Source: Microcella alkalica
GTDB lineage: Bacteria > Actinomycetota > Actinomycetes > Actinomycetales > Microbacteriaceae
Direction of reading: 5' to 3'
Assembly (NCBI RefSeq): GCF_014137945.1
Contig: NZ_JACGWX010000001.1
Span: forward strand, 434,001-498,000
DNA: 64,000 nucleotides
Shown here: positions 1 through 64,000 of the stretch, in pieces
Layout: the number at the start of each line of letters is the position of its first letter
Position numbering within the stretch: position 1 is the stretch's first letter
Notes under the pieces: model-generated
Seen by the model: only the letters and a program-made list of their open reading frames with translations
Database searches by the model: none
What the model was told of the DNA's origin: nothing
Made by a program: the position numbers and the translations under genes

Positions 1-2
1 CC

Positions 3-1419
3 GGGTGACGTCCCCTGGGTTGGTGTAGTTTCCCGGCTCGAGTGTCACGTCAACGACGTGGTGAGCCATCGTGCGATGGTCAGTGAGAACTGTCTAGGAA
101 TCTCACGGAAGGACACACACGCACGATGGCTCTTGACCAGTCTGCCCTCCTGGAGCTGCTCGGGGAACTGAAACTCACCGATGTCACCGACCGGATCCGC
201 ATCGCGACCGAGACGCTCTACCAGGAACTGATCGACGCGGAAGCGACCGCGGTGATCGGCGCGAACCCGTTCGAGCGATCCGCGGCCCGAACCACGCAGA
301 GGAACGGCTCCCGGCCGAGGACGCTCTCCACGACCGCCGGGGATCTGGAGTTGCGGATCCCGGAGCTGCGGCAGGGATCGTTCTTCCCGTCGCTGCTGGA
401 GCGGCGCCGCCGGGTCGATCAGGCACTGTTCGCGGTGGTGATGGAGGCCTACCTGCACGGCGTCTCCACCCGCAAGGTCGATGATCTGGTCAAGGCGCTG
501 GGCGCTGACACCGGGATCTCGAAGTCCGAGGTGTCCAGGATCTGCACCGACCTGGACGCTGAGGTCGCAGCGTTCCGCGACCGCGATCTCGCGGCGATGC
601 CCTACCCGTATGTGTTCCTCGACGCGACCTACTGCAAAGCCCGGGTGAACCACCGGGTCGTGTCGCAGGCGATCGTCGTGGCCGTCGGTGTTGCCGCTGA
701 CGGACGTCGCGAAGTCCTCGGCTTCGACGTCGGCGACACCGAGAACGAAGCGTTCTGGACCAGCTTCCTCCGCTCACTCAAGGCCCGCGGACTCGGCGGG
801 GTGAAGCTGGTGATCTCCGACGCCCACACTGGGCTGAAGAAGGCGATCAGCACCGTCCTGCAGGGTGCTGCCTGGCAACGCTGCCGGGTGCATTTCATGC
901 GCAACGTGCTGTCCATCGTCCCCAAAGCCAGCAGTGAAATGGTCGCCTCGATCATCCGCACGATCTTCGCCCAACCCGACAAGGAGCATGTTCAGGCCCA
1001 GTTCGACGAGGTCGTGCGCATGCTCGAGCGTTCCCACCCGAAGGTCGCCGGCATGCTCTCCGACGCCCGAGACGACCTGCTTGCCTTCACCGGGTTCCCG
1101 CAGAAGCACTGGCGGCAGATCTGGTCCACCAACCCGCTCGAGCGGGTGAACAAGGAGATCAAGCGCCGCACCGACGTCGTCGGCGTGTTCCCCAACCCGG
1201 CCGCGCTCCTGCGGCTGGCCGGCGCCGTGCTGGTCGAGCAGCACGACGAGTGGGAAGCCGGCGACCGCCGCTACTTCTCCGAGCACTCCATGCGGCAACT
1301 CGAAGCCCATAAACCCACCCAAGTCGAGGAGGTGGTCATCCCCGAAATCGCTGCGGCATAATCAAACCCAGCTGACCGCACGGTATCGAGAAACTCCACC
1401 ACTCAGCGGGACGTCACCC
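3..1419 (+). mobile_element. IS256-family insertion sequence, apparently complete
   Basis: The left end starts GGGTGACGTCCC and the right end, read on the other strand, starts with the same 12 bases. The imperfect inverted repeats run about 33 bp with about seven mismatches and enclose one intact transposase gene. Only two bases of left flank lie in the window, so a target duplication cannot be tested. Confidence 0.85.
126..1361 (+). CDS. IS256 family transposase
   Basis: A 411-residue mutator-type DDE transposase that excises and inserts its own element. The acidic triad is visible: D166 in FLDATY, D232 in VISDAH and a glutamate in NPLERVNKEIKRR near residue 339. The family's CxxxH motif (CRVHFMRN, 253-260) lies between the second D and the E. 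Length matches full members (about 400-420 residues) and there is no frameshift, so it is probably functional. The gene sits inside inverted repeats with about 120 bp of leader. Confidence 0.95.
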   Translation: MALDQSALLELLGELKLTDVTDRIRIATETLYQELIDAEATAVIGANPFERSAARTTQRNGSRPRTLSTTAGDLELRIPELRQGSFFPSLLERRRRVDQALFAVVMEAYLHGVSTRKVDDLVKALGADTGISKSEVSRICTDLDAEVAAFRDRDLAAMPYPYVFLDATYCKARVNHRVVSQAIVVAVGVAADGRREVLGFDVGDTENEAFWTSFLRSLKARGLGGVKLVISDAHTGLKKAISTVLQGAAWQRCRVHFMRNVLSIVPKASSEMVASIIRTIFAQPDKEHVQAQFDEVVRMLERSHPKVAGMLSDARDDLLAFTGFPQKHWRQIWSTNPLERVNKEIKRRTDVVGVFPNPAALLRLAGAVLVEQHDEWEAGDRRYFSEHSMRQLEAHKPTQVEEVVIPEIAAA

Positions 1420-1703
1420 TCGGCCGAATCCCGATCTTCCACTGCGGATTTCTCGGGTCGCGCCACCAACGGGACCGAAGGAGGCGTAGACTGCTGTCAG
1501 CTTCCCGAGCCCACCGCGTCGTTCTCGACCGGGTCAGGGCGCGGAGGCACCGACTCCGAGCACACCGGCGGGGTCACTGCACACCGGTTCATCACGGGTG
1601 CCGATGGCGGTTCCGCAGACGGATGCTCCTTCGAGGTCCGGATGCCCCGCCCACGCACCACAGCATTCCCGCGGTCATCGGCCGCGCGTTCCCGAGGAGG
1701 GGC

Positions 1704-3836
1704 ATGGCCCAGTCCGGCCAGCGTGTCAAGTCGTCCCAGCGCAAGGGCGGTTCGCCGACCCGTCGTCGTCGCCCGCTCGACGAGCAGGGGATCATCCCGA
1801 TCCTCGCCCGCGCGGTGCGCGAGGTGGAGAACGCCGCCGAGCGAGGCGGCAAGGTGAGCCCGTCGAACCGCACCAAGTTCCAGGTCGCCGCGCTGCTCGT
1901 GCGCGAGGAGCGCGCGCGCGTGAAGGAGGACCGCGAGGTTCCCGAGGGCGAGCGCGCCGAAGTGCTCAAGCGCCTCGACGGCCTCGCCGGCATCATGGCG
2001 AAGACCGCTGCGCGCGACACGACGCTCATCCAGCTGCTCGCCCCCGATGCGAAGGTGTCGGATGCGGCGAAGCTCATGCGCCGCGACATGCTGCTGGCGT
2101 CGGGCGCCGAGCTCGAGCCGGACGACCTCATCATCGTCACCGAGCCCGCGCCCGTGAAACCGGAGGTCGCGAAGCAGGTGATGCCGACGTCGGTGAAGCG
2201 CGCGCAGCTCGCGAACCCGTTCCTCGCGCCCGACTTCTCGGCCCTCGCTTCGCTGCCGAAGCCGCAGACGGCACGCCTGTCGAACTGGGAGCTCATCGAA
2301 CCGCTCTTCCGCTCGTTCGAGTACGGGGCAGGTGGCCAGGCGGCGTCGATGGATCTTCCGGAGGCGGGCTCGCTCGTGACCCCCGGCGGCATGGAGCTCA
2401 TGCGCCACCAGGCGCGACTCATCGAGGCGGTGCGCGCGGGGCATCGCTCGTTCCTGCTCGCCGACGAGCCGGGCCTCGGCAAGACGGCGCAAGCGCTCAT
2501 GGCGGCGAACGTCGCGCAGGCGTTCCCGCTGCTGGTCGTGGTGCCCAATGTCGTGAAGACGAACTGGGCGCGCGAGGTGCAGCGGTGGATCCCGCAGCGC
2601 TCGTCGACGGTCGTGCACGGGGATGGCGACGACCTCGACGCCTTCGCCGACGTGATCATCGTCAACTACGAGATCCTCGACCGCCACGTCGGCTGGCTCG
2701 GCCGCTTCGGTTTCAAGGGCGTGGTCGTCGACGAGGCGCACTTCATCAAGAACGCCACCTCGCAGCGTTCGCGCCATGTGCAGGCGCTCGCCACGAGCAT
2801 TCGTGCGGTGACGCCGAAGGCGCTCATGATGGCGCTCACGGGTACGCCGCTCATCAACCAGATCGAGGACTTCCGGATGATCTGGAAGTTCCTCGGCTGG
2901 ATCGACGACAAGAAGCCGCTGGGCGAGCTCATGGTGAAGCTCGAGGAGACGGGTCTCACGCCCGTCGACCCCGGCTTCTTCGCCGAGGCGCGTCGCTGCG
3001 TGATCGACATGGGCATCGTTAGGCGCAAGAAGGTGGATGTCGCTGCCGACATTCCCGCCCGTCGCATCGCCGACATCCCGGTCGAGCTCGACGACGAGTA
3101 CGGTCGCTCGATCCGCGACTCGGAGCGCGCCCTCATCTCGCGTCTCGTGGAGCGCTACCGCCGCGTGGCGGCGGCGCGCGAGGTGCCGCCGGTCGGAGTG
3201 GACGCCGAGCTCGTGCGCCTCGTCGCGCAGTCGGAGCTCGAGGAGTCGAAGGGCTCGACGAACGGCGACAACGTGTTCACGCTCGTGCGCCGCATCGGCA
3301 CGGCGAAGGCCGTGCTCGCGGCGGACTACACGACGCAGCTGGCGCGCAACGTCGGCAAGGTCGTCTTCTTCGCCAAGCACATCGACGTCATGGATGCTGC
3401 GGAAGCGCACTTCGCCGCAGCGGGCCTGAAGTCGGTGAGCGTGCGCGGGGACCAGTCGACGAAGACGCGCCAGGAGGCGATCGACGCGTTCACGAACGAT
3501 GAGGATGTCGCGGTCATCGTGTGCTCGTTGTCTGCTGCCGGCGTGGGCCTGAATCTGCAGGCGGCGTCCAACGTCGTCCTGGCTGAGCTGTCGTGGACGT
3601 CGGCGGAGCAGACGCAGGCGATCGATCGCGTGCACCGCATCGGTCAGGAGCTTCCGGTCACCGCGTGGCGCATCCTCGCGGCGCAGACGATCGACGCGCG
3701 CATCGCCGACCTCATCGACTCGAAGGCGGGCCTCGCGGCGCGCGCTCTCGACGGATCGGACGAGGTGCTCTCGCAGGAGGGCACGGTGCAGCTGCAGGCG
3801 CTCGTGGCGATGCTGACGGAGGCGCTCGGCCGCTAG
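1704..3836 (+). CDS. SNF2-family DEAD/DEAH-box helicase
   Basis: A superfamily 2 ATPase of about 710 residues with both RecA-like lobes. Motif I is LADEPGLGKT (K near 260), motif II is VVDEAHF (about 343-346), motif III is LTGTPL, and motifs V-VI are GVGLNLQAAS and QAIDRVHRIGQ. This is the SNF2 pattern, closest to SMARCAL1/HARP-like DNA translocases. The N-terminal 200 residues match no domain I recognise and may bind DNA. I chose ATG 1704 because AGGAGG lies just upstream; an earlier in-frame start exists at 1623. The TAG stop overlaps the TAG of the convergent gene. Its role is DNA repair or defence; I cannot tell which. Confidence 0.88.
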   Translation: MAQSGQRVKSSQRKGGSPTRRRRPLDEQGIIPILARAVREVENAAERGGKVSPSNRTKFQVAALLVREERARVKEDREVPEGERAEVLKRLDGLAGIMAKTAARDTTLIQLLAPDAKVSDAAKLMRRDMLLASGAELEPDDLIIVTEPAPVKPEVAKQVMPTSVKRAQLANPFLAPDFSALASLPKPQTARLSNWELIEPLFRSFEYGAGGQAASMDLPEAGSLVTPGGMELMRHQARLIEAVRAGHRSFLLADEPGLGKTAQALMAANVAQAFPLLVVVPNVVKTNWAREVQRWIPQRSSTVVHGDGDDLDAFADVIIVNYEILDRHVGWLGRFGFKGVVVDEAHFIKNATSQRSRHVQALATSIRAVTPKALMMALTGTPLINQIEDFRMIWKFLGWIDDKKPLGELMVKLEETGLTPVDPGFFAEARRCVIDMGIVRRKKVDVAADIPARRIADIPVELDDEYGRSIRDSERALISRLVERYRRVAAAREVPPVGVDAELVRLVAQSELEESKGSTNGDNVFTLVRRIGTAKAVLAADYTTQLARNVGKVVFFAKHIDVMDAAEAHFAAAGLKSVSVRGDQSTKTRQEAIDAFTNDEDVAVIVCSLSAAGVGLNLQAASNVVLAELSWTSAEQTQAIDRVHRIGQELPVTAWRILAAQTIDARIADLIDSKAGLAARALDGSDEVLSQEGTVQLQALVAMLTEALGR

Positions 3837-4492
3837 GGCGTCGTCGCCGTTCGCTGCTGGTGCTCGCGACGCGATCCCGCTCGCGCAGCGAGAAGTGGGC
3901 GGCAGTGCCGGGCCTGCTCGAGCGCGACCTCGACGCTCACCGCGATCCGCGTGCCGCTGCGGATGTCGCGCGAGCTCCAGTGGAGCACGGGCGGTGGGGA
4001 CGTTTCGTCCTCGAAGGGCCACGTCGCGATCGTGAGCTCGCTCGGTCGACGCGAGGTGTTCTGGCGCACGACGACATGCAGGCCGTCGTCGACCCGAAGA
4101 GCCGCGCGGTCGACGATGTCGTGATGCACGAGGGCGCTCACGCAACCGAGCGGACCACCGATCCGCCACGCCCGGGCGCCGTCCCGCGGGAGGTCGGGCC
4201 GGCCGTACCAGCCCTTGCGCAGCCTCACTAGTCGCTTCCTGCGGAGGAGGAACCGGATGCTCATCTCATCCACGCCGGCACTCAGCAGCTCCGCCGTCGC
4301 GACGATCCCACCGTGGTCGTCGAGCACCCGCTCGTGGGGGAGTCGCGCGTCGCGGGGAGCCGCCATCCCCTCGAATGGCGAGAAGTCGAGTAGGCAATCC
4401 TCCTCGATGACAGATACGGCGGCGAACCAGTCGGCCATCACGCTGCGAACGCCCGGGGGCGCGACCCAGTGGGTGGGATCCATGACCGGCAC
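3833..4492 (-). pseudogene. AbiEi-like antitoxin/DUF559-type protein, C-terminally truncated
   Basis: The centre shows the actinobacterial AbiEi-type N-terminal winged-helix pattern (DDHGGIVATAEL, then LLRRKRLVRLRKGWYGRP) followed by CVSALVHHDIVD. Full-length relatives continue for another 80-100 residues, often with a DUF559 (Vsr-like) nuclease domain. Here the match stops after VALEQARHC and a 25-residue basic tail leads to the stop. I infer a 3' deletion or frameshift. The start is uncertain: 4492 is the longest, and 4363 would place the Met right before the conserved region. No AbiEii partner is adjacent. Confidence 0.6.
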
Positions 4493-4555
4493 AATGGCCC
4501 AGCCGCCGGCGCGTTGACGCGAGCGCCTGCGAAAACAGCAATCCCGTGGGCTTCA

Positions 4556-4610
4556 CTCACGATGTGGAGGAGTGACGAAAACGGATTACGTCACTCCTCC
4601 ACATCGTGAG
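4556..4610. repeat. Perfect 22-bp inverted repeat with 11-base loop
   Basis: Arms 4556-4577 and 4589-4610 are exact reverse complements (core GGAGGAGTGACG / CGTCACTCCTCC) around the loop AAAACGGATTA. It lies downstream of the maltokinase gene and upstream of the AbiEi-like gene. It may act as a factor-independent terminator, although no T-run follows on either strand. Confidence 0.8.
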
Positions 4611-4661
4611 GGTGCCGAAGTCGACGGCGAGGTGCGGCCGCGCAGGTGGGCGCAGGCGCGC

Positions 4662-5987
4662 TCAGGCGGGGCGGGCGCTCGCGCGGTCCGAGCTGACCAG
4701 GTGCTCGACCGCCGCGAGGGGGATCGGCAGCCACGTCGGGCGGTTGCGTGCCTCGTACATCGCCTCGTAGACGGCCTTGTCGAGCTCGAAGGCGTCGAGG
4801 AGGGCGCGGTGGGCTCGGAGATCCGTGCCGGACTGGGCGATGTACCCGTCGAGGAAGGCGCGGCGGCAGCGGTGCGCCCACTCGGGGTCGACCGCGTCGC
4901 GAGCCGCGGCATCCGCCGCCGTGTTGCGACGCGCGCCGACGACGTAGTCGAACGACCGCAGCATCCCGGCGACGTCGCGCAGCGGCGAGTCGACGCGGTT
5001 GCGCTCATCGAGCGGGCGCAGCGGCTCGCCCTCGAAGTCGACGAGCACCCACTCGCCCGTCGATCGGCGCAGCACTTGCCCGAGATGGAAATCGCCGTGG
5101 ATGCGTTGCAGCTGCGGCCACGGAGCATCCTGCGCCGCGTCGTACACCGCCTCGATCGCCGGGCGCAGCGCGCGCAGCGCCGGCACGTCGGAGGTCGCGA
5201 CCGACAGGCGGTGGTGCCAGTTCGCGACGAACCCCACGATGTCGCCGAGCGTCGCGTCGCGCGTCGGCATGGCCTGCGCGAGACCCGTGTGCACCTCGGC
5301 GGTCGTTCGGCCCAGACGCTCGGCCTCGGCGCTGAAGTCCTCGTTGGCCGCCGCGGACGCGAGCGCGAGCTCCCACCCGTCGGTCGCATCCGTCACGAAC
5401 TCCTGCGCGAACGCCAGATGACCCATCGCCGTGCGGTCGCCGTGGTAGGGGTCGTTCCAGTAGCCCGTGACTGAGCCCAGCATGCGCGGCACCTGCCGGT
5501 ACCCTCGCGAGGTGAGCGCCGAGGGCAGCGTCACATCCGGGTTCTCGCCCGTGTGCACGAGCCGGAAGACCTTCGCCACGAGCGGCGCCTCGCCGCCTTC
5601 GTCGAAGATGACCGACGTGTTCGACTGCTCGCCCCCGTGCACCCGCGCGCGCCGGTCGCTGCGATGGATGTGCATGCGCTTCAGCAGCGCCGAGGTGTAT
5701 GCGGGGTCGTGCGCGCCGTCGAAAAGGTAGTCGTCGTCGGAGTTGCGGCCGATCAGGTGCGGCCCCGCACCCTTCGGGATGGTGCGGCGGGCGACGAGAG
5801 GCACGTGGTAGAGCGAGGGCGGGTTGTTCGCGAGATCACGCAGGATCAGCACCACGACGCGGGCGTCGGGTTCCTCCGTCGGCCACTCCTCGCGCGTCAC
5901 CTCGAGAAGGTTCGGAACGCGGCCCTTGCCGGCGTACCAGCGCTGCCGGCTCATCCAGTCGGTCAGGCACTCCAGACTGCTGCTCAT
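4662..5987 (-). CDS. mak: Maltokinase
   Basis: ATP-dependent maltokinase that makes maltose 1-phosphate for the cytoplasmic GlgE alpha-glucan route. The N-terminal cap carries the typical RQRWYAGKGR. The kinase core has EQSNTSVIF with K139 in VAKVF, the catalytic loop IHGDFHLGQVL (about 296-306) and the metal-binding VLVDFEGEP (about 315-323). The 441-residue length fits stand-alone Mak/Pep2. I chose ATG 5987 because a TAGGGT -10 ends 7 bases upstream; a GTG nine bases earlier is inside that hexamer. No treS or glgE is beside it. Confidence 0.9.
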   Translation of the reverse strand: MSSSLECLTDWMSRQRWYAGKGRVPNLLEVTREEWPTEEPDARVVVLILRDLANNPPSLYHVPLVARRTIPKGAGPHLIGRNSDDDYLFDGAHDPAYTSALLKRMHIHRSDRRARVHGGEQSNTSVIFDEGGEAPLVAKVFRLVHTGENPDVTLPSALTSRGYRQVPRMLGSVTGYWNDPYHGDRTAMGHLAFAQEFVTDATDGWELALASAAANEDFSAEAERLGRTTAEVHTGLAQAMPTRDATLGDIVGFVANWHHRLSVATSDVPALRALRPAIEAVYDAAQDAPWPQLQRIHGDFHLGQVLRRSTGEWVLVDFEGEPLRPLDERNRVDSPLRDVAGMLRSFDYVVGARRNTAADAAARDAVDPEWAHRCRRAFLDGYIAQSGTDLRAHRALLDAFELDKAVYEAMYEARNRPTWLPIPLAAVEHLVSSDRASARPA

Positions 5988-5994
5988 GTCTGCC

Positions 5995-6000
5995 ACCCTA
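5995..6000 (-). promoter_or_regulatory. Leaderless -10 hexamer of mak
   Basis: TAGGGT on the minus strand, 7 bases before the ATG at 5987. It decides between two in-frame starts. Confidence 0.5.
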
Positions 6001-6057
6001 CGCGCGTGCGTTCCGGGCTGCCGAGGAACGTCCCGAGGACTCCCAGGCCCAGCCTGA

Positions 6058-6933
6058 TCAGCGGAGCCGCCGGCGCAGGAAACCGTTCATCGCGGCGCTC
6101 AGTTCCGAGTCGATCGATCGCTCCGCTCCATCGACCGATCGGACGGGTGCAGCGTGCCGCACGCTCGACACGAGCCACGCCGCATCCGCCTCCTCCAGAT
6201 CGGCAGGGCGCAGGGTCGCGACGCGACCCTGCAGCCCCCAGTCGGGCGCCGCGGCGAAGAGATCCACCTGCGTCGTGCCGGGGAGGATGCCGAGGTCCGT
6301 CGGCGGTGTGAGCAGTTCGGCGCCGCGACGAAGGACGAGTGTCGACGTCGGCCCCTCCAGCAGCAGCCCGTCGCTGGAGACGAAGAGCGCGTCGTCCGCG
6401 CCGCGCCGTGCAGCCTCGCGGACCGCCGCGCGATTGACCGCGTACGACAGCGACTTCGCGCCGGCGAGCAGCCAGGGGGATGTCGCGGCCGCGTCGCTGC
6501 GCAGCCCCCGATCGAGCAGCACGACGTCGATCCCCTCCGTCCGCTCGCGTCGGAAATCGCCGGAGACCGTCCCGTACGCCCAGCCGGTCGGCATCGATTG
6601 CCCCTCGACGCCGCGGGTGAGCACGGTCTTGACCCAGGCCTCCTCATGATCGGCGAGGAGCTCAGCGAGGGCGCGCACCGCATCCGCCCACAGTGACGGG
6701 TCGGGCTCGGGCAGGTCGAGCATGCGCGCCGACCGTGCGAAGCGCTCCAGGTGCGCGTCCAGGGCCTGCGGGTGACCGCTCCCGATGCTGATCGTCTCGA
6801 AGACGCCGTCGCCACGAGTCGCCGCGACGTCGGTCACGCGCAGCTGCGAACTCTGCGGGTCGGCGTCGACCCAGCCGGTCGCGTGCCCCTCGACATCGTG
6901 CTCGACGAGGAGAAGATGCTCGGGCGCCGACAT
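6058..6933 (-). CDS. Class IV aminotransferase, probable aminodeoxychorismate lyase
   Basis: A 291-residue fold-type IV PLP enzyme. The PLP lysine is K160 in AGAKSLSYAVNRAA, and the phosphate-cup end is visible in LLEGPTSTLV and ILPGTTQ. The pattern is closest to PabC-type lyases, which release 4-aminobenzoate and pyruvate from aminodeoxychorismate for folate synthesis; D-amino-acid or branched-chain aminotransferase activity is possible. Its start is one base from the stop of the upstream Pr6Pr gene, so the two are probably cotranscribed. A second class IV enzyme lies beside pabB at 55-56 kb. Confidence 0.8.
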   Translation of the reverse strand: MSAPEHLLLVEHDVEGHATGWVDADPQSSQLRVTDVAATRGDGVFETISIGSGHPQALDAHLERFARSARMLDLPEPDPSLWADAVRALAELLADHEEAWVKTVLTRGVEGQSMPTGWAYGTVSGDFRRERTEGIDVVLLDRGLRSDAAATSPWLLAGAKSLSYAVNRAAVREAARRGADDALFVSSDGLLLEGPTSTLVLRRGAELLTPPTDLGILPGTTQVDLFAAAPDWGLQGRVATLRPADLEEADAAWLVSSVRHAAPVRSVDGAERSIDSELSAAMNGFLRRRLR

Positions 6934-6934
6934 G

Positions 6935-7678
6935 TCAGCGCCTCGCCACGCGGTGGTGGAGGCGCGTGATCGCGACGGCGAGCGCCGCGAGGGCGATGAT
7001 GAGCACGGCGATGCCGACGACGTACAGGACGACGCCCGGCACGCCCGCCGGGCCGAACGGCTCGAGGAACGGGTACGGGTACCAGCCGGTGAGGGCGCCG
7101 TGCACCATCGTCACACCGACCCAGATGAGCGGGAAGCTCACCGCGAGCCCCATCGTGCTCCAGCGCAGGCGCGGCCTCGTGGGGTTGAGCAGCCAGTCGA
7201 GGGCGATGTAGATCGGGATCCACACGTGCAGGTTCTCGTTCGGCCACGGCGGTGCGACGTAGCCGTCGTCGTTCGGGATGCCGCGCAGCAGCAGGTTGTA
7301 GACGACCCCCGTCACGACCGCGTAGGCGAAGACGCTCGCGCGGATCGCCCCGTACAGGGGCGGGTCGATCGGCGTGCGGAAGGCGAGGATGCCGCCGACG
7401 ATGAGGACGACGATGTCGATGAGCGCCGTCTGGATCGTGAAGTACGCGAAGTACTCGGTCGGCTCGAAGCGGCCGACGGCGACCTGGTCGCTCACCTGCC
7501 AGACGATGCTCGCGAGCACGCTCACCCCCGCGACGAGGCTCAGGATGCCCGCCGTGCGCCGCAGACGCAGGATCACCACGCTCGGTGTGGGCTCGGCGAT
7601 TCCGAGCTGCGGTTCGCGGGAGGCCGTCCCGTCGGCGGGCGGCTGGGCGGAGGGCGCGGAGGAAGACGTCGTCGTCAC
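6935..7678 (-). CDS. Pr6Pr family membrane protein
   Basis: A 247-residue polytopic membrane protein with about six hydrophobic segments after a 40-residue polar N-terminus. The order YFTIQT, FRTPIDPPLYG, VYNLLLRG, W-P-NENLHVWIPIYIALDWLL and WYPYPFL is that of the actinobacterial Pr6Pr family, whose function is unknown. GTG 7678 sits 6 bases after a TAGCGT hexamer, giving a leaderless message divergent from the Nudix gene. Confidence 0.82.
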   Translation of the reverse strand: MTTTSSSAPSAQPPADGTASREPQLGIAEPTPSVVILRLRRTAGILSLVAGVSVLASIVWQVSDQVAVGRFEPTEYFAYFTIQTALIDIVVLIVGGILAFRTPIDPPLYGAIRASVFAYAVVTGVVYNLLLRGIPNDDGYVAPPWPNENLHVWIPIYIALDWLLNPTRPRLRWSTMGLAVSFPLIWVGVTMVHGALTGWYPYPFLEPFGPAGVPGVVLYVVGIAVLIIALAALAVAITRLHHRVARR

Positions 7679-7684
7679 GCCGAC

Positions 7685-7690
7685 ACGCTA
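7685..7690 (-). promoter_or_regulatory. Leaderless -10 hexamer of the Pr6Pr gene
   Basis: TAGCGT on the minus strand, 6 bases before GTG 7678. It lies about 20 bp from the divergent Nudix promoter. Confidence 0.5.
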
Positions 7691-7709
7691 TCAACCCGCA
7701 CCGCCCGCC

Positions 7710-7715
7710 TAGGCT
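7710..7715 (+). promoter_or_regulatory. Leaderless -10 hexamer of the Nudix gene
   Basis: TAGGCT followed by GGCGCC and then GTG 7722. Confidence 0.55.
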
Positions 7716-7721
7716 GGCGCC

Positions 7722-8222
7722 GTGCCGATGTTCGAGGTCGCCGCCGTCTACCTGACGCGCGAGCGGTCGACCCCGGACGGGCCGCGCACCGAGGTGCTCC
7801 TCGGTCGCAAGCGCACGGGGCTCGGGCTCGGTCGGCTCGTCGCGCCCGGAGGCAAGCTCGAACCGGGCGAGACCGCGGTGGATGCCGCCGTCCGCGAGGT
7901 GCGCGAGGAGGTCGGTCTCGACGTTGCGGCCGGCGACCTCGTGCCGATCGCCGAGATCGCGTACCCGTTCCTCGACCGGCCGCACCTCTCGCAGTTCCAT
8001 CGCGTGTTCACCGCGAGCGTCGTCACGGGGGAGGCCGCCGCGAGCGCCGAGCTCGAGCCCGCGTGGTACCCGCTCGCGGGCATCCCCTTCGATCGGATGT
8101 GGGCCGACGCGGGCCGGTGGGTCGCGCGCGCGATCGCGGGGGAGTACGTCGCCGCGACCCTGACCTTCGCCGAGGGTGACGCGCTCGTGGCGGAGGACTG
8201 GACGGCCGCTCGCCGCTCGTGA
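7722..8222 (+). CDS. Nudix hydrolase, MutT/MTH1-like
   Basis: A 166-residue pyrophosphohydrolase. The Nudix box runs from G44 to L66 (GX5EX7REVREEVGL) with all metal-binding glutamates present. The preceding [16 protein letters not shown] resembles MTH1-type 8-oxo-dGTP hydrolases, so oxidised nucleotide sanitation is a reasonable guess; the true substrate cannot be read from sequence. GTG 7722 follows a leaderless promoter; ATG 7728 is a weaker alternative. Confidence 0.85.
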
Positions 8223-8259
8223 GCGCTCGAGCCTGAGCGGCGTCGCCAGGTGCGCTGGG

Positions 8260-8265
8260 TAGCGT
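8260..8265 (+). promoter_or_regulatory. Leaderless -10 hexamer of the aldo/keto reductase gene
   Basis: TAGCGT, 7 bases before ATG 8273. Confidence 0.5.
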
Positions 8266-8272
8266 CGAGCGC

Positions 8273-9199
8273 ATGACTGCACACGACTTCGGGCCGCTCG
8301 TCCTCGGCGGCAACACCTTCGGCTGGACCAGCTCGCGCGACGAGAGCTTCGCGGTGCTCGACGCGTTCGTCGCCGCCGGCGGTCGCGCGATCGACACCGC
8401 CGACGTCTACTCGTCGTGGGTGCCGGGGAACTCCGGCGGCGAGTCGGAGACCGTGCTCGGCGAGTGGCTCGCCCGCCGCGGGCGCCGCGACGACGTCGAG
8501 ATACACACCAAGGTCTTCGCGCTCGATGCCCGCCCCGGCCTCTCGGCCGTGAACCTGCGCGCGGCCGTCGACGACTCGCTGCGCCGCCTGCAGACCGATC
8601 ACCTCGACCTCTACTACGCGCACCGCGACGACGACGCCGTTTCCCAGGAGGAGTACGTCGCCGCATTCGGCGAGCTCGTGGCCGCGGGCAAGATCCGAGC
8701 GGTCGGCGCCTCGAACTTCACCGCAGAGCGCCTCCGCAGCGCCGTGTCGATCGCCGCCGACCTCGGCGTGACGGCTTTCACCGTCGCGCAGGACGGCTAC
8801 AGCCTCGTTCGACGCGACTATGAGACGACGCTGCGCGACACGATCGCCGAGCTCGGCCTCGTCGAGCTGCCGTACGGAGCGCTGCAGGGCGGGTTCCTCA
8901 CCGGCAAGTACCGCCCGGGCGTCGAGGTCGACTCGGCCCGCGCCGGCAACGCGACGAAGCTGCTCGACGACCCGCGCACCCTCGCCCTCCTCGACGCCCT
9001 CGACCGGGTGGCGGATGCCCGCGGCGTCTCGGTCGCGGCCGTCGCGCTCGCGTGGCTCCGCCAGCAGCCCACCATCGGGGCGCCGATCGCGTCGGCGCGC
9101 ACGGTCGAGCAGCTGTCGCACCTGATCGAGTCATTCACGCTCGAGCTGTCGGCCGAGGAGCTCGCGCTGGTCGGCTCGCCGACCGCGCCCTCCGCGTAG
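8273..9199 (+). CDS. Aldo/keto reductase
   Basis: A 308-residue NADPH-dependent TIM-barrel reductase. The catalytic tetrad is visible: D41 and Y46 in DTADVYSSW, K80 in IHTKVF and H117 in YYAHRDD. NADPH-binding features follow (VGASNF and the C-terminal IGAPIASARTVEQL). The length is normal for the YghZ/Tas-like bacterial branch. The carbonyl substrate is unknown. It is transcribed alone and faces the oligopeptidase gene. Confidence 0.9.
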   Translation: MTAHDFGPLVLGGNTFGWTSSRDESFAVLDAFVAAGGRAIDTADVYSSWVPGNSGGESETVLGEWLARRGRRDDVEIHTKVFALDARPGLSAVNLRAAVDDSLRRLQTDHLDLYYAHRDDDAVSQEEYVAAFGELVAAGKIRAVGASNFTAERLRSAVSIAADLGVTAFTVAQDGYSLVRRDYETTLRDTIAELGLVELPYGALQGGFLTGKYRPGVEVDSARAGNATKLLDDPRTLALLDALDRVADARGVSVAAVALAWLRQQPTIGAPIASARTVEQLSHLIESFTLELSAEELALVGSPTAPSA

Positions 9200-9243
9200 C
9201 GGTCGGCGCAGCGCGGGAGCCGCGATCGCGGGCCGGCCGCGCC

Positions 9244-11514
9244 CTACGGGGCCGTGTCGGCCCGCCCGAGGACGTCGAGCATCCACGCGAGCTCGATCGC
9301 GCGCTGATTCCAGGCCGAGTACCGGCCCGAGACCCCGCCGTGGCCGGCCTCCATCTCGCAGCGCAGCAGCACGTCGGCGCCGACCTCGCGCAGCCGTGCG
9401 ACCCACTTCGCGGGCTCGACGTAGAGCACGCGCGTGTCGTTGAGCGAGGTGACGGCGAGGATGCGCGGGTAGGGCTGCTCGGTCACGTTCTCGTACGGCG
9501 CGTACTGCTTCATGTATGCGTACACGGCCGGGTCGTGCAGGGGGTCGCCCCACTCGTCCCACTCGATGACGGTGAGCGGCAGCTCGGGCTTGAGGATCGA
9601 CGTGAGCGGGTCGACGAACGGCACGTCGGCGAGGATGCCCGCGAAGAGCTCCGGGGCGATGTTCGCGACGGCGCCCATGAGCAACCCGCCCGCGCTGCCG
9701 CCCTCGGCGACGAGGCGGTCGGGCGCCGTGACGCCGGAGTCGACGAGGTGCCGGGCGGTCGCGACGAAGTCGGCGAACGTGGTGGTCTTCGACAGCGTCT
9801 TCCCGTTCTCGTACCAGGCGCGGCCGAGCTCGCCGCCGCCGCGCACGTGCGCGATCGCGAACACGACGCCGCGATCGAGCAGCGATAGGCGGGGGATCGA
9901 GAAGCCCGGATCCATGCTCGCCTCGTACGAGCCGTAGCCGTAGAGCAGCAGCGGGCTCGGCTCGGTGGTCTCGGCCGCACTGCTGCCGTTCTCGCCGCGA
10001 TCGCCGTCGAGGGAGGGCACGAGCCCGCGCTTCCACACGAGAGAGACGGGGATGCGCGTGCCGTCGGCCGCGACCGCCCAGTCGCGCCGCTCGCCGTAGT
10101 CGGCCGAGTCGTACCCGCCGAGGACGGGCTGGCGCTTGAGGATGATCCACTCGCCGGTCGCGACTACGTGGTTGGCGACGGTCGCGGGCTCGATGAAGCT
10201 CGTGTACCCGACGCGCAGCATCGGCTGACCCCACTCGGGGTTGCCGCTCGCGCCGATCGAGACGAGCCCGTCGCCGACCGTCAGGTCGACGAAGTCGAGC
10301 TCCTGCTCGCGGATGCCCGGCGCGAGGGTCGCGACGCCCGTGCGCGGCAGGCCGTCGCGACGCGAGTCGAGCACGAGGAAGCCCGCGAAGGCGTCGACGC
10401 CTTCGACCCGCCGGCCGGGGATGTGCGGCACGAGCGCCACGATCGGGTCGAGCCCAGCATCCGCCGCCGCATCGCCCGTCACCGCATGGCCCGTCGCGAT
10501 CGGGACGGAGTCGACCTGGAAGTCGGGAGCTCCGTCGTTGTGGGTGATGAGCCAGCGATCGCGGCCGTCGATGATCGCGTGCTCGACGTCGTACTCGACG
10601 CCGTCGACGCGGGGGCGGATGACCGCGAATTCCCCTTCCGGGGTCGCGGCGTCGAGGTAGCGCACCTCGCTCGTGATCGAGCTCGAGGCCTCGATGAGCA
10701 GGAAGCGCTGCGAGCGGGTGAGGCCCGCGCCGACCCAGTAGGCGTCGTCGGGCTCGTGGAAGACCGGCACGTCGCCGCTCGCCTCGCCGCCGACGGTGCC
10801 GACGGCGTGCCGCCAGACGGTGTCCGGGCGCCAGCTGTCGTCGACGGTGCAGTAGAAGACGAAGCGGCCGTCGGGGGTGAAGAACGCGCCCGCCGCCGTG
10901 TGGGCGATCTCGTCGGGGAGGTTCTCGCCGGTCTCGAGGTCGCGGATCCGCAGCGTGTATCGCTCGTCGCCCTCGGTGTCGGTCGCGTAGAGCATGAACC
11001 GGCCGTCGAGTGTGATGTCGAGCGAGCCGAGACTGAAGAACTCGTGCCCTTCGGCCTCGGCGTTGGCGTCGAGGATGACCTGCTCGCCTTCGCGCGGCTG
11101 CGAGGGGTCGTCGAGCGGGGGCGGGGGCGTCCACGCCGCCGGGTCGAATGGGTTCGACGGGTCGATCGGCGCGGCTGGCACGCGGCACTGGATCGCGTAC
11201 TGCAGCCCTTCGACCGTGCGCCCGTAGTACCACCAGTCGCCCTCGCGGACGGGGATGCCCATGTCGGTCTCGCGGACGCGATTCTTGATCTCAGCGACGA
11301 TGCGCTCGCGCAGCGGTTCGAGGTGCGCCATGCGGGCCTCGCTGTAGGCGTTCTCGGCGCGCAGGTGGTCGAGCACCGTCGGGCTCTCCTTGTCGCGCAG
11401 CCACTCGTAGTGGTCGACGACGACGTCGCCGTGGTGCTCGCGGTGCTGGGGGATTCGCTCGGCGATCGGGGGGGTCGGGATGCTCGGGACGGGCTGCGCG
11501 GTCGACTCAGTCAC
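9244..11514 (-). CDS. Prolyl oligopeptidase family S9A, oligopeptidase B-like
   Basis: A 756-residue serine peptidase with an N-terminal seven-bladed propeller and a C-terminal alpha/beta-hydrolase domain. The triad is S607 in EGGSAGGLL, D693 in SLNDTRV and H725 in EAGHGG. The family cleaves short peptides after basic residues (oligopeptidase B) or proline in the cytoplasm. The opening HREHHGDVVVDHYEWLRD is typical. I chose GTG 11514, which follows a TACGCT hexamer by 6 bases; the longer reading frame runs into a tandem repeat and is not protein-like. Confidence 0.9.
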   Translation of the reverse strand: MTESTAQPVPSIPTPPIAERIPQHREHHGDVVVDHYEWLRDKESPTVLDHLRAENAYSEARMAHLEPLRERIVAEIKNRVRETDMGIPVREGDWWYYGRTVEGLQYAIQCRVPAAPIDPSNPFDPAAWTPPPPLDDPSQPREGEQVILDANAEAEGHEFFSLGSLDITLDGRFMLYATDTEGDERYTLRIRDLETGENLPDEIAHTAAGAFFTPDGRFVFYCTVDDSWRPDTVWRHAVGTVGGEASGDVPVFHEPDDAYWVGAGLTRSQRFLLIEASSSITSEVRYLDAATPEGEFAVIRPRVDGVEYDVEHAIIDGRDRWLITHNDGAPDFQVDSVPIATGHAVTGDAAADAGLDPIVALVPHIPGRRVEGVDAFAGFLVLDSRRDGLPRTGVATLAPGIREQELDFVDLTVGDGLVSIGASGNPEWGQPMLRVGYTSFIEPATVANHVVATGEWIILKRQPVLGGYDSADYGERRDWAVAADGTRIPVSLVWKRGLVPSLDGDRGENGSSAAETTEPSPLLLYGYGSYEASMDPGFSIPRLSLLDRGVVFAIAHVRGGGELGRAWYENGKTLSKTTTFADFVATARHLVDSGVTAPDRLVAEGGSAGGLLMGAVANIAPELFAGILADVPFVDPLTSILKPELPLTVIEWDEWGDPLHDPAVYAYMKQYAPYENVTEQPYPRILAVTSLNDTRVLYVEPAKWVARLREVGADVLLRCEMEAGHGGVSGRYSAWNQRAIELAWMLDVLGRADTAP

Positions 11515-11520
11515 CTCGCC

Positions 11521-11526
11521 AGCGTA
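11521..11526 (-). promoter_or_regulatory. Leaderless -10 hexamer of the oligopeptidase gene
   Basis: TACGCT on the minus strand, 6 bases before GTG 11514. It fixes the start of the oligopeptidase. Confidence 0.5.
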
Positions 11527-11946
11527 GGTGGCGCCGCTGGGTGGGGGTCGACTTCGGCGCGCGGGCGCGGGCGCGGGGGCGCTGTGCGCGGTGTGCTGTC
11601 GCTGGGGTGCGGCTCTCTCTTTTTTGAATGTGCCTCCAGCAGCACATGCCTCCCGTGGCAGGTGATCGTCCCGAATCCGCAACTCGGCTGCGCTCGGCCG
11701 CGCTCGACGGCACGTGCCGCGAGAGGCACACTCGCCCAGCAGAAAATCTCTTCCTGCTCCGAGCCGATGCCGTCGCGCCGCCGCGGACGGGCAGGACTCA
11801 CGAGGTCCGTCCCGCCGACCCCAGACCCGCCGACCCCAGACCCGCCGACCCCAGACCCGCCGACCCCAGACCCGCCGACCCCAGACCCGCCGCACCCTTC
11901 CTCAGTCCGACCCGATCCACCTGGTCCTCTCGCAGGGCGCGCTCGC
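11527..11946. other. Non-coding stretch between divergent genes
   Basis: About 420 bases with no convincing gene and no tRNA cloverleaf on inspection. It holds a GC-rich repeat-poor segment, a short TCTCTCTTTTTT run near 11608 and the 15-bp tandem repeat listed separately. Confidence 0.6.
11811..11892. repeat. 15-bp tandem repeat, about 5.5 copies
   Basis: The unit CCCGCCGACCCCAGA repeats exactly five times from 11811 to 11885, followed by a partial copy. It lies upstream of the J-domain gene in a non-coding region and is a likely slippage-prone minisatellite. Confidence 0.95.
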
Positions 11947-11952
11947 TAGGCT
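11947..11952 (+). promoter_or_regulatory. -10 hexamer of the J-domain/NERD gene
   Basis: TAGGCT, 9 bases before ATG 11962, leaving little or no leader. Confidence 0.45.
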
Positions 11953-11961
11953 CAGAGCACC

Positions 11962-12894
11962 ATGTCCGAGTCACCCCTCGCCGCGAACCCGTACGAGGTT
12001 CTCGGCGTCGCCCCGACCGCGAGCGAGGACGACCTCAAGCGGGCCTACCGCCGCCGCCTCCGTCAGGCGCACCCCGACACGGGCGGGTCGAGCGCCGAGT
12101 TCGATCGCGTGCAGCAGGCGTGGCAGCGCGTCGGCACGCCGTCGGCGCGCTACGCCTACGACTCGGGCGCCGACGTCGGCGCGGGCGGCTCCGCGGCCTG
12201 GACGTCGGGGAGCGCCGGCGGAGCAGGAGGCGCGCGTCGCGGCGACTCGCGCCCGAACGCGAAGTCGCACGGGCATCCCGGCGGCATGTACCGCGAGCGG
12301 TACCTTGCGATGATGCGCGAGTGGGTGGGGCGGGGGGCCGCGCTCGACGACCCGTACGACCCGCAGCTCGTGCGGAGCGCGCCGCGCGAGATCCGGCACA
12401 CGCTCGCCGCGGCGGTCGCCGAGGAGAAGACCGCGACGGCGCTCGCGACGCTCGGCATCGGCTTCACGATCTGGCACGACGTCGTCGCCGGCCCCGGCCC
12501 CGACGACAAGGTCGACCACGTCGTGCTCGGCCCGACCGGCCTCTGGGCGGTGCTCAGCGAGGACTGGGGCGGCCCCGTCAAAGTGAAGCGGGGCGACCTC
12601 ATCGGCGAGGGCCTCGCGGCGGCGGAGAAGCCCCTGCACCAGCTCGGCATGCGTGCGAAGACGATCGCGCGGTCGGCGAGAGTCAAGTTCTCGGGCCTCG
12701 TCATCGTCGTGGAGGACTCGCAGGCGCCCGCGTCGCTCACCGAACTCGGCAGCGTGCGCGGCGCCCAGGGGATGCTCGTGGAGCGCTCGCGCCTCGTCAA
12801 CCTGCTCCGCACGGGGCTGCCGGGCGTCGGCGTCGGCGGCACCGACCTGTTCGAAGTCCGCACGCGCCTGCAGGCGAGCATCCGCTTCGTCTGA
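11962..12894 (+). CDS. J-domain and NERD-like fusion protein
   Basis: A 310-residue protein. Residues 9-70 form a DnaJ J domain with the HPD motif at 37-39, which in the family stimulates DnaK ATPase. After a Gly/Ser-rich linker, residues from about 150 resemble a NERD (nuclease-related) domain: EEKTATALATL, then FTIWHDVV and KVDHVVLGPTGLWAV. The usual E-x-K that completes the NERD active site is replaced by LSEDWGG, so nuclease activity is doubtful. No zinc or C-terminal DnaJ domains are present. The partner is unknown. Confidence 0.78.
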   Translation: MSESPLAANPYEVLGVAPTASEDDLKRAYRRRLRQAHPDTGGSSAEFDRVQQAWQRVGTPSARYAYDSGADVGAGGSAAWTSGSAGGAGGARRGDSRPNAKSHGHPGGMYRERYLAMMREWVGRGAALDDPYDPQLVRSAPREIRHTLAAAVAEEKTATALATLGIGFTIWHDVVAGPGPDDKVDHVVLGPTGLWAVLSEDWGGPVKVKRGDLIGEGLAAAEKPLHQLGMRAKTIARSARVKFSGLVIVVEDSQAPASLTELGSVRGAQGMLVERSRLVNLLRTGLPGVGVGGTDLFEVRTRLQASIRFV

Positions 12895-13061
12895 CGAACG
12901 CGTCGCCGACGCGCACGGCGTATTCGCCACCCACTGACAGAGAACACGCGGTCTCGCTCCAGCGTCCTCCCCGTCTCGCGGCGCACTATTGCCCGCACGC
13001 GCAGTCCGCCGTCTGCATGATCGGGTGGCCGGCGGGCTGCGCGCTGACGAAAGGGACGACG

Positions 13062-13499
13062 ATGACCTGGAAGTCGAAGTCGAGCGGGCCGGTGCGCCGG
13101 CTGTGGGCGACGGATGCTCCGCGCGAGCCGCAGTTCGCCACGAAGTCGCTCAAGCAGGGGCCGTGGGCCTTGCAGCCGAAGCCGAAGCGCGAGCCCACGA
13201 CGCAGGAGATCCCGGTTCTCGACGGCGCCCTCGGCGCGCGCGAGCGCGACAAGCTCGCCGGCCTCATGGATCAGATGCGGTTCGACCTCGGTCGCGGGCA
13301 CCACCTCGAGGCGGATGCTCTGCTGCGTGAGCGGCTCAAGGCGAGCCGCATGTCGCTCAGCGACGGGGAGATCGACGATCTCATCGAGTCGCTCAGGGAC
13401 GTCGACCGAGCGCGGCGCCTCCGCGAAGAGCGCGAGGAGCGGGAAGCGGCGGAGGAGGCCGAGGCGGCCGCGTCGGCCGGCCCGGCCCCCGCGGCCTGA
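13062..13499 (+). CDS. Small charged protein of unknown function, paralogue of the next gene
   Basis: A 145-residue soluble protein. Residues about 55-115 form a helical segment (LDGALGARERDKLAGLMDQ ... LLRERLKASRMSLSDGEIDDLI), then a Glu/Arg-rich coiled coil and an Ala-rich tail. The helical segment aligns with the C-terminus of the protein encoded at 13556. ATG 13062 follows AAAGGGA at good spacing; the frame is open upstream but lacks coding character there. I do not recognise a known family. Confidence 0.7.
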   Translation: MTWKSKSSGPVRRLWATDAPREPQFATKSLKQGPWALQPKPKREPTTQEIPVLDGALGARERDKLAGLMDQMRFDLGRGHHLEADALLRERLKASRMSLSDGEIDDLIESLRDVDRARRLREEREEREAAEEAEAAASAGPAPAA

Positions 13500-13555
13500 G
13501 AGTTCGCCGAGCAGGCGTTCAGGTAACGTCCCGGTAGCGGGGCCAGGGTCGTCGC

Positions 13556-14005
13556 ATGACTTGGCAGCCGAACGAGAACTCCCCGTCCCGCCTCGACCCG
13601 CGCGATGTCGAAGGCACGCCCCCTCCCGGAAGCGGCTCCGGCGAGCTCGTCGAGAACGGCGAAGCCGACCGCTCCGTGCAGGACGGCGGCCCCGTCGTCG
13701 CCGCCGACCACCCTGGTCGCCTCACCGAGTCCGCGAGCGGTGCCGAGCGCGACGCGGCCGTCCGCTACCCCTCCGACCCCGACACCCCGCAGCAGAGCGG
13801 ACCGATCGAGGATGGCGCGCTCGACGCGACCGACGAGCAGAAGATCGACGGCATCCTCGCCCAGACGCGGCAGGATCTCGAGCAGGGCCACGGCCGATCC
13901 GCTCACGAGCTCCTCGCTCAGCGGTTCGAGCAGTCGCGCATCCCCGTGTCGGAGGAGCGCCTCGCCGAGCTCGCGGCCTCGCTGCAGCAGCATGAGAAGC
14001 ACTGA
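13556..14005 (+). CDS. Small acidic protein of unknown function, paralogue of the previous gene
   Basis: A 149-residue protein. Residues 1-85 are polar and low-complexity, probably disordered. Residues about 85-145 (EDGALDATDEQKIDGIL ... ELLAQRFEQSRIPVSEERLAEL) align well with the helical part of the upstream neighbour, suggesting tandem duplication. No Shine-Dalgarno is obvious. Its 3' end overlaps the tail of the convergent DUF429 gene by 88 bases. Function unknown. Confidence 0.65.
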   Translation: MTWQPNENSPSRLDPRDVEGTPPPGSGSGELVENGEADRSVQDGGPVVAADHPGRLTESASGAERDAAVRYPSDPDTPQQSGPIEDGALDATDEQKIDGILAQTRQDLEQGHGRSAHELLAQRFEQSRIPVSEERLAELAASLQQHEKH

Positions 14006-14883
14006 CCGCTGATCGAGGGCGCCCCGGTCTGCCGCGAATCCGCGGTCGGGCCGCGCTGCTCGGGGCGCGCGGGGGCGACGATCGTCGCCCGACGGCCCCG
14101 GGCATCCACCTCGCCCGTCTCGGCCCCGAGCACCTGCGTGCGCTCGGGGCCGTTCGCGTGCCAGAGGGCGGCCGTCCAGGCGCAGATCGCCGCATCGAGG
14201 AGGTCCTCCCGATGCTTGTAGGCGCGGTCGACGAGCGGCGAGGGCTCGTCGACGAGTGCGCGTGTCGCGGGGTGGCTGCGCAGGTCGAGTGGCGGCGAGC
14301 TCGAGGCGAGGCGTGCGAGCCGCGCGATGAGGTCATCGCACGCGTCTGCGCGGAGGCGGCGGGCATCCGCCCGGTCGATTCCGGGGATGAGCCGCTTGTA
14401 GCGCGGACGCTCGATGTCGTAGCCGAGCTCGGCGACGCCGACGAGCGTCGTGTACGGGTAGCACTCGAAGGCGACGGTCGTGCCGGCGGGCGGCGGCCAT
14501 GTGCCGTCGGTGTAGCGGATGCCGCGGGGCTCGAGGGCGGCGAGGAGCAGCTCCCCGGCGCGTGCCGCCGCGCCCGCGTTCGACGCGTTCGCGGCGACCT
14601 TCCATCGGCCGTAGCGGGAGGAGACCTCGCGCTCCGCGGCGCGCATGCCGGTGGGGTTGGGCACGATCAGGGGCGCGTCGATCGCGATGACGTCGCCCCG
14701 CTGCTCGTGCGCGGCGATGAAGTCGTGGACGGCGTCGACTCCGCGGGCCCAGCCGGCGTCGAGGATGGCGCCATCGTCGTCGAGGAGGCAGAGGCCGGTC
14801 TCGTTGGGCGGGCGGACGCGGCCGGTGCGCGGGTCGGGCCTGCGGAGACCCCAGGCGAGGTCGATGCCGAAGTAGCGCGCCAC
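13918..14883 (-). CDS. DUF429 family protein (RNase H-like fold)
   Basis: A 321-residue protein. The N-terminus YFGIDLAWG carries the acidic residue of the RNase H-like fold. IAIDAPLIVPN, FECYPYTTLVG and KHREDLLDAAICAWTA are the standard DUF429 blocks. Biochemical function is not established for the family. The last 70 residues are low-complexity and cross the antisense gene, so the functional domain probably ends near residue 250. GTG 14883 follows TAGGCT by 6 bases. Confidence 0.82.
   Translation of the reverse strand: MARYFGIDLAWGLRRPDPRTGRVRPPNETGLCLLDDDGAILDAGWARGVDAVHDFIAAHEQRGDVIAIDAPLIVPNPTGMRAAEREVSSRYGRWKVAANASNAGAAARAGELLLAALEPRGIRYTDGTWPPPAGTTVAFECYPYTTLVGVAELGYDIERPRYKRLIPGIDRADARRLRADACDDLIARLARLASSSPPLDLRSHPATRALVDEPSPLVDRAYKHREDLLDAAICAWTAALWHANGPERTQVLGAETGEVDARGRRATIVAPARPEQRGPTADSRQTGAPSISGQCFSCCCSEAASSARRSSDTGMRDCSNR
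14019..14068. terminator. Possible terminator hairpin after the small-protein pair
   Basis: GCGCCCCG at 14019 pairs with CGGGGCGC at 14061. It lies 14 bases past the stop of the 13556 gene, inside the tail of DUF429. There is no U-run, so this is a weak call. Confidence 0.3.
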
Positions 14884-14889
14884 GCGGCG

Positions 14890-14895
14890 AGCCTA
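14890..14895 (-). promoter_or_regulatory. Leaderless -10 hexamer of the DUF429 gene
   Basis: TAGGCT on the minus strand, 6 bases before GTG 14883. Confidence 0.55.
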
Positions 14896-14933
14896 GGCGG
14901 ACGTGCTGGACGCGGTCGGCGCGCTGGTCGTCG

Positions 14934-15929
14934 TCAGGCGGCGACGGTGCGGGCGACGTGGCGGAGGATCGCGTCGCGGGTCTCGGCGGAGGTGGGCGGT
15001 TCGGCGCCGGGGCGCGCGATCGTCAGGGCCGCGGTCTGCTGGGCCCATTCGCCGACGGCGCGCAGGGTGCGCTCGTCGATGCGACGCAGCTGTTCGCGGC
15101 GGTCGGCTCCGAGGAGGCCGACGATACCGAGGCCGGCGATGAGGCCCGCGGTCATCGCGTCGCCGGCGCCGATCGTGTCTTCGACGGCGCCGTCGTAGCC
15201 GGGCAGGTCGATGATGTGCTCGGCGGTGACGAGCAGGGCTCCGTCGGCGGCGCGGGTGATGATCGCGAGGCAGGCGCCGCGTCGGATCCAGCGCTGGGCG
15301 ATGGCGATGTGCGTCTCGTCGCCGTAGAGGTAGGCGACGTCCTCGTCGCTGGCCTTGACGATGTCGCTCAGGCCGGCCTGGCGCTCGACGCGGATGCGGG
15401 CGGTGACGGGGTCGGTGTCGTGGGCGGGGCGGATGTTGGGGTCGTAGCTGATCGTCGCGGTCGCGCGGGCGTCGCGGACGGTGTTCTCCAGGTCGTCGCA
15501 GCACGTGTGCATGGCGGCGGCGAGTGAGCCGAAGTGGAGAACGTCGACAGGGCGGTGGTCGGGCATGCCGCAGCCGAGGCTCCAGTCGAGGTCGAAGGAG
15601 TACTCGGCGGAGCCGTCGGCGCGCAAGTGGGCGATCGCGGTGGAGGTCGTGCCGGCGCGCATGGGCACCAGCAGGTCCACGCCTTCGCGGACGAGTCGCT
15701 CCTCGAGGAGGTCGCCGCGCTGGTCGGCCCCGAGCTCGGTGACGAACTGAACGTCGATCCCCTGGCGGGCGAGGCCGATGCTGGCGTTCATCGGGCTTCC
15801 GCCGGGATGCTCGCGCGTCTGCGGCTGGTCGCCGTCTCGGTCGTCGTGGACGATGTCGATCAGCGATTCGCCGATCACGAGTGCTCGTGTGCGCGTCGGT
15901 GGCGTCGTGAGACGTCGGGTGTCCACCAT
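14934..15929 (-). CDS. PfkB-family carbohydrate kinase, fructokinase-like
   Basis: A 331-residue ribokinase-fold kinase. Signature 1 is GGSPMNASIGLARQG (about 43-57), and signature 2 with the catalytic base is DTIGAGDAMTAGL (D251, D257). The sugar is not certain; fructose is the usual assignment for this subgroup, whereas ribose or 2-keto-3-deoxygluconate are alternatives. ATG 15929 has GGGGAGG at good spacing. An inverted repeat 22-40 bases upstream suggests control by a dimeric repressor. Confidence 0.85.
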   Translation of the reverse strand: MVDTRRLTTPPTRTRALVIGESLIDIVHDDRDGDQPQTREHPGGSPMNASIGLARQGIDVQFVTELGADQRGDLLEERLVREGVDLLVPMRAGTTSTAIAHLRADGSAEYSFDLDWSLGCGMPDHRPVDVLHFGSLAAAMHTCCDDLENTVRDARATATISYDPNIRPAHDTDPVTARIRVERQAGLSDIVKASDEDVAYLYGDETHIAIAQRWIRRGACLAIITRAADGALLVTAEHIIDLPGYDGAVEDTIGAGDAMTAGLIAGLGIVGLLGADRREQLRRIDERTLRAVGEWAQQTAALTIARPGAEPPTSAETRDAILRHVARTVAA

Positions 15930-15950
15930 TGCACCTCCCCTTGGATGTGC

Positions 15951-15969
15951 CGACCACCCCCAGTGGTCG
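15951..15969. promoter_or_regulatory. Candidate operator upstream of the PfkB kinase
   Basis: CGACCAC and GTGGTCG are exact reverse complements around CCCCA. A TAGAAC hexamer on the minus strand (15969-15974) directly abuts it, so the site would cover the transcription start. Confidence 0.5.
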
Positions 15970-16040
15970 TTCTAGTGCGACGTTATCTCGTGAACAGCAG
16001 GTAAACGAGAGGTTGAGACCATTTCACCCTCGCTTTGGGG

Positions 16041-16062
16041 GTGTCCACCTTAAGGGGGACAC
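16041..16062. promoter_or_regulatory. C/G-run palindrome, member of a recurring motif
   Basis: GTGTCCACC and GGGGGACAC flank TTAA; 8 of 9 arm positions pair. It lies between the PfkB kinase start and the end of the PKD-domain gene. Confidence 0.5.
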
Positions 16063-16085
16063 TCTGGGGGACTTCATGTTGTCGG

Positions 16086-16931
16086 TCAGCAGCCGGGGCC
16101 GCGTGGGTTGGAGACGCAGTCTCGGTCGACGAGGGCGGTAGCGGCGCTGTCAGCGACGACGATCTCGATCGGGGGGGAGGGGATGGCGAGGGTGCCGGGT
16201 ATGGCGGTGAAGGGGCCGGAGCCGCCGACGCGGTACTCGGCGGCGTAGTCGACGAGGAGGGTGATGGTGTAGGTGCCGGAGGCGGTGTAGACGTGGCTCG
16301 TGGGGGTGGGGTCGAACTCGTCGAGGCCGAGAGCTTCCCACGTGGCGCCGGGGGTGGAGGTGCTGAGCGGGGCGGATCCGTCGCCGTAGTCGAAGAGGTA
16401 GGCGACGGGGGTGAAGCGCACCTCGGCGACGGTGCCGAAGAGCTCGCCGGTGCGGACGCTGCTGCCGCCGGTGGCAAGGATGTTCGCGTCTAGCCCCCGG
16501 ACGGCCCAGCCGCTCGGCTCGGAGGTGAGGGTCGCGAGCTCGGGTCGGAAGGAGGCGACGTCGCGGATCGTGATGCCGGGGGTGCCCGGCGCGGCGTCAG
16601 CGGGCGGGGGAGCGGTGTGGGCGCCGGGGCGGGCGGCGCTGCAGTCGGCGGCGACGTCGCCCTGCGCGACGCACCGCTCGACGGGGACGACCCAGGGCGG
16701 GATGCCGGGGGGCGGGGTCCATGCCGACGCTGACTGCTGCCCGCGCGCGTCGTTTCCGGCCGACCTTGACTCAGTCCCGTCGCTTCCTTGCCGCTCTTGT
16801 GAACCGGTCAACGTAGCGGTGTCACCATCTGTCGTTGAGTCGAGCTGGTTCTCCCATACGTTCGCCGATGCCGGAACTGAAAACCCCACTGCGAGAGCGA
16901 GTGCGACTACTAGGACTGCCAGGCAGCGCAC
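16086..16931 (-). CDS. Secreted PKD-domain protein
   Basis: A 281-residue exported protein. The signal peptide (VLVVALALAVGF then PASANV) suggests cleavage after ASA. Residues about 150-260 form a PKD-like beta-sandwich (YLFDYGDGSAP, then TSHVYTASGTYTITLLVDY). Two cysteine pairs (VERCVAQGDVAADCSAA and RDCVSNPRGPGC) may form disulfides. Its GTG start overlaps the upstream lipoprotein gene by 22 bases, implying coupled expression. It may bind the cell surface or a partner protein; no enzyme domain is seen. Confidence 0.8.
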   Translation of the reverse strand: MRCLAVLVVALALAVGFSVPASANVWENQLDSTTDGDTATLTGSQERQGSDGTESRSAGNDARGQQSASAWTPPPGIPPWVVPVERCVAQGDVAADCSAARPGAHTAPPPADAAPGTPGITIRDVASFRPELATLTSEPSGWAVRGLDANILATGGSSVRTGELFGTVAEVRFTPVAYLFDYGDGSAPLSTSTPGATWEALGLDEFDPTPTSHVYTASGTYTITLLVDYAAEYRVGGSGPFTAIPGTLAIPSPPIEIVVADSAATALVDRDCVSNPRGPGC

Positions 16932-17476
16932 GACTCAACCTCCTCGACCTCCGAGTACTCCTCCAGCGTCCAGTCCTCTGGAGCAGTGAAAGACACAACG
17001 GACTCGATGACGTACGCCGTGGGGCGATCGGCACTTACGACAGACTCGCCGGCCTCGTTCAAGACATCAACGCCTGTGTTGCTTAGGCAGTTGTAGGTGA
17101 CGACTTCGGTCGACGACTCCGTCGAGATGACCTGCTGCAGGACGGACTTTTCGAGCCTGGTCTCACCGATGGAGATGAGACCTTCTTGCTGCCAGCGCTC
17201 GGCTCCCTGTAGGTCGTCGGTCCAAACCTCGTTGGAGACCAGGGGTCGAATGCGCTCTGGATCAGTTCCGCCCTCCTGAAGCACCGTGTTCACAACGGCC
17301 AGGTACTCGGCATAAGCCGCCTCGGCGGCCGCGAGCGCTTCCTCGTCGCTCGCGAACAACGGCTCGGCCTCGGCCGCGGGCGGCGCGCTGGGCACGGCGG
17401 CTTCGGGCGAGCATCCGGCGAGAGCGAATGCGGATGCGGCGATCAAGAGCGCGAGGGGCAGGCGAGGCGACGTCAC
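16910..17476 (-). CDS. Lipoprotein of unknown function
   Basis: A 188-residue lipoprotein. GTG 17476 begins a classic signal (RLPLALLIAASAFALAGC) whose lipobox ALAGC would be lipidated and anchored outside the membrane. The mature part starts with an Ala/Glu-rich helix and ends in mixed alpha/beta sequence with CLSNTGVDVL and ESCAAWQS. TACCCT ends 6 bases before the GTG, favouring this start over 17569. Base composition is visibly less GC-rich than neighbours. It overlaps the PKD gene and probably forms an operon with it. Confidence 0.75.
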   Translation of the reverse strand: MTSPRLPLALLIAASAFALAGCSPEAAVPSAPPAAEAEPLFASDEEALAAAEAAYAEYLAVVNTVLQEGGTDPERIRPLVSNEVWTDDLQGAERWQQEGLISIGETRLEKSVLQQVISTESSTEVVTYNCLSNTGVDVLNEAGESVVSADRPTAYVIESVVSFTAPEDWTLEEYSEVEEVESCAAWQS

Positions 17477-17482
17477 CCGCAC

Positions 17483-17488
17483 AGGGTA
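17483..17488 (-). promoter_or_regulatory. Leaderless -10 hexamer of the lipoprotein gene
   Basis: TACCCT on the minus strand, 6 bases before GTG 17476. Confidence 0.55.
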
Positions 17489-17650
17489 GACAGAGCATTC
17501 GTCGCCCTCGGACGTTCTCCACACTCTCGAAGTACCGCTCAAGAACTGACGATTGGGGAGGAGCGGCACCGCGGTCAGCGTTCCCGTGAAACCCGCGTAC
17601 CGTTAACTGGTGGGCCACGAGCCCGCAACGGAGTGAGGGAGCAGCAGTAC

Positions 17651-18427
17651 ATGGACGAGTGCATTCACGGTTTCGAGCCCGGCATGTGCGCGTCGTGCTT
17701 CCCTCCGCCCGAGCCGGAGAAGGTCGCGATCCGTCGTGCGCCGAAGGCTCCGAAGACGAATCTGCGCACTCCCGCCCCCGGAACGACGGCCGCGAAGGCT
17801 CCTGAGCCGCGCGCGAGCAACCTCCCGAAGCGCATCTTCCACGTCACGCACGTGCGCAATCTGCCCGCGATCATCGCGAGCGGCGAGCTGAAGCCGAGCT
17901 CCCTGAGCGCCGAGCAGGCCGAGGTCGTGCTTGCGAGCCCGATCACGCACGAGCTGCGGGCGACCGCGCAGGCGACGGCAGACGCATCCGTGCTCGAGTG
18001 CATCGCGTTCTCGCTCACGCCGCGCGCGACCTGGTGGTCGCTCGTGCAGGACGGCGCCGCCGGCCCCACCTGGAGCGACGACGCCCGCCGCGCCCTCGCC
18101 GTCGACTTCATCGTGCTCGGCGTCGACATTCCGGCCGTCGCCGACCGCCTCATCGTCACCGACGGCGACGCGGCCGCGATGACGACCGCCGTCGGCAGCA
18201 CCCCCGACGCGGCGAAGCGGATGCTCGCCCGCGCCGCCATGGACGAGGCCGTCATGCAGGCTGCCGAGGCCCTCGTTCCCGGCACGGTGCCGCTCGCGAG
18301 TGTCGCGCTCGTCGCCGTCGCCAACGACAAGCGCCGCGATGAGGTCAAGCGCGCGCTCGCCGACGCGGGCCTCAAGGCGAAGGTCGCGGTCTACCCGCCG
18401 TGGTTCGTGCCGACGCCGATCGCCTAG
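17651..18427 (+). CDS. DarT-like ssDNA thymidine ADP-ribosyltransferase family protein
   Basis: A 258-residue protein. The N-terminus DECIHGFEPGMCASCFPP has Cys/His spacing of an actinobacterial zinc-knuckle-like tag, followed by a Lys/Pro linker. From about residue 62, IFHVTHVRNLPAIIASGELKPSS matches the NAD-binding start of DarT, and ECIAFSLTPRATWW matches its next strand. DarT toxins ADP-ribosylate thymidine on single-stranded DNA. No DarG macrodomain antitoxin is adjacent. I chose ATG 17651 (GAGGGAG upstream); GTG 17633 is an alternative. Confidence 0.65.
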   Translation: MDECIHGFEPGMCASCFPPPEPEKVAIRRAPKAPKTNLRTPAPGTTAAKAPEPRASNLPKRIFHVTHVRNLPAIIASGELKPSSLSAEQAEVVLASPITHELRATAQATADASVLECIAFSLTPRATWWSLVQDGAAGPTWSDDARRALAVDFIVLGVDIPAVADRLIVTDGDAAAMTTAVGSTPDAAKRMLARAAMDEAVMQAAEALVPGTVPLASVALVAVANDKRRDEVKRALADAGLKAKVAVYPPWFVPTPIA

Positions 18428-18471
18428 CGCGAGCGCACACCACGTCACGAGAACAGTGAATCCGTTTCGGC

Positions 18472-18493
18472 GTGTCCCCCGCATGCGGGGTCC
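18472..18493. promoter_or_regulatory. C/G-run palindrome, member of a recurring motif
   Basis: GTGT precedes a C-run and the perfect palindrome CCCCGCATGCGGGG. It lies about 150 bases upstream of the 18641 gene. Confidence 0.5.
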
Positions 18494-18640
18494 CGTTCGG
18501 CGTGCCCAGGGTGCACAATGACGAGAAGCCTTCGTGTCCCCGCACGACCGGCCGTTCACCCGAACACCCGCACCCAGTCCCGCGCGTGGCACCCGAACCA
18601 CCCATCCTCGCGCTCGACGGACCCCCCGATGGGATGCATC

Positions 18641-19462
18641 ATGACCGATATCGCCCCCGCGCGCTCGAGCTTCGCCTACGCGGGCCTCGCCCGCCCGAAC
18701 CTCCCCGCCGCCGGAGCCCCCGCCTCCGTGCCGCCTCTCTTCAGCGTCGTGACGGTCGAACCGCGACCGGATGACGCCGAGCTGCTCCACGACTCCAACG
18801 GCCGCGCCGAGTGGATCGCCGCCGAGCTCGTGAAGGCCGGCGCCGTGTTCGACGGCAAAGTGCACGTGCCGCAGGCGAAGAAGCTCGCCAAGAATGCCGG
18901 AGCCGTCGAGCCCATCACCCTCAGCGCCCTGAAGGCGATCGTCTCGATCACGCTGCGCGAGATGCCGCGCGTCGAGGCGCAGTGCTTCCCGCCGGGGGTC
19001 GTGCTCGCCGCGATCGAGTGCGGCCCGCACTCGGCGTCGCAGCTGCAGCTCGAGCAGGGCGCCCGCCTGATCACGCGCATGGTCTCGTACTACTGGTCGG
19101 CCGTCGCGAAGGCCTACCCCGAGGCATGGGATGACCGGCACGGGTTCATCCTGTGGCAGAGCTTCGGCCTGACCGCCCTGAGCAAGTTCGGCGGACGCAT
19201 CATCCAGGAGCGCGTCGACGAGCGCGAGATCATGCAGCAGTACTTCGACACGGCCCTCGCCGCGGTCGCCGCGCGCATGCCGCTCGACGTCGCCGACTTC
19301 GCGGGCGTCAGCTCGCAGGCCGGAGCCAAACAGGTCTACTCGATGCTGCTCGAGGCCAACAGCGAGCACGGTGCGGCGTTCACCAAGCTCGTCGACTCGC
19401 TCGCGCAGACCATCGACTGGGGCAAGGCGGCGTCGGCGCGGTCGCCGTTGCCGTTCGGCTAG
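18641..19462 (+). CDS. Unknown protein downstream of the DarT-like gene
   Basis: A 273-residue soluble protein. After 35 low-complexity residues it is mostly helical with conserved-looking patches: SNGRAEWIAAELVKAGAVF, then VPQAKKLAKNAG, FGGRIIQERVDEREIMQQY and AGAKQVYSMLLEANSEHG. I do not recognise the family. ATG 18629 is an in-frame alternative start; neither has a clear ribosome site. Its place right after a DarT-like gene makes it a candidate partner, but the roughly 210-bp gap with its own palindrome suggests separate transcription. Confidence 0.6.
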   Translation: MTDIAPARSSFAYAGLARPNLPAAGAPASVPPLFSVVTVEPRPDDAELLHDSNGRAEWIAAELVKAGAVFDGKVHVPQAKKLAKNAGAVEPITLSALKAIVSITLREMPRVEAQCFPPGVVLAAIECGPHSASQLQLEQGARLITRMVSYYWSAVAKAYPEAWDDRHGFILWQSFGLTALSKFGGRIIQERVDEREIMQQYFDTALAAVAARMPLDVADFAGVSSQAGAKQVYSMLLEANSEHGAAFTKLVDSLAQTIDWGKAASARSPLPFG

Positions 19463-19475
19463 GTCCTCCACAGCT

Positions 19476-19515
19476 CGAGAGCCCGGCGGTGTCGTACGCA
19501 CCCGCCGGGCTCTCG
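19476..19515. terminator. Bidirectional terminator hairpin
   Basis: A 14-bp perfect stem (CGAGAGCCCGGCGG with CCGCCGGGCTCTCG) around a 12-base loop, located between the convergent 18641 gene and the dodecin gene. Confidence 0.75.
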
Positions 19516-19562
19516 TCTGCGCTCGGGAGCCCTCACGGGCATCCGGTGCGGTGTTTTCGTTT

Positions 19563-19769
19563 CTAGTCGTCGAGGACGAACGTGACCTCGAGCGTCACGT
19601 GCCACGTGCGCACCGTGCCGTTGTCGACGTCGACCTTCTGCTCTTTGACCCAGGCTCCTTCGACGTTGCGCAGCGTGGCGCTCGCGCGCTCGATGCCGGT
19701 GCGGATCGCGTCCTCGAAGCTCGTCTCGGATCGTGCGGTGATGGTGGTGACGCGGGCGACTGATGACAT
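19563..19769 (-). CDS. Dodecin
   Basis: A 68-residue flavin-binding dodecin. The order VARVTTITARSETSFEDAI, RNVEGAWVKEQKVDVDNG and WHVTLEVTFVLDD matches the single-domain family; the proteins form dodecamers that store or sequester flavin (FMN in actinobacteria). GAAGGAGG lies at good spacing before ATG 19769. Confidence 0.92.
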   Translation of the reverse strand: MSSVARVTTITARSETSFEDAIRTGIERASATLRNVEGAWVKEQKVDVDNGTVRTWHVTLEVTFVLDD

Positions 19770-19848
19770 GGCGTTCCTCCTTCGTGCGGTTGCGGGTGAA
19801 GGGGCCAGTCAAGGTGCGCGGCCGTTGCGCCGCAAGGGGGTGCGCCTG

Positions 19849-20259
19849 CTAGAAGGGAAGCGCTACTGTGCCCGACTGCACGAGGCCGGTGGTGATCACG
19901 GCGGTGGCGGCGATGAGGGCCGAGCCGAGCATCCCGACGGCGATCGCGGCGGCGTAGCCGGCTCGCGCCGACGGCTGTCGGGCGGCGTCGGCGAGCTCGG
20001 CGGCGTCGACGCGGGTGACGAGGCGGTCGTCGATGCGCGGGGGAGCGAGGCCGACGAGCTCGGTATAGGCCTCGGCGCTCTCGATCGCGGTCTCGATCTG
20101 GTCGGGGCTCGCGGGCTGCTCGGGGCCGACGGGGGCGGTGCGGGCGGCGGGGCGGGTGCGGCTGGTCCACTCGGCGCCATCCCACCAGCGCTCCTGGCCG
20201 GGGATGGTGGGGTCGGCGAACCATCCCTCGCGCGGCTGGATGATCACGATGTCAGTCAC
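19849..20259 (-). CDS. DUF2510 membrane protein (short)
   Basis: A 136-residue protein. Residues about 9-32 form a DUF2510 motif (EGWFADPTIPGQERWWDGAEWT), a short Trp-rich module common at the N-terminus of actinobacterial membrane proteins. SPDQIETAIESAEAYTELVGLAPP follows in pieces, and one hydrophobic segment lies at about 103-130. The middle block recurs in the gene at 20366, so the two are paralogues. GTG start. A C/G-run palindrome lies about 40 bases upstream. Function unknown. Confidence 0.75.
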   Translation of the reverse strand: MTDIVIIQPREGWFADPTIPGQERWWDGAEWTSRTRPAARTAPVGPEQPASPDQIETAIESAEAYTELVGLAPPRIDDRLVTRVDAAELADAARQPSARAGYAAAIAVGMLGSALIAATAVITTGLVQSGTVALPF

Positions 20260-20298
20260 GTGAGAATGCTCCGGGATGCCCCTGGCATTTTTCGGAGC

Positions 20299-20319
20299 GC
20301 CCCCCGAATGGGGGGTGTG
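20299..20319. promoter_or_regulatory. C/G-run palindrome, member of a recurring motif
   Basis: CCCCCC-GAAT-GGGGGG followed by TGTG, about 40 bases upstream of the DUF2510 gene that starts at 20259. Confidence 0.5.
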
Positions 20320-20365
20320 AATCTGCGATCGCGGCTCGGGTTGCTAGTTGGTGCTCGTTCGGAGG

Positions 20366-20848
20366 TCAGCGGCGCGTGCGGATCGCCCCGACGAGGATGC
20401 CGGCGAAGAAGACGACGGCTCCGGCGACGGCGAGCAGGATCGCCGCGGTGGTCTGCAGTGCAAGCACGCCGACGAGGCCGTACACACCCACGATGACGGC
20501 GATGACTCCGGCGAAGACGAGCAGCAGTGATAACCCGCCGACGAGTCGGCGCGTCTTGCGGTCGCGCTTGGGTGCGGTGGCGACCGACAGCAGCGGCACG
20601 GATGCGGGCGACGTCGGGGGAGCGAGGTCGACGAGCTCGCTGTAGGCCTCGGCGCTGAGGATGGCGGCGTTGAGCTGGTCGGGGCTTGCGAGCGCGGTCG
20701 GCTCGACGAGCTGTGACTTGGCGGATTCGCGCGTCTCGTTCGTCCAGGACGTGCCGTCCCAGCGGCGCTCATGGCCGGGGGAGGTCGGGTCGGGGAACCA
20801 GCCCTCGGCGGGCGGTGCCTGGCCGTAGTCGGCGGGGTTAAGGGTCAT
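20366..20848 (-). CDS. DUF2510 membrane protein, paralogue of the downstream gene
   Basis: A 160-residue protein. DUF2510 at about 15-37 (EGWFPDPTSPGHERRWDG), then ASPDQLNAAILSAEAYSELV in the same order as in the 19849 gene, and two membrane helices at about 100-155 ending in IRTRR (positive inside). Both genes are on the minus strand about 105 bp apart. Function unknown; DUF2510 is thought of as a protein-interaction module. Confidence 0.75.
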   Translation of the reverse strand: MTLNPADYGQAPPAEGWFPDPTSPGHERRWDGTSWTNETRESAKSQLVEPTALASPDQLNAAILSAEAYSELVDLAPPTSPASVPLLSVATAPKRDRKTRRLVGGLSLLLVFAGVIAVIVGVYGLVGVLALQTTAAILLAVAGAVVFFAGILVGAIRTRR

Positions 20849-20952
20849 GGCGGGTTCCTCGGGGCTCGGGTGGGCGCGCGTGGGTGAGGCGCGCGGTGAG
20901 GTGAGTTCATTATGCGGCGCGGTGGGCGCCGTGGCGAGCAGGTGGGCTCGCG

Positions 20953-21849
20953 CTACGAGGTGAATGTCGCGAACCGCTCGGCGAGGAAGTCGCGATCGGG
21001 GCGGTCGTCGCGACGGGCCGGCAGCTCGAGCGGCTTGCCGTTCATCGCCTGGAGGCCGTACTGCAGCATGGGCCCGTCACGATCGGCGAGCAGACGTTCG
21101 TTGATATGCACGACGTAGTCGGGGCTGACCCCGAGGAAGTTCTGGTCGTAGGCGGCGTGATGAATCTTGCACATCGCCATGCCGTTCGTAACGACGGGCA
21201 ACCCCCGCTCGTCGGTGTCGGCGATGATGTGCGCGGCGTCGAGGAGCTCGGCGTACTTCAGAGTGCAGACCGCACACCGCTTGTTGTAAGCGCTGAGCAC
21301 GCGCGCCCGAAACACAGGCTGGTGCACGCGCTGTTTGACGAGGCGTTCGACGTAACGCTTGTCGAGCGTGGTCGCCGTGGTGGCGCGCACGCCGCTCTCG
21401 TCGATGTCGATGACGAACTGGCGGCGCTCGGGCAACACGTCGATGACGCGCACCGGAAAGACGGGAACGTAGAGGTTCGGCAGCGGCTTCTCGAACAGGA
21501 TGATCGGCACCTGCTGCTCGAACGCGACGTGCAGCTTGCGGTTGTCGCCGGCGTTGAGGGGGCCCTGCGCCCACGAGTAATAGAGCAACCCACTCGAGCG
21601 GTCGATGGCGTCGTCATAGACGTTGTAGCGGCCTTTATCGCCGGCCGAGACGATCGCCAGGGTGGCATCGAACTCGGCCGGGTTGCGGATGCCCTTGTTG
21701 CGGTCGATGAGCGGGATGCGCAGGCCGCCTCGCAGCGTGAACGCGGTCAGCTCGTCCCGGCTGGCAAAGCCACCTCGCGCGTCGATGAAGAGCTCAAGCT
21801 CGGCGAAGATCTCCAACCGCAGACGTGCCTGTTCCTCGCTCGACAGCAT
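20953..21849 (-). CDS. HNH endonuclease, COG3440-like (putative restriction enzyme)
   Basis: A 298-residue protein. The C-terminal HNH domain has zinc cysteines C192 and C195 (RCAVCTLKY), the catalytic region ELLDAAHIIADTD (H207) and GMAMCKIHHAAYD (C227, H230). The N-terminal 180 residues resemble the recognition part of COG3440 proteins, some of which restrict modified DNA. ATG 21849 has AAGGAG at 5 bases; GTG 21855 is an alternative. It is divergent from a NERD-helicase, with a C/G-run palindrome between them. Restriction of foreign DNA is the likely job. Confidence 0.8.
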   Translation of the reverse strand: MLSSEEQARLRLEIFAELELFIDARGGFASRDELTAFTLRGGLRIPLIDRNKGIRNPAEFDATLAIVSAGDKGRYNVYDDAIDRSSGLLYYSWAQGPLNAGDNRKLHVAFEQQVPIILFEKPLPNLYVPVFPVRVIDVLPERRQFVIDIDESGVRATTATTLDKRYVERLVKQRVHQPVFRARVLSAYNKRCAVCTLKYAELLDAAHIIADTDERGLPVVTNGMAMCKIHHAAYDQNFLGVSPDYVVHINERLLADRDGPMLQYGLQAMNGKPLELPARRDDRPDRDFLAERFATFTS

Positions 21850-21900
21850 CCGCACTCCTTGCCCTATTTCACCGCAGCCTATTGGTAAGCCCAGACTTTG

Positions 21901-21920
21901 CCACCGATTCGGGGGTGTCG
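21901..21920. promoter_or_regulatory. C/G-run motif between HNH and NERD-helicase genes
   Basis: CCACC-GATTC-GGGGGTGTCG, an imperfect palindrome related to the others, within the 105-bp divergent intergenic region. Confidence 0.35.
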
Positions 21921-21954
21921 ACTGCGATAACCAATCGACCTACGCTCAACTCCA

Positions 21955-23688
21955 ATGGCACGGATGATCCCTCCGACGATCGGCGATGACGCCCCACCGG
22001 GGGAGCACGCCGTCTTCGCGGCGCTCCGCGACGCGCCTCGCACCGACGACTGGGTCGTCTTCCACTCGCTCGAGATCGCGCGGCACGTCAGTCAGGTGCA
22101 GGGCGAAGCCGACTTTGTGGTCGTGGCGCCAGGGCAGGGCATCCTGGTCATCGAAGTGAAGTCGCACGAGAGCATCGAGGCTGACGGCGAAGGGCGCTGG
22201 CGCTACGGCAGCCGCGACTGGGTCACACGCAGCCCCTTCGAACAGGCCTCGGGCGCGCAGCACTCCATCATCGAATACCTGCAGTCGAAAGGATCTGGAC
22301 CCGTCGGCTACCCGGTCTTTCACGCCGCGTGGCTCACGCAGCTGAGCAAGACCAAGATCGCCCACAGCATCAGCTGGCACGACTGGCAATTGCTGGATGC
22401 CGCAGACCTCGCGAATGGCAACGCCGCCGCCGCGGTGATCCGCACGCTGACCCACGCGAACACACACCTCGCCGAGAACGTCAGCGGATACCGCCGCGTC
22501 GCGGGACAACCCGACGCTGCGCACACCGCCAGAATCACAGAACTCCTCATCCCACGATTCGTCGCCGAGCTCAGCGCGAAAGAGCTCGCGCGGCGCCGCG
22601 AGGCCGAGCAAGCCCAGTTCACGGCCGAGCAAGTGAAGGTGCTCGACGTGGTCGGAACCAACCCGCGGCTGCTGGTCGAGGGGCCCGCCGGCTCGGGAAA
22701 GACGTGGGTTGCGGCGGAGGCCGCGCGCCGAGCCTGCGTTGCCGGAAAGCGCACCCTCGTCGTCGTCTTCAACCGCCTCATCGAAGCCCGGCTCGCCGAG
22801 CTGTGCGGTGAGGGGGTGGAGGTGCGGCGCATCCACTCGCTGATGGCGCAGGTCGTCGACCGGCATGCAGGGCGCAACGAGGCGCGGCGCAAACTCGAGA
22901 GCGGGCGCGTCGAGCCGGAGTGGTACGACCAGACCCTGCCCGAGCAGGCGCTCGAGGCGGCGCTCGAGCTGGGTCCGCAGTTCGATTACCTCGTCGTCGA
23001 CGAGGCGCAAGATGTGGCGCTCGAGCAGTACCTCGACGTGCTCGACGCGCTGCTCGTGGGCGGGCTCGAGCGCGCCTCGGTCTTCATCACCGGAGACTTC
23101 GACCACCAGGTCATCTACCGCCGGCACGCTGAGGACGGCACCGACGATGCACCGGATGCCCGCGCCACCGTGCTGCGCCGCATCCCGGGTCTCGTGACGC
23201 TGCAGCTGCGGTCGAACGTGCGCATGACCCCCGAGGTGGCGCGCTTCGTGGCCGAGCTCATCGGCGAGCCGACCCTGTACAGCAACCACCGCCGCAGTGA
23301 CGACGACCAGGTCGCCGTCGAGCGCCACCCCTTCACCACCATGGATGAGCAGCAGCACCTGCTCGCTGACGCCATCGAGCGAATCCTGTCGGAGCCGTTC
23401 ACGGTTCGCGAGCTGGTCATTCTGTCGCCCTACGCACGCGACCGGTCGGCTGCAGGCCATGCTCGGGCAGGTCAGGCCATCGATAATCACCTCACCTCAC
23501 GGCTCGGCATGAATATCCAAGACCCGATGCTCATCAGGTGGGGGAGCATCCACGAGTTCAAAGGTCTGGAAGCAGCCGCGGTGATCTTAACCGATGTCAA
23601 CCTGTCGAAGGGCTACCACCGCGACCTGCTTTACGTGGGGGCGTCCCGCGCGACCGACCGGCTTGTGGTCCTGGAGCAAATCAGCTGA
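21955..23688 (+). CDS. NERD domain plus superfamily 1 helicase
   Basis: A 577-residue fusion. Residues about 15-120 are a NERD nuclease-related domain with the active-site pattern EADFVVV (D53) and VIEVKS (E67, K69). A UvrD-like helicase follows: motif I GPAGSGKT (243-250), motif II DEAQD (349-353), motif III GDFDHQVIY, and the C-terminal EFKGLEA and LLYVGASRATDRLVVL. Proteins of this make-up occur in defence islands and probably cut and unwind foreign DNA. Here it faces an HNH nuclease and precedes disrupted genes, which supports that reading. The start is ATG 21955. Confidence 0.85.
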   Translation: MARMIPPTIGDDAPPGEHAVFAALRDAPRTDDWVVFHSLEIARHVSQVQGEADFVVVAPGQGILVIEVKSHESIEADGEGRWRYGSRDWVTRSPFEQASGAQHSIIEYLQSKGSGPVGYPVFHAAWLTQLSKTKIAHSISWHDWQLLDAADLANGNAAAAVIRTLTHANTHLAENVSGYRRVAGQPDAAHTARITELLIPRFVAELSAKELARRREAEQAQFTAEQVKVLDVVGTNPRLLVEGPAGSGKTWVAAEAARRACVAGKRTLVVVFNRLIEARLAELCGEGVEVRRIHSLMAQVVDRHAGRNEARRKLESGRVEPEWYDQTLPEQALEAALELGPQFDYLVVDEAQDVALEQYLDVLDALLVGGLERASVFITGDFDHQVIYRRHAEDGTDDAPDARATVLRRIPGLVTLQLRSNVRMTPEVARFVAELIGEPTLYSNHRRSDDDQVAVERHPFTTMDEQQHLLADAIERILSEPFTVRELVILSPYARDRSAAGHARAGQAIDNHLTSRLGMNIQDPMLIRWGSIHEFKGLEAAAVILTDVNLSKGYHRDLLYVGASRATDRLVVLEQIS

Positions 23689-23820
23689 ACAGATTGTCTG
23701 GACGCTTTACCCTCGGAGTGCCATTCGACTGACGGTCCCCACCCCGGCATTACCGTTGTCCCTCCAATTGGGGCCATCGACCGTTCCGACACGCCCGTTG
23801 CCGCGCTTCCCAAGTTGACG

Positions 23821-23843
23821 ACCCCTCGATAACGTCGAGGGGT
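23821..23843. terminator. Hairpin after the NERD-helicase gene
   Basis: ACCCCTCGA and TCGAGGGGT pair perfectly around TAACG. It could be a terminator lacking a T-run. It also resembles the C/G-run motif, since TGTCG follows. Confidence 0.4.
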
Positions 23844-23954
23844 GTCGCCAGCTCACCTCACCCGTTCCGAAGCCGGGTCGCGCGGCAACATCCAACCTTC
23901 CGTGAGGCGCCACAACTTTTCAGCGACCGCTACGGGCCCAGTAATTGTCGACGT

Positions 23955-24174
23955 TTGCGGGCCGGCTTGAGGGCGCCCCGCTACATACGCTGCCCGGTGT
24001 GCGGTCAGCGGGCCGCGCTCAAAGGAGGTTCGATCATTGGTGCCCACGCAAGCGCAAAGCACGAGAGCTGTGCAGGCCCACGCGAACTTCGCCACGAAGT
24101 AGGGGACCCGACTCGTCGCGACCAGTTTGTGCTCGTCCATCGACTTGAGGAGTTTTTGTCGCGCGTCAGAATGT
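23955..24174 (+). pseudogene. Possible zinc-ribbon protein fragment cut by the IS3 element
   Basis: The frame reads APRYIRCPVCGQRAALKGG, then IIGAHASAKHESCAG, a CxxC...H...C arrangement as in small phage-type zinc-ribbon proteins. The only nearby start is TTG 23955, and the frame runs into the left end of the IS3-type element. I regard it as a plausible but weak gene remnant. Confidence 0.25.
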
Positions 24175-25486
24175 TTGGCAGGGGTAGTTAGTTGCTGATG
24201 CAACGCCCCAGCTGAAAGGTCTGAATGTCATGAGTCGTCCCCCCACGATCCCCGCGGAGAAGAAGCTCCGCATCGTGTTGTCCGTGCTGCAGGGCGAGAT
24301 CACGATCGCCGAGGCAGCCCGCCGCGAGAAGGTCTCCGAGCAAGCGATCGGGAACTGGAAGCGCCAGTTCCTCGAGGGCGGCAAGGCTGGGATCGAGGCG
24401 GGCAAGTCCAAGCCCTCGACCCGGGAGCAGCAACTCGAGGACGAGGTCGCCGAGCTCACCCAGGCTCTGGGTGAGGCAGCGGTTGAGATCCGCGTCTGGA
24501 AGAAGAGCGCCGAGGGCCGCTTGGGCCCTTCGAGGACCTCGAGGTGATCCGCGTCGAGGCGGGCATGTCGACTTCGAGGTTCTGCCAGCTGATCGACATG
24601 CCCGAACGCACCTGGCGGCGCTGGCAGGCCAAAGCGAAGCAGTCCCGACCGCCGAAGGGCCCGTGGCCGCAGCCGGCGAGGGAGGCGGCCCGCGAGCTCG
24701 CCACGAAACACGCCTTGGCGCATCCGGCGTGGGGTCATCGGAAGATCTGGGCGATGACGCGGCATGACGGTCATAAGGTGTCGCAGGCGACTGTGCTGCG
24801 GCTGCTGCGCGATGACGGGCTGATCCTGCCGTCCGAGTACCAGAGGCAGCGCCGCCAGCTCGCGGCGGATCGCAAGGCCGCGTTCGCGAGAAACCCGACG
24901 GGGCCCAATCAGGTGTGGCAGCTGGACTTCAGCGAGTTCGAGACCACGACCGGTGGCACCTGGCGGATCGCCGGGTGCCGGGACTGGTTCTCCAAGGTCG
25001 AGCATCCGTTCCACGTGTCGCCGACAGCGAATCAGCACGACGCGATCGCGGCGATAGAGCTCGCCTTGGTCGATTACGAAGCGATGTTCGGGCACCCGCT
25101 CGTCGACACCTGCCCTATCGATCCCGAGACCGGTGAGCTGCTGCCGGTGGTGACGATCGTGACGGACAACGGCGGCCCGTTCCGGTCGCTGAATTTCGAG
25201 CTGTTCATCATGCGCCACCCCGAGCTACGTCACGTCCGCACCCGAGTGAGATCACCGGGTCAGAACGGGTCACGCGAACGCGGATTCGGAACATTGAAAT
25301 ACGAGCGGCTGTTCCTCGACGACATCCCCGACGCGCTCACCCTCGTCGAACGCGCAGAGGACTACCGCATCGAGTACAACACCGAACGTCCTCACGAAGC
25401 GATCGCCTGGAACCGGCCGATCGACGTGCACCTCGGCCTGGCCGACCCCACCATCCCCAACTTCGAAATCGAAGAAACCCTGCCAA
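24175..25486 (+). mobile_element. IS3-family insertion sequence
   Basis: Two overlapping transposase genes are bounded by short inverted repeats: TTGGCAGGG at about 24175 on the left, and its reverse complement CCCTGCCAA at 25478-25486. Exact tips and target duplication are unclear, because the sequence outside the two ends does not match. A deletion next to the element is therefore likely. OrfB's stop lies a few bases past the right repeat. Confidence 0.75.
24230..24547 (+). CDS. IS3 family transposase OrfA (helix-turn-helix)
   Basis: A 105-residue DNA-binding subunit. KLRIVLSVLQGEITIAEAAR then KVSEQAIGNWKRQFLEGG is the IS3 OrfA helix-turn-helix, followed by a leucine-zipper-like segment (EQQLEDEVAELTQALGEA). 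It binds the element ends. GAAAGG precedes ATG 24230. Its TGA overlaps the GTG of OrfB. Confidence 0.9.
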   Translation: MSRPPTIPAEKKLRIVLSVLQGEITIAEAARREKVSEQAIGNWKRQFLEGGKAGIEAGKSKPSTREQQLEDEVAELTQALGEAAVEIRVWKKSAEGRLGPSRTSR

Positions 25487-25494
25487 CTACTTGA
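24544..25494 (+). CDS. IS3 family transposase OrfB (DDE integrase core)
   Basis: A 316-residue catalytic subunit of the rve superfamily. The triad is D128 in WQLDFSEF, D208 in VTDNGG and E245 in GSRERGFG. The N-terminal HTH_21-like region (HPAWGHRKIWAM) is present. GTG 24544 overlaps OrfA's stop (GTGA), so OrfB may be made by reinitiation and also by frameshift fusion. Both genes are intact. Confidence 0.9.
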   Translation: MIRVEAGMSTSRFCQLIDMPERTWRRWQAKAKQSRPPKGPWPQPAREAARELATKHALAHPAWGHRKIWAMTRHDGHKVSQATVLRLLRDDGLILPSEYQRQRRQLAADRKAAFARNPTGPNQVWQLDFSEFETTTGGTWRIAGCRDWFSKVEHPFHVSPTANQHDAIAAIELALVDYEAMFGHPLVDTCPIDPETGELLPVVTIVTDNGGPFRSLNFELFIMRHPELRHVRTRVRSPGQNGSRERGFGTLKYERLFLDDIPDALTLVERAEDYRIEYNTERPHEAIAWNRPIDVHLGLADPTIPNFEIEETLPTT

Positions 25495-27023
25495 CGCGGG
25501 ACATGTTCCGCTTCATGGTGGGCGAGGTCGACGCGGGGGAGTTGCGCAGCCTTTTCGTGGCCGCCGATCTGCTCGCGCGCCCCGAGTTGATCGAGCGCGG
25601 CATTCGCGTACTCGAAGAGGGTGCCGACTTCGAGCGGGGCGAGCGGTGGGGCGTGTACAACATCCAGCGTCTCTACCTGACCGTGTTGGAGGCGCTCGAT
25701 ATTCGCGAGAGCACCATCCCTGGAACCCCCGCGCGAGCAGAGCTCGTCATGTACCAGCTCGGCAAGTTCTCGCAGGTAATCTCAGACTTCGAGGCCATCA
25801 ACTTCGCCTCAGACCCTGAGCGCAAGTACCAGGGCTTCGTGCGCTTTCTCACCGACGACCGCCAAGCGCCGAGCTACTACGAAGAGAGTGACGGCGACGC
25901 CGGATACGCGACCCCCGACGCGGTCACCATCACGACGGTGCACCGCGCGAAGGGCATGCAGTGGCCGGCTGTCTTCGTGCCGTGCCTGCGCAAGAACCGC
26001 TTTCCGATCCGATCCTCCGGCGGAATCAACCTCTTCCACGTCATCCCCGTCGAGGCAGTGCCCAACGGAGCCCGCTACCGCGGCGGTCGCTCAGAAGAGA
26101 CGCGCCTGTTCTACGTCGCCGTGACGCGAGCGCAAAAGTACCTCTACCTGACCTGGGCCCCCATCGCGAGCAACCAACAGGCTCGCGCCCGCTCTGACTT
26201 CTTCCGAGACGCGGCCGCCTCCGACTGGATGCTCACCGCCGACCCCGGCTTGCCCGACGTGCCCCGGCTCACCCCGACCCCCAAGGTCGAGACGCCGGCC
26301 GTCACCATCTCGTTCTCAGAGCTCAAGTATCTGCTCGAGTGCCCGTACCAGTTCAAGCTGCGCTTCATGTACGGCTTCAACCCGCCGATTCACGAGGCGC
26401 TCGGTTACGGTAAGGGCCTGCACAACGCATTGGCCGAGATGCACAAGCGCGCGTTGGCGGGCGATGTGCCATCGCGTGACGAGACGAAGAACCTCGTCGA
26501 CCGGCACCTCCTGACGCCCTACGCTTACCCGACGCTGCGCGAGAACCTGCGGGCAGCCGCGATTCGGGCGCTCGAGCACTACTTCGACGCTCACGGAGAC
26601 GATCTCACCCGAACCGAGCACAGCGAGAAGCAGATCGAAGTGGTCGTGTCGCCCGGCGTCACGGTGAACGGCCGCATCGACCTCATCAAGCGACTCGAGA
26701 GCGACGAGGTCGCGATCGTCGACTTCAAGTCGACCGAAGATGCCCAGGACTCCGACATGACGCGCGACCAGCTCAGCGTTTACGCGCTCGGGTACCGCGA
26801 GTTGACCGGGGCCTCCGCTGACCGCATCCAGGTGTTGAACCTCGACGAGCGCGGCGACCCGTTCAACGTTCCGATCGATGACGCGCTGCTCGCCGACATC
26901 CGAACAAAGATCGAGGCGGTGGCCAAGGACATTCGCTCCGAGTGGTTCCCGTGCGGGCACGACCACAGTGCTGACACTGCGTTCAACGACTTGGCGTGGT
27001 TGGCGGAGGGATCACCCGGATAG
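25491..27023 (+). pseudogene. UvrD-like helicase/PD-(D/E)XK nuclease, 5' part missing
   Basis: About 510 residues equal to the C-terminal half of a large AddA/UvrD-type protein. Helicase motifs V and VI are present (TVHRAKGMQWPAVFVP and EETRLFYVAVTRAQK), but the Walker A and DExx motifs are absent. A RecB-like nuclease follows: CPYQFKLRF, then GKGLHNALAEMH, GRIDLI, VDFKSTED and QLSVYALGYREL. Relatives usually have about 1000 residues. It begins where the IS3 element ends, so insertion with deletion removed the ATPase half. The nuclease domain could still fold if translated from ATG 25505. Confidence 0.8.
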
Positions 27024-27087
27024 TCCAGATCGTGTCTGCAAAGCGGCACAGCCTCGCCAGGTGTCGGAGATCCGAATTACGACCCTT

Positions 27088-27115
27088 TTGCGCCGTCGTC
27101 GGTCGCCTGTACTCT
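27088..27115 (+). promoter_or_regulatory. Candidate promoter of the retron RNA
   Basis: TTGCGC (27088-27093) and TACTCT (27110-27115) are 16 bases apart, placing the start within a few bases of the first arm of the predicted retron RNA. Confidence 0.5.
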
Positions 27116-27120
27116 CTGAT

Positions 27121-27292
27121 GAGCGAAGGTCGGTGATCTAGTAGTCGCTGAGGAATCATCCTCGGCCTCGTCGAAGCGCTGCAGAGCTGAGGCGCGGACG
27201 GCCCAGTGTCGTCTGCGGCAGGTCGATTGCGACCCGCCGTGAATCACCGTGAAGAACCCAATAGCAACAAAGGTAGACGCCGACCTTCGCTT
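27121..27292 (+). ncRNA. Predicted retron msr-msd RNA
   Basis: The RNA is closed by long-range pairing of 27122-27135 with 27278-27291. This is 12 contiguous Watson-Crick pairs, a G-U and a G-C, as expected for retron a1/a2 arms. Inside, 27147-27153 pairs with 27160-27166 (msr-like hairpin, loop AATCAT). In addition, 27216-27225 pairs with 27230-27239 (msd-like hairpin, one mismatch, loop ATTG), and a 5-bp stem surrounds GCCCAGTGT. It ends 19 bases before the RT gene and has a promoter just upstream. The branching G and exact msd limits are not fixed. Confidence 0.72.
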
Positions 27293-27310
27293 CACCAAGG
27301 AGTCACTTAG

Positions 27311-28432
27311 ATGGTCGAACGGCTTGATCCGAACCTTCGATCGTACTTCGACCTGTCCAGCTTGGTGCAAGTCTCCGGAGCTGACTCGGGCTTCATCGAA
27401 GATGTGGTTGACCGTCGACTAAGTCCGTACTACGTGAGTGCAGTCCCTAAGCGCACTGGTGGGAAGCGCCACATCGAAAAGCCCAACGCCGAGATCCTCG
27501 CGATTCAGCAGCCGATCCTGCGTGACATATTGATGACCAGATCGCCGAGCGAAAAGGTCTTCTCGTATGTGAAGGGTCGTTCGCCGGTTCAATGCGCGCG
27601 TCAGCATCTCGGTGCTCGGTGGCTCCTGAGGGTAGACCTGAAGGCATTCTTCTACTCCATCTCAGAAGTGGACATTTATTACCTGTTCCTCAAAGAGTTC
27701 GGCTTCAAACAGCTCACTGCCTTTCAGCTCGCGAGACTGGTTACTGTCGTGTCTGACGACTCACTCGAAGTGAGCGAAGTCGACCTACTGAAGGCGCACC
27801 CCCACGTGTCCAAGTACCGTTCCCGCTATGTTGCCGGTTACACGCCGCAGGTGCTCGGCCATCTGCCTCATGGCGCCCCGACCTCTGGGGCTTTGTCCAA
27901 TCTCGTATCGCGTCAGCTGGATCACGCCATCGCAGCTCTTGCCGTCCAACACGAACTGGTGTTCGCACGGTACTCCGACGACATCTATCTCTCGGCGCGG
28001 CGGCCGATCACTCGAACTCAATCCACCAAGGTGCTCTCCGATCTCTCAGGCGTCATTCGCGGCAACGGCTTCGTCGTGAACCAAACGAAGACGCGCATGT
28101 CATTCGAAGATGACAAGAAGCTTGTCCTCGGAATCCACGTTGACGGTGATCGGCTGCGACTTCGGCGAGAGTACCGAGACCGAATCGACTACGAACTCCA
28201 CATGATCGAAACACACGGAGCGGAATCTCATGCTCAGAAACGGGGCGATAAGGGGGTCGCATTCCTGCTCGGCCGAGTCTCTGGGCTGATCGCCCATGCC
28301 CAAGATGTCGACCCCGAATGGGGCCGCGGGAGAAGAGCACGTTTCCGCGCGATCCTGATGGACGGCAAGAGCACTGAGGCGCTGCTGCACAAGCATTTGA
28401 CTGAGCGACGAGAACGCCTGAGATCCACCTAA
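27311..28432 (+). CDS. Retron reverse transcriptase
   Basis: A 373-residue RT that would copy the upstream RNA into msDNA. The blocks run in retron order: VPKRTGGKRHIEKP (45-58), CARQH at 95-99 in place of the usual NAxxH region X, LRVDLKAFF (D109), LPHGAPTSGALSNLV (185-199), the catalytic YSDD (221-224, YADD in most retrons) and NQTKTR (257-262). VLGIHVD stands where retrons have VTG. ATG 27311 has AAGGAG 8 bases upstream. Base composition is clearly lower in GC than the flanks, a sign of transfer. Confidence 0.88.
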   Translation: MVERLDPNLRSYFDLSSLVQVSGADSGFIEDVVDRRLSPYYVSAVPKRTGGKRHIEKPNAEILAIQQPILRDILMTRSPSEKVFSYVKGRSPVQCARQHLGARWLLRVDLKAFFYSISEVDIYYLFLKEFGFKQLTAFQLARLVTVVSDDSLEVSEVDLLKAHPHVSKYRSRYVAGYTPQVLGHLPHGAPTSGALSNLVSRQLDHAIAALAVQHELVFARYSDDIYLSARRPITRTQSTKVLSDLSGVIRGNGFVVNQTKTRMSFEDDKKLVLGIHVDGDRLRLRREYRDRIDYELHMIETHGAESHAQKRGDKGVAFLLGRVSGLIAHAQDVDPEWGRGRRARFRAILMDGKSTEALLHKHLTERRERLRST

Positions 28433-28587
28433 ATCGTACTCTTGGATCGCGGTTGCCGCTGATCGGGGTGAAGTTCCTTTTCATCGTCGACCACCTGCTC
28501 AGGCAATCGCGAATCCCCTCCGAGTCGGTGCGCTCGCGACCATGTGTTGCCGTAACCCGGCACAGGGCTTTAAAAAGGTTCAACCAC

Positions 28588-28878
28588 GTGAAAGAGATCA
28601 TCTGCCCCAACTGTGGCAAGGCCTTCACGATCGACGAAGCCGGATACGCCGACATCCTCAAGCAGGTGCGCGACACCGACTTCGAGAAGCAGCTGCACGA
28701 GCGGCTCGAGCTTGCCGACCAGGAGAAGCAGCGGGCGATCGAACTCGCCGAGACGAAAGCTGCCGGCGAGCTGCAGAAGGCTGCGGCCGCGAAAGACTCC
28801 GAGATTCAGGCGCTGAAGGCCAAGCTCGACGCGGGGGAGAGCGCCAACAAGGTCGCCGTCGAGTGGAGTCCCGCATAG
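28588..28878 (+). pseudogene. DUF2130 protein, N-terminal fragment
   Basis: 96 residues: IICPNCGKAFTIDEAGYADI, then LKQVRDTDFEKQLHERLEL and a Lys/Glu-rich coiled coil. This is the start of DUF2130 proteins, which are usually over 400 residues with a nuclease-like C-terminus. The frame ends in the first bases of the rearranged IS110 element. GTG 28588 follows AAAAAGG. It is the first gene after the retron RT. Confidence 0.75.
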
Positions 28879-29015
28879 TGGATGCTCCTATTGCTGTCAA
28901 GCGGCTCGCGTTGGGCGGAGCCGAGCCAGCGCGAGGGTGGCACGTTGCTCGAGTTCGGGGTCGGCGCGGGTGCCGATCTCGAGTCGGCGGAGCCGCTGGT
29001 AGGGGACTCCGAGAG
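28877..29015 (+). repeat. Left arm of the 139-bp inverted repeat
   Basis: Reverse complement of 29873-30011. It creates an artificial open frame at the left edge that starts like an antisense copy of the transposase C-terminus. Confidence 0.9.
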
Positions 29016-29991
29016 GCAGGATCGGCGAGCTCGCAGGCTCCGGGGCAAGTCCGACCCTTTGGACGCGCACCAGGCAGCAGTGACGGTTTTGGCCGACACG
29101 AACACTGCGATTCCGAAGACCGGTGATGGCGCTGTCGAGTCCATACGGATCCTTCTCGGGGAGCGGCGCTCCGCGGCAAAGGCGCGGGCGCAGGCGATGA
29201 ACCAGATCCACGCGCTGCTGATCACCGCACCCGAGCTGGTCCGGCAGGCGTTCCGCGCCCTCAGCGGGCAACGGCTCATCCGCGCGCTCGCAAAGACCCG
29301 CCCCGGCACGAGCGCGTCGGCTGCTGCGGAAGTCGTTGCCCGTCAGACGTTGCGGAGGCTGGCCGTCCGTCACCTCACTATGCAGGCGGAGATCGACCTG
29401 ATCGAGCAACAACTGGATGCCCTGATTCGGCAGGTGAACCCCGCTCTGCTGTCGCTCAGCGGGGTCGGCCCGGTCACCGCCGCGACGTTGCTGGTCGCCG
29501 CTGGCGACAACCCCGAACGTCTCGCCACCCGGGCCAGCTTCGCCGCTCTGGCCGGCGTCGCCCCGATCCCCGCCTCGTCCGGGCAACGCACCCGGCACCG
29601 ACTCTCGCGGGGCGGGAATCGGCACGCGAACGCAGCACTGCACCGGATCGTGCTGCTGCGCATGCGCCACCGGGAGCCGCGCACCATGGCCTACTTCGAA
29701 CGGCGCCGCGCCGAGGGCCTCACCGACCGGGACATCATGCGCTGCCTGAAACGCCACATCGCGAACCAGATCTACGCAATCCTGCTCCACCCCGCCACCG
29801 ACAATCCGGTCGGAAGCGAACTGCGAGCCAGACGACAGCAGATCGGCGTTTCGATCAGCGTGCTCGCCGCCTCTCTCGGAGTCCCCTACCAGCGGCTCCG
29901 CCGACTCGAGATCGGCACCCGCGCCGACCCCGAACTCGAGCAACGTGCCACCCTCGCGCTGGCTCGGCTCCGCCCAACGCGAGCCGCTTGA
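29016..29991 (+). pseudogene. IS110 family transposase, N-terminus missing
   Basis: The frame reads GKSDPLDAHQAAVTVL (third part of the DEDD domain), then the central helices and the Transposase_20 domain (LLSLSGVGPVTAATLL, FAALAGVAPIPASSG and HRLSRGGNRHANAALHR with its conserved serine region). The first acidic residues of the DEDD (RuvC-like) site are missing, replaced by sequence from the inverted arm. The product is probably inactive alone. Confidence 0.8.
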
Positions 29992-30011
29992 CAGCAATAG
30001 GAGCATCCACT
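29873..30011 (+). repeat. Right arm of the 139-bp inverted repeat
   Basis: Encodes the C-terminal 40 residues of the IS110 transposase (LGVPYQRLRRLEIG onward) and about 20 bases beyond. Exact inverted copy at 28877-29015. Confidence 0.9.
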
Positions 30012-30566
30012 TCCAGGGACTTGACCCTCAACACAGTAGAACGAGAGTCCGCAGCTATGAAGGAGAGCCTGAACCGCCTCGCCCGCCACGCGAAGACTCG
30101 CGAGAGTCATCTGCTTGTTCTCATGGACCAAGTGAATGAGAAGCAACGCGTCGATCGCATGCCGAGGCTCTATGCCCACATGTTCAGCCGCTCGAGCGAG
30201 TTCGAAGAGATGAAGCGCCTCGTCGAACCACCCATGCACATCGACAGTGCGGTCAGCGCGAACATTCAGTTTGCTGACTGGGTTGCTGCCTGCGTTTCGC
30301 GGGCTGTCGATTACCAGCTCGTCGAGCGTTCCGAACATGCCTGGGCCACCGGTGGGGTCTTCGATGCGGTGCGCGGTGCATTCACCCACAAGTCGAAAGT
30401 GCATCTCTGGAATCGGAGCGTGAACGACATTTTCCACTCGAATGTCTTCCTCCGTGAGCGCGCTCTGTATCCGAGCGTGAAAGGGCATCGAGTGTCGGCG
30501 GGCATGCCGGAAGAGGCGCTGCGGAAGCTTCGAGCTGCAGCCGAGAAAAGTCAACGCCGCAAGTGA
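30012..30566 (+). pseudogene. DUF3800 protein, C-terminal fragment
   Basis: About 180 residues: ESHLLVLMDQVNEKQRV, then RLYAHMFSRSSEFEEMKRLV, PPMHIDSAVSANIQFADW and VAACVSRAVDYQL. This is the second half of DUF3800, an RNase H-like fold family. The N-terminal strand with the DESG signature is missing, cut at the right arm of the IS110 element. Translation could only start inside the repeat or at ATG 30058. DUF3800 has been catalogued among retron-associated proteins as I recall, so this may be a lost effector. Confidence 0.75.
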
Positions 30567-30699
30567 CCCCTCTCCTCGTCGCGAACGATGACTTCGTGAG
30601 GTGCTCACAGTGCAGGCAATCGGGGTCGCGCTGGCGTGCACTGATCCCCATGGAGCGTCGAGAGAGATGCAAAACACTGATTCAATGGTGATCGCTAAA

Positions 30700-30734
30700 C
30701 CTGCCATAAGCGGATATAATGGCAGGTATACCTG
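30700..30734. promoter_or_regulatory. hipBA promoter and operators
   Basis: A perfect TATAAT (30715-30720) lies inside an inverted repeat whose arms are CCTGCCAT (30700-30707) and ATGGCAGG (30719-30726). The 12-bp palindrome CAGGTATACCTG follows at 30723-30734. HipB-type repressors bind such sites to shut off their own operon. Confidence 0.75.
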
Positions 30735-30746
30735 TCAGGGGGCGTC

Positions 30747-31046
30747 ATGGTTCAGCGAGCATCCGCACGGCAGCAGCGCCTGCTGCGCGAGTTCGGGGCG
30801 CATATCCGAACGTGGCGGAAGCTCAACGGGGTGTCGGCCACCGACCTCGCCGCGCGTGCCTTCGTCACGCGCGAGACCCTTCGGCACATCGAGAACGGCA
30901 CCGGCTCACCGCGGCTCGACTCGGTGGTCGCCGTTCTGACGGCGCTGGGCATCGCCGACACGGTCGTGACGGCGGCTGACCCGTATCGGTCAGAGGCAGC
31001 GCGCGCTCGACTCGACGCCATCATCGGTGCAGGCGGCACGCCGTGA
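30747..31046 (+). CDS. hipB: HipB-like antitoxin, XRE-family repressor
   Basis: A 99-residue DNA-binding protein. LLREFGAHIRTWRKLNG, then SATDLAARAFVTRETLRHIENG and SPRLDSVVAVLTALGI form the XRE helix-turn-helix. It would neutralise the HipA encoded immediately downstream (GTGA overlap at 31043-31046) and repress the operon through the palindromes upstream of ATG 30747. Confidence 0.85.
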   Translation: MVQRASARQQRLLREFGAHIRTWRKLNGVSATDLAARAFVTRETLRHIENGTGSPRLDSVVAVLTALGIADTVVTAADPYRSEAARARLDAIIGAGGTP

Positions 31047-32317
31047 ACCGAGTCGAGGTCTATCTCGACGGCCTTGAGGCAGGGCCTGTGCACGTCGGAG
31101 CGCTCGAGGCCTCATTCACTGGCGGTCGCGCACTCGCGTCATCGTCGTTTCAGTACGCGCCGAGCTATCTGGCGCATCCGGGCCGATACGCCCTCTCGCC
31201 CGACCTCCCGCTCGCGACCGGGCGCCTCTACACCGACGAGACTCGGCCGCAGTTCGGGGCGTTCGCCGACGCGGCGCCCGACGAGTGGGGCCGCAAGATC
31301 GTCGAGGCCGACCACGCCCGGCGCCGCACGCTCGACCCGACGATGCCCGCGCAGCTGGGGCCGTTCGACCTGCTTCTCGGGGTCGCCGACCGCACGCGCA
31401 TGGGGGCGTTGAGGTTTCGCGCGGGCGACTCGAGCGAGCATCCATGGCTCTCGGAGGACAGCGGCGTCGCGCGCCTGCACGAGCTCGACCACGTCGTCGA
31501 GGTGGCGCGTCGCTACGACGCCAACGAGGCAACCGATGACGACCTTGCCTATCTGTCTGACATCGCCACGAGCGCCGGCGGCGCACGCTCCAAAGCGAAC
31601 GTGCTGATCGCCAACGGCCAGCTCGCCATCGCGAAACTGCCTCACTCGAAAGACGGCGTCTTCGACGTCGAAGCCTGGGAGGCCCTCGCGCTCACCATCG
31701 CCGGCCGCGCGGGGCTGGCGGTGCCGCGCTTCAACCGGGTGCCGGCCGGGGCGTCGACGTCGGTGCTCCTCGCTCACCGCTTCGACAGAACGATCGACGG
31801 CTCGCGCATCGGCTACATCTCGGCCGCGACGGCCATGAGCATCGGCGAGCACGAGGGTCGCAGCGTGACCTACGTCGATTTCGCGGATGCTCTCGCCGAG
31901 CTCAGCGAGAACCCTGCGGCCGACCTGCGCGAGCTGTACGGCCGCGTCGCCCTCACCGTGCTCATCAACAACGTCGACGACCACTGGCGCAATCACGGGC
32001 TGCTGCGAGGGCGCACCGGCTGGCGACTTGCTCCCGTGTTCGACCTGAACCCGTCGCGCTCGCGCGGAGTCATCACCTCGCGGCCCATCAGCGCCGACGA
32101 CGACCCGCGCCGCCGTGATCTGCGCAGCCTCATCGCGGTGGCCGACGCCTTTGGCCTGTCTGGCGCGTCGGCAGCTGCAGTCGTTCGGGGAGTCGGCGAG
32201 CAGGTGGCGCACTGGCGCGACGTCGCCCGCGAACGGCAGATCGACTCAGGCCAGATCGAGGCGATGGCTGTCGCGTTCGACGAGCAGCAGCTCGACTACG
32301 CGCTCGGGCTCGTCTAG
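31043..32317 (+). CDS. hipA: HipA-family serine/threonine kinase toxin
   Basis: A 424-residue kinase. The N-subdomain-1 region (FADAAPDEWGRKIVEAD) comes first. The ATP-loop GGARSKA (179-185), nucleotide lysine K198 (AIAKLP), HRFDR (245-249), catalytic NNVDDHWRNHG (309-319) and metal-binding VFDLNP (D334) are all present. E. coli HipA phosphorylates glutamyl-tRNA synthetase; the target here is unknown. All catalytic residues look intact, so the toxin is probably active when unbalanced. Confidence 0.9.
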   Translation: MNRVEVYLDGLEAGPVHVGALEASFTGGRALASSSFQYAPSYLAHPGRYALSPDLPLATGRLYTDETRPQFGAFADAAPDEWGRKIVEADHARRRTLDPTMPAQLGPFDLLLGVADRTRMGALRFRAGDSSEHPWLSEDSGVARLHELDHVVEVARRYDANEATDDDLAYLSDIATSAGGARSKANVLIANGQLAIAKLPHSKDGVFDVEAWEALALTIAGRAGLAVPRFNRVPAGASTSVLLAHRFDRTIDGSRIGYISAATAMSIGEHEGRSVTYVDFADALAELSENPAADLRELYGRVALTVLINNVDDHWRNHGLLRGRTGWRLAPVFDLNPSRSRGVITSRPISADDDPRRRDLRSLIAVADAFGLSGASAAAVVRGVGEQVAHWRDVARERQIDSGQIEAMAVAFDEQQLDYALGLV

Positions 32318-32364
32318 AGCCCCCACCGGACGTGCCGCAGCCGCTCGACCCGCTCCACCTCAAC

Positions 32365-32370
32365 TACCGT
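32365..32370 (+). promoter_or_regulatory. Leaderless -10 hexamer of the pRiA4b ORF-3-like gene
   Basis: TACCGT, 7 bases before ATG 32378. Confidence 0.5.
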
Positions 32371-32377
32371 GGTCGCC

Positions 32378-33706
32378 ATGCACGTGCGCCTCTCGCTGAT
32401 CGACTCGGTGCCACCCGTCACTCGCGACATCGCGATCGACCCCGGCACGACGCTCGACGTCGTGCACCTCGTCATTCAGCGGCTGTTCGACTGGCAGAAC
32501 GTGCACCTGCACCGCTTCGACTCGGTCGACACGTACGAGCGGTGGCGCGCGGATGTGCCTGAACCCCGCTCGTGGCTGTTGCCGTCACTACTCGACGAGT
32601 TCGACGGCGAGCCTGACGCTGACGCCACACTCGCCGAGGCCCTCACGGTGGGCGGCGGCACGCTCTGGTACGAATACGACTTCGGCGACAGTTGGCGGCT
32701 CACGATCACCGCGATCGACGGCGACGACACCCCGCGGTGCGTGCTCGCGGCGGTCGGGCAGCCGCCGCACGACGACTCCGGCGGAGTCCACACCTTCAAC
32801 GAGCGCCGCGCGAAACGGGTCACCGCCTCCGAGCCGGTCGACATTGCCGCGCTCGACACTGTCGCGCTCAACATTGCCGCGCTCGACGCGAGCGTGCAGA
32901 CCTTGCTCGCCACCACGCGCACCCTGCCGCTTGTGCGCCCCCTGCTCACACGCGTCACGACCGACGTCGGCTCAGACTGGTGCGCGCGCATCGCGGCCGC
33001 GGCGGAGCATCCGCCGATCGTCGACGACGCAGCGATCGCCGCCAGCATCAGACCCATCGAATGGATGCTCCGCCGCATCGGCCCCGACGGCACAGCTCTC
33101 ACGGCCGCGGGCTGGCTGCCGCCCGCGATCGTGCGCGACGCCATGCGCGAGCTCGACTGGGAGCATCGCGACGTCGGCATGATGAATCGCGAGGACCGCA
33201 CCTTCGCCATCGCCGACCTACGGGCGCTCATGCGGCAGCTCGGGCTGCTGCGCGTCGCGAAGGGTCGCATCGTGCCGACCGCGGTCGCGCGGCGTCTGCT
33301 CGATGACTCGCGGGCGCTGTGGGGTCACGTCGCCGAGCAACTCGTCGAGCGCCAGCCGAAGCCGGTCGGTCGCGACCTCATGCTGATGCTCGCGCTGCAG
33401 CTGGTCTCGGGGGAGGCGCTCGACGAGCAACCGCTCGCTGACCGCATGGCGCGCGACCTCACCGAGCTGGGATGGCGAGACCCGCGCGGCAGTCGGCTCG
33501 AAGAGCTGCTCGACGGCCGCGTGACGCCGGCGACGGCGGCGAGCATGCTGTCGTGGGCGCAGCAGCCGCTGCGCGACCTCGGCGCCTACCCCGAGAGCGG
33601 GCGGCGGCGGTGGGAGTGGGGCAGCGAGCCGACCGAGATCGGTCGGGCGCTGGGGTGGGCGATGCTCGGCGGCACGCTGGTGCAAGGTCAAGACCAGATT
33701 ACTTAA
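32378..33706 (+). CDS. Plasmid pRiA4b ORF-3 family protein
   Basis: A 442-residue protein. The N-terminal domain (HVRLSLIDSVPPVTRDIAI, then HLVIQRLFDWQNVHLHRF and WYEYDFGDSWRLTI) is the pRiA4b ORF-3 fold. The C-terminal 250 residues are helical and Arg-rich without a recognised domain. The family occurs on plasmids and accessory regions; its role is unknown. It sits between two hipBA modules on the same strand. ATG 32378 is chosen from the leaderless promoter; GTG 32369 is in frame. Confidence 0.85.
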   Translation: MHVRLSLIDSVPPVTRDIAIDPGTTLDVVHLVIQRLFDWQNVHLHRFDSVDTYERWRADVPEPRSWLLPSLLDEFDGEPDADATLAEALTVGGGTLWYEYDFGDSWRLTITAIDGDDTPRCVLAAVGQPPHDDSGGVHTFNERRAKRVTASEPVDIAALDTVALNIAALDASVQTLLATTRTLPLVRPLLTRVTTDVGSDWCARIAAAAEHPPIVDDAAIAASIRPIEWMLRRIGPDGTALTAAGWLPPAIVRDAMRELDWEHRDVGMMNREDRTFAIADLRALMRQLGLLRVAKGRIVPTAVARRLLDDSRALWGHVAEQLVERQPKPVGRDLMLMLALQLVSGEALDEQPLADRMARDLTELGWRDPRGSRLEELLDGRVTPATAASMLSWAQQPLRDLGAYPESGRRRWEWGSEPTEIGRALGWAMLGGTLVQGQDQIT

Positions 33707-33741
33707 CGTATGTATTCATGGACATTAAAGTGGTTTAGGTC

Positions 33742-33747
33742 TACTAT
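33742..33747 (+). promoter_or_regulatory. -10 hexamer of the second hipBA operon
   Basis: TACTAT, 10 bases before ATG 33758, in an AT-rich pocket (about 33700-33760) that is rare in this DNA. Confidence 0.45.
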
Positions 33748-33757
33748 TAGCTACATT

Positions 33758-34066
33758 ATGAGCAACTCAGGGCGTCCCGTTCCCTACGCTGTCGACTCCG
33801 CAGCGCGGGAGATCGGCGCCCATCTCGCCACCTGGCGCAAGCTCCAGCGGCTCACCGCGCAGCAGCTCGCCGAGCGCGCCGGAATCGCACGTTCGACGCT
33901 CTCCAAACTCGAGAACGGCGACAGCAGCGTCGGGTTCGACGTGGTCCTCCGCGTCGCCCGGGCGCTCGGTGTGCTGCAGCAGTTGGAGGACGCGCTCGAT
34001 CCGCTCGAGACCGACCTGGGTCGCGCGCGAGCCGACGAGCGCTTGCCGCAACGGGTGCGCTCGTGA
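33758..34066 (+). CDS. HipB-like antitoxin (second module)
   Basis: A 102-residue XRE-type regulator. REIGAHLATWRKLQR, then TAQQLAERAGIARSTLSKLENG and VGFDVVLRVARALGVL give a clear helix-turn-helix. ATG 33758 follows TACTAT; ATG 33710 would add 16 unlikely residues across the promoter. It overlaps the downstream hipA by GTGA. It is only distantly similar to the first HipB, so the pairs are probably not cross-reactive. Confidence 0.82.
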   Translation: MSNSGRPVPYAVDSAAREIGAHLATWRKLQRLTAQQLAERAGIARSTLSKLENGDSSVGFDVVLRVARALGVLQQLEDALDPLETDLGRARADERLPQRVRS

Positions 34067-35298
34067 CGTCGATCACCGCCGCGCTGCAGCTGGATGAGAG
34101 CGCGCCGCCTATCGACGTCGCAACCCTGTACTCGCAGGTTCGTCGACGCACGGTCACGTCGACGCTGGCCTACACCGCCCCATTCGTCGAAGCGAGCGAG
34201 GCCTACGCGCTCGAGCCCGCACTTCCCCTGACGCTCGCCGCGCAGCCCATCGACGGGGTGCTGCCGCGCAGTTGGGCCGACGCGGCTCCCGACCGGTGGG
34301 GGCGAACCCTGATCGAGCGCCGATGGCGGGGCGGGGCATCCGCTGCGGGCGATCGCGCGCACGATGACCGCGACTACCTGCTGGCCGTCTCAGATCTCAC
34401 GCGGCAGGGGGCGCTGAGGTTCCGCCGCGACGGTGAGGCGGAGTTCGCGGCCGCGACGACCGAGGTCCCGCCGCTCGTCGAGCTGCCCCGACTGCTGCGG
34501 GCTTCCGACGCCGTCGTGCGCGACAACGACGACTTCGCCGCGGTGAAGGCTCTGCTGGATGCGGGCACGGCGTCGCTCGGCGGTGCCCGACCCAAAGCAT
34601 CGGTGCGCGACGGCGTCACGCTGCACATCGCGAAGTTTCCGAGGCCGGGCGACGAGTGGAACGTCATGCTGTGGGAATCAGTGGCGCTTGAGCTCGCCTC
34701 GCGATGCGGCGTGCACGTGCCGGCGTGGAAGGTGCTGCCGATCGACGGACGGCAGGTGCTCGTGCTGCAGCGATTCGATCGAATGGGCTCCCGGCGCATC
34801 AACTACATCAGCGCCCTCACGCTGACGCAGGGTCGTGACGGCGACCTCGGCGACTACCTCACCATCGCCGACGAGCTCGCCGCACACGGGGCGCGGGTGG
34901 CGAGCGATCTGCGTCAGCTCTGGCTGCGCATCGCCGTCGGGGTCGCCCTGCACAACACCGATGACCACTTGCGCAACCACGGCTTCGTGCGCGCACGGTC
35001 CGGGTGGGCTCTCGCCCCCGCGTTCGACATCAACCCCGAGCCCCTCGCGGCGAACCGGCACGCCACGGCGCTGGCCGGTCGCGACGACGCGAAGGGAATG
35101 GCTCAGGCGCTGGTCGAGCACGCGGCGATGTTCGGCCTCGCACCCGACGAGGCTCGTGCGGGCTGCAGCCGCGTTGTCGGCCAGGTGAGCCAGTGGCGCG
35201 AGGTCGCCCGGGCGGCTGGCGCGCCGGCGCGCGAGATCGAGCGGTTTGCTGACGCGATCAACGCAGGGCTCGAGTCGCTGCGAGCGGCGGCGAGCTAG
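34063..35298 (+). CDS. HipA-family kinase toxin (second module)
   Basis: A 411-residue HipA homologue. SWADAAPDRWGRTLIERRW opens the family; GGARPKA (173-179), K191 (HIAKFP), QRFDR (236-240), NTDDHLRNHG (298-307) and FDINPE (D322) complete the kinase site. Sequence identity to the 31043 toxin is modest, pointing to separate acquisition rather than recent duplication. Its TAG stop interlocks with the stop of the truncated htpX on the other strand. Confidence 0.88.
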   Translation: MTSITAALQLDESAPPIDVATLYSQVRRRTVTSTLAYTAPFVEASEAYALEPALPLTLAAQPIDGVLPRSWADAAPDRWGRTLIERRWRGGASAAGDRAHDDRDYLLAVSDLTRQGALRFRRDGEAEFAAATTEVPPLVELPRLLRASDAVVRDNDDFAAVKALLDAGTASLGGARPKASVRDGVTLHIAKFPRPGDEWNVMLWESVALELASRCGVHVPAWKVLPIDGRQVLVLQRFDRMGSRRINYISALTLTQGRDGDLGDYLTIADELAAHGARVASDLRQLWLRIAVGVALHNTDDHLRNHGFVRARSGWALAPAFDINPEPLAANRHATALAGRDDAKGMAQALVEHAAMFGLAPDEARAGCSRVVGQVSQWREVARAAGAPAREIERFADAINAGLESLRAAAS

Positions 35299-35672
35299 AA
35301 CTCGCGCGTCACGGCGAGCACCGCGTCGCCCGGCTTCAGCGAGGCGGCGAACGCGTTGGGGGCATCCTCATCGATGACGCCGATGCGGGGCGTCGGGATG
35401 CCGGCACGGATCGCCGTCGTCTCGACGATGCGGTGCAGGCACCGCTCCTCCTCGGCGGTCACCGTGCGCAGGCCCGCCGTCTCGGCCGCGGACTTGGTCG
35501 CGTTGGTGAGCGCCTGCCACACGTAGAGCGGGCACGCGATCACGATCAGCACCAGTGGCCACAGCTCGGCGAACACCCACGACGCGAAAAGGCCCAGGCC
35601 GATCACCGCGAGGCAGAACAGGGCGATGAGCAGGATGCTCCACCGCTTGTTGCGGGCGATCTGCCGGTACAC
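35295..35672 (-). pseudogene. htpX: HtpX/M48 metallopeptidase, C-terminally truncated
   Basis: 125 residues equal to the start of HtpX: two membrane helices (RWSILLIALFCLAVIGLGLF and the following ELWPLVLIVIACPLYVW), then GIPTPRIGVIDEDAPNAFAA and a break at DAVLAVTREF. Normal HtpX continues with the zinc-binding HExxH and two more helices (about 290 residues). The cut lies exactly where the second hipA ends. GTG 35672 follows TAGATT by 6 bases, so the promoter survives. Confidence 0.8.
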
Positions 35673-35678
35673 GGGGTG

Positions 35679-35684
35679 AATCTA
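35679..35684 (-). promoter_or_regulatory. Leaderless -10 hexamer of the truncated htpX
   Basis: TAGATT on the minus strand, 6 bases before GTG 35672. Confidence 0.45.
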
Positions 35685-35745
35685 CTGCCGCGCGGGGCGG
35701 AGTGGCACGCGGTGCCGAAGTGAGTTGCGGCTGGGAAGGGCAGGC

Positions 35746-36033
35746 TCAGAGCTCGACTGCCCCAACCAGGAATGAGCGGTCGCGGTCGTTATCAAGAGCA
35801 CGAACGCTGAGAGCGGTGACCCGTACCCCGAGAAGCTCCTCGAGGCAGGCTTCGAACGCACCGAGGCTGAGCAGCGCGGCCGACGGAAGTGGGTTTACGA
35901 GAAGGTCAAGGTCGCTGGACTCGCTTGCCGTCCCGCGAGCCACGGAGCCGATGACGGTGACCGCATCGAAACCGTGCTCTCCGGCGAGACGGAGAATCTC
36001 GCGACGATGCGCAAGCACGTCGTCGAGTGTCAC
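35746..36033 (-). CDS. MNT-type minimal nucleotidyltransferase
   Basis: A 95-residue nucleotidyltransferase. GSVARG (29-34) and SSDLDLLV (D41, D43) form the complete polymerase-beta-type site. MNT proteins act as antitoxins to HEPN RNases by transferring AMP. No HEPN gene is adjacent; instead it is third in an operon with an XRE regulator and a DUF6036 nucleotidyltransferase. GTG 36033 overlaps the upstream stop (GTGA). Confidence 0.85.
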   Translation of the reverse strand: MTLDDVLAHRREILRLAGEHGFDAVTVIGSVARGTASESSDLDLLVNPLPSAALLSLGAFEACLEELLGVRVTALSVRALDNDRDRSFLVGAVEL

Positions 36034-36590
36034 TGCAGGCGACCCGCCCGGCGCAGTGCCTCGAAGGCCAGGAGCTCAAGATCCTCCCGCCCGTCGACGA
36101 GCGCGGGGGAGTCCTCGCCCAGCACCTCAACGGTCAGTTCGACGATCTCCGACGGCGCCGCGAGATCCAGATGGCGGATCAACGCGGTGATGTCTGCGTA
36201 GTCCTTGCGCGCGTATCTCGCCATCTTCATCGCCAGGAGCGCCCGGGGCGATGCGAGCCGAAGCGCGCGGCCCCTGAGCGCGACGGTGACGAAGTGGCGC
36301 GGGTCGTCGGTGTCGAAAGCGATGAAGGGGCGAGCGTTCTCGTTGATCCACTGCGGACTCAGCCCGTGCTCGTCCGCCATCGCCTGCGCGATCGCTTGGA
36401 TCCGGTCGAATGGGCGGAAGAGCCCGTCGACGTCGGGAGTGAGCTGATCACGGCCCAGCTGCAGCGCCATGGCGGCCCCGCCCACGACGAAGATGTCGGC
36501 GTCGACACCTGCATCGTCGGCACGCTCCAGCAGTTCGGCGAGGAGGCCCTCGATCTCCTCGCCAGTGAGCTGGCGGTAGCCGTCGTTCAC
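36030..36590 (-). CDS. DUF6036-family nucleotidyltransferase
   Basis: A 186-residue protein of the AbiEii/AbiGii-like nucleotidyltransferase group. GGAAMALQ (G37, G38) and TPDVDGLF (D53, D55) form the catalytic signature, and ALLAMKMARYARKDYADITALI is the typical helical second part. In related toxin-antitoxin systems such proteins are the toxin; here it lies between an XRE protein and an MNT enzyme. Both joints are GTGA overlaps, so translation is coupled. Confidence 0.85.
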   Translation of the reverse strand: MNDGYRQLTGEEIEGLLAELLERADDAGVDADIFVVGGAAMALQLGRDQLTPDVDGLFRPFDRIQAIAQAMADEHGLSPQWINENARPFIAFDTDDPRHFVTVALRGRALRLASPRALLAMKMARYARKDYADITALIRHLDLAAPSEIVELTVEVLGEDSPALVDGREDLELLAFEALRRAGRLQ

Positions 36591-37192
36591 GCGATCCTCC
36601 AGTCTTCAGCGCGCGACAAGAGGTTCTTCTGACGGAACACCTCCGGCGTGCGCGCGCGAAGCCACTCGCGGAATCGTTCACTGGGTTCGTCGCCCAGAGC
36701 GGTCTCGTCAGGCAGCGCGGGCACGGCGAGCATCCACGGAGAAACCGCGCGCCCGGTGCTCTGAAGCGCGTACGCGAACGCCGTGGCCAGGAACGTCGAC
36801 CACATCATCGGGAGGTCCGCCGTCTTCGGAGCGGCGACCGCCCACGCCGGCGGCTCCACGCCCGGATGCTCGTCGAGGTAGCGGATCAGTCGACCCACCG
36901 ATTCGGTGAGGTCTCGGGCCGCGGCATCAATGTTGCCGTGACCGAGCTGCGTCGCGATCGAGCGGGCCGCAGTCTCTGGCGCTATCAGGTCAGACTCGGG
37001 CCCGGCGGCGGCGTTCACCTCCCAGCCCGTCGCCTCGAGAAGTGCTTGCATCGTCGACCACGTCGGGTCGAGTGCTCCGCTCTCGATCCGGCTGATCGTC
37101 GACTGCGCGATGGCGGAACGCCGGGCGAGGGCGGCCTGGCTGAGCCCGGCGGATCGTCGAGCGCGAAGAAGCGTCCGTGCGGGCTGAATCAT
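36587..37192 (-). CDS. XRE-family transcriptional regulator
   Basis: A 201-residue protein. LLRARRSAGLSQAALARRSA, then IAQSTISRIESGALDP and WSTMQALLEATG form the N-terminal helix-turn-helix. The C-terminal 120 residues (ARSIATQLGHGNIDAAARDL onward) are helical and may sense a ligand or bind the partner proteins. ATG 37192 has AGGAGG. The palindrome at 37203-37218 lies directly upstream of this site, so the protein probably represses its own operon. Confidence 0.85.
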   Translation of the reverse strand: MIQPARTLLRARRSAGLSQAALARRSAIAQSTISRIESGALDPTWSTMQALLEATGWEVNAAAGPESDLIAPETAARSIATQLGHGNIDAAARDLTESVGRLIRYLDEHPGVEPPAWAVAAPKTADLPMMWSTFLATAFAYALQSTGRAVSPWMLAVPALPDETALGDEPSERFREWLRARTPEVFRQKNLLSRAEDWRIA

Positions 37193-37202
37193 CGGGACCT
37201 CC

Positions 37203-37218
37203 TATGCGTATACGCATA
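37203..37218. promoter_or_regulatory. 16-bp palindromic operator of the XRE operon
   Basis: TATGCGTATACGCATA is a perfect palindrome. It abuts the AGGAGG of the XRE gene on the minus strand and would block the promoter and ribosome site. Confidence 0.75.
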
Positions 37219-37310
37219 ACAGTCTAGGCGGGTCCCAGGACTGAGGCAATGCCGCGCTCATCATGCACTCGTCGCGGACGCGCTGACCGGTTATTGTCGG
37301 TGGTCGCCGT

Positions 37311-37316
37311 TAGCGT
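37311..37316 (+). promoter_or_regulatory. Leaderless -10 hexamer of the RecB-like nuclease gene
   Basis: TAGCGT, 6 bases before ATG 37323. Confidence 0.55.
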
Positions 37317-37322
37317 GAGCCC

Positions 37323-40300
37323 ATGTTCCTCCTCGACAGGCCCGATGGTGGGCGGATGCTCGTCACCTCGGCGAGCGACCTGACGAGCGCCGCGGGCTGC
37401 GAGTTCGGGTTCGGCCGCACGGTCGACGCGCTGCTCGGCCGCATCGCGAAGGTCGAGGAGGCCACCGACGCGATGATGCAGCGCACGATCGAGATGGGCC
37501 ACGCCCACGAGGCGCGGCTCGTCGATCGCTACCGGGAATCGGGCACGCTCGTCGACATCCCGCGCACCGACGCCCCGAGCGTCGAGGCGTACCTCGACCT
37601 TCAGGCCGAGACCGCCGCCGCCCTCCGCGCGCGCACCGACATGGTCACGCAGGGCACCTTCTTCGACCCCGAGCACGGCCCCGACCTCGCCGACGGCCTC
37701 GGGCTCGCCTTCATCGGGTTCGCCGACTTCCTCGAGCACCGCGGCGGCGGCGTCTACCGCGTGCTCGACAGCAAGCTCGCCCGCAAGGCGAAGGTCACCG
37801 CCCTGCTGCAGCTCGCCGCCTACGCCGACCAGCTGCAGCGGCTCGGCGTGCCCGTCGACGACGAGACCGGGCTGATCCTCGGAACCGGCGCCACGAGCAT
37901 CCACCGCCTCGTCGACATCGCCCCCGTGCACCGCCGCCAGCGCGCCCGCATGCACGCCCTGCTGCGCGAGCGCATGAGTGCCAGCTCGGTGCTGCCGTGG
38001 CGGGCCGACAGCGTCGCCCACTGCGGGAAGTGCGCATGGTGCGAAGCCGCGATCGTCGAGCACGACGACGTCTGGCAGGTCGCCGGCCTGCGCGGCCAGC
38101 AGTGGAGCCGCCTCGGCGCCGCCGGCATCACGACGGTGCGCGGGTTGGCCGACTCGACCGGCCCCATCGACGGGATGCCCGCTCGCACGCTCGAAGGCCT
38201 CCGACTCCAGGCGCGCCTGCAGGCCGCCGCAGCCGCGAAGGGCGCAGGCGCCCCGCCCCCCGTCGAGCTCGTGGACGCCGCCGCTCTCGCCGCGCTGCCC
38301 CCGCCGAGCGCCGGCGACCTCTACTTCGACTTCGAAGGCGACCCGCTCTACACCGAGGGCGACCCCGCGCGCTGGAACCTCGACTACCTCTTCGGCATGG
38401 TCGACGCTGACGATGAGTTCACCGCCTACTGGGCGCACAGCTTCGCAGAAGAGCGGGATGCCCTCATCGCCTTCCTCGACGACGTGCAGCAGCGACGCGC
38501 CGCCCACCCCGACCTGCACATCTACCACTACGCCGCCTACGAGCGCACCCACCTGCGCCAGCTCGCCGCCCGCCACGGAGTCGGCGAGCTGATCGTCGAC
38601 GAGCTCCTCCGCGACGGCGTGCTCGTCGACCTGTACATGGTCGTCAAGCGCGCCTTCCGCATCGGGTCGGCCAGCTACTCGATCAAGAAGCTCGAGCCGC
38701 TCTACTGGCCCGAGTCGCGCGTGGGTGCAGCAGTCGCCGCCGGAGGAGACTCGGTCGCCGAGTACGTGCGCGCCCGCGAGCTGCGCGAGAACGGCGACCA
38801 CGTCGCCGCCCAGCAGATCATCGACGACATCGCCGACTACAACCGCGTCGACTGCGTCAGCACGCGCAAGCTCGCCGACTGGCTGCGTGCGTACCCGCGC
38901 GGAAGCGGAGGGGAAGGCGACGACCGCGGCGGAGACGGCGACGGCGACGGTGACGGACCGGGCGACGGCGACGGACCCGGCGACGGTGGCCTCGGCGGCG
39001 GCGACTCGGCGCTCGACGACGCATCGCCCGAGCGCGAGATCGAGGCCTCGCCGCTCCACGACGACCTCATCGCCCTCGCCGCCCGCCCCGACGGCACGCA
39101 CGGCGTCGAGCCCGACCGCACCCCCGAAGAGCGGCTCTACCACTACGCCGCCGCCGCGATCGACTACCACCGGCGCGAGCACAAGACCTTCTGGTGGGAG
39201 CACTACGACCGCCTCGCCAGCGCCGTTGACGAATGGGCCGACACGCGCGACGTCTTCCTCGTCGACCCCGACGGCACCCACACCCAGACCGACTGGGGAA
39301 AGAGCGGCAAGCAGCGCTCCCTCCGCCGGCACGTGCGGCTCGTCGGCGAGTGGGCGCCCGGCTCGCGCGTGAGCGTCAGCACGCGCACCGGCCCGTACGC
39401 CGTGTATGAGCATCCCGCCCCGCTGCCGCCCAACCGACGCGACCCGCGATCGCGCCCCGCCCGCCGCATCGCCCTCACCGGCGCCGACGACGACAGCATC
39501 GCCCTCACCGGCGCCGACGACGACAGCATCGTCATCACCGAGACCCTCCCGACCGACCCCGCCACCGGCGGGCCCGTCAGCCCGTACGACGACCTGCCCA
39601 TCGCCCTCACACCCGGCCCGCCCCCCGACCCGGGCAAGCAGAGGCCCGCCATCGAAGAATGGGGCGCCGAACTCGTCACCGCCGCACCCGCGCTGCCGCG
39701 CGACGCCGTCGTCGACCTGCTCCTGCGCCGCCCGCCCGTCACCGTCAGCGGCGGGCCGCTCGCTGTCGTCGAGAACGACGCCGACGGCGAACCCGACCGC
39801 ATCAGCGCCGTCATCGCGAGCCTGCTCGACCTCCACGACTCCTACCTCGCCGTGCAAGGACCGCCCGGCACCGGCAAGACCTACCTCGGCTCGCGCGTCA
39901 TCGCCCGACTCGCCGCCGACCACGGCTGGCGCATCGGCGTCGTCGCGCAAGGCCACGCCACCGTCGAGCACATGCTCGACACCGTCGTCGCTGCCGGGCT
40001 CCCGCCCGCGCAGGTCGCCAAAGCCGCGCGCGCCGGCGACGACCACGCCGAGAGCACCGCGCTACGGCGCTACACCGTGCTGCCCAACGGCACCCGCTCG
40101 CTCGGCACCTACGCCGCCGGCCAGACCGGCGGCTACGTCATCGGCGGGACGGCGTGGGACTTCAGCGACCCGGGCCGTGTCGGCCGCCGCGAGCTCGACC
40201 TCCTCGTCGTCGACGAAGCCGGCCAGTACTCCCTCGCCGCCACCATCGCCGCCTCCATGAGCGCCCGCCGCCTGCTCCTCCTCGGCGACCCCCAGCAGCT

Positions 40301-41021
40301 GCCCCAGGTCAGCCAGGGCACCCACCCCGAACCCATCGACGGCAGCGCCCTCGGCTACCTCAGCGACGGCCACGACGTCCTCCCTCCCGAACTCGGCTAC
40401 TTCCTCGCCGAGACCCGCCGCGTCCACCCCGCCCTCGCCGCCGTCGTCAGCGACCTCTCCTACGAAGGCCGCCTCCACGCCCACCCCGCCGCCTCCCGAC
40501 GCCACCTCGGCGGCGTCCCGCCCGGCCTCCACCCCGTGCCCGTCGAGCACCGCGGCAACGACACAGAATCGGTCGAAGAAGCCGTCGCCGTCGTCGACAT
40601 CATCGACCGGCTGCTCGGCACCGCGTGGAGCCCCGACGACCACGACACCCCCGCCGGCAAGAGCCGCCCGCTCGACGCCCGCGACGTCATCGTCGTCACC
40701 CCCTACAACGCGCACGTCCACACCCTGCGGCTCGCGCTCGACGCCGCCGGGCACCGCGAGACGCGCGTCGGGACCGTCGACAAGTTCCAGGGCCAGGAAG
40801 CCGCCATCGCCATCGTCAGCCTCGCCGCCTCCAACCCCGGCGACGCGCCGCGCGGCATGGAGTTCCTCCTCAACCGCAACCGGCTCAACGTCGCCATCTC
40901 ACGCGCCCAGTGGGCCGCCTACGTCGTCCACTCGCCCGCCCTCACCGAGCACCTGCCGCACACTCCCGCCGGGGTCGCCGAGCTCAGCGCCTTCCTCCGC
41001 GTCCTCGACGCCGGCAGCTGA
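37323..41021 (+). CDS. TM0106-type RecB-like nuclease fused to SF1 helicase
   Basis: A 1232-residue protein. Residues 1-420 are a RecB/Cas4-like nuclease: SASDLTSAAGCEF, GHAHEARL, YRVLDSKLARKAK, QLAAYADQL and a cysteine pair in HCGKCAWC. A DnaQ/RNase H-like block (YFDFEGDPL) follows. After a Gly/Asp-rich linker (about 540-560), a UPF1/Dna2-like helicase has GPPGTGKT, VVDEAGQYSL, GDPQQLPQV, TVDKFQGQEA and NVAISRAQW. It is probably a DNA-end processing or repair enzyme. A 30-bp in-frame tandem duplication occurs at 39468-39527. Confidence 0.88.
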   Translation: MFLLDRPDGGRMLVTSASDLTSAAGCEFGFGRTVDALLGRIAKVEEATDAMMQRTIEMGHAHEARLVDRYRESGTLVDIPRTDAPSVEAYLDLQAETAAALRARTDMVTQGTFFDPEHGPDLADGLGLAFIGFADFLEHRGGGVYRVLDSKLARKAKVTALLQLAAYADQLQRLGVPVDDETGLILGTGATSIHRLVDIAPVHRRQRARMHALLRERMSASSVLPWRADSVAHCGKCAWCEAAIVEHDDVWQVAGLRGQQWSRLGAAGITTVRGLADSTGPIDGMPARTLEGLRLQARLQAAAAAKGAGAPPPVELVDAAALAALPPPSAGDLYFDFEGDPLYTEGDPARWNLDYLFGMVDADDEFTAYWAHSFAEERDALIAFLDDVQQRRAAHPDLHIYHYAAYERTHLRQLAARHGVGELIVDELLRDGVLVDLYMVVKRAFRIGSASYSIKKLEPLYWPESRVGAAVAAGGDSVAEYVRARELRENGDHVAAQQIIDDIADYNRVDCVSTRKLADWLRAYPRGSGGEGDDRGGDGDGDGDGPGDGDGPGDGGLGGGDSALDDASPEREIEASPLHDDLIALAARPDGTHGVEPDRTPEERLYHYAAAAIDYHRREHKTFWWEHYDRLASAVDEWADTRDVFLVDPDGTHTQTDWGKSGKQRSLRRHVRLVGEWAPGSRVSVSTRTGPYAVYEHPAPLPPNRRDPRSRPARRIALTGADDDSIALTGADDDSIVITETLPTDPATGGPVSPYDDLPIALTPGPPPDPGKQRPAIEEWGAELVTAAPALPRDAVVDLLLRRPPVTVSGGPLAVVENDADGEPDRISAVIASLLDLHDSYLAVQGPPGTGKTYLGSRVIARLAADHGWRIGVVAQGHATVEHMLDTVVAAGLPPAQVAKAARAGDDHAESTALRRYTVLPNGTRSLGTYAAGQTGGYVIGGTAWDFSDPGRVGRRELDLLVVDEAGQYSLAATIAASMSARRLLLLGDPQQLPQVSQGTHPEPIDGSALGYLSDGHDVLPPELGYFLAETRRVHPALAAVVSDLSYEGRLHAHPAASRRHLGGVPPGLHPVPVEHRGNDTESVEEAVAVVDIIDRLLGTAWSPDDHDTPAGKSRPLDARDVIVVTPYNAHVHTLRLALDAAGHRETRVGTVDKFQGQEAAIAIVSLAASNPGDAPRGMEFLLNRNRLNVAISRAQWAAYVVHSPALTEHLPHTPAGVAELSAFLRVLDAGS
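39468..39527 (+). repeat. 30-bp in-frame tandem duplication inside the RecB-like gene
   Basis: Two adjacent exact copies encode IALTGADDDS twice, in a surface linker between nuclease and helicase parts. Confidence 0.9.
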
Positions 41022-41111
41022 CGCACCCGGCACGCTCCCGCTGACACCGACCGAACCGCACAGCCCGCGCGCCTCCACGCCCGCACCACACAGGCGACAG
41101 AGAATCACCCC

Positions 41112-41369
41112 ATGTACAGCCCCGACTTCGGACTCATGACCGGCCTGCTCCTGCCCGTCATCCTCGTCGCCGTCGGCACCGCCACCACGCTCCTGCTGCT
41201 CTACGGCATCATCCGCGTCGGCGTCTCCCGCGGCATGCGCGACTACCACCGCTGGGCCCAGAACCAGCCGCCCCGCGGCGGCGCCACCGGCTACTACGGC
41301 CCCATCACCCCGCAGCCCCCCGACTCCCCGCGTTCAGCACCGCAGCCCCCCGTCGGCTCCGCCGGCTAA
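41112..41369 (+). CDS. Small single-pass membrane protein
   Basis: An 85-residue protein with one membrane helix (about residues 10-32, LLLPVILVAVGTATTLLLLY) and a Pro/Gly-rich cytoplasmic tail. No ribosome site is obvious before ATG 41112. The TAA stop shares bases with the TAG of the convergent SRPBCC gene. Function unknown. Confidence 0.6.
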   Translation: MYSPDFGLMTGLLLPVILVAVGTATTLLLLYGIIRVGVSRGMRDYHRWAQNQPPRGGATGYYGPITPQPPDSPRSAPQPPVGSAG

Positions 41370-41920
41370 CGCGCCGGGCCCGAACCCGGTCCCGACGCCG
41401 TCGCGTCGACCTCCGCCCCGCCCTCGCCGTCGACCTGCTCCGGCAGGGCCTCCTCGCCCTGACCCGTGATGAGCGCCTCATGGTTGCCCTCGCGACCCTC
41501 CGCGATGTGGGCGAGGCGGCTCAGGGTCTCCCGATTGCGCACCGAGAGCAGAGCATCCGCCACCGGAGACGGCACCAGCCGCCCCGGCCCGCGCACCGCG
41601 AACTCCACCAGCCGCACCACGCAGCCCGAGCCGCGCGGCTTCACATCGATCTCGACCCGCGCCTCGCCGAGCGGCCACCCCGCCGGCTGCATGACCGCGC
41701 GCCGCGGGGGATCCCACTCGACCATGAGCGTGCGGTCATCGATCACGAGCGGCCACAGCCCGAACGAGTGATGCAGCGTCGCGCCCGCCTCCGGCCAGTC
41801 GCCGTCGACATCGCGCATCCGCGACGCGCCGACCACCCAGGTCGGGAACACCCACGCATCCGCGAGCACCGCGAACACCGCCTCCGGCGTGCAGTCCATC
41901 TCCCGCACGTTCACCGACAT
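41366..41920 (-). CDS. SRPBCC family protein
   Basis: A 184-residue START/Bet v1-like protein. VNVREMDCTPEAVFAVLADA, then WVVGASRMRDVDGDWPEAGA and LHHSFGLWPLVI fit the polyketide-cyclase/SRPBCC fold, which holds hydrophobic ligands. ATG 41920 overlaps the stop of the FAD oxidoreductase (ATGA), so both act in one operon and perhaps on one lipid-like substrate. The last 35 residues are disordered. Confidence 0.82.
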   Translation of the reverse strand: MSVNVREMDCTPEAVFAVLADAWVFPTWVVGASRMRDVDGDWPEAGATLHHSFGLWPLVIDDRTLMVEWDPPRRAVMQPAGWPLGEARVEIDVKPRGSGCVVRLVEFAVRGPGRLVPSPVADALLSVRNRETLSRLAHIAEGREGNHEALITGQGEEALPEQVDGEGGAEVDATASGPGSGPAR

Positions 41921-43431
41921 CACGCACCCCCCGTCGCTGGCGCCGCCGCACCCGGCTCGCCCGTGCCCAGATACGGGTGCATCCGGTAGCCGAACTCGTG
42001 CTTGAGCGCCGAGCGCGCCGCGTAGTAGCCCGCGAGCCCGTGCACGCCCGGCCCCGGCGGCGTCGCCGACGAGCACAGGTAGACGCCCTTCGCCGGAGTG
42101 CGCCACGGGTCGGTCGAGAGCACCGGCCGGGCGACGAGCTGCGCGAGCGTCGGCTCGCCGACCGCGATGTCGCCGCCGAGGTAGTTCGCGTTCTGCTGCT
42201 GCATCTGCGCGGCCGTCCGGCTCGAGGATGCCCGGATCAACTCCCTGAACCCCGGCGCGAACCGCTCGATCTGGGCGATGATCGCCTCCTCGCGGTCGAC
42301 CGTCGACCCGTGCGGCACGTGCGTGTACGCCCACAGGGTGTGCTGACCCTCCGGGGCGCGGCTCGAGTCGATGACGCTCGGCTGCGCGACGAGAACGTAC
42401 GGGCTCTCGGGGTGGCCGCCCGCCGCGACCTCCGCCTCGCCCGCCGCGATCTCCTCGCGCGAGCCGCCCACGTGCAGGGTCGGGGTGGTGCGCAGCTCCT
42501 CGTTCGTCCACGGCACGGGCCCGCTGAGCGCGAAGTCGACCTTCGCGACGCCGTTGCCGTACTCGTAGCCCTCGAGCCGCTCGCGGTACCGCGCAGGCAG
42601 CCGCTCGCCGACGATGCGCGAGAGGGCGCGCGGGCTCGTGTCGAACAGCACCGCGCGGGCGGCGGGCAGCTCGCGGATGTCGCCGACCTCCGCACCCGTG
42701 ACGATCGAGCCGCCGTGCGCGCGCAGATCGTCGGCGAGGGCATCCGTGATCGCCTGCGACCCGCCCGCTGGGATCGGCCAGCCGCGCGCGTGCGCCGTCG
42801 TGCCGAGCGACAGGGCCGCGGCGGCCGTCGACAGGCTCGGCATCGGCTGGATCGAGTGCGCCGCGAGACCCGAGAGCATCGCCGGGGCGAGATCCTCCGA
42901 GAAGCGCAGGTTCCACGACGGCAGCCCCTGCTCGAGAGCGCGCAGCCCGAACCGCAGCGTCGTGAGCGGGTGGCGGGGCAGCTGCAGCAGCGGCGAGCCG
43001 GTCAGCTGCGCGATGCGGTGGGCGTTCTCCACGAGCGGGCCGAACAGCTGCCGCCACGCGGGGCCGTCGGCGCCGAGCGCTTCGGCGGTGCGCTCGAGGT
43101 CGCGGTAGGCGAGCCCCGCGGCTCCGCCGTCGAGCGGATGCCCGTACGAGATCGCGGGAACGAGCATCCGGATGCGCTTGGCGAGCTCGAACCGCCGGAA
43201 GAAGCCCGACGACAGCGCGAGCGGATGCACCGCCGAACCGAGGTCGTGCGTGAAGCCGGGGATGGTCAGCGCGCCGCTGCGGGCGCCGCCGCCGATCGTC
43301 GACGAGCGCTCGAGCACCATCACCTCGAGACCCGCTCGCGCGAGGGTCACCGCCGCGGCGAGACCGTTCGGCCCCGAGCCGACGACGATCGCGTCAGGAG
43401 TGCCGGGGCCGGTCGCGCGCGCTTCTTCCAT
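41920..43431 (-). CDS. FAD-dependent oxidoreductase, phytoene desaturase-like (COG1233)
   Basis: A 503-residue flavoprotein. The dinucleotide fold is [19 protein letters not shown] (about 16-34) with [13 protein letters not shown], and the FAD C-terminal motif is [20 protein letters not shown]. The family oxidises carotenoids or other isoprenoids; the actual substrate cannot be inferred, since no carotenoid genes are nearby. ATG 43431 follows TAGGGT by 6 bases. Confidence 0.85.
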
Positions 43432-43437
43432 GCATCG

Positions 43438-43443
43438 ACCCTA
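43438..43443 (-). promoter_or_regulatory. Leaderless -10 hexamer of the FAD oxidoreductase gene
   Basis: TAGGGT on the minus strand, 6 bases before ATG 43431. Confidence 0.5.
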
Positions 43444-43509
43444 GGGCGGGCCGGGAGGTGCGGCGCAAGCCCCTGCACGGCTGTCAGGGGTTCGGGCCAG
43501 AATGTCGGG

Positions 43510-44178
43510 ATGCTCGAGAGAACCGGTGGGGTGATCCGCGACTACGGGTTCGTCGCGCGCAGCCGCTGGCGCTCGATCCGTATCGGGTCGACGCCGCCCG
43601 ACCCGGGCACGGGCGTCGCCGCGCCCGTGCTGCTGATCCCGGGCGTGTTCGAGACCTGGCACTACCTCGAGGCGATCGGCGACCGGCTCACCGCCGAGGG
43701 CCACCCCGTGCATTTCATCCAGAGGCTCGGCCTCAACCGGCACCCGATCGAGGAGACCGCGGCGCTCGTGCGCGAGCACCTGGAGGAGCTCGACCTGCGC
43801 GATGTCGTCGTGGTCGGGCACTCCAAGGGCGGGCTCGTCGGCAAGCAGCTGCTCACGGTGGAGGATCGCGCCGAGCGCATCTCGCGGCTCGTCGCGATCA
43901 ACACGCCCTTCCCGGGCGCCCCGCTCGCACGCTTCGCGGTCTCGGCGTGGCGTGAATTCGCCCCTGATCGGCCGGTGATCCGCTCGCTCGCGCAGGCGAC
44001 CGAGGTGAACGGGCGCATCGTGTCGATCTTCAGCGCGTTCGACCAGTACATCCCCGGCTCGAGCCGACTCGAGGGCGCGACGAACGTGCAGCTACCGGTC
44101 GTCGGTCACTTTCGCGTGCTCGAGCACCCGCTCGTGCTCGACGAGGTCGCGCGCTGGGCGGCCGAGCCGCGGCACTGA
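43510..44178 (+). CDS. Alpha/beta hydrolase, lipase-like
   Basis: A 222-residue hydrolase. The oxyanion region is LLIPGVFETWHYL, the nucleophile elbow is VVVGHSKGG (Ser near residue 115), and the C-terminal histidine is likely in LPVVGHFRVLEHP. It resembles triacylglycerol-lipase/esterase proteins of actinobacteria. ATG 43510 is the first Met fitting the fold; the frame is open far upstream without protein-like sequence. It is divergent from the FAD oxidoreductase. Confidence 0.82.
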   Translation: MLERTGGVIRDYGFVARSRWRSIRIGSTPPDPGTGVAAPVLLIPGVFETWHYLEAIGDRLTAEGHPVHFIQRLGLNRHPIEETAALVREHLEELDLRDVVVVGHSKGGLVGKQLLTVEDRAERISRLVAINTPFPGAPLARFAVSAWREFAPDRPVIRSLAQATEVNGRIVSIFSAFDQYIPGSSRLEGATNVQLPVVGHFRVLEHPLVLDEVARWAAEPRH

Positions 44179-44230
44179 GCCGTGCGCCGCGCCGCGCGCC
44201 GCGCCCCGGCACCGAGCCGCGCGCCGCGCC

Positions 44231-46279
44231 CTACTCGGTCGGAGCGGCGGCGAGCTGCGTCGTCCACTCCACCGTCGCCGGGCCCGTCACCATCACCGTC
44301 GCCAGGCCGACGACGCCGAGGTCGTCGCGCGCCTCGCACGTGAACGACTGGCCGGGGCCGAAGAGGACCCCGTCGGGGCACGCAACCGTTGCGGCGACGC
44401 CGCGCGCTGCGAGATCCTCAGCGATGAGCGCCTCGACCGTGCGCAGCTGGTCGCCGGTGGCGACCGAGGGCAGCAGCACGACGGCCGCGGCGGTGGCGGT
44501 TCCGACGACGATCGAGAGCGCGAGATTGACCCAGGCGGGAGCCGCGGCTCCCGGTGCACGACGCAGCACGATCGCGCGCGCTGCGAGGTAGACGAGCGGG
44601 CCGAGCAGCGCCCATACCGGCGAGGGGGGCTTCGCGTGCCCGGCGGCCGAGAGGGCGCGCGAGTCGGCGATCGCGAGGGGGAGCGTCAGCAGCACGCCCG
44701 CGACGCCGAGCGCGAGCGGCGCCAACGGGGCGACGACGGCGGGCAGCAGCGCGAGCGCTTGGGCGATGAGGCCGCCGACGGGTGCGAGCACGGGAGCGAG
44801 AACGGGCACCGCGAGCGCGATCGAGTCGGCGAGCACGAGGGCGGTGACGACGAGGCCGACGAGCGGCAGGAGCGCGAGCATCCACGCAGCCCCCGACGAG
44901 GCGCGCGCTGCGCGCTGCGGAGGGGTCGCGACCGAACCGGGCCAGGAGCGACCCATGGGGCCGAAGTCGGCGGACCCGGGCTCGCCCGAGGCGGGCTGGG
45001 CGAACGAGCGGCCGCGCGCAGGAGCACTGACGTCGGATGCGGGACCTGCGAACGGCGGAGCGACGCGCGAACCCGCCGTCACGGGAGCGGCGGAGGTTCC
45101 GGGCTCGGGCGGCGGAGCCATCGCGAGCAGCGAGTCGAAGCCGGTCGCGCCGACCGTCGTGGATGCGGAGATCGGAGCGGGCGCAGCGGGCGATGCGTCG
45201 ACCCCGGCAGCGGACGCGGCGAGCTCGGGATGCCCCGGTGCGGCCGAGCGCGCGGCCTGCGGCGCGATGCGCTGCGGCCCGGTGAGGCCGGCCAGAGGCG
45301 AGCGGGCGGGCTCGACGAACCCGGCCGTGCTCGGCGCCGAGGACGCGAGCGCGTCGAGCTCTGGCGCGACGGTCGGAGCGGAGGGGGTCGAGACTGAGAG
45401 CTCGATCTGCAGGACGGTGGCCGACATCGGGTAGTCGGCGGGCACGCGAAGGGGCGCCGCGTCAGCGGGGTCGCCCGCGAGCGAGGTCTGGGCGGTCGAC
45501 GTGCCGAACGCGCTCGACGGCGTCGTGACGACGACGGGCGGCTGCGCGGCGACGGCGGCGGCGACGAGCGGAGCGACGACGGGCGCCGGCGTTGCAGTCG
45601 CCGTCGCCGCGCGGGCGATCGCGCGCGCGCCACGCGGGCGGGCCGCGATGGCTGCGGCGAGCTCCTCGGCGGCGGCGGCGGCGGTCTCGGCTCCGGGCGG
45701 CGGGATCGTCGGCGCTGGCGACGGCGGGACGACGGAAGCGCGCGGCGCGGCGGCGGCGGACCCGGACTCGGCGAGACGCTCGGCGACGGTCGCTTCGGGT
45801 GCGACCGTGGCCGGCTCGACGAGCACGGTGCCGGCGGCTTCGAGCTCGCGGCGCTGACGGCGACTGAGGACGAGCTCGCCGCCGGAGGAGCCTCCCGAAC
45901 CGGCCGACGAGCCGGCCGACGAGCCGCCGAAGCCGGAGGGCCGAGAGCCGCTGGGCCCCCCATCGAGGAAGACCGAGGTCGAATGCTGTCCGGTGACGAA
46001 GTCGACCGGGGAGACGGGGGCGGGCTCGTCCGCATCCTGAAGGCGCCGGACGATGTCGACCGGATCCATGCCCACGCCGATCGGGCCGCGCTGGCCGAGC
46101 GAGACGGGCGTCACAGGGCGCGACATGTCCTGAGCGGCGGGTTCGGCGTGGGCAGGGCCGAGCGCCTGGACGTGCTCCGTCCACGATGCGCCGTCCCACC
46201 AGCGAGCGAACCCGGGGCCCCCGGCGTCCGGATACCACCCGGCGGGCGGCAGACCGCTCCCCGTCGTCGACTCAGTCAT
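44231..46279 (-). CDS. Large DUF2510/DUF4333 membrane protein
   Basis: A 682-residue protein. DUF2510 at about 12-34 (AGWYPDAGGPGFARWWDGAS); a 430-residue Ala/Pro/Ser-rich disordered linker; four to five membrane helices at about 465-620; and a C-terminal DUF4333-like extracellular domain with CPDGVLFGPGQSFTCEA (a likely disulfide). The layout suggests a surface sensor or anchor with a cytoplasmic interaction module. A C/G-run palindrome lies about 75 bp upstream. Function unknown. Confidence 0.75.
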   Translation of the reverse strand: MTESTTGSGLPPAGWYPDAGGPGFARWWDGASWTEHVQALGPAHAEPAAQDMSRPVTPVSLGQRGPIGVGMDPVDIVRRLQDADEPAPVSPVDFVTGQHSTSVFLDGGPSGSRPSGFGGSSAGSSAGSGGSSGGELVLSRRQRRELEAAGTVLVEPATVAPEATVAERLAESGSAAAAPRASVVPPSPAPTIPPPGAETAAAAAEELAAAIAARPRGARAIARAATATATPAPVVAPLVAAAVAAQPPVVVTTPSSAFGTSTAQTSLAGDPADAAPLRVPADYPMSATVLQIELSVSTPSAPTVAPELDALASSAPSTAGFVEPARSPLAGLTGPQRIAPQAARSAAPGHPELAASAAGVDASPAAPAPISASTTVGATGFDSLLAMAPPPEPGTSAAPVTAGSRVAPPFAGPASDVSAPARGRSFAQPASGEPGSADFGPMGRSWPGSVATPPQRAARASSGAAWMLALLPLVGLVVTALVLADSIALAVPVLAPVLAPVGGLIAQALALLPAVVAPLAPLALGVAGVLLTLPLAIADSRALSAAGHAKPPSPVWALLGPLVYLAARAIVLRRAPGAAAPAWVNLALSIVVGTATAAAVVLLPSVATGDQLRTVEALIAEDLAARGVAATVACPDGVLFGPGQSFTCEARDDLGVVGLATVMVTGPATVEWTTQLAAAPTE

Positions 46280-46354
46280 CGTGTTCCCCCCGGGATCACC
46301 TGCGCGCGAAGCACAGCTTCTGTTGAGTTTAGATCGGCGATTTCGCTGGTCAAA

Positions 46355-46370
46355 CCCCCGTAAGCGGGGG
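46355..46370. promoter_or_regulatory. C/G-run palindrome, member of a recurring motif
   Basis: CCCCCG-TAAG-CGGGGG, in the intergenic region between the divergent DUF2510 and GNAT genes. Confidence 0.5.
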
Positions 46371-46444
46371 GCAGAGCGGCCCTAAGCTCGAACCCGTCGA
46401 GCGAGGCGATCAGCCCTCGACGCACCTCGGAAACGGAGTCGGCC

Positions 46445-46939
46445 ATGTCGGAGGAACTGCAGCTCGAGCACCACCCGGATGTCGCCCTCATCGGGCGGCG
46501 CCCGACCGTCGCCGAGCTGGAGGAGCTCGCGCGCGCGGTCGACTGGATCGACCACTACGACTGGTCGAGCATCGGTGCCGCCCTCGACGGAACGCTGCAC
46601 GGCGTCGTCGCCGTCCGCGACGGCGCGGTCGTCGGCGCGGCGCGACTGCTGGGAGACGGCGTGAAGTATTTCACCATCCACGACGTGATCGTTCACCCCG
46701 ACCACCAGGGCGACGGGCTCGCGAGCCGGATCATCGACCACCTTCTCGCTCACATCGCCGGGGTCGCACCCGCGCGGGCCTGGGTCGGCCTCTTCGCGAG
46801 CCCCGATGCAGAGAGCCTGTACAACGCGCACGGCTTCGGCTCGGAGGAGATGCGCGGGATGTGGCGGTGGGTGCAGCCGAGCGGCTCCGCACCGGAATCG
46901 ATGCGGGGCCGTTCCGCGACGGGGGATCGGGGGGACTAG
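46445..46939 (+). CDS. GNAT family N-acetyltransferase
   Basis: A 164-residue acyltransferase. The acetyl-CoA loop is VHPDHQGDGLASRII (Q/R-x-x-G-x-G/A type), preceded by VVAVRDGAVVGAARLLGDG and followed by VGLFASPDAESLYNAHGF. The substrate is unknown. ATG 46445 is chosen. The TAG stop interlocks with the TAG of the convergent acidic-protein gene. Confidence 0.88.
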   Translation: MSEELQLEHHPDVALIGRRPTVAELEELARAVDWIDHYDWSSIGAALDGTLHGVVAVRDGAVVGAARLLGDGVKYFTIHDVIVHPDHQGDGLASRIIDHLLAHIAGVAPARAWVGLFASPDAESLYNAHGFGSEEMRGMWRWVQPSGSAPESMRGRSATGDRGD

Positions 46940-47364
46940 CCCGGCGGCTCCTGCGCGGGGGGCGCGGCAGGGTCGGTGCGCTCGTCGGCGCCGTCGCGGC
47001 GCTCCTCGGTGGATTCGGGCTCGCCCTCCGGCGCGCCCTCGATGGGGCCGCCATCGCCCGAACCGAGACCGCCGTCCGGCGTGTTCGTCGGCACGGAGGC
47101 CGCCTCGCGGTCCACGGCGAGGTCGGTGTCCTCGCGTGACTGCACGACGCCGCCAGCGCCGACGTCGAAGCGTGTCACCTCGGGGTCGTTGGTCTCGGTG
47201 AACTGCTGCTCGTCCTCCGCGCGCTCGGCGTCCTGATCGGGCGCGATGTGTCCCTCGTCGAGCACCTGCTCACCGGCGACGATGTCGCCGCTGTCGGGGT
47301 TGCGGCTCTCGATGTCGTGGGCGACGGGGTCGTCGCCGTCGTGGTCGTCGTTCTGAGCATCCAT
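46936..47364 (-). CDS. Hydrophilic acidic protein, probably disordered
   Basis: A 142-residue protein, almost entirely Asp/Glu/Gln/Gly/Pro with no hydrophobic core. It shares phrases with the two genes at 47624-48369 (VAGEQVLDEGH, DGGLGSGDGG). Such proteins occur among stress-induced hydrophilins. AGAAGG lies 8 bases before ATG 47364, which I prefer to GTG 47373. No known domain. Confidence 0.65.
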   Translation of the reverse strand: MDAQNDDHDGDDPVAHDIESRNPDSGDIVAGEQVLDEGHIAPDQDAERAEDEQQFTETNDPEVTRFDVGAGGVVQSREDTDLAVDREAASVPTNTPDGGLGSGDGGPIEGAPEGEPESTEERRDGADERTDPAAPPAQEPPG

Positions 47365-47415
47365 GTCAGGCACCTTCTTCTGGCTCGTAGGAATGGGATG
47401 GGCGGGGAACGAGAC

Positions 47416-47453
47416 GTGGGCGCCCCTCGCCGATCGGAGGAAGGGGCGCCCAC
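47416..47453. terminator. Hairpin between acidic-protein genes
   Basis: GTGGGCGCCCC and GGGGCGCCCAC pair perfectly (11 bp) around a 16-base loop. It lies downstream of the 47624 gene on the minus strand. Confidence 0.65.
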
Positions 47454-47623
47454 AGCCGCAACGCTGTCAGCCCTGATGTCGTCGCGGCTCGTCGACCCGG
47501 CGGGCCATCAGCCTCCGCCGAGCCGGGTCGTTGATCGCCGACCGCGCATCCGTCACAGATGTGCGCCTGTCGGATGGGGATGCACCGCCCCCACCGCCCG
47601 CCTCACGGCCGGCGATCGTCTCC

Positions 47624-47992
47624 TCAACGGTCGGCGTTGCCGCCGTCGAGATCGTTCGCGTCCTCGCCCGGGTCGCGGTCATCGGCCGTGACCGTGCCGT
47701 CGGCGCTACCCGCCTGATCGGAGAGACCGGTGGATTCGTCGCCGTAACCGCCCGTCGCATTCGAGCCGTCGAGCGGGTCGGCGGAGACGCCGCCGTCGCT
47801 CAACACCTGGTCGGCAGGGACGCTCTCCTCGGCCGTCTGCGAACGCTCGTCGGTGTGCAGCTCGTCGCCGACGACCTGCTCGGGCATCCCGTAGCCCTCG
47901 GTGCCGGTCGAGCCGAGCGTGCCGCCGACGGGCTCGTCCGGGCTCGGGTGCTGCGCGTTCTCGTGCTCGGCCTCGTTCCCGTGGTGCGTCAT
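47624..47992 (-). CDS. Hydrophilic acidic protein
   Basis: A 122-residue protein rich in Gly, Asp, Glu and Ser, including EGYGMPEQVVGDELHTDE and ATGGYGDESTGLSDQAG. No secondary structure signal is strong, and it is probably disordered. ATG 47992 overlaps the stop of the upstream gene (ATGA). With its neighbours it forms a family of three; a stress role is a guess from composition. Confidence 0.65.
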   Translation of the reverse strand: MTHHGNEAEHENAQHPSPDEPVGGTLGSTGTEGYGMPEQVVGDELHTDERSQTAEESVPADQVLSDGGVSADPLDGSNATGGYGDESTGLSDQAGSADGTVTADDRDPGEDANDLDGGNADR

Positions 47993-48369
47993 GAGCGCAC
48001 TCCCTCGTGTCCATCGTGGTCGGGGCTGTTTCCGGGGACCCCGCCGCCGGCCTGGCCTTCGTCGAAGTTGTTCTCGATGCCGTCGTCGGCCTGACCGGTG
48101 AGTGTCTGGCCCTCGTCGTAGTCATTGGGCGTCGAGAGCAGGCCGGCCTGCGACGAGTCGTCGATGCCCGGGATGGGCTCGTCCTCGCCCGCGGCGTCCA
48201 TGTCGTCCTCGATCACCTCGTCGGCACGGGGCTGATCGGTGCCGGTCGGATGCCCGGTCGCGAAGTCGGCGGACTGGCCCTCGTGGCCCTGCCCTGCGCC
48301 GAAGTCGCCCTCCGCACCCGGGTTCTGGCCCATCGTCGTGTCGTCCTGGTTGATGTCGTGCTCGCTCAT
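47989..48369 (-). CDS. Hydrophilic acidic protein
   Basis: A 126-residue protein, again Gly/Asp/Gln-rich (NQDDTTMGQNPGAEGDFGAG, then EDEPIPGIDDSSQAG and YDEGQTLTGQADDGIENNFD). AAGGAG precedes ATG 48369, which I take over the upstream in-frame start at 48408. Translationally coupled to the 47624 gene. No known domain. Confidence 0.65.
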   Translation of the reverse strand: MSEHDINQDDTTMGQNPGAEGDFGAGQGHEGQSADFATGHPTGTDQPRADEVIEDDMDAAGEDEPIPGIDDSSQAGLLSTPNDYDEGQTLTGQADDGIENNFDEGQAGGGVPGNSPDHDGHEGVRS

Positions 48370-48491
48370 AGCGGTCTCCTTACATCTCGGTGGAACGTCC
48401 CCACTCAACCCCTCAGGAGCCTCACGGGTAAGGGGGTAGACATCGGCCGAGGAAGCGCTCTACGGCCGAGCGCGTGAGAGAGGATGGAGGC

Positions 48492-49334
48492 ATGCCCGCT
48501 CCCGTCGCCGCCCCCGCCGATCTCGATCCGCCCAGCGGGGTGGTGAGCGCGAAGCTCCCTCCCGCGCTCGGCGTCGCGATCTCCGCCGTCGTGCTCTACG
48601 GATTCTTCGACGCACCGTTCCGCCCGCTCGGCTACGTCGTGCTCGTCGTCTCGCTCGTCGCGGCGTTCTTCGTCGACCGGCCGCTCTTCAAGGACCTGCT
48701 GCTCATAGGCATCGGAATCACGATCGTGAGCCTCGTGAGCGTCGAGGCCGATATCAGCTGGCTGAACATCCTCGTGCTCGGAACCGTCTTCACCGCCGCG
48801 GTGCTCGTTCCGTTCCTCATCGACCGGTTCGTCTACAAGCGGAAGGCGATTCGATTCCCGTGGCGCAGCGGGCGGAAGTGGACGCGCGGCGAGAAGGTGT
48901 ACCTCTTCGCGACGCCCGCGCTCGGCTGGCTAATCCTGCCCTTCTACTTCATCACGAGCGGCGTGTACCTCAACTGGCCGGACGTCGAGACGCCGAGCGA
49001 GATCGGCCGCCTCTTCGTCGGCGTGAACGCCGTCGGCACGTGGGACGAGCTGTTCTTCATCTGCACCTGCTACGCCCTGCTGCTCCGCCACTTCCGGCCG
49101 TGGCTCGCGAACATCCTCCAGGCGATCATCTTCGTCAGCTTCCTCTGGGAGCTCGGCTACCAGGCCTGGGGCCCGCTTCTGACGATCCCCTTCGCGCTCG
49201 TGCAGGGCATGCTGTTCCACCGCACCAAGAGCCTCACCTTCGTGCTCATCGTGCATCTGCTGTTCGACCTCGTCGTGTTCCTCGTGATCGTCCACGCCCA
49301 CGACCCCGCGGCGCTGCCGATCTTCCTGTACTGA
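48492..49334 (+). CDS. CPBP-family intramembrane protein
   Basis: A 280-residue polytopic protein with about eight hydrophobic segments. GTWDELFFICTCYALLLRHF occupies the place of the glutamate motif of CPBP proteases (usually EExxxR; here DE), and FHRTKS plus HLLFDLVVF give the two histidine/acidic positions. It may be an intramembrane endopeptidase or a catalytically altered relative. ATG 48492 has GGAGG immediately upstream; an earlier in-frame start lies at 48474. Confidence 0.75.
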   Translation: MPAPVAAPADLDPPSGVVSAKLPPALGVAISAVVLYGFFDAPFRPLGYVVLVVSLVAAFFVDRPLFKDLLLIGIGITIVSLVSVEADISWLNILVLGTVFTAAVLVPFLIDRFVYKRKAIRFPWRSGRKWTRGEKVYLFATPALGWLILPFYFITSGVYLNWPDVETPSEIGRLFVGVNAVGTWDELFFICTCYALLLRHFRPWLANILQAIIFVSFLWELGYQAWGPLLTIPFALVQGMLFHRTKSLTFVLIVHLLFDLVVFLVIVHAHDPAALPIFLY

Positions 49335-49357
49335 CCGGGCGGCTCGCGACCGCCTGA

Positions 49358-49363
49358 CAGACT
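49358..49363 (+). promoter_or_regulatory. Leaderless -10 hexamer of the DUF3516 helicase gene
   Basis: CAGACT, 7 bases before ATG 49371. Confidence 0.45.
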
Positions 49364-49370
49364 GGGGGCG

Positions 49371-52001
49371 ATGACCTCCCTGATGGATGCGATGCCCCGA
49401 CCCTTCGAGGCGGGCGCCGCGTTCGACGCGATCGCCGCATGGTCGGCCGAGGGCGGGCGACCGCTCTACGAGGCGCAGGAGGAGGCGATCTTCGAGCTCG
49501 TCGCCGGAGCCCACGTCATCCTCGCCACCCCCACCGGGTCGGGCAAGAGCCTCGTCGCGGTCGCTGCCCACGCGATCGCGCTAGCGCAGGGGCACAGATC
49601 GTACTACACGGCGCCGATCAAGGCGCTCGTGAGCGAGAAGTTCTTCCAGCTCGTGGAGATCTTCGGCGCCGAGAACGTCGGCATGGTCACGGGCGACTCG
49701 GCGGTCAACGGCGATGCGCTGATCATCTGCTGCACCGCCGAGATCGTCGCGAACCTCACCCTGCGCCAGGGCGCTGAGCTCGAGGCGGGCGTCGTCATCA
49801 TGGACGAGTTCCACTTCTACGCCGAGCCCGAGCGCGGGTGGGCGTGGCAGGTGCCGCTGCTCACGCTCACGGGCGCGCAGTTCCTGCTCATGAGCGCCAC
49901 GCTCGGCGACATGAGCGCGATCGCCGCGGACCTGCAGCGGCGCACCGAGCGTCCCGTGAGCGAGGTGACGCACACCGAGCGACCCATCCCGCTGACCTTC
50001 GAGTACGTGCGCACCCCCGTGCACGAGACCGTCGAGCGGCTGCTCGACGAGAAGCAGGCGCCGGTGTACGTGGTCCACTTCAGCCAGGCCGCCGCGATGG
50101 AGCGCGCTCAGGCTCTGTCGAGCATCCGCATCGTCAGTCGGGAGCAGCGGGAGGAGATCGCCGCCGCGATCGGCGACTTCCGGTTCTCGACGGGCTTCGG
50201 CTCGACGCTCAGCCGCCTCGTGCGCTCAGGGATCGGCGTGCACCACGCCGGCATGCTGCCGAAGTACCGGCGGCTCGTCGAGGTGCTCGCCCAGCGCGGG
50301 CTGCTGCGCGTGATCTGCGGCACCGACACGCTCGGGGTCGGCATCAACGTGCCCATCCGCACCGTGCTCATCACCGCGCTCAGCAAGTACGACGGCGTCA
50401 AGATGCGGCAGCTGAGCGCGCGGGAGTTCCACCAGATCGCCGGGCGCGCGGGTAGGGCGGGCTACGACACGGCCGGGCTCGTCGTCGTGCAGGCGCCCGA
50501 CCACGAGGTCGAGAATCACCTCGCCACGACGAAGGCGGGCGACGACCCCAAGAAGAGGAAGAAGATCGTGCGGAAGTCGGCCCCCGCCGGCTTCGTCACG
50601 TGGAGCGAGACGAGCTTCGAGCGCCTCGTCGGCGGCGCGCCCGAACCGCTCGAGAGCCGAATGCAGGTGAGCGCCGCGATGCTCATCAACCTCATCGCGC
50701 GCGGCGGAGACGTCTTCGGGAACGCCCGGGCGCTGCTGACCGACAACCACGAGCCGCCGCATCGCCAGCGGCAGCTCGTGAAGCGCGCGCTCGGCATCGC
50801 GAAGACCCTGGTGCGCGCGGCCGTCGTGGTCGTCGACCGCGCGCCTGTCAACAACTCAGGACAAACGGGCGCGCAGACCCCCGCCGGCGCTCGTGAGGGT
50901 GCGCCGCGGAGCGGTAGTCCTGAATTGTTGACGCCGCGCATCCGGCTCACCGTCGATCTGCAGCCCAACTTCGCGCTCAACCAGCCGCTCAGCCCGTTCG
51001 CGCTCGCCGTCATCGAGCTGCTCGACCCCGACGAGACGCAGTCCGCGGGCCGCGACGGCACGGGCTCGCACACGGGCGGCGTCGGCACGGGCCACTACGC
51101 CCTCGACGTCGTGAGCGTCATCGAGTCGACGCTCGAGAACCCGCGGCCGGTGCTCAGCCAGCAGCAGTTCAGGGCCCGCGGCGAGGCGATCGCGGGCATG
51201 AAGGTCGAGGGCATCGAGTATGACGAGCGTATGGAGCTCCTCGATCAGGTCGAGCACCCGCAGCCCCTCGGCGAGCTGCTGCGCGAGGCGTTCGAGACTT
51301 TCGCGGCGAGCCAGCCGTGGATCCGCGATGTCGAGCTCAAGCCCAAGAGCGTCGTGCGCGACATGTTCGAGCGTGCCATGACGTTCAGCGAGTACGTGTC
51401 GTTCTACGGCATCGCCCGCAGCGAGGGCCTGCTGCTGCGCTACCTCTCCGACGCCGATAGGGCCATCCGCCAGACGGTGCCCGATGAGGCGAAGACGGAG
51501 GAGCTGCGCGACATCATCGCCTGGCTCGGCGAGCTCGTCCGGCAGGTCGACTCGAGCCTGCTCGACGAGTGGGAGGCGCTGTCGAACCCGCAGCCCGACG
51601 ACGGCGAGCCGGTCATCCCGCCCCCGCCGCCCTCGGTGCTCACCAATCGCCGCGCGTTCATGGTGCTCGTGCGCAACGAGCTCTTCCGCCGCGTGCAGCT
51701 CGCCGCGCTCGAGCGGGATGAGGAGCTCGAGAACCTCGATCCGCAGGCAGGCTGGCCGGACGCGCTCGACGCCTACTACGCCGATCACGAGTCGATCGGC
51801 GCGGGCGGGGCGGCGCGGAGCCCGTCACTGCTTCAGATCGACGAGAGTCCGGCGGATGCTCCGGGCACGTGGCGCGTGCGTCAGGTCATCGACGACCCGG
51901 CCGGCGATCACGACTGGGGCATCGACGCGATCGTGCACCTCGGCGAGAGCGCGGAGCAGGGAGTCGCGGTCGTGCGCGTGGAGGGGCTGAACCGGCTCTA
52001 G
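49371..52001 (+). CDS. DUF3516 Ski2-like DEAD/DEAH-box helicase
   Basis: An 876-residue superfamily 2 helicase. Motif I is ATPTGSGKS (52-60), motif II is DEFH (145-148), motif III is MSATLG, and motif VI is QIAGRAGRAG. The C-terminal half is the actinobacterial DUF3516 region, ending HDWGIDAIVHLGES and VEGLNRL. The fold is Ski2/Mtr4-like, so RNA remodelling or decay is likely. Length and motifs are intact. Confidence 0.9.
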   Translation: MTSLMDAMPRPFEAGAAFDAIAAWSAEGGRPLYEAQEEAIFELVAGAHVILATPTGSGKSLVAVAAHAIALAQGHRSYYTAPIKALVSEKFFQLVEIFGAENVGMVTGDSAVNGDALIICCTAEIVANLTLRQGAELEAGVVIMDEFHFYAEPERGWAWQVPLLTLTGAQFLLMSATLGDMSAIAADLQRRTERPVSEVTHTERPIPLTFEYVRTPVHETVERLLDEKQAPVYVVHFSQAAAMERAQALSSIRIVSREQREEIAAAIGDFRFSTGFGSTLSRLVRSGIGVHHAGMLPKYRRLVEVLAQRGLLRVICGTDTLGVGINVPIRTVLITALSKYDGVKMRQLSAREFHQIAGRAGRAGYDTAGLVVVQAPDHEVENHLATTKAGDDPKKRKKIVRKSAPAGFVTWSETSFERLVGGAPEPLESRMQVSAAMLINLIARGGDVFGNARALLTDNHEPPHRQRQLVKRALGIAKTLVRAAVVVVDRAPVNNSGQTGAQTPAGAREGAPRSGSPELLTPRIRLTVDLQPNFALNQPLSPFALAVIELLDPDETQSAGRDGTGSHTGGVGTGHYALDVVSVIESTLENPRPVLSQQQFRARGEAIAGMKVEGIEYDERMELLDQVEHPQPLGELLREAFETFAASQPWIRDVELKPKSVVRDMFERAMTFSEYVSFYGIARSEGLLLRYLSDADRAIRQTVPDEAKTEELRDIIAWLGELVRQVDSSLLDEWEALSNPQPDDGEPVIPPPPPSVLTNRRAFMVLVRNELFRRVQLAALERDEELENLDPQAGWPDALDAYYADHESIGAGGAARSPSLLQIDESPADAPGTWRVRQVIDDPAGDHDWGIDAIVHLGESAEQGVAVVRVEGLNRL

Positions 52002-52025
52002 TGGGCGCCAGCGCCCGGGCCGGCT

Positions 52026-52355
52026 CTAGCCGGCCTCTGCCTCGAGGCGCCCGAGCATCGTCCAGACGGTGCTCGTGAGCGGCGGATGGTCGAGTGCGAT
52101 CTGGCGCAGCATGCGGTAGTCGCGGGCGGCGCTCGGGCGGCGCTCGTCGTCCTCGCGGATGAGCTCGGCGCGGAGCATCCACACCACGAGCTCGTCGACC
52201 GTCGGGAGCTCCTCCATGAAGTCCCACGGGTCCTCGCCGTCGCGCAGTCGCTCCATGACGACGGTCTGCAGCTCGTCGTGGGCCTCCGCGCGCAGGACCT
52301 CGAGGCTCGCGCCGCGACGGCGCTCGTGCCGGGAGGGCCAGGAGGAACGACTCAC
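52026..52355 (-). CDS. Small conserved-looking protein of unknown function
   Basis: A 109-residue helical protein (LEVLRAEAHDELQTVVMERL, then PWDFMEELPTVDELVVWMLRAELIR in pieces). I do not recognise the family. GTG 52355 follows TAGGCT by 6 bases; both lie in the left arm and loop of a 15-bp inverted repeat, which could control expression. Its tail is convergent with the DUF3516 helicase. Confidence 0.65.
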   Translation of the reverse strand: MSRSSWPSRHERRRGASLEVLRAEAHDELQTVVMERLRDGEDPWDFMEELPTVDELVVWMLRAELIREDDERRPSAARDYRMLRQIALDHPPLTSTVWTMLGRLEAEAG

Positions 52356-52386
52356 CCCTCGAGCCTAAGACGGCTCGAGGGGTGAG
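52351..52386. repeat. 15-bp inverted repeat over the promoter and start of the 52026 gene
   Basis: Arms 52351-52365 and 52372-52386 are exact reverse complements (CTCACCCCTCGAGCC with GGCTCGAGGGGTGAG) around TAAGAC. The left arm holds the GTG start and most of the -10 of the minus-strand gene. It could be an operator or a terminator for the upstream DUF2510 gene. Confidence 0.75.
52362..52367 (-). promoter_or_regulatory. Leaderless -10 hexamer of the 52026 gene
   Basis: TAGGCT on the minus strand, 6 bases before GTG 52355, embedded in the inverted repeat. Confidence 0.5.
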
Positions 52387-52485
52387 TTCGAAGCGGGGGA
52401 TGCGCCGGGCGCGTCGGGGGGACGCGCGCTTGCGCGTTCGTTGGGGGAGTGGTCGGGCGCGTCGGGGGTCGGCGCGCCCGGGGCT

Positions 52486-53313
52486 TCAGCCGAGCAGACT
52501 CGGCAGCGAGATGAGGGCTGGGAGGGCGGCGAGGGTCTCGGGCGTGACGAGCCACCACGTGCCGACCACGGCGGCCTGCACGAGCACCCAGCTGAAGAGC
52601 GGCCACGGTGCGGAGCCCGTCGCGCGCGACACCTGCACGCCGCGGACGGCGAGATACACGGGGGGAGCGATGAGAGCGAGTCCCCACGGCGCAGTCGAGA
52701 GGTGCCCGTCGTCGCCGAGCGCCCGCGCGTCGCGCGCGGCGAGTGCCGCGTACAGCACGAAGGGCAGAGCGAGGAGCATGAGCATGCTCGCGAGCGGCGC
52801 ATCCTGCGGCAGACCCGTCACGGCGTAGTAGAGCGATGCGGCGTGCATGACCGGCAGCAGGACGAACAGCCACACGGCGCTCGTGTTGACGCGCGAGGCG
52901 AAGGTGTCGGCCATGCGCGGGCGGGCGACCGGCGCGACATAGGCGTCCTGGAACGCGGCGGGCACGACGTCGGAGAGCACGATGTCGGGCGAGAACACGG
53001 TGGCGGCCGAGACGCGGGGCAGATCGTCCCAGGTGGGGCTCGAGGCCGTCACGATCGTGTGCAGCGGCATCGACTCGGCGATGCGCGCCGACTCGCGAGC
53101 GGTGGGCGTCGCGGCGGAGCCGTGGATCGTGACCGGGCCGGTCGGCGACTGCACGACGGTCTCGAAGGCCTCAGCGGTCTCGCTGAGAACGGCGACGGGC
53201 GCGGTGTACTCGGTCCACTTCTCGCCGTCCCACCAGCGACGCTCTGCGCCGGTGCGGCTCAACGGATCCGGATACCAGCCCGCGGGTACTCGGGACGGTG
53301 CTGTGATGCTCAT
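52486..53313 (-). CDS. DUF2510 membrane protein
   Basis: A 275-residue protein. DUF2510 at about 10-35 (AGWYPDPLSRTGAERRWWDG); a 95-residue polar linker; four membrane helices at about 145-270 (AVWLFVLLPVMHAASLYY, MLMLLALPFVLYAALAA, LALIAPPVYLAVRG and VLVQAAVVGTWWLV). ATG 53313 follows GGGGGAAG. It is the fourth DUF2510 gene here and shares its layout with the 53492 neighbour. Function unknown. Confidence 0.75.
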   Translation of the reverse strand: MSITAPSRVPAGWYPDPLSRTGAERRWWDGEKWTEYTAPVAVLSETAEAFETVVQSPTGPVTIHGSAATPTARESARIAESMPLHTIVTASSPTWDDLPRVSAATVFSPDIVLSDVVPAAFQDAYVAPVARPRMADTFASRVNTSAVWLFVLLPVMHAASLYYAVTGLPQDAPLASMLMLLALPFVLYAALAARDARALGDDGHLSTAPWGLALIAPPVYLAVRGVQVSRATGSAPWPLFSWVLVQAAVVGTWWLVTPETLAALPALISLPSLLG

Positions 53314-53332
53314 GACTTCCCCCAGGTGTCTC

Positions 53333-53348
53333 CCGGTCCCCCGACCGG
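53333..53348. promoter_or_regulatory. Inverted repeat upstream of a DUF2510 gene
   Basis: CCGGTC and GACCGG flank CCCC, about 20-35 bases upstream of ATG 53313. GGTGTC lies next to it; the relation to the C/G-run motif is loose. Confidence 0.35.
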
Positions 53349-53491
53349 TGTGGAACCCGTCCAAGCACGGGTGTGCGAGGCGCTGTCGCGATGTTTCGGG
53401 TCCCACGCGACGTGTGCTGCAGTTGTTCGGTTGTGGGCTGCGGTTGCGGTGGGCCTCGGATGCGTCTGCAGCGGAACGCGGCCCGGTCTCA

Positions 53492-55084
53492 TCAATCGGT
53501 GAGGCTGTACACGCCCCAGTCGTCGATCTGCCAGGTGATCCAGCCGTTGGCGCGCTGGAGGCTGACGGTGACCACGAAGGTCGTCCCATCGGAGTTGACC
53601 GCGGGGCAGCGGTACTGCTGACCGATGAAGAGCGGCGGAGTGCCCGAGCAGGTGACCTCGGCGGCTGTGCCGATGCTGCGGGCGCTGAGCTCGATCGAGT
53701 TGGCTGCCTCAGCGGCGAACAACTGGGGCACGGCCGAGATGAGCAGACCGGGCACGGCGATGACCGCGCCGACCTGAAGGCCGACGAGCAGGAGGAAGAC
53801 GGCGGCAGGTGCGAAGCCCGCGCCGGAGTACCGGGCGAGGCTCACGGCGCGCATCACGAGGTACACCGGAGCGCCGAGGATCGACCACCACCAGCCGGCG
53901 GGCCGGTCGATGCCGCGCCGCTTGAGGGCGCGCTGGTCGAAGTAGGCGAGCGCGACGACGACGGGGATCGGCGCGAGCCAGATGGCCGTGATGATGGGCA
54001 GATCGAGTCCGCTCGTGAACGCGGCGACGACGAGGAGGCTGAGAAGCAGCTGCACCATCGGCAGCAGCGCGATCGCCCACGCGGCCCCCGTGTGCACGTG
54101 CGGCACGGGGCCGGCGGCGCCGGGCATCATCGCCCCGCGCCGCATCGCGGCGACGGGCGACTCGGGCACGTAGGGCACGTACTGCGGCGCACCAGGGGCC
54201 GAGCCCCAGCCGGCGGCGCTGCCGGCGCCGGGCGCCGAGCCGTAGCGGGCGGCCGAGGGATGCTGCGGTGCGGAATCCTGGAAGAGCGCGTGCTGCGCGT
54301 AGTACGAGCTCGCACCCCACTGCTCCTGCGGGTGCGGCGCGGAGTTTTGCGCGGCCGAGTAGTGGCCGGCGGACTCAGCGGAGCGCGGGTCGGCGCCGTA
54401 CGGCTGCCATCCACCGTGCATGGGAGCGCCGGGGACGGATCCGGGCGTGGAGTGGTTGGCGGCGCTCGCGGTCGGGACCGGCCCTGGCGCGTTCGCGGGC
54501 TGCTGCTCTCGAGCCTCCTGCATCGGGATCCACTGCGCGTCGCGCATCGCCGACTCGCTCGTCGGGATGTCGAAGCCGGGGTTCGCGGCGGCCCGCGGGG
54601 CCTCGGGGGCGGCGGTGCGAGGCACCACCTGCTCCGGAGCCGCCTGCTGCGCCGCCGCCTGCGCCGCCTCGGTCTGCTCCGTCGCGAAGGGCGGAGGCGT
54701 CGTCGCGGCGGGCTGCGGAGTGAACGGAGCGGGGTCGGGCGCAGCGACGGGCTCGGCGGTGAACGAGGGCGCCGCCGCCTCGGGCTCGATGAGCGCGGGC
54801 ATCGACTCGGTCGTGGGCGCCGGCAGCGCCTTGAGGACGTGGGCCAGCGGTCGGTCGGTGGCAGTGTCACCGGCGTCGGTGGCCGATTCGGCGCTGCGGC
54901 GCGCGCGGCGCGTGGGCAGCTCGTCGTCGGCGAAGGTCGTCGGTGCGGGCTTGGCCACCATGGGCTGACGTGCATCGGAGACGTGCTCGGTCCAGGCGTG
55001 GTTGTCCCACCACCGCAGCTGCGGCAGACCGAGCGGGTCGGGGTACCACCCCGCGGGCACCCGCCCGTATTCGTCCTCCGACAC
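53492..55084 (-). CDS. Large DUF2510 membrane protein with extracellular domain
   Basis: A 530-residue protein. DUF2510 at about 8-33 (PAGWYPDPLGLPQLRWWDN); a 280-residue Ala/Pro/Gln-rich linker; four membrane helices at about 335-450; and a C-terminal domain with VTCSGTPPLFIGQQYRCPA (a likely disulfide) and ITWQIDDWGVYSLTD. The layout repeats that of the 44231 gene. GTG start. The strongest C/G-run palindrome lies about 100 bp upstream. Confidence 0.75.
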   Translation of the reverse strand: MSEDEYGRVPAGWYPDPLGLPQLRWWDNHAWTEHVSDARQPMVAKPAPTTFADDELPTRRARRSAESATDAGDTATDRPLAHVLKALPAPTTESMPALIEPEAAAPSFTAEPVAAPDPAPFTPQPAATTPPPFATEQTEAAQAAAQQAAPEQVVPRTAAPEAPRAAANPGFDIPTSESAMRDAQWIPMQEAREQQPANAPGPVPTASAANHSTPGSVPGAPMHGGWQPYGADPRSAESAGHYSAAQNSAPHPQEQWGASSYYAQHALFQDSAPQHPSAARYGSAPGAGSAAGWGSAPGAPQYVPYVPESPVAAMRRGAMMPGAAGPVPHVHTGAAWAIALLPMVQLLLSLLVVAAFTSGLDLPIITAIWLAPIPVVVALAYFDQRALKRRGIDRPAGWWWSILGAPVYLVMRAVSLARYSGAGFAPAAVFLLLVGLQVGAVIAVPGLLISAVPQLFAAEAANSIELSARSIGTAAEVTCSGTPPLFIGQQYRCPAVNSDGTTFVVTVSLQRANGWITWQIDDWGVYSLTD

Positions 55085-55180
55085 CGTTCTGCCCCCTCAT
55101 CAGGCCGGGCCCCTCGACCGGCTGGGTTCAGTGTATGGGTGCGTCGTGCTGGAAAGGGAGTGCCAGTCAGCCCCCAGAGT

Positions 55181-55206
55181 GGGTGTACCCCTGTTGGGGG
55201 ACACCC
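55181..55206. promoter_or_regulatory. 26-bp C/G-run palindrome, best copy of the recurring motif
   Basis: GGGTGTACCCC and GGGGGACACCC flank TGTT; 10 of 11 arm positions pair. It lies between the DUF2510 gene at 53492-55084 and the class IV aminotransferase. Confidence 0.6.
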
Positions 55207-55220
55207 GGTGTCAGCACTGT

Positions 55221-56129
55221 TTACGGCACTGCGGGCAGCTCTACGAGCGCTTCGGTGAGCCAACGGCGCGCTCCCTCGGCGCGGCCCGGCTCGTGCACGA
55301 GCCGCGGTCCGTCGACCCAGGCAGTCGCCACGCGGAGCCCGTGCAGAGCGCTGAGCACCCACAGCTCGCAGCCGTCGAGGTCGTCCGGTCGGGCATCCGA
55401 CGCCTCGATCGCGACCCCGTGCGCGGCCGCCGCCTTGAGCAGGACGCTCACGGTGACGCTCGGGATCCGCGCGCGACCGTCGTCCGGATGCACCATGGCG
55501 TCGTCGCTCCGCACCCAGACGAGACCCGAGTACGCGCCCTCGACGACGAGCCCATCGGGCGACAGGATGATCGCCTCGCCGGCGCCGAGCGGCTGCACAG
55601 CCGTTCTCAGCCGCTGCAGCGCCTCGAGGTCGGGCCCCTTCGTGAGCGGATGCGCGCGCGGATCGTACGGCGCGGTCGCGACGACGACCTCCTCCGTCGT
55701 CGTCGGGGTGGGCCGCAATCGCAGGCTGAGGACGGTGCCGGTTCCGGTGCCGGCACCGGCGGCGGACGGCCCATCGCCGACCGCGGGGACGGGGATGCCG
55801 CGAGCGCGCAGCTCGACCCGGGGGAACCAGTCGCCCGCGCGTGGAAGAGCCGCGACGACCTCGTCGAAGAACGCCCCGCCGTCGTCGCGGAACGGTGCGA
55901 CCGCGGAGAGGAACCGCGCACGGTGCTGATCGAGCCCGCGCACCCGTCCGTCGACGACGCGCCAGGAGTCAGCGGCGAGCAGCGCGCCCGCGTGCGCGTC
56001 GCACCAGTCGACGCTCGTCCAGGGCTCATCGGCGTCGGAGCTGCGCCAGTGCCGCAACCCCTCACGGTGAGCGTCGCCCGAGCCCCCGAGCGGGGCCATC
56101 CCGCTCGGGGGCTCGTCGCTCGCGCTCAT
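55221..56129 (-). CDS. Class IV aminotransferase family protein
   Basis: A 302-residue PLP enzyme of fold type IV. The candidate lysine is K164 in LTKGPDLEALQRLR, and SPDGLVVEGAYSGLVWV fits the active-site edge. It is divergent from pabB, and that context suggests aminodeoxychorismate lyase (PabC) activity in 4-aminobenzoate synthesis; the enzyme at 6058 is the competing candidate. ATG 56129 is 12 bases from the pabB ATG. Confidence 0.75.
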   Translation of the reverse strand: MSASDEPPSGMAPLGGSGDAHREGLRHWRSSDADEPWTSVDWCDAHAGALLAADSWRVVDGRVRGLDQHRARFLSAVAPFRDDGGAFFDEVVAALPRAGDWFPRVELRARGIPVPAVGDGPSAAGAGTGTGTVLSLRLRPTPTTTEEVVVATAPYDPRAHPLTKGPDLEALQRLRTAVQPLGAGEAIILSPDGLVVEGAYSGLVWVRSDDAMVHPDDGRARIPSVTVSVLLKAAAAHGVAIEASDARPDDLDGCELWVLSALHGLRVATAWVDGPRLVHEPGRAEGARRWLTEALVELPAVP

Positions 56130-56141
56130 AGGATCAGGGTA
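56129..56141. promoter_or_regulatory. Interlocked divergent leaderless promoters
   Basis: On the plus strand TAGGAT then CAGGGT leads to ATG 56141. On the minus strand TACCCT then GATCCT leads to ATG 56129. Each -10 overlaps the first base of the other gene's start codon. Confidence 0.6.
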
Positions 56142-57577
56142 TGCGTCTCGGGCTCCTGCGGCACCGGCTCGCGCCCGCGACCGACGCCGCGACGGCGCCC
56201 GAGCTCGCCGAGCGCATCGTCGTGGCGCTCGTCGCCACGCACCCCGACGCCGACCTCGTCTGGCTCGACTCGGGCGTCGGAGCCCGCACCGGTCGCTCCT
56301 TCCTCTCCGTGGACGGAGCGCGCGTCCCGCTCGACGCCGCCGCGCCGGTGCTGCCGCAGCTGCGCGCCGCGCTCTCGGCGATGCCGGCGCTCCGCCCCGT
56401 CGCCGACTCGGCCGATCCCGCGCCGCCGCTCGGTCTCGTCGGCTGGTTCGGGTACGAGCTGCGGGACGAGACGATGGGGATGCCCGCCCCGGCGACGCCG
56501 CCCGCGCACCGCGCGTCGTGGCTGGCCGTCGATCGCGGACTCGTGCTCGACCACGAGTCGGGTTCGCTCGAGCTCGTCGCCCTCGACGCCGCGGGCAGCG
56601 GCTGGAGCGGCGAGCTCGACGGGTGGCGGCAGCGCATGCTCGCGCTCGTCGAGGGCGCGCGCCGGGCATCCCCCCCGCCGCCCGCCGACCCGGCGCCCCG
56701 CACCGCCCGCTGGCGCGACGACGACGCGCGCTACGCCGCCCTCGTGCGGCGGTGCCAGGAGGCGATCCGCGAGGGGGAGGCCTACCAGCTGTGTTTGACC
56801 TCGGCCGCGACGGTCGACGCACCGGGCGACGCGATCGCGCTCTACCGCCGTGTCCGCCGATCGAGCCCCGCTCATCACGGCGCGCTGCTGCGCATCGGTG
56901 GGGCGACCCTCGTGAGCGCGAGCCCCGAGACCTTCCTTCGCGTCGAGCCCGAGCCGGGCGGTGGCCTGCGAGTGCGCACCCGCCCCATCAAGGGAACCCG
57001 TCCGCGAGGAGCCGACCTCGACGCCGACGCCGCGCTCGTCGCCGAGCTCGAGGCGAGCGACAAGGAACGCGCCGAGAACCTCATGATCGTCGACCTCATG
57101 CGCAATGACCTCTCGCGCGTGAGCGAGCTCGGCACGGTCGTCGTCACGGGGCTCCTGGAGGTCGAGTCGTACGCCCAGGTGCACCAGCTCGTCTCGACGG
57201 TCGAGGGGCGGCTCCGGGGCGCGCTCGACGCGATCGACGCCGTCGCCGCGTGCTTCCCCGCCGGATCGATGACCGGCGCGCCGAAGCGCCGCGCGATCGA
57301 GCTGCTCGCCGTGTGGGAGGGGGCGCCGCGCGGGGTGTACTCGGGCGCGTTCGGGTACCTCGCCGTCGACGGCTCGGCCGACCTCGCGATGGTGATCCGC
57401 AGCATCCTCGTCGCCGACGGCGTCGCGACGATCGGCGCTGGCGGTGGCGTCACCGCGCTGAGCGACCCCGAGGCGGAGGTCGCCGAGATGCGACTCAAGG
57501 CGCGGTCGTTGCTGACCGCGCTCGGCGTGCGCGATGAGGCGGATGCCCGACCGGACCTCCCCGCCGAGCCCCAGTAA
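56141..57577 (+). CDS. pabB: Aminodeoxychorismate synthase component I, chorismate-binding
   Basis: A 478-residue chorismate-utilising enzyme that aminates chorismate for folate synthesis. Signature blocks are [19 protein letters not shown] (about 281-289), [29 protein letters not shown] (about 377) and [16 protein letters not shown]. TrpE/anthranilate synthase is the alternative, but the divergent class IV aminotransferase favours PabB. The stop is 11 bases before leuS. Confidence 0.85.
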
Positions 57578-57580
57578 GCT
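57575..57580 (+). promoter_or_regulatory. Leaderless -10 hexamer of leuS
   Basis: TAAGCT overlaps the TAA stop of pabB and lies 7 bases before GTG 57588. Confidence 0.5.
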
Positions 57581-57587
57581 CGGACGA

Positions 57588-60233
57588 GTGACCGAGAATC
57601 GCCCGAACGACGACCGCGCCGACAACGGCTACGACTTCCGGCGCATCGAGGCGCACTGGACGCCCATCTGGGACGACCTCGAGCCCTTCTCGGTGAACGA
57701 CCCGAGCGACGCGCGGCCGCGCAAGTACGTGCTCGACATGTTCCCGTATCCCTCGGGCGACCTGCACATGGGCCACGCGGAGGTTTACGCGCTCGGCGAC
57801 GTCGTCGCTCGGTACTGGCGCCAGCAGGGCTTCCAGGTGCTGCACCCCATCGGGTGGGACAGCTTCGGTCTTCCCGCCGAGAACGCCGCCATCAAGCGCG
57901 GCGCGGACCCCCGCATCTGGACCTACGAGAACATCGCGCAGCAGCGGGCATCGATGAAGCGATACGCGGCGAGCTTCGACTGGACCCGCGTGCTGCACAC
58001 GAGCGACCCGAACTTCTACCGCTGGAACCAGTGGCTGTTCCTGAAGATGTACGAGAAGGGCCTCGCGTACCGCAAGGACAGCTGGGTCAACTGGGATCCG
58101 GTCGACCAGACCGTGCTCGCCAACGAGCAGGTGCTGCCCGACGGCACCTCCGAGCGCTCGGGCGCCGTCGTGGTGAAGAAGAAGCTCACCCAGTGGTACT
58201 TCAAGATCACCGACTACGCCGACCGCCTGCTCGACGACCTCAATCAGCTCGAGGGCTCGTGGCCCGCGAAGGTCCTCACGATGCAGCGAAACTGGATCGG
58301 CCGCTCGACGGGCGCCGACGTCGACTTCGTGATCGAGGGCCACCACAGCCCCGTCACGGTGTTCACCACGCGCCCCGACACGCTCTTCGGTGCGACCTTC
58401 ATGGTCGTCGCCCCCGACAGCGACCTCGCCGCCGAGCTCGCCGCGGGTTCGAGCCCCGAGGTTCGGATGCGGTTCCAGGACTACCTGGAGCAGGTGCAGA
58501 AGAAGTCGGAGATCGACCGGCAGGACGCGACTCGCGAGAAGACCGGGATCCCGCTCGACCGCTGGGCGATCAACCCCGTGAGCGGCGAGCGAATCCCCGT
58601 CTGGACGGCCGACTACGTGCTCGCCGACTACGGCCACGGAGCCGTGATGGGCGTTCCCGCGCACGATCAGCGCGACCTCGACTTCGCGCGGCGCTTCGCC
58701 CTGCCCGTTCGCGTGGTCGTCGACACCCTCGCGCCCGTCACGGGCGCCATCCCCGTCATCACACCGGAGATGCTGGAATCCGGCGACATCCCCGAGCTCG
58801 ACCCCTCGGTGACGGGCGAGGCCCTGACGGGCGACGGCCGCATGATCAACTCGGGGCCGCTGGATGGGCTGTCGAAGTCCAACGCCATCCGGCGCGCGAT
58901 CGAGCTGCTCGAGGAGCGCGGCACCGGCCGCGCCGCGAAGACCTATCGACTGCGCGACTGGCTCATCAGCCGCCAACGGTACTGGGGGACGCCCATCCCC
59001 ATCATGTACACGGAGGACGGCACCGAGGTGCCGATGGGGCTCGATGAGCTGCCGTTGCTCCTGCCGTACGAGGAGGGCATGGATCTCAAGCCGAAGGGCA
59101 CCTCCCCGCTCGGCGGCCTCGACGGCTGGGTGTCGACGACGACGCCCGACGGTCGGCCCGCCCGCCGCGACACCGACACGATGGACACCTTCGTGGACTC
59201 GTCGTGGTACTTCCTCCGCTTCCTCTCGCCGACTGACGACACGCAGGCCTTCGACCCGCGCGAGGCCGAGAAGTGGGCGCCCGTCGACCAGTACGTCGGC
59301 GGCATCGAGCACGCGATCCTGCATCTGCTCTACGCGCGTTTCATCACCAAGGTGCTCTTCGACATGGGATACGTGAGCTTCACCGAGCCCTTCAGCGCAC
59401 TGCTGAACCAGGGCATGGTCATCCTCGACGGCGCCAAGATGTCGAAGTCGAAGGGGAACCTCGTCTACTTCACCGAGGAGCTCGACAGCTTCGGCGTCGA
59501 CGCCGTGCGCCTCACGATGGCGTTCGCCGGCCCGCCGGAGGACGACATCGACTGGCGCGATGTGTCGGTCACAGGGTCGCAGAAGTTCCTCGCCCGGGCC
59601 TGGCGTCTTGCCGGCGAGGTCACTGCGCCCGTCGGAGTCGACTTCGCACTCGGCAACGTCGCGCTGCGCCGCGTCACGCACCGCTTCCTCGCCGAGGTGC
59701 CGCCGCTCGTCGAGGCGTTCAAGTTCAACGTCGCCGTCGCGCGCACGATGGAGCTCGTCAACGCGATCCGCAAGGCCGTCGACTCGGGGCCCGGAGCCGG
59801 CGACCCCGCCGTTCGCGAGGCCGTCGAAGCGGTCGCGATCGCGCTGTCTCTCTTCGCGCCGTACACGGCGGAGGACATGTGGGCCCGGCTCGGGCACGGC
59901 GTCGCTCCGGCGGCCGACGGCACCGGCGGGCGCGCGCGCTCGGGCTCGAGCCTCGGCTCCACCTTGGGCTCGGCGTCGCGCGACGACCTCGTGGCCTTCG
60001 CCGGCTGGCGCAGGCCCGACCCGCTGCTGCTCGTCGCCGACTCGGTGACGGCGGTCGTGCAGGTCGACGGGAAGGTGCGGGATCGCCTGGAGGTGTCGCC
60101 GCACATCGGCGGCGCCGAGCTCGAGGCGCTCGCGCGCGCGTCCGAGGCCGTGGTCCGCTCGATCGGCGATCGCGAGATCGTCAAGGTCATCGTCCGCGCC
60201 CCGCGCGTCGTCAACATCGCCACGCGCGGCTGA
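57588..60233 (+). CDS. leuS: Leucyl-tRNA synthetase
   Basis: An 881-residue class Ia synthetase that charges tRNA-Leu. The HIGH-type motif is HMGH (60-63) and KMSKS lies at 617-621. The editing domain is present ([13 protein letters not shown] and VPAHDQRD), and WYFLRF and the C-terminal anticodon domain complete it. GTG 57588 fits the leaderless promoter; the longer frame from 57534 overlaps pabB. Length is normal for actinobacteria apart from a Gly/Ser insertion near residue 785. Confidence 0.97.
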
Positions 60234-60282
60234 CGACTCCCCGGAAGCCGGTCGATCGCCGCCACCGGCATCGGAGGGTCCT

Positions 60283-60288
60283 TAGCCT
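60283..60288 (+). promoter_or_regulatory. Leaderless -10 hexamer of comEA
   Basis: TAGCCT, 6 bases before GTG 60295. Confidence 0.5.
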
Positions 60289-60294
60289 TCCCGC

Positions 60295-61026
60295 GTGAGC
60301 GGACACCGCGAGGCGCCAGAGCATCCCTCCTCCGGCCCGCCGAGGCGCAGTCCGCGCGTGCGGGCGGCGGTGGGCGCGATCGTCGTGCTCGCGCTCGTCG
60401 GCGTCGGAGCCTCGGTGGTCGGAGCTCTACTCGTGCCCGGCGGGTCGATGAGCGTCGTCGGCGGCGCGGATGCGTCGGACGGCGGGGACGGGACAGGGTC
60501 TGTGCCCGGCGACGCCGCGCCCGGTGACGCCCGGAGCGGCGATGACGGCGCGGATGCCCCGCTCGCTCCGTCAGAGGCGTCCGTCATCGTCCACGTGCTG
60601 GGCTCCGTGCGTGAGCCGGGCATCGTCGAGGTGCGACTCGGCGACCGCGTCGTCGACGCGATCGCCGCGGCCGGCGGCGCGACCGACGCCGCCGACCTCG
60701 GCGGAGTCAATCTCGCTCGCGAGCTCGTGGACGGCGAGCAGGTCTACGTGCCGGCCATCGGCGAGGTGCCGCCGGGAGGGCCTGCGCCGCCCGGTGGGGC
60801 GACGGGAGCAGGAGGCTCAGGGGGAGCGCCCGGTGCGCTCGTCGACCTCAACACCGCAGACGCGGCCGCGCTCGACGCGCTCCCGGGCATCGGGCCGGCG
60901 ATCGCCGGCCGCATCATCGAATGGCGCGAGCAGAACGGGCCGTTCCGCGCGGTCGACGAGCTGCTCGCGGTCTCGGGCATCGGCGAGAAGACCCTCTCCG
61001 AGTTCCGCGACCGTGTGACCGTGTGA
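60295..61026 (+). CDS. comEA: ComEA family DNA-binding protein
   Basis: A 243-residue membrane-anchored protein. One membrane helix at about 22-45; a Gly/Asp-rich linker; an SLBB domain at about 97-155 (VHVLGSVREPGIVEVRLGD); and a C-terminal helix-hairpin-helix pair (VDLNTADAAALDALPGIGP and FRAVDELLAVSGIGEKTL). In competent bacteria ComEA binds incoming double-stranded DNA outside the membrane. It overlaps comEC by GTGA. Confidence 0.92.
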   Translation: MSGHREAPEHPSSGPPRRSPRVRAAVGAIVVLALVGVGASVVGALLVPGGSMSVVGGADASDGGDGTGSVPGDAAPGDARSGDDGADAPLAPSEASVIVHVLGSVREPGIVEVRLGDRVVDAIAAAGGATDAADLGGVNLARELVDGEQVYVPAIGEVPPGGPAPPGGATGAGGSGGAPGALVDLNTADAAALDALPGIGPAIAGRIIEWREQNGPFRAVDELLAVSGIGEKTLSEFRDRVTV

Positions 61027-63470
61027 CCGGCGCCGACCTGCGGCTCGCACTGCCCGCCGCCTGCGCGTGGCTCGCCGCGATCATGCTCGTCGGCCTTCCC
61101 TGGGCCTCCGGGCTCGCCGCGGGCACGGCCCTCGCCGCCGCGGTCGGCGGGCTGGTGGTGGTGCGGCGCGCGGCCGGGGAACGAGGCGATGGCCGGCCGG
61201 GCTCGGGCGGGCGGGTGCTCGAGGCGAGCATCCTGCCCCTCGTCGCGATCGGGGTGGTCGCGCTCGCGATCGCGCTGCAGCAGCCCGTCCGCGAGCCGCC
61301 GGCCCTGCGAGCCGCTCTCGACTCGGGAGCGCCGGTCGAGGTGCTGCTCGCACTCGATGAGACCATCGGGACGACGGAGGGCGGGTCGGACGCGCTCGGA
61401 ACCGGCGGCGGCGCCGTCGACGCGACGATCGTCGCCCTTCGGCCGAGGATCGCCCCCGGCGAGGCGCCGGAGGCCGCGAGGAGCGACGGTGCCGAGCTGG
61501 TCGAGCTGCGCGCGCCCGTCGTGCTGCTCGCGTTCGAGACCGACGCGCGCTCACCGCTCGGCTCGCGGTGGCACGGGCTCGTGCGCCTCGCGCCGCTCGA
61601 GCCGGGCGACGACCGCGTCGCACTCGCACGCCCGCTCGGCGATCTGGACGCCGTCGGGCGTCCGCCGCCGATGATCGAGGGGGCGGATGCTCTGCGCGAG
61701 CGCTTCCTCGACGTCGCGGTCGCCTTTCCCGGCCCGGGGGCCGCGCTCCTCCCGGGCCTGGCGATCGGCGACACCTCCGCCGTCGATGCAGAGCTCGACG
61801 AGGCGATGAAGCGCTCGTCGCTCAGCCACCTCACGGCGGTCTCGGGAGCCAACTGCGCGATCGTCGTCGGGCTCGTCCTCGGACTGGGCGCGCTCGCGCG
61901 CTGGCCCCGCGGAGTGCGGATCGGAATCGCCCTCGCCGCCCTCGGCGGATTCGTCGTGCTCGTCACCCCGCAGGCGAGCGTGGTGCGGGCATCCGTCATG
62001 GCCGCCGTCGTGCTCCTCGCCCTTGCGAGCGGTCGGTCCGGCCGCGGCCTTCCCGTGCTCGGCGCCGCCGTGCTGGGAATCCTCGCGCTCGATCCGTGGA
62101 TCGCGCGCGACTACGGCTTCGCGCTGTCGGTGCTCGCGACCGGCGCGCTGCTCGTCCTGGCCGGGCCGCTCGCCGGGCGGCTCGCGATCGTCATGCCGCG
62201 GGCGATCGCCCTGTGGGTCGCCGTTCCGCTCGCCGCGCAGCTCGCATGCCAGCCGGTGCTCATCCTCCTCGCCCCCGAGCTGCCGCTCATCGGCGTCGTC
62301 GCCAACATCTTGGCCGCGCCGGCCGCCCCCGTCGCGACGATCGTCGGCATGGCGGCGTGCCTCGCCGCACCAGTGCTGCCGTGGCTCGCGACGGCCCTCG
62401 CGGCCGTTGCATGGGTGCCGGCGAGCTGGATCGCCGGGATCGCCGTCGTGACGAGCGGGCTCCCAGGCTCGACGGCGCCGTGGCCCGAGGGCGCGATCGG
62501 AGCCCTCCTCCTCGCGGGGCTCACGGTGGGCGCGCTCGTGGCCGCGGGCATCCCGGCCCTCGACGGCGGCAGGCGACTCCGCGCGCGGGCGGCGCTCGCG
62601 ACCGCGAGCGCGCTGCTCGCCGTCATCGGAGCGACCGCCGGCGCCGACGCGCTCGGCCGGCTCGGACGCCCCGCGGACTGGATCATCGCGCAGTGCGACG
62701 TGGGCCAGGGCGACGCGGTGATCGTGCGATCGGAGGGGCGCATCGCCCTGACCGACACCGGAATTGAGCCCGAGCTGCTGGCAGAGTGCCTCGACGATCT
62801 CGGCATCGATCGCATCGACCTGCTCGTGCTCACGCACTTCGACGCCGACCATGTCGGCGGGGTCGATGCCATCGTGGGTCGGGTGGACGCCGTGATCGCC
62901 GGCCCCGCCGATGCTGCTCGCGACCGCGACGTGCTCGAGTCGCTCGCCGCGGGCGGCGCGACCGTCGATCACGTGTCGGCGGGAGAGGCGGGTCGCCACG
63001 GCGAGTATCGGTGGCGCGCGCTGTGGCCCCCCGACCACCGAGGAGTCCCACCCGGCAACGATGCGAGCCTCGTGCTCGAGTGGCGCGGCGCGGAAGGGTG
63101 CCGATGCCCGAGCCTTCTCGCACTCGGCGACCTCGGGCGCGGCGCCCAGGAGTCGCTGCGCGAGGCGGTGCGACTCGCGCCGGTCGACGTCGTCAAGGTC
63201 GGGCACCACGGCTCGGCCGATCAGGATCCCGCCGTCTACTCGACAGCGCACGCCGCGCTCGGACTCATCGGAGTGGGGGAGGAGAACACCTACGGGCACC
63301 CCGCGGCCGAGGCGCTCGCGATGCTCGCCGACAGCGGGGGAGCCGCGCTGCGCAGCGACCTGCACGGTCTCGTGCTCGTCGCCCCGGCGAACGGACGGGG
63401 CGACGGGTGGCGGGTGTGGACGGAGCGGGGAGCCCTCGCCGGCCCCGAGGAGGTCGGTGCTGACGACTAG
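61023..63470 (+). CDS. comEC: ComEC/Rec2 family DNA uptake channel
   Basis: An 815-residue polytopic protein. An N-terminal OB-like region is followed by the Competence domain with many helices (SHLTAVSGANCAIVVGLVLG is the family hallmark), then a metallo-beta-lactamase-like domain with CDVGQGDAVIV, LTHFDADHVGG and VGHHGSAD. It would carry one strand into the cell and may degrade the other. GTG 61023 overlaps the comEA stop. No type IV pilus genes are in the window, so competence itself is not shown. Confidence 0.92.
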   Translation: MTGADLRLALPAACAWLAAIMLVGLPWASGLAAGTALAAAVGGLVVVRRAAGERGDGRPGSGGRVLEASILPLVAIGVVALAIALQQPVREPPALRAALDSGAPVEVLLALDETIGTTEGGSDALGTGGGAVDATIVALRPRIAPGEAPEAARSDGAELVELRAPVVLLAFETDARSPLGSRWHGLVRLAPLEPGDDRVALARPLGDLDAVGRPPPMIEGADALRERFLDVAVAFPGPGAALLPGLAIGDTSAVDAELDEAMKRSSLSHLTAVSGANCAIVVGLVLGLGALARWPRGVRIGIALAALGGFVVLVTPQASVVRASVMAAVVLLALASGRSGRGLPVLGAAVLGILALDPWIARDYGFALSVLATGALLVLAGPLAGRLAIVMPRAIALWVAVPLAAQLACQPVLILLAPELPLIGVVANILAAPAAPVATIVGMAACLAAPVLPWLATALAAVAWVPASWIAGIAVVTSGLPGSTAPWPEGAIGALLLAGLTVGALVAAGIPALDGGRRLRARAALATASALLAVIGATAGADALGRLGRPADWIIAQCDVGQGDAVIVRSEGRIALTDTGIEPELLAECLDDLGIDRIDLLVLTHFDADHVGGVDAIVGRVDAVIAGPADAARDRDVLESLAAGGATVDHVSAGEAGRHGEYRWRALWPPDHRGVPPGNDASLVLEWRGAEGCRCPSLLALGDLGRGAQESLREAVRLAPVDVVKVGHHGSADQDPAVYSTAHAALGLIGVGEENTYGHPAAEALAMLADSGGAALRSDLHGLVLVAPANGRGDGWRVWTERGALAGPEEVGADD

Positions 63471-63563
63471 GCTGAGGAGCGCTGCTGACGGGGCCGACCG
63501 CCCGGCCGGATGGCCGCGGGGGGCGCACCCGCGGCATCCGCCCACCCGCCCTCGAGGAGGATC

Positions 63564-64000
63564 ATGCCCGCACCTCGCCCGCGCGGCGCCTCGAGCGCGA
63601 AGGCGCCTTCGGCGAAGGCGAAAGCGTCGATCCCGCAGCTCGCGTGGCACGAGATCCGGCCGGCGCCGGTCATCCTCGTCACAGGCCCCGAGGCGTTCCT
63701 CGCCGACCGGGCGAGCCGCGTGCTGCGGGATGCCCTGCGCGAGCGGGACGCGAGCCTCGAGGTGCACGACCTGCGCGCCGACGGCTACGCGCCCGGCGAG
63801 CTGCTGACCCTCGCGAGCCCGTCGCTCTTCGGCGAGCCGCGGCTCATCCGCGTCGAGAACGTCGAAAAGTGCAGCGACGCGTTCCTGGAGGACGTTCTCG
63901 ACTACCTCGCGTCGCCCGCGGACGACACGGTCGTGCTGCTGCGGCACGGCGGGGGGATGCGCGGCAAGAAGATGCTCGACGCCATCAGGTCGGGCCAGGG
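63564..64000 (+). CDS. holA: DNA polymerase III subunit delta, 5' part
   Basis: The first 145 codons of the clamp-loader delta subunit, running off the window. IRPAPVILVTGPEAFLADRA, then LRADGYAPGELLTLASPSLFGEPRL and VVLLRHGGGMRGKKML are the HolA N-terminal domain. It helps load the sliding clamp. GGAGG lies 4 bases before ATG 63564. The comEA-comEC-holA order is standard in actinobacteria. Confidence 0.92.
   Translation, partial: MPAPRPRGASSAKAPSAKAKASIPQLAWHEIRPAPVILVTGPEAFLADRASRVLRDALRERDASLEVHDLRADGYAPGELLTLASPSLFGEPRLIRVENVEKCSDAFLEDVLDYLASPADDTVVLLRHGGGMRGKKMLDAIRSGQ

Follow-up and report, generated by a model that had tools for sequence, protein, structure and literature searches.

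Organization of the locus

The window (the whole 64,000-nucleotide stretch of Microcella alkalica DNA analyzed here) encodes a reverse transcriptase (RT) of 373 amino acids, similar to those of type III-A retrons (27311 to 28432), and upstream of it a predicted retron noncoding RNA (ncRNA; msr-msd), which spans 27121 to 27292 if the a1/a2 helix is taken as its bounds. The RT reading frame is intact and carries the catalytic motifs. An AAGGAG motif resembling a ribosome-binding site (27297 to 27302) is located 8 nt 5' of the RT start and downstream of the a2 arm, and the RT ATG is immediately preceded by an in-frame TAG, with no N-terminal extension. Retrons comprise an RNA and a reverse transcriptase that makes a small single-stranded DNA (msDNA), usually in phage defense; they are described as tripartite.

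The flanking genes were identified by homology and, like the retron features, are on the forward strand. The 3' part of a UvrD/PD-(D/E)XK helicase-nuclease gene (25491 to 27023) ends 97 nt from the a1 arm; it lacks its 5' part, which spans about 420 codons in relatives, and lies beside an insertion element with transposase ORFs at 24230 to 25494. Downstream of the RT is the 5' fragment of a zinc-ribbon/coiled-coil gene with a CPNCGKAF motif (28588 to 28878, with homology extending to 28862), which we presume to be DUF2130-like, with no such match in Pfam. An IS110-family transposase gene (28882 to 29991) separates it from the 3' fragment of an unrelated DUF3800 gene (29988 to 30566, with homology from 30042), pointing to deletion or rearrangement at the element. 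We also note two HipA-family genes in the same region (31043 to 32317 and 34063 to 35298), each behind a small ORF of helix-turn-helix-like appearance (30747 to 31046 and 33710 to 34066).

The retron lies within an 11.6-kb variable region. In a genome of the same genus (G074), DNA about 90 to 92% identical to the window extends to 23,677 and begins again at 35,303, the same flanks there being 29.5 kb apart, and in G1166 and G235 these flanks are likewise separated on a single contig. The UvrD/PD-(D/E)XK gene is intact in G068 and G1166 (924 and 933 codons) with no adjoining retron, and the 28588 to 28878 fragment has a 94% identical counterpart in G1166, where no retron lies between these genes. 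A homologue of the DUF3800 fragment is intact and stands alone in G1155, a genome with no match to the window RT; the fragment itself gave no PADLOC match at E <= 0.001. The helicase-nuclease, zinc-ribbon, and DUF3800 genes thus all occur in relatives with no adjoining retron, and we rejected each as the effector; because they are also truncated here, these neighbors are unlikely to be retron partners.

The reverse transcriptase

The top profile for the RT is PADLOC RT_III-A (PDLC02944; E 9.6e-106, 353 bits), and the second-best PADLOC model is also III-A (194 bits); type VII-A1 models score 115 bits. Among NCBIfam families, the retron St85 family matches at 1e-44 (153 bits, under that family's cut-off of 235) and a group II intron family at 2.8e-7. 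When a profile of the RT and seven relatives was compared with solved proteins, the nearest were retron RTs (Ec86, 4.2e-51), with group II intron RTs at 3e-15. Among the classes compared (retron, group II intron, and DRT), the RT thus belongs with the retron clade. The first-pass annotation had recognized an RT of retron layout, which the PADLOC, NCBIfam, and solved-structure scores bear out; it had also named a grouping with group II intron RTs as evidence against its reading, and the RT falls among retron RTs.

Relatives are sparse. In counts that include the window's own genome, RT matches were found in 2 of 26 genomes of the genus (E <= 1e-10), 56 of 398 of the family (E <= 1e-3, mostly longer RTs of roughly 450 to 760 amino acids with E above 1e-27), 4 of 396 of the order (E <= 1e-35), 5 of 394 of the class (E <= 1e-40), and 1 of 396 of the phylum (E <= 1e-35). 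An RT of about 425 to 760 amino acids, 26 to 32% identical to window RT residues ~50 to 350, is thus present in many genomes of the family (L007 to L030). A scan of named genomes with an RT alignment (A1) and a single LP[QH]G pattern yielded 29 loci; the 20 at the head of the list are all actinobacterial. The single window RT sequence found no relative in genome contigs or viral contigs; alignment A1 did retrieve relatives in both. The highest identity to the window RT is 36 to 37%.

In a tree, the window RT forms a long branch beside actinobacterial type III-A RTs, its place being unsure. A second tree holds 38 type III-A-like RTs, including that of the window and, from the 80 viral-contig loci, only L071 to L073 and L100. 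Left out were L049, L055, L056, and L059 (the same places as L033 to L036), L158, L159, and L157 (the same as L151, L152, and L057), L068 and L069 (RT in two pieces), and the distant L062 to L064, L066, L067, L070, and L186.

L057 (5914 to 7929; Nocardioides currus) and L061 (5923 to 7965; Geodermatophilus telluris) encode a type III-A-like RT with a C-terminal domain carrying a HELAH zinc-peptidase motif (in L057 a weak Pfam Peptidase_M78 match, E 0.0065, below cut-off), and L039 (in G470) groups with them at 100/98. From their sequences, L057 and L061 are possibly an undescribed RT-metallopeptidase retron type; a literature search on such a retron found nothing pertinent. A DUF3800-like gene is located directly upstream of the RT in L040 (G050) and L041 (G068, elsewhere in that genome from the helicase-nuclease gene), with intergenic stretches of 71 and 81 nt; the L040 RT is type VII-like by PADLOC, and a 13-pair arm match lies in its intergenic stretch.

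The first-pass annotation proposed a divergent actinobacterial retron type on the grounds that the RT has YSDD, CARQH, and VLG motifs. These motifs are present as stated, and the proposal holds insofar as the RT is a long-branch lineage beside type III-A RTs, but the motifs are not unusual in the clade. Among the 38 type III-A-like RTs, window included, 22 have YSDD (the other 16 have YADD) and 29 have CAxxH, and VLG is common to six of the seven relatives aligned with the window RT in an eight-row alignment. The argument from unusual signatures therefore fails as evidence of a new type, since all three are frequent among type III-A relatives and, judged from these alignments, are clade features. 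Divergence is seen in other properties: the missing PRTase gene, the missing N-terminal extension, and an ncRNA interior that a covariance model misses, as set out below.

One RT feature is peculiar to the window. The His in LPHG, which replaces the Gln of LPQG and could impair catalysis, is found in 1 of the 38 RTs compared; only Q or H was visible at this position in the named-genome scan, which used the one pattern LP[QH]G[AG]P[TS]SG[AL], and the viral-contig scan accepted LP[QH]G... or RY[SA]DD..., other letters at those places being invisible.

The noncoding RNA

The arms of the RNA pair as the first-pass annotation described them, with 27122 to 27135 opposite 27278 to 27291 and an outer G-U at 27121/27292, giving an outer helix (27121 to 27135 with 27278 to 27292) of 15 pairs with a mean pair probability of 0.98. 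Past a bulged A at 27136, an inner TCTA/TAGA helix (27137 to 27140 with 27274 to 27277) adds 4 pairs with a mean probability of 0.97, so that the a1 arm (27121 to 27140) and the a2 arm (27274 to 27292, with AAAGG at 27269 to 27273 just before it) form 19 pairs with one bulge. The inner TCTA/TAGA is also present in relatives such as L044. The G at 27141 is a candidate branching guanosine, a role that we take from retrons generally; it is the invariant G after TA, in a TAG that is kept in 19 of 19 aligned relatives.

Within the arms, three hairpins are confidently predicted and a fourth (27170 to 27193) is weaker; the annotation had noted two. The confident ones are hairpin 1 (27147 to 27166), probably in msr, GCGGACGGC/GTCGTCTGC (27194 to 27216), and GGC.GGTCG/CGACC.GCC (27217 to 27238), probably in msd. 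The promoter proposed at the 5' edge did not stand: TTGCGC (27088 to 27093) and TACTCT (27110 to 27115) exist, each with 3 of 6 consensus bases by inspection, a promoter scan of 26950 to 28650 reported none, and we dropped this reading. A similarly placed TACTATCCT or TACTACCCT represents the effector C-terminal codons YYP in five of the six canonical loci L033 to L038 (not L034).

The fold of 27100 to 27310 has a z-score of -4.19, with none of 200 shuffles as good, and a helix matching the outer 15 pairs was found in none of 500 shuffles of 27024 to 27310. We note that, among the other 663 overlapping 287-nt tiles in this GC-rich window, 10 contain a helix of equal or better quality, which makes the helix by itself weak evidence. 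Its ends are more telling. At its inner end the helix carries CTAG/GGTAGA, like the ncRNAs of actinobacterial type III-A retrons; in 19 aligned examples of these, the TAG after a1 and the GTA ahead of a2 are invariant. A descriptor of the end motifs and flanking helix, composed with the window sequence already known, detects 19 of the 23 regions linked to a PRTase gene and none of five others (L039, L050, L057, L060, and L061). Of the four misses, three may be due to the regions used, which for L071 and L072 were too short (at 124 and 130 nt, respectively) and for L100 was truncated. On both strands of the 64-kb window, this descriptor finds a single place (27138/27270; score 13.4), and 150 whole-window shuffles gave none at a helix score of at least 12 and about 0.06 per shuffle at a score of at least 8. 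The homologues keep complementary upstream arms, the lack of which the first-pass annotation had named as counting against a retron. As judged from the RT family and the ncRNA ends, the reading of the window RT and ncRNA as a real retron is supported.

The interior of the RNA is another matter. A covariance model (R1) was built from 11 type III-A ncRNAs, with at least one compensatory change at 21 of its 33 consensus pairs, and at E <= 1e-4 it recognizes 9 of 16 loci outside the training set (8 of the 11 that are PRTase-linked and 1 of the remaining 5). A default R1 search found nothing near 27121 to 27292; with filters off, its match at 27182 to 27309 (8.2 bits; E 0.0031 for 801 bases) was not in register with a1. 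Neither did a sequence profile of the 19 ncRNAs find the window ncRNA, nor did Rfam give a match at E <= 1 in 26000 to 29000. The window RNA thus shares with the type III-A family its terminal helix and end motifs alone, and these motifs are 132 nt apart in the window versus about 148 to 191 (median 167) in the 19 relatives. Because R1 misses the window and the spacing is shorter, the interior is a new or much changed kind; its hairpins are predicted without comparative support because no homologue closer than 36 to 37% was found.

Effector gene and N-terminal extension

Of the 38 type III-A-like RTs, 32 have a PRTase-family gene upstream, near copies having been kept (L054/L035, L100/L183, and L179/L180) so that these loci are not independent, and the window is among the six without one. 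In L033 to L038 the ncRNA lies between the effector and RT genes, with a1 overlapping the end of the PRTase gene and a2 overlapping the opening codons (for PHL) of the RT as called here. The L038 effector, the only one of these six on which PADLOC and Pfam were run, matches PADLOC PRTase_III-A at 8.5e-71 and Pfam PRTase-CE and wHTH-PRTase_assc; the six also trained our effector profile, so their own matches to it are not independent, and the L180 effector match is in two pieces. A loose search (E <= 10) for PRTase_III-A found no match in the M. alkalica genome, which is in 13 contigs and 99.99% complete, and gave matches in 12 of 14 control genomes. Nor did the effector profile match any frame of at least 40 amino acids in window positions 20001 to 36000, and we set aside a PRTase relic at the locus on that account.

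PRTase-linked RTs have about 40 residues ahead of the RT core, whereas the window RT has 12, counted from the stop codon. With leave-one-out extension profiles, 29 of 31 PRTase-linked RTs score above 8 bits (L182, whose RT frame is broken, was kept in the tree and excluded from this count; L071 and L181 have the length and not the score). None of the six RTs without a PRTase gene and neither of the two DUF3800-linked RTs does so, four of these eight (the window, L039, L040, and L041) being too short ahead of the core to score. Two supported independent pairs agreed in nearly all of 200 pairings, a number of pairs too small to reach significance, so that the association of the extension with the PRTase gene is suggestive. 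Because the extension is missing and seems to go with the PRTase, the comparison argues, without proving it, that the window RT comes from a lineage adapted to PRTase absence rather than from a fresh deletion. An extension that travels with the PRTase predicts that it docks the type III-A effector.

Interpretation

We consider it probable that this is a divergent, effector-free, two-part retron (ncRNA and RT) derived from actinobacterial type III-A-like retrons. The RT would bind the ncRNA, which the 19 pairs of the a1/a2 helix close, and prime at the conserved G27141, the putative branch site, and the 3' hairpins would be copied into msDNA. The toxic or defense output may have been lost, be supplied in trans, or be exerted by the RT-ncRNA complex itself, and the cassette appears to sit in a variable part of the genome, flanked on either side by an unrelated, truncated gene.

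It is possible, if unlikely, that the locus is a relic in which the PRTase gene was lost by rearrangement at the insertion elements or on transfer, with the RT and ncRNA drifting and making little or no msDNA. The truncation of both neighboring genes beside insertion elements, the LPHG unique to this RT, and the empty PRTase searches of the frames and genome are as such a history would have them; the intact RT frame with its catalytic motifs and the retention of all 19 arm pairs are not, nor is the absence of the extension, as in other PRTase-less loci, from an RT that starts cleanly after an in-frame stop. A rather doubtful proposal is that of an autonomous two-part lineage, in which the RT has shed the PRTase and extension and is maintained for an RT-ncRNA-msDNA complex alone or for a partner in trans.

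That a non-PRTase effector acts in trans, encoded elsewhere in the genome and unlinked to the RT, seems improbable. An apparently intact RT and ncRNA unlinked to any effector would suit it, as would the other clade RTs without a PRTase gene (L050 and L060); against it, no candidate was found in a genome search covering the PRTase family. To our knowledge, retron effectors are encoded in cis or as fusions with the RT, which also counts against a trans effector.

It is quite improbable that the retron is complete and a neighbor is its effector, either the upstream UvrD/PD-(D/E)XK protein or the downstream DUF3800 protein, as in type VII. The helicase-nuclease gene does occupy the usual effector place 5' of a1, and PADLOC names both type VII DUF3800 proteins and RT-associated helicases (RTasHel). 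Both genes, however, are truncated here and intact without an adjoining retron in the genomes given above, and with the DUF3800 fragment unmatched in PADLOC and the RT far below its III-A score in type VII-A1, this is not a type VII system. Least credible is another RT class (group II intron, DGR, or DRT) beside a chance hairpin, which the miss by the type III-A covariance model and the equally long helices elsewhere in the window might suggest and which the RT family scores and family-specific helix ends contradict.

A divergent two-part retron, with an intact RT and a1/a2 helix and no effector, bears on the role of RT and msDNA without an effector. The CTAG/GGTAGA helix ends also provide a search handle for divergent retrons missed by covariance models.

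Comparison with known systems

The canonical type III-A retrons (PRTase-CE and wHTH effector, ncRNA, and RT; e.g., L033 to L038 and L042 to L048) share with the window the RT family PDLC02944, an ncRNA directly upstream of the RT, helix ends of the form [CT]TAG / A[AG][AG]GTA[AG], and the invariant G after TA. In contrast to these, the window lacks the PRTase-wHTH gene and the N-terminal RT extension and has LPHG; its arms overlap neither an effector end nor the first RT codons, and its ncRNA interior is shorter and unrecognized by the covariance model. Its best RT profile is that of type III-A; because the upstream PRTase-wHTH gene is absent and the ncRNA model fails, the window retron is not a full type III-A member.

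The lone RTs of L050 (Ancrocorticia populi) and L060 (Arthrobacter agilis) resemble that of the window in having neither a PRTase match nor the extension, but in the tree L050 is placed elsewhere and L060 is unsure. L050 (5763 to 6996) is surrounded by core-looking genes, and its ncRNA is recognized by the type III-A model (E 4.6e-7). An effector-free actinobacterial type III-A-like retron was not found among the open-license papers that our literature searches listed.

Two described retrons are comparable (PLoS Biol 2025, PMC12548924). Retron-Sda1 has a type III-A1 ncRNA and, like the window, a type III RT without PRTase; it adjoins HipA and DUF3037 genes, whereas the window RT adjoins neither, its neighbors being the UvrD/PD-(D/E)XK and zinc-ribbon fragments and the nearest hipA starting 2.6 kb downstream, so it is not Sda1-like. 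Retron-Bth1 is described in the same paper as having no apparent effector gene and an RT interrupted by a group II intron, and as making RT-DNA (PMC12548924); the window likewise has no apparent effector, with an uninterrupted RT whose DNA production is predicted. Retrons without the usual effector are therefore already known, as shown by Sda1 and Bth1 (PMC12548924).
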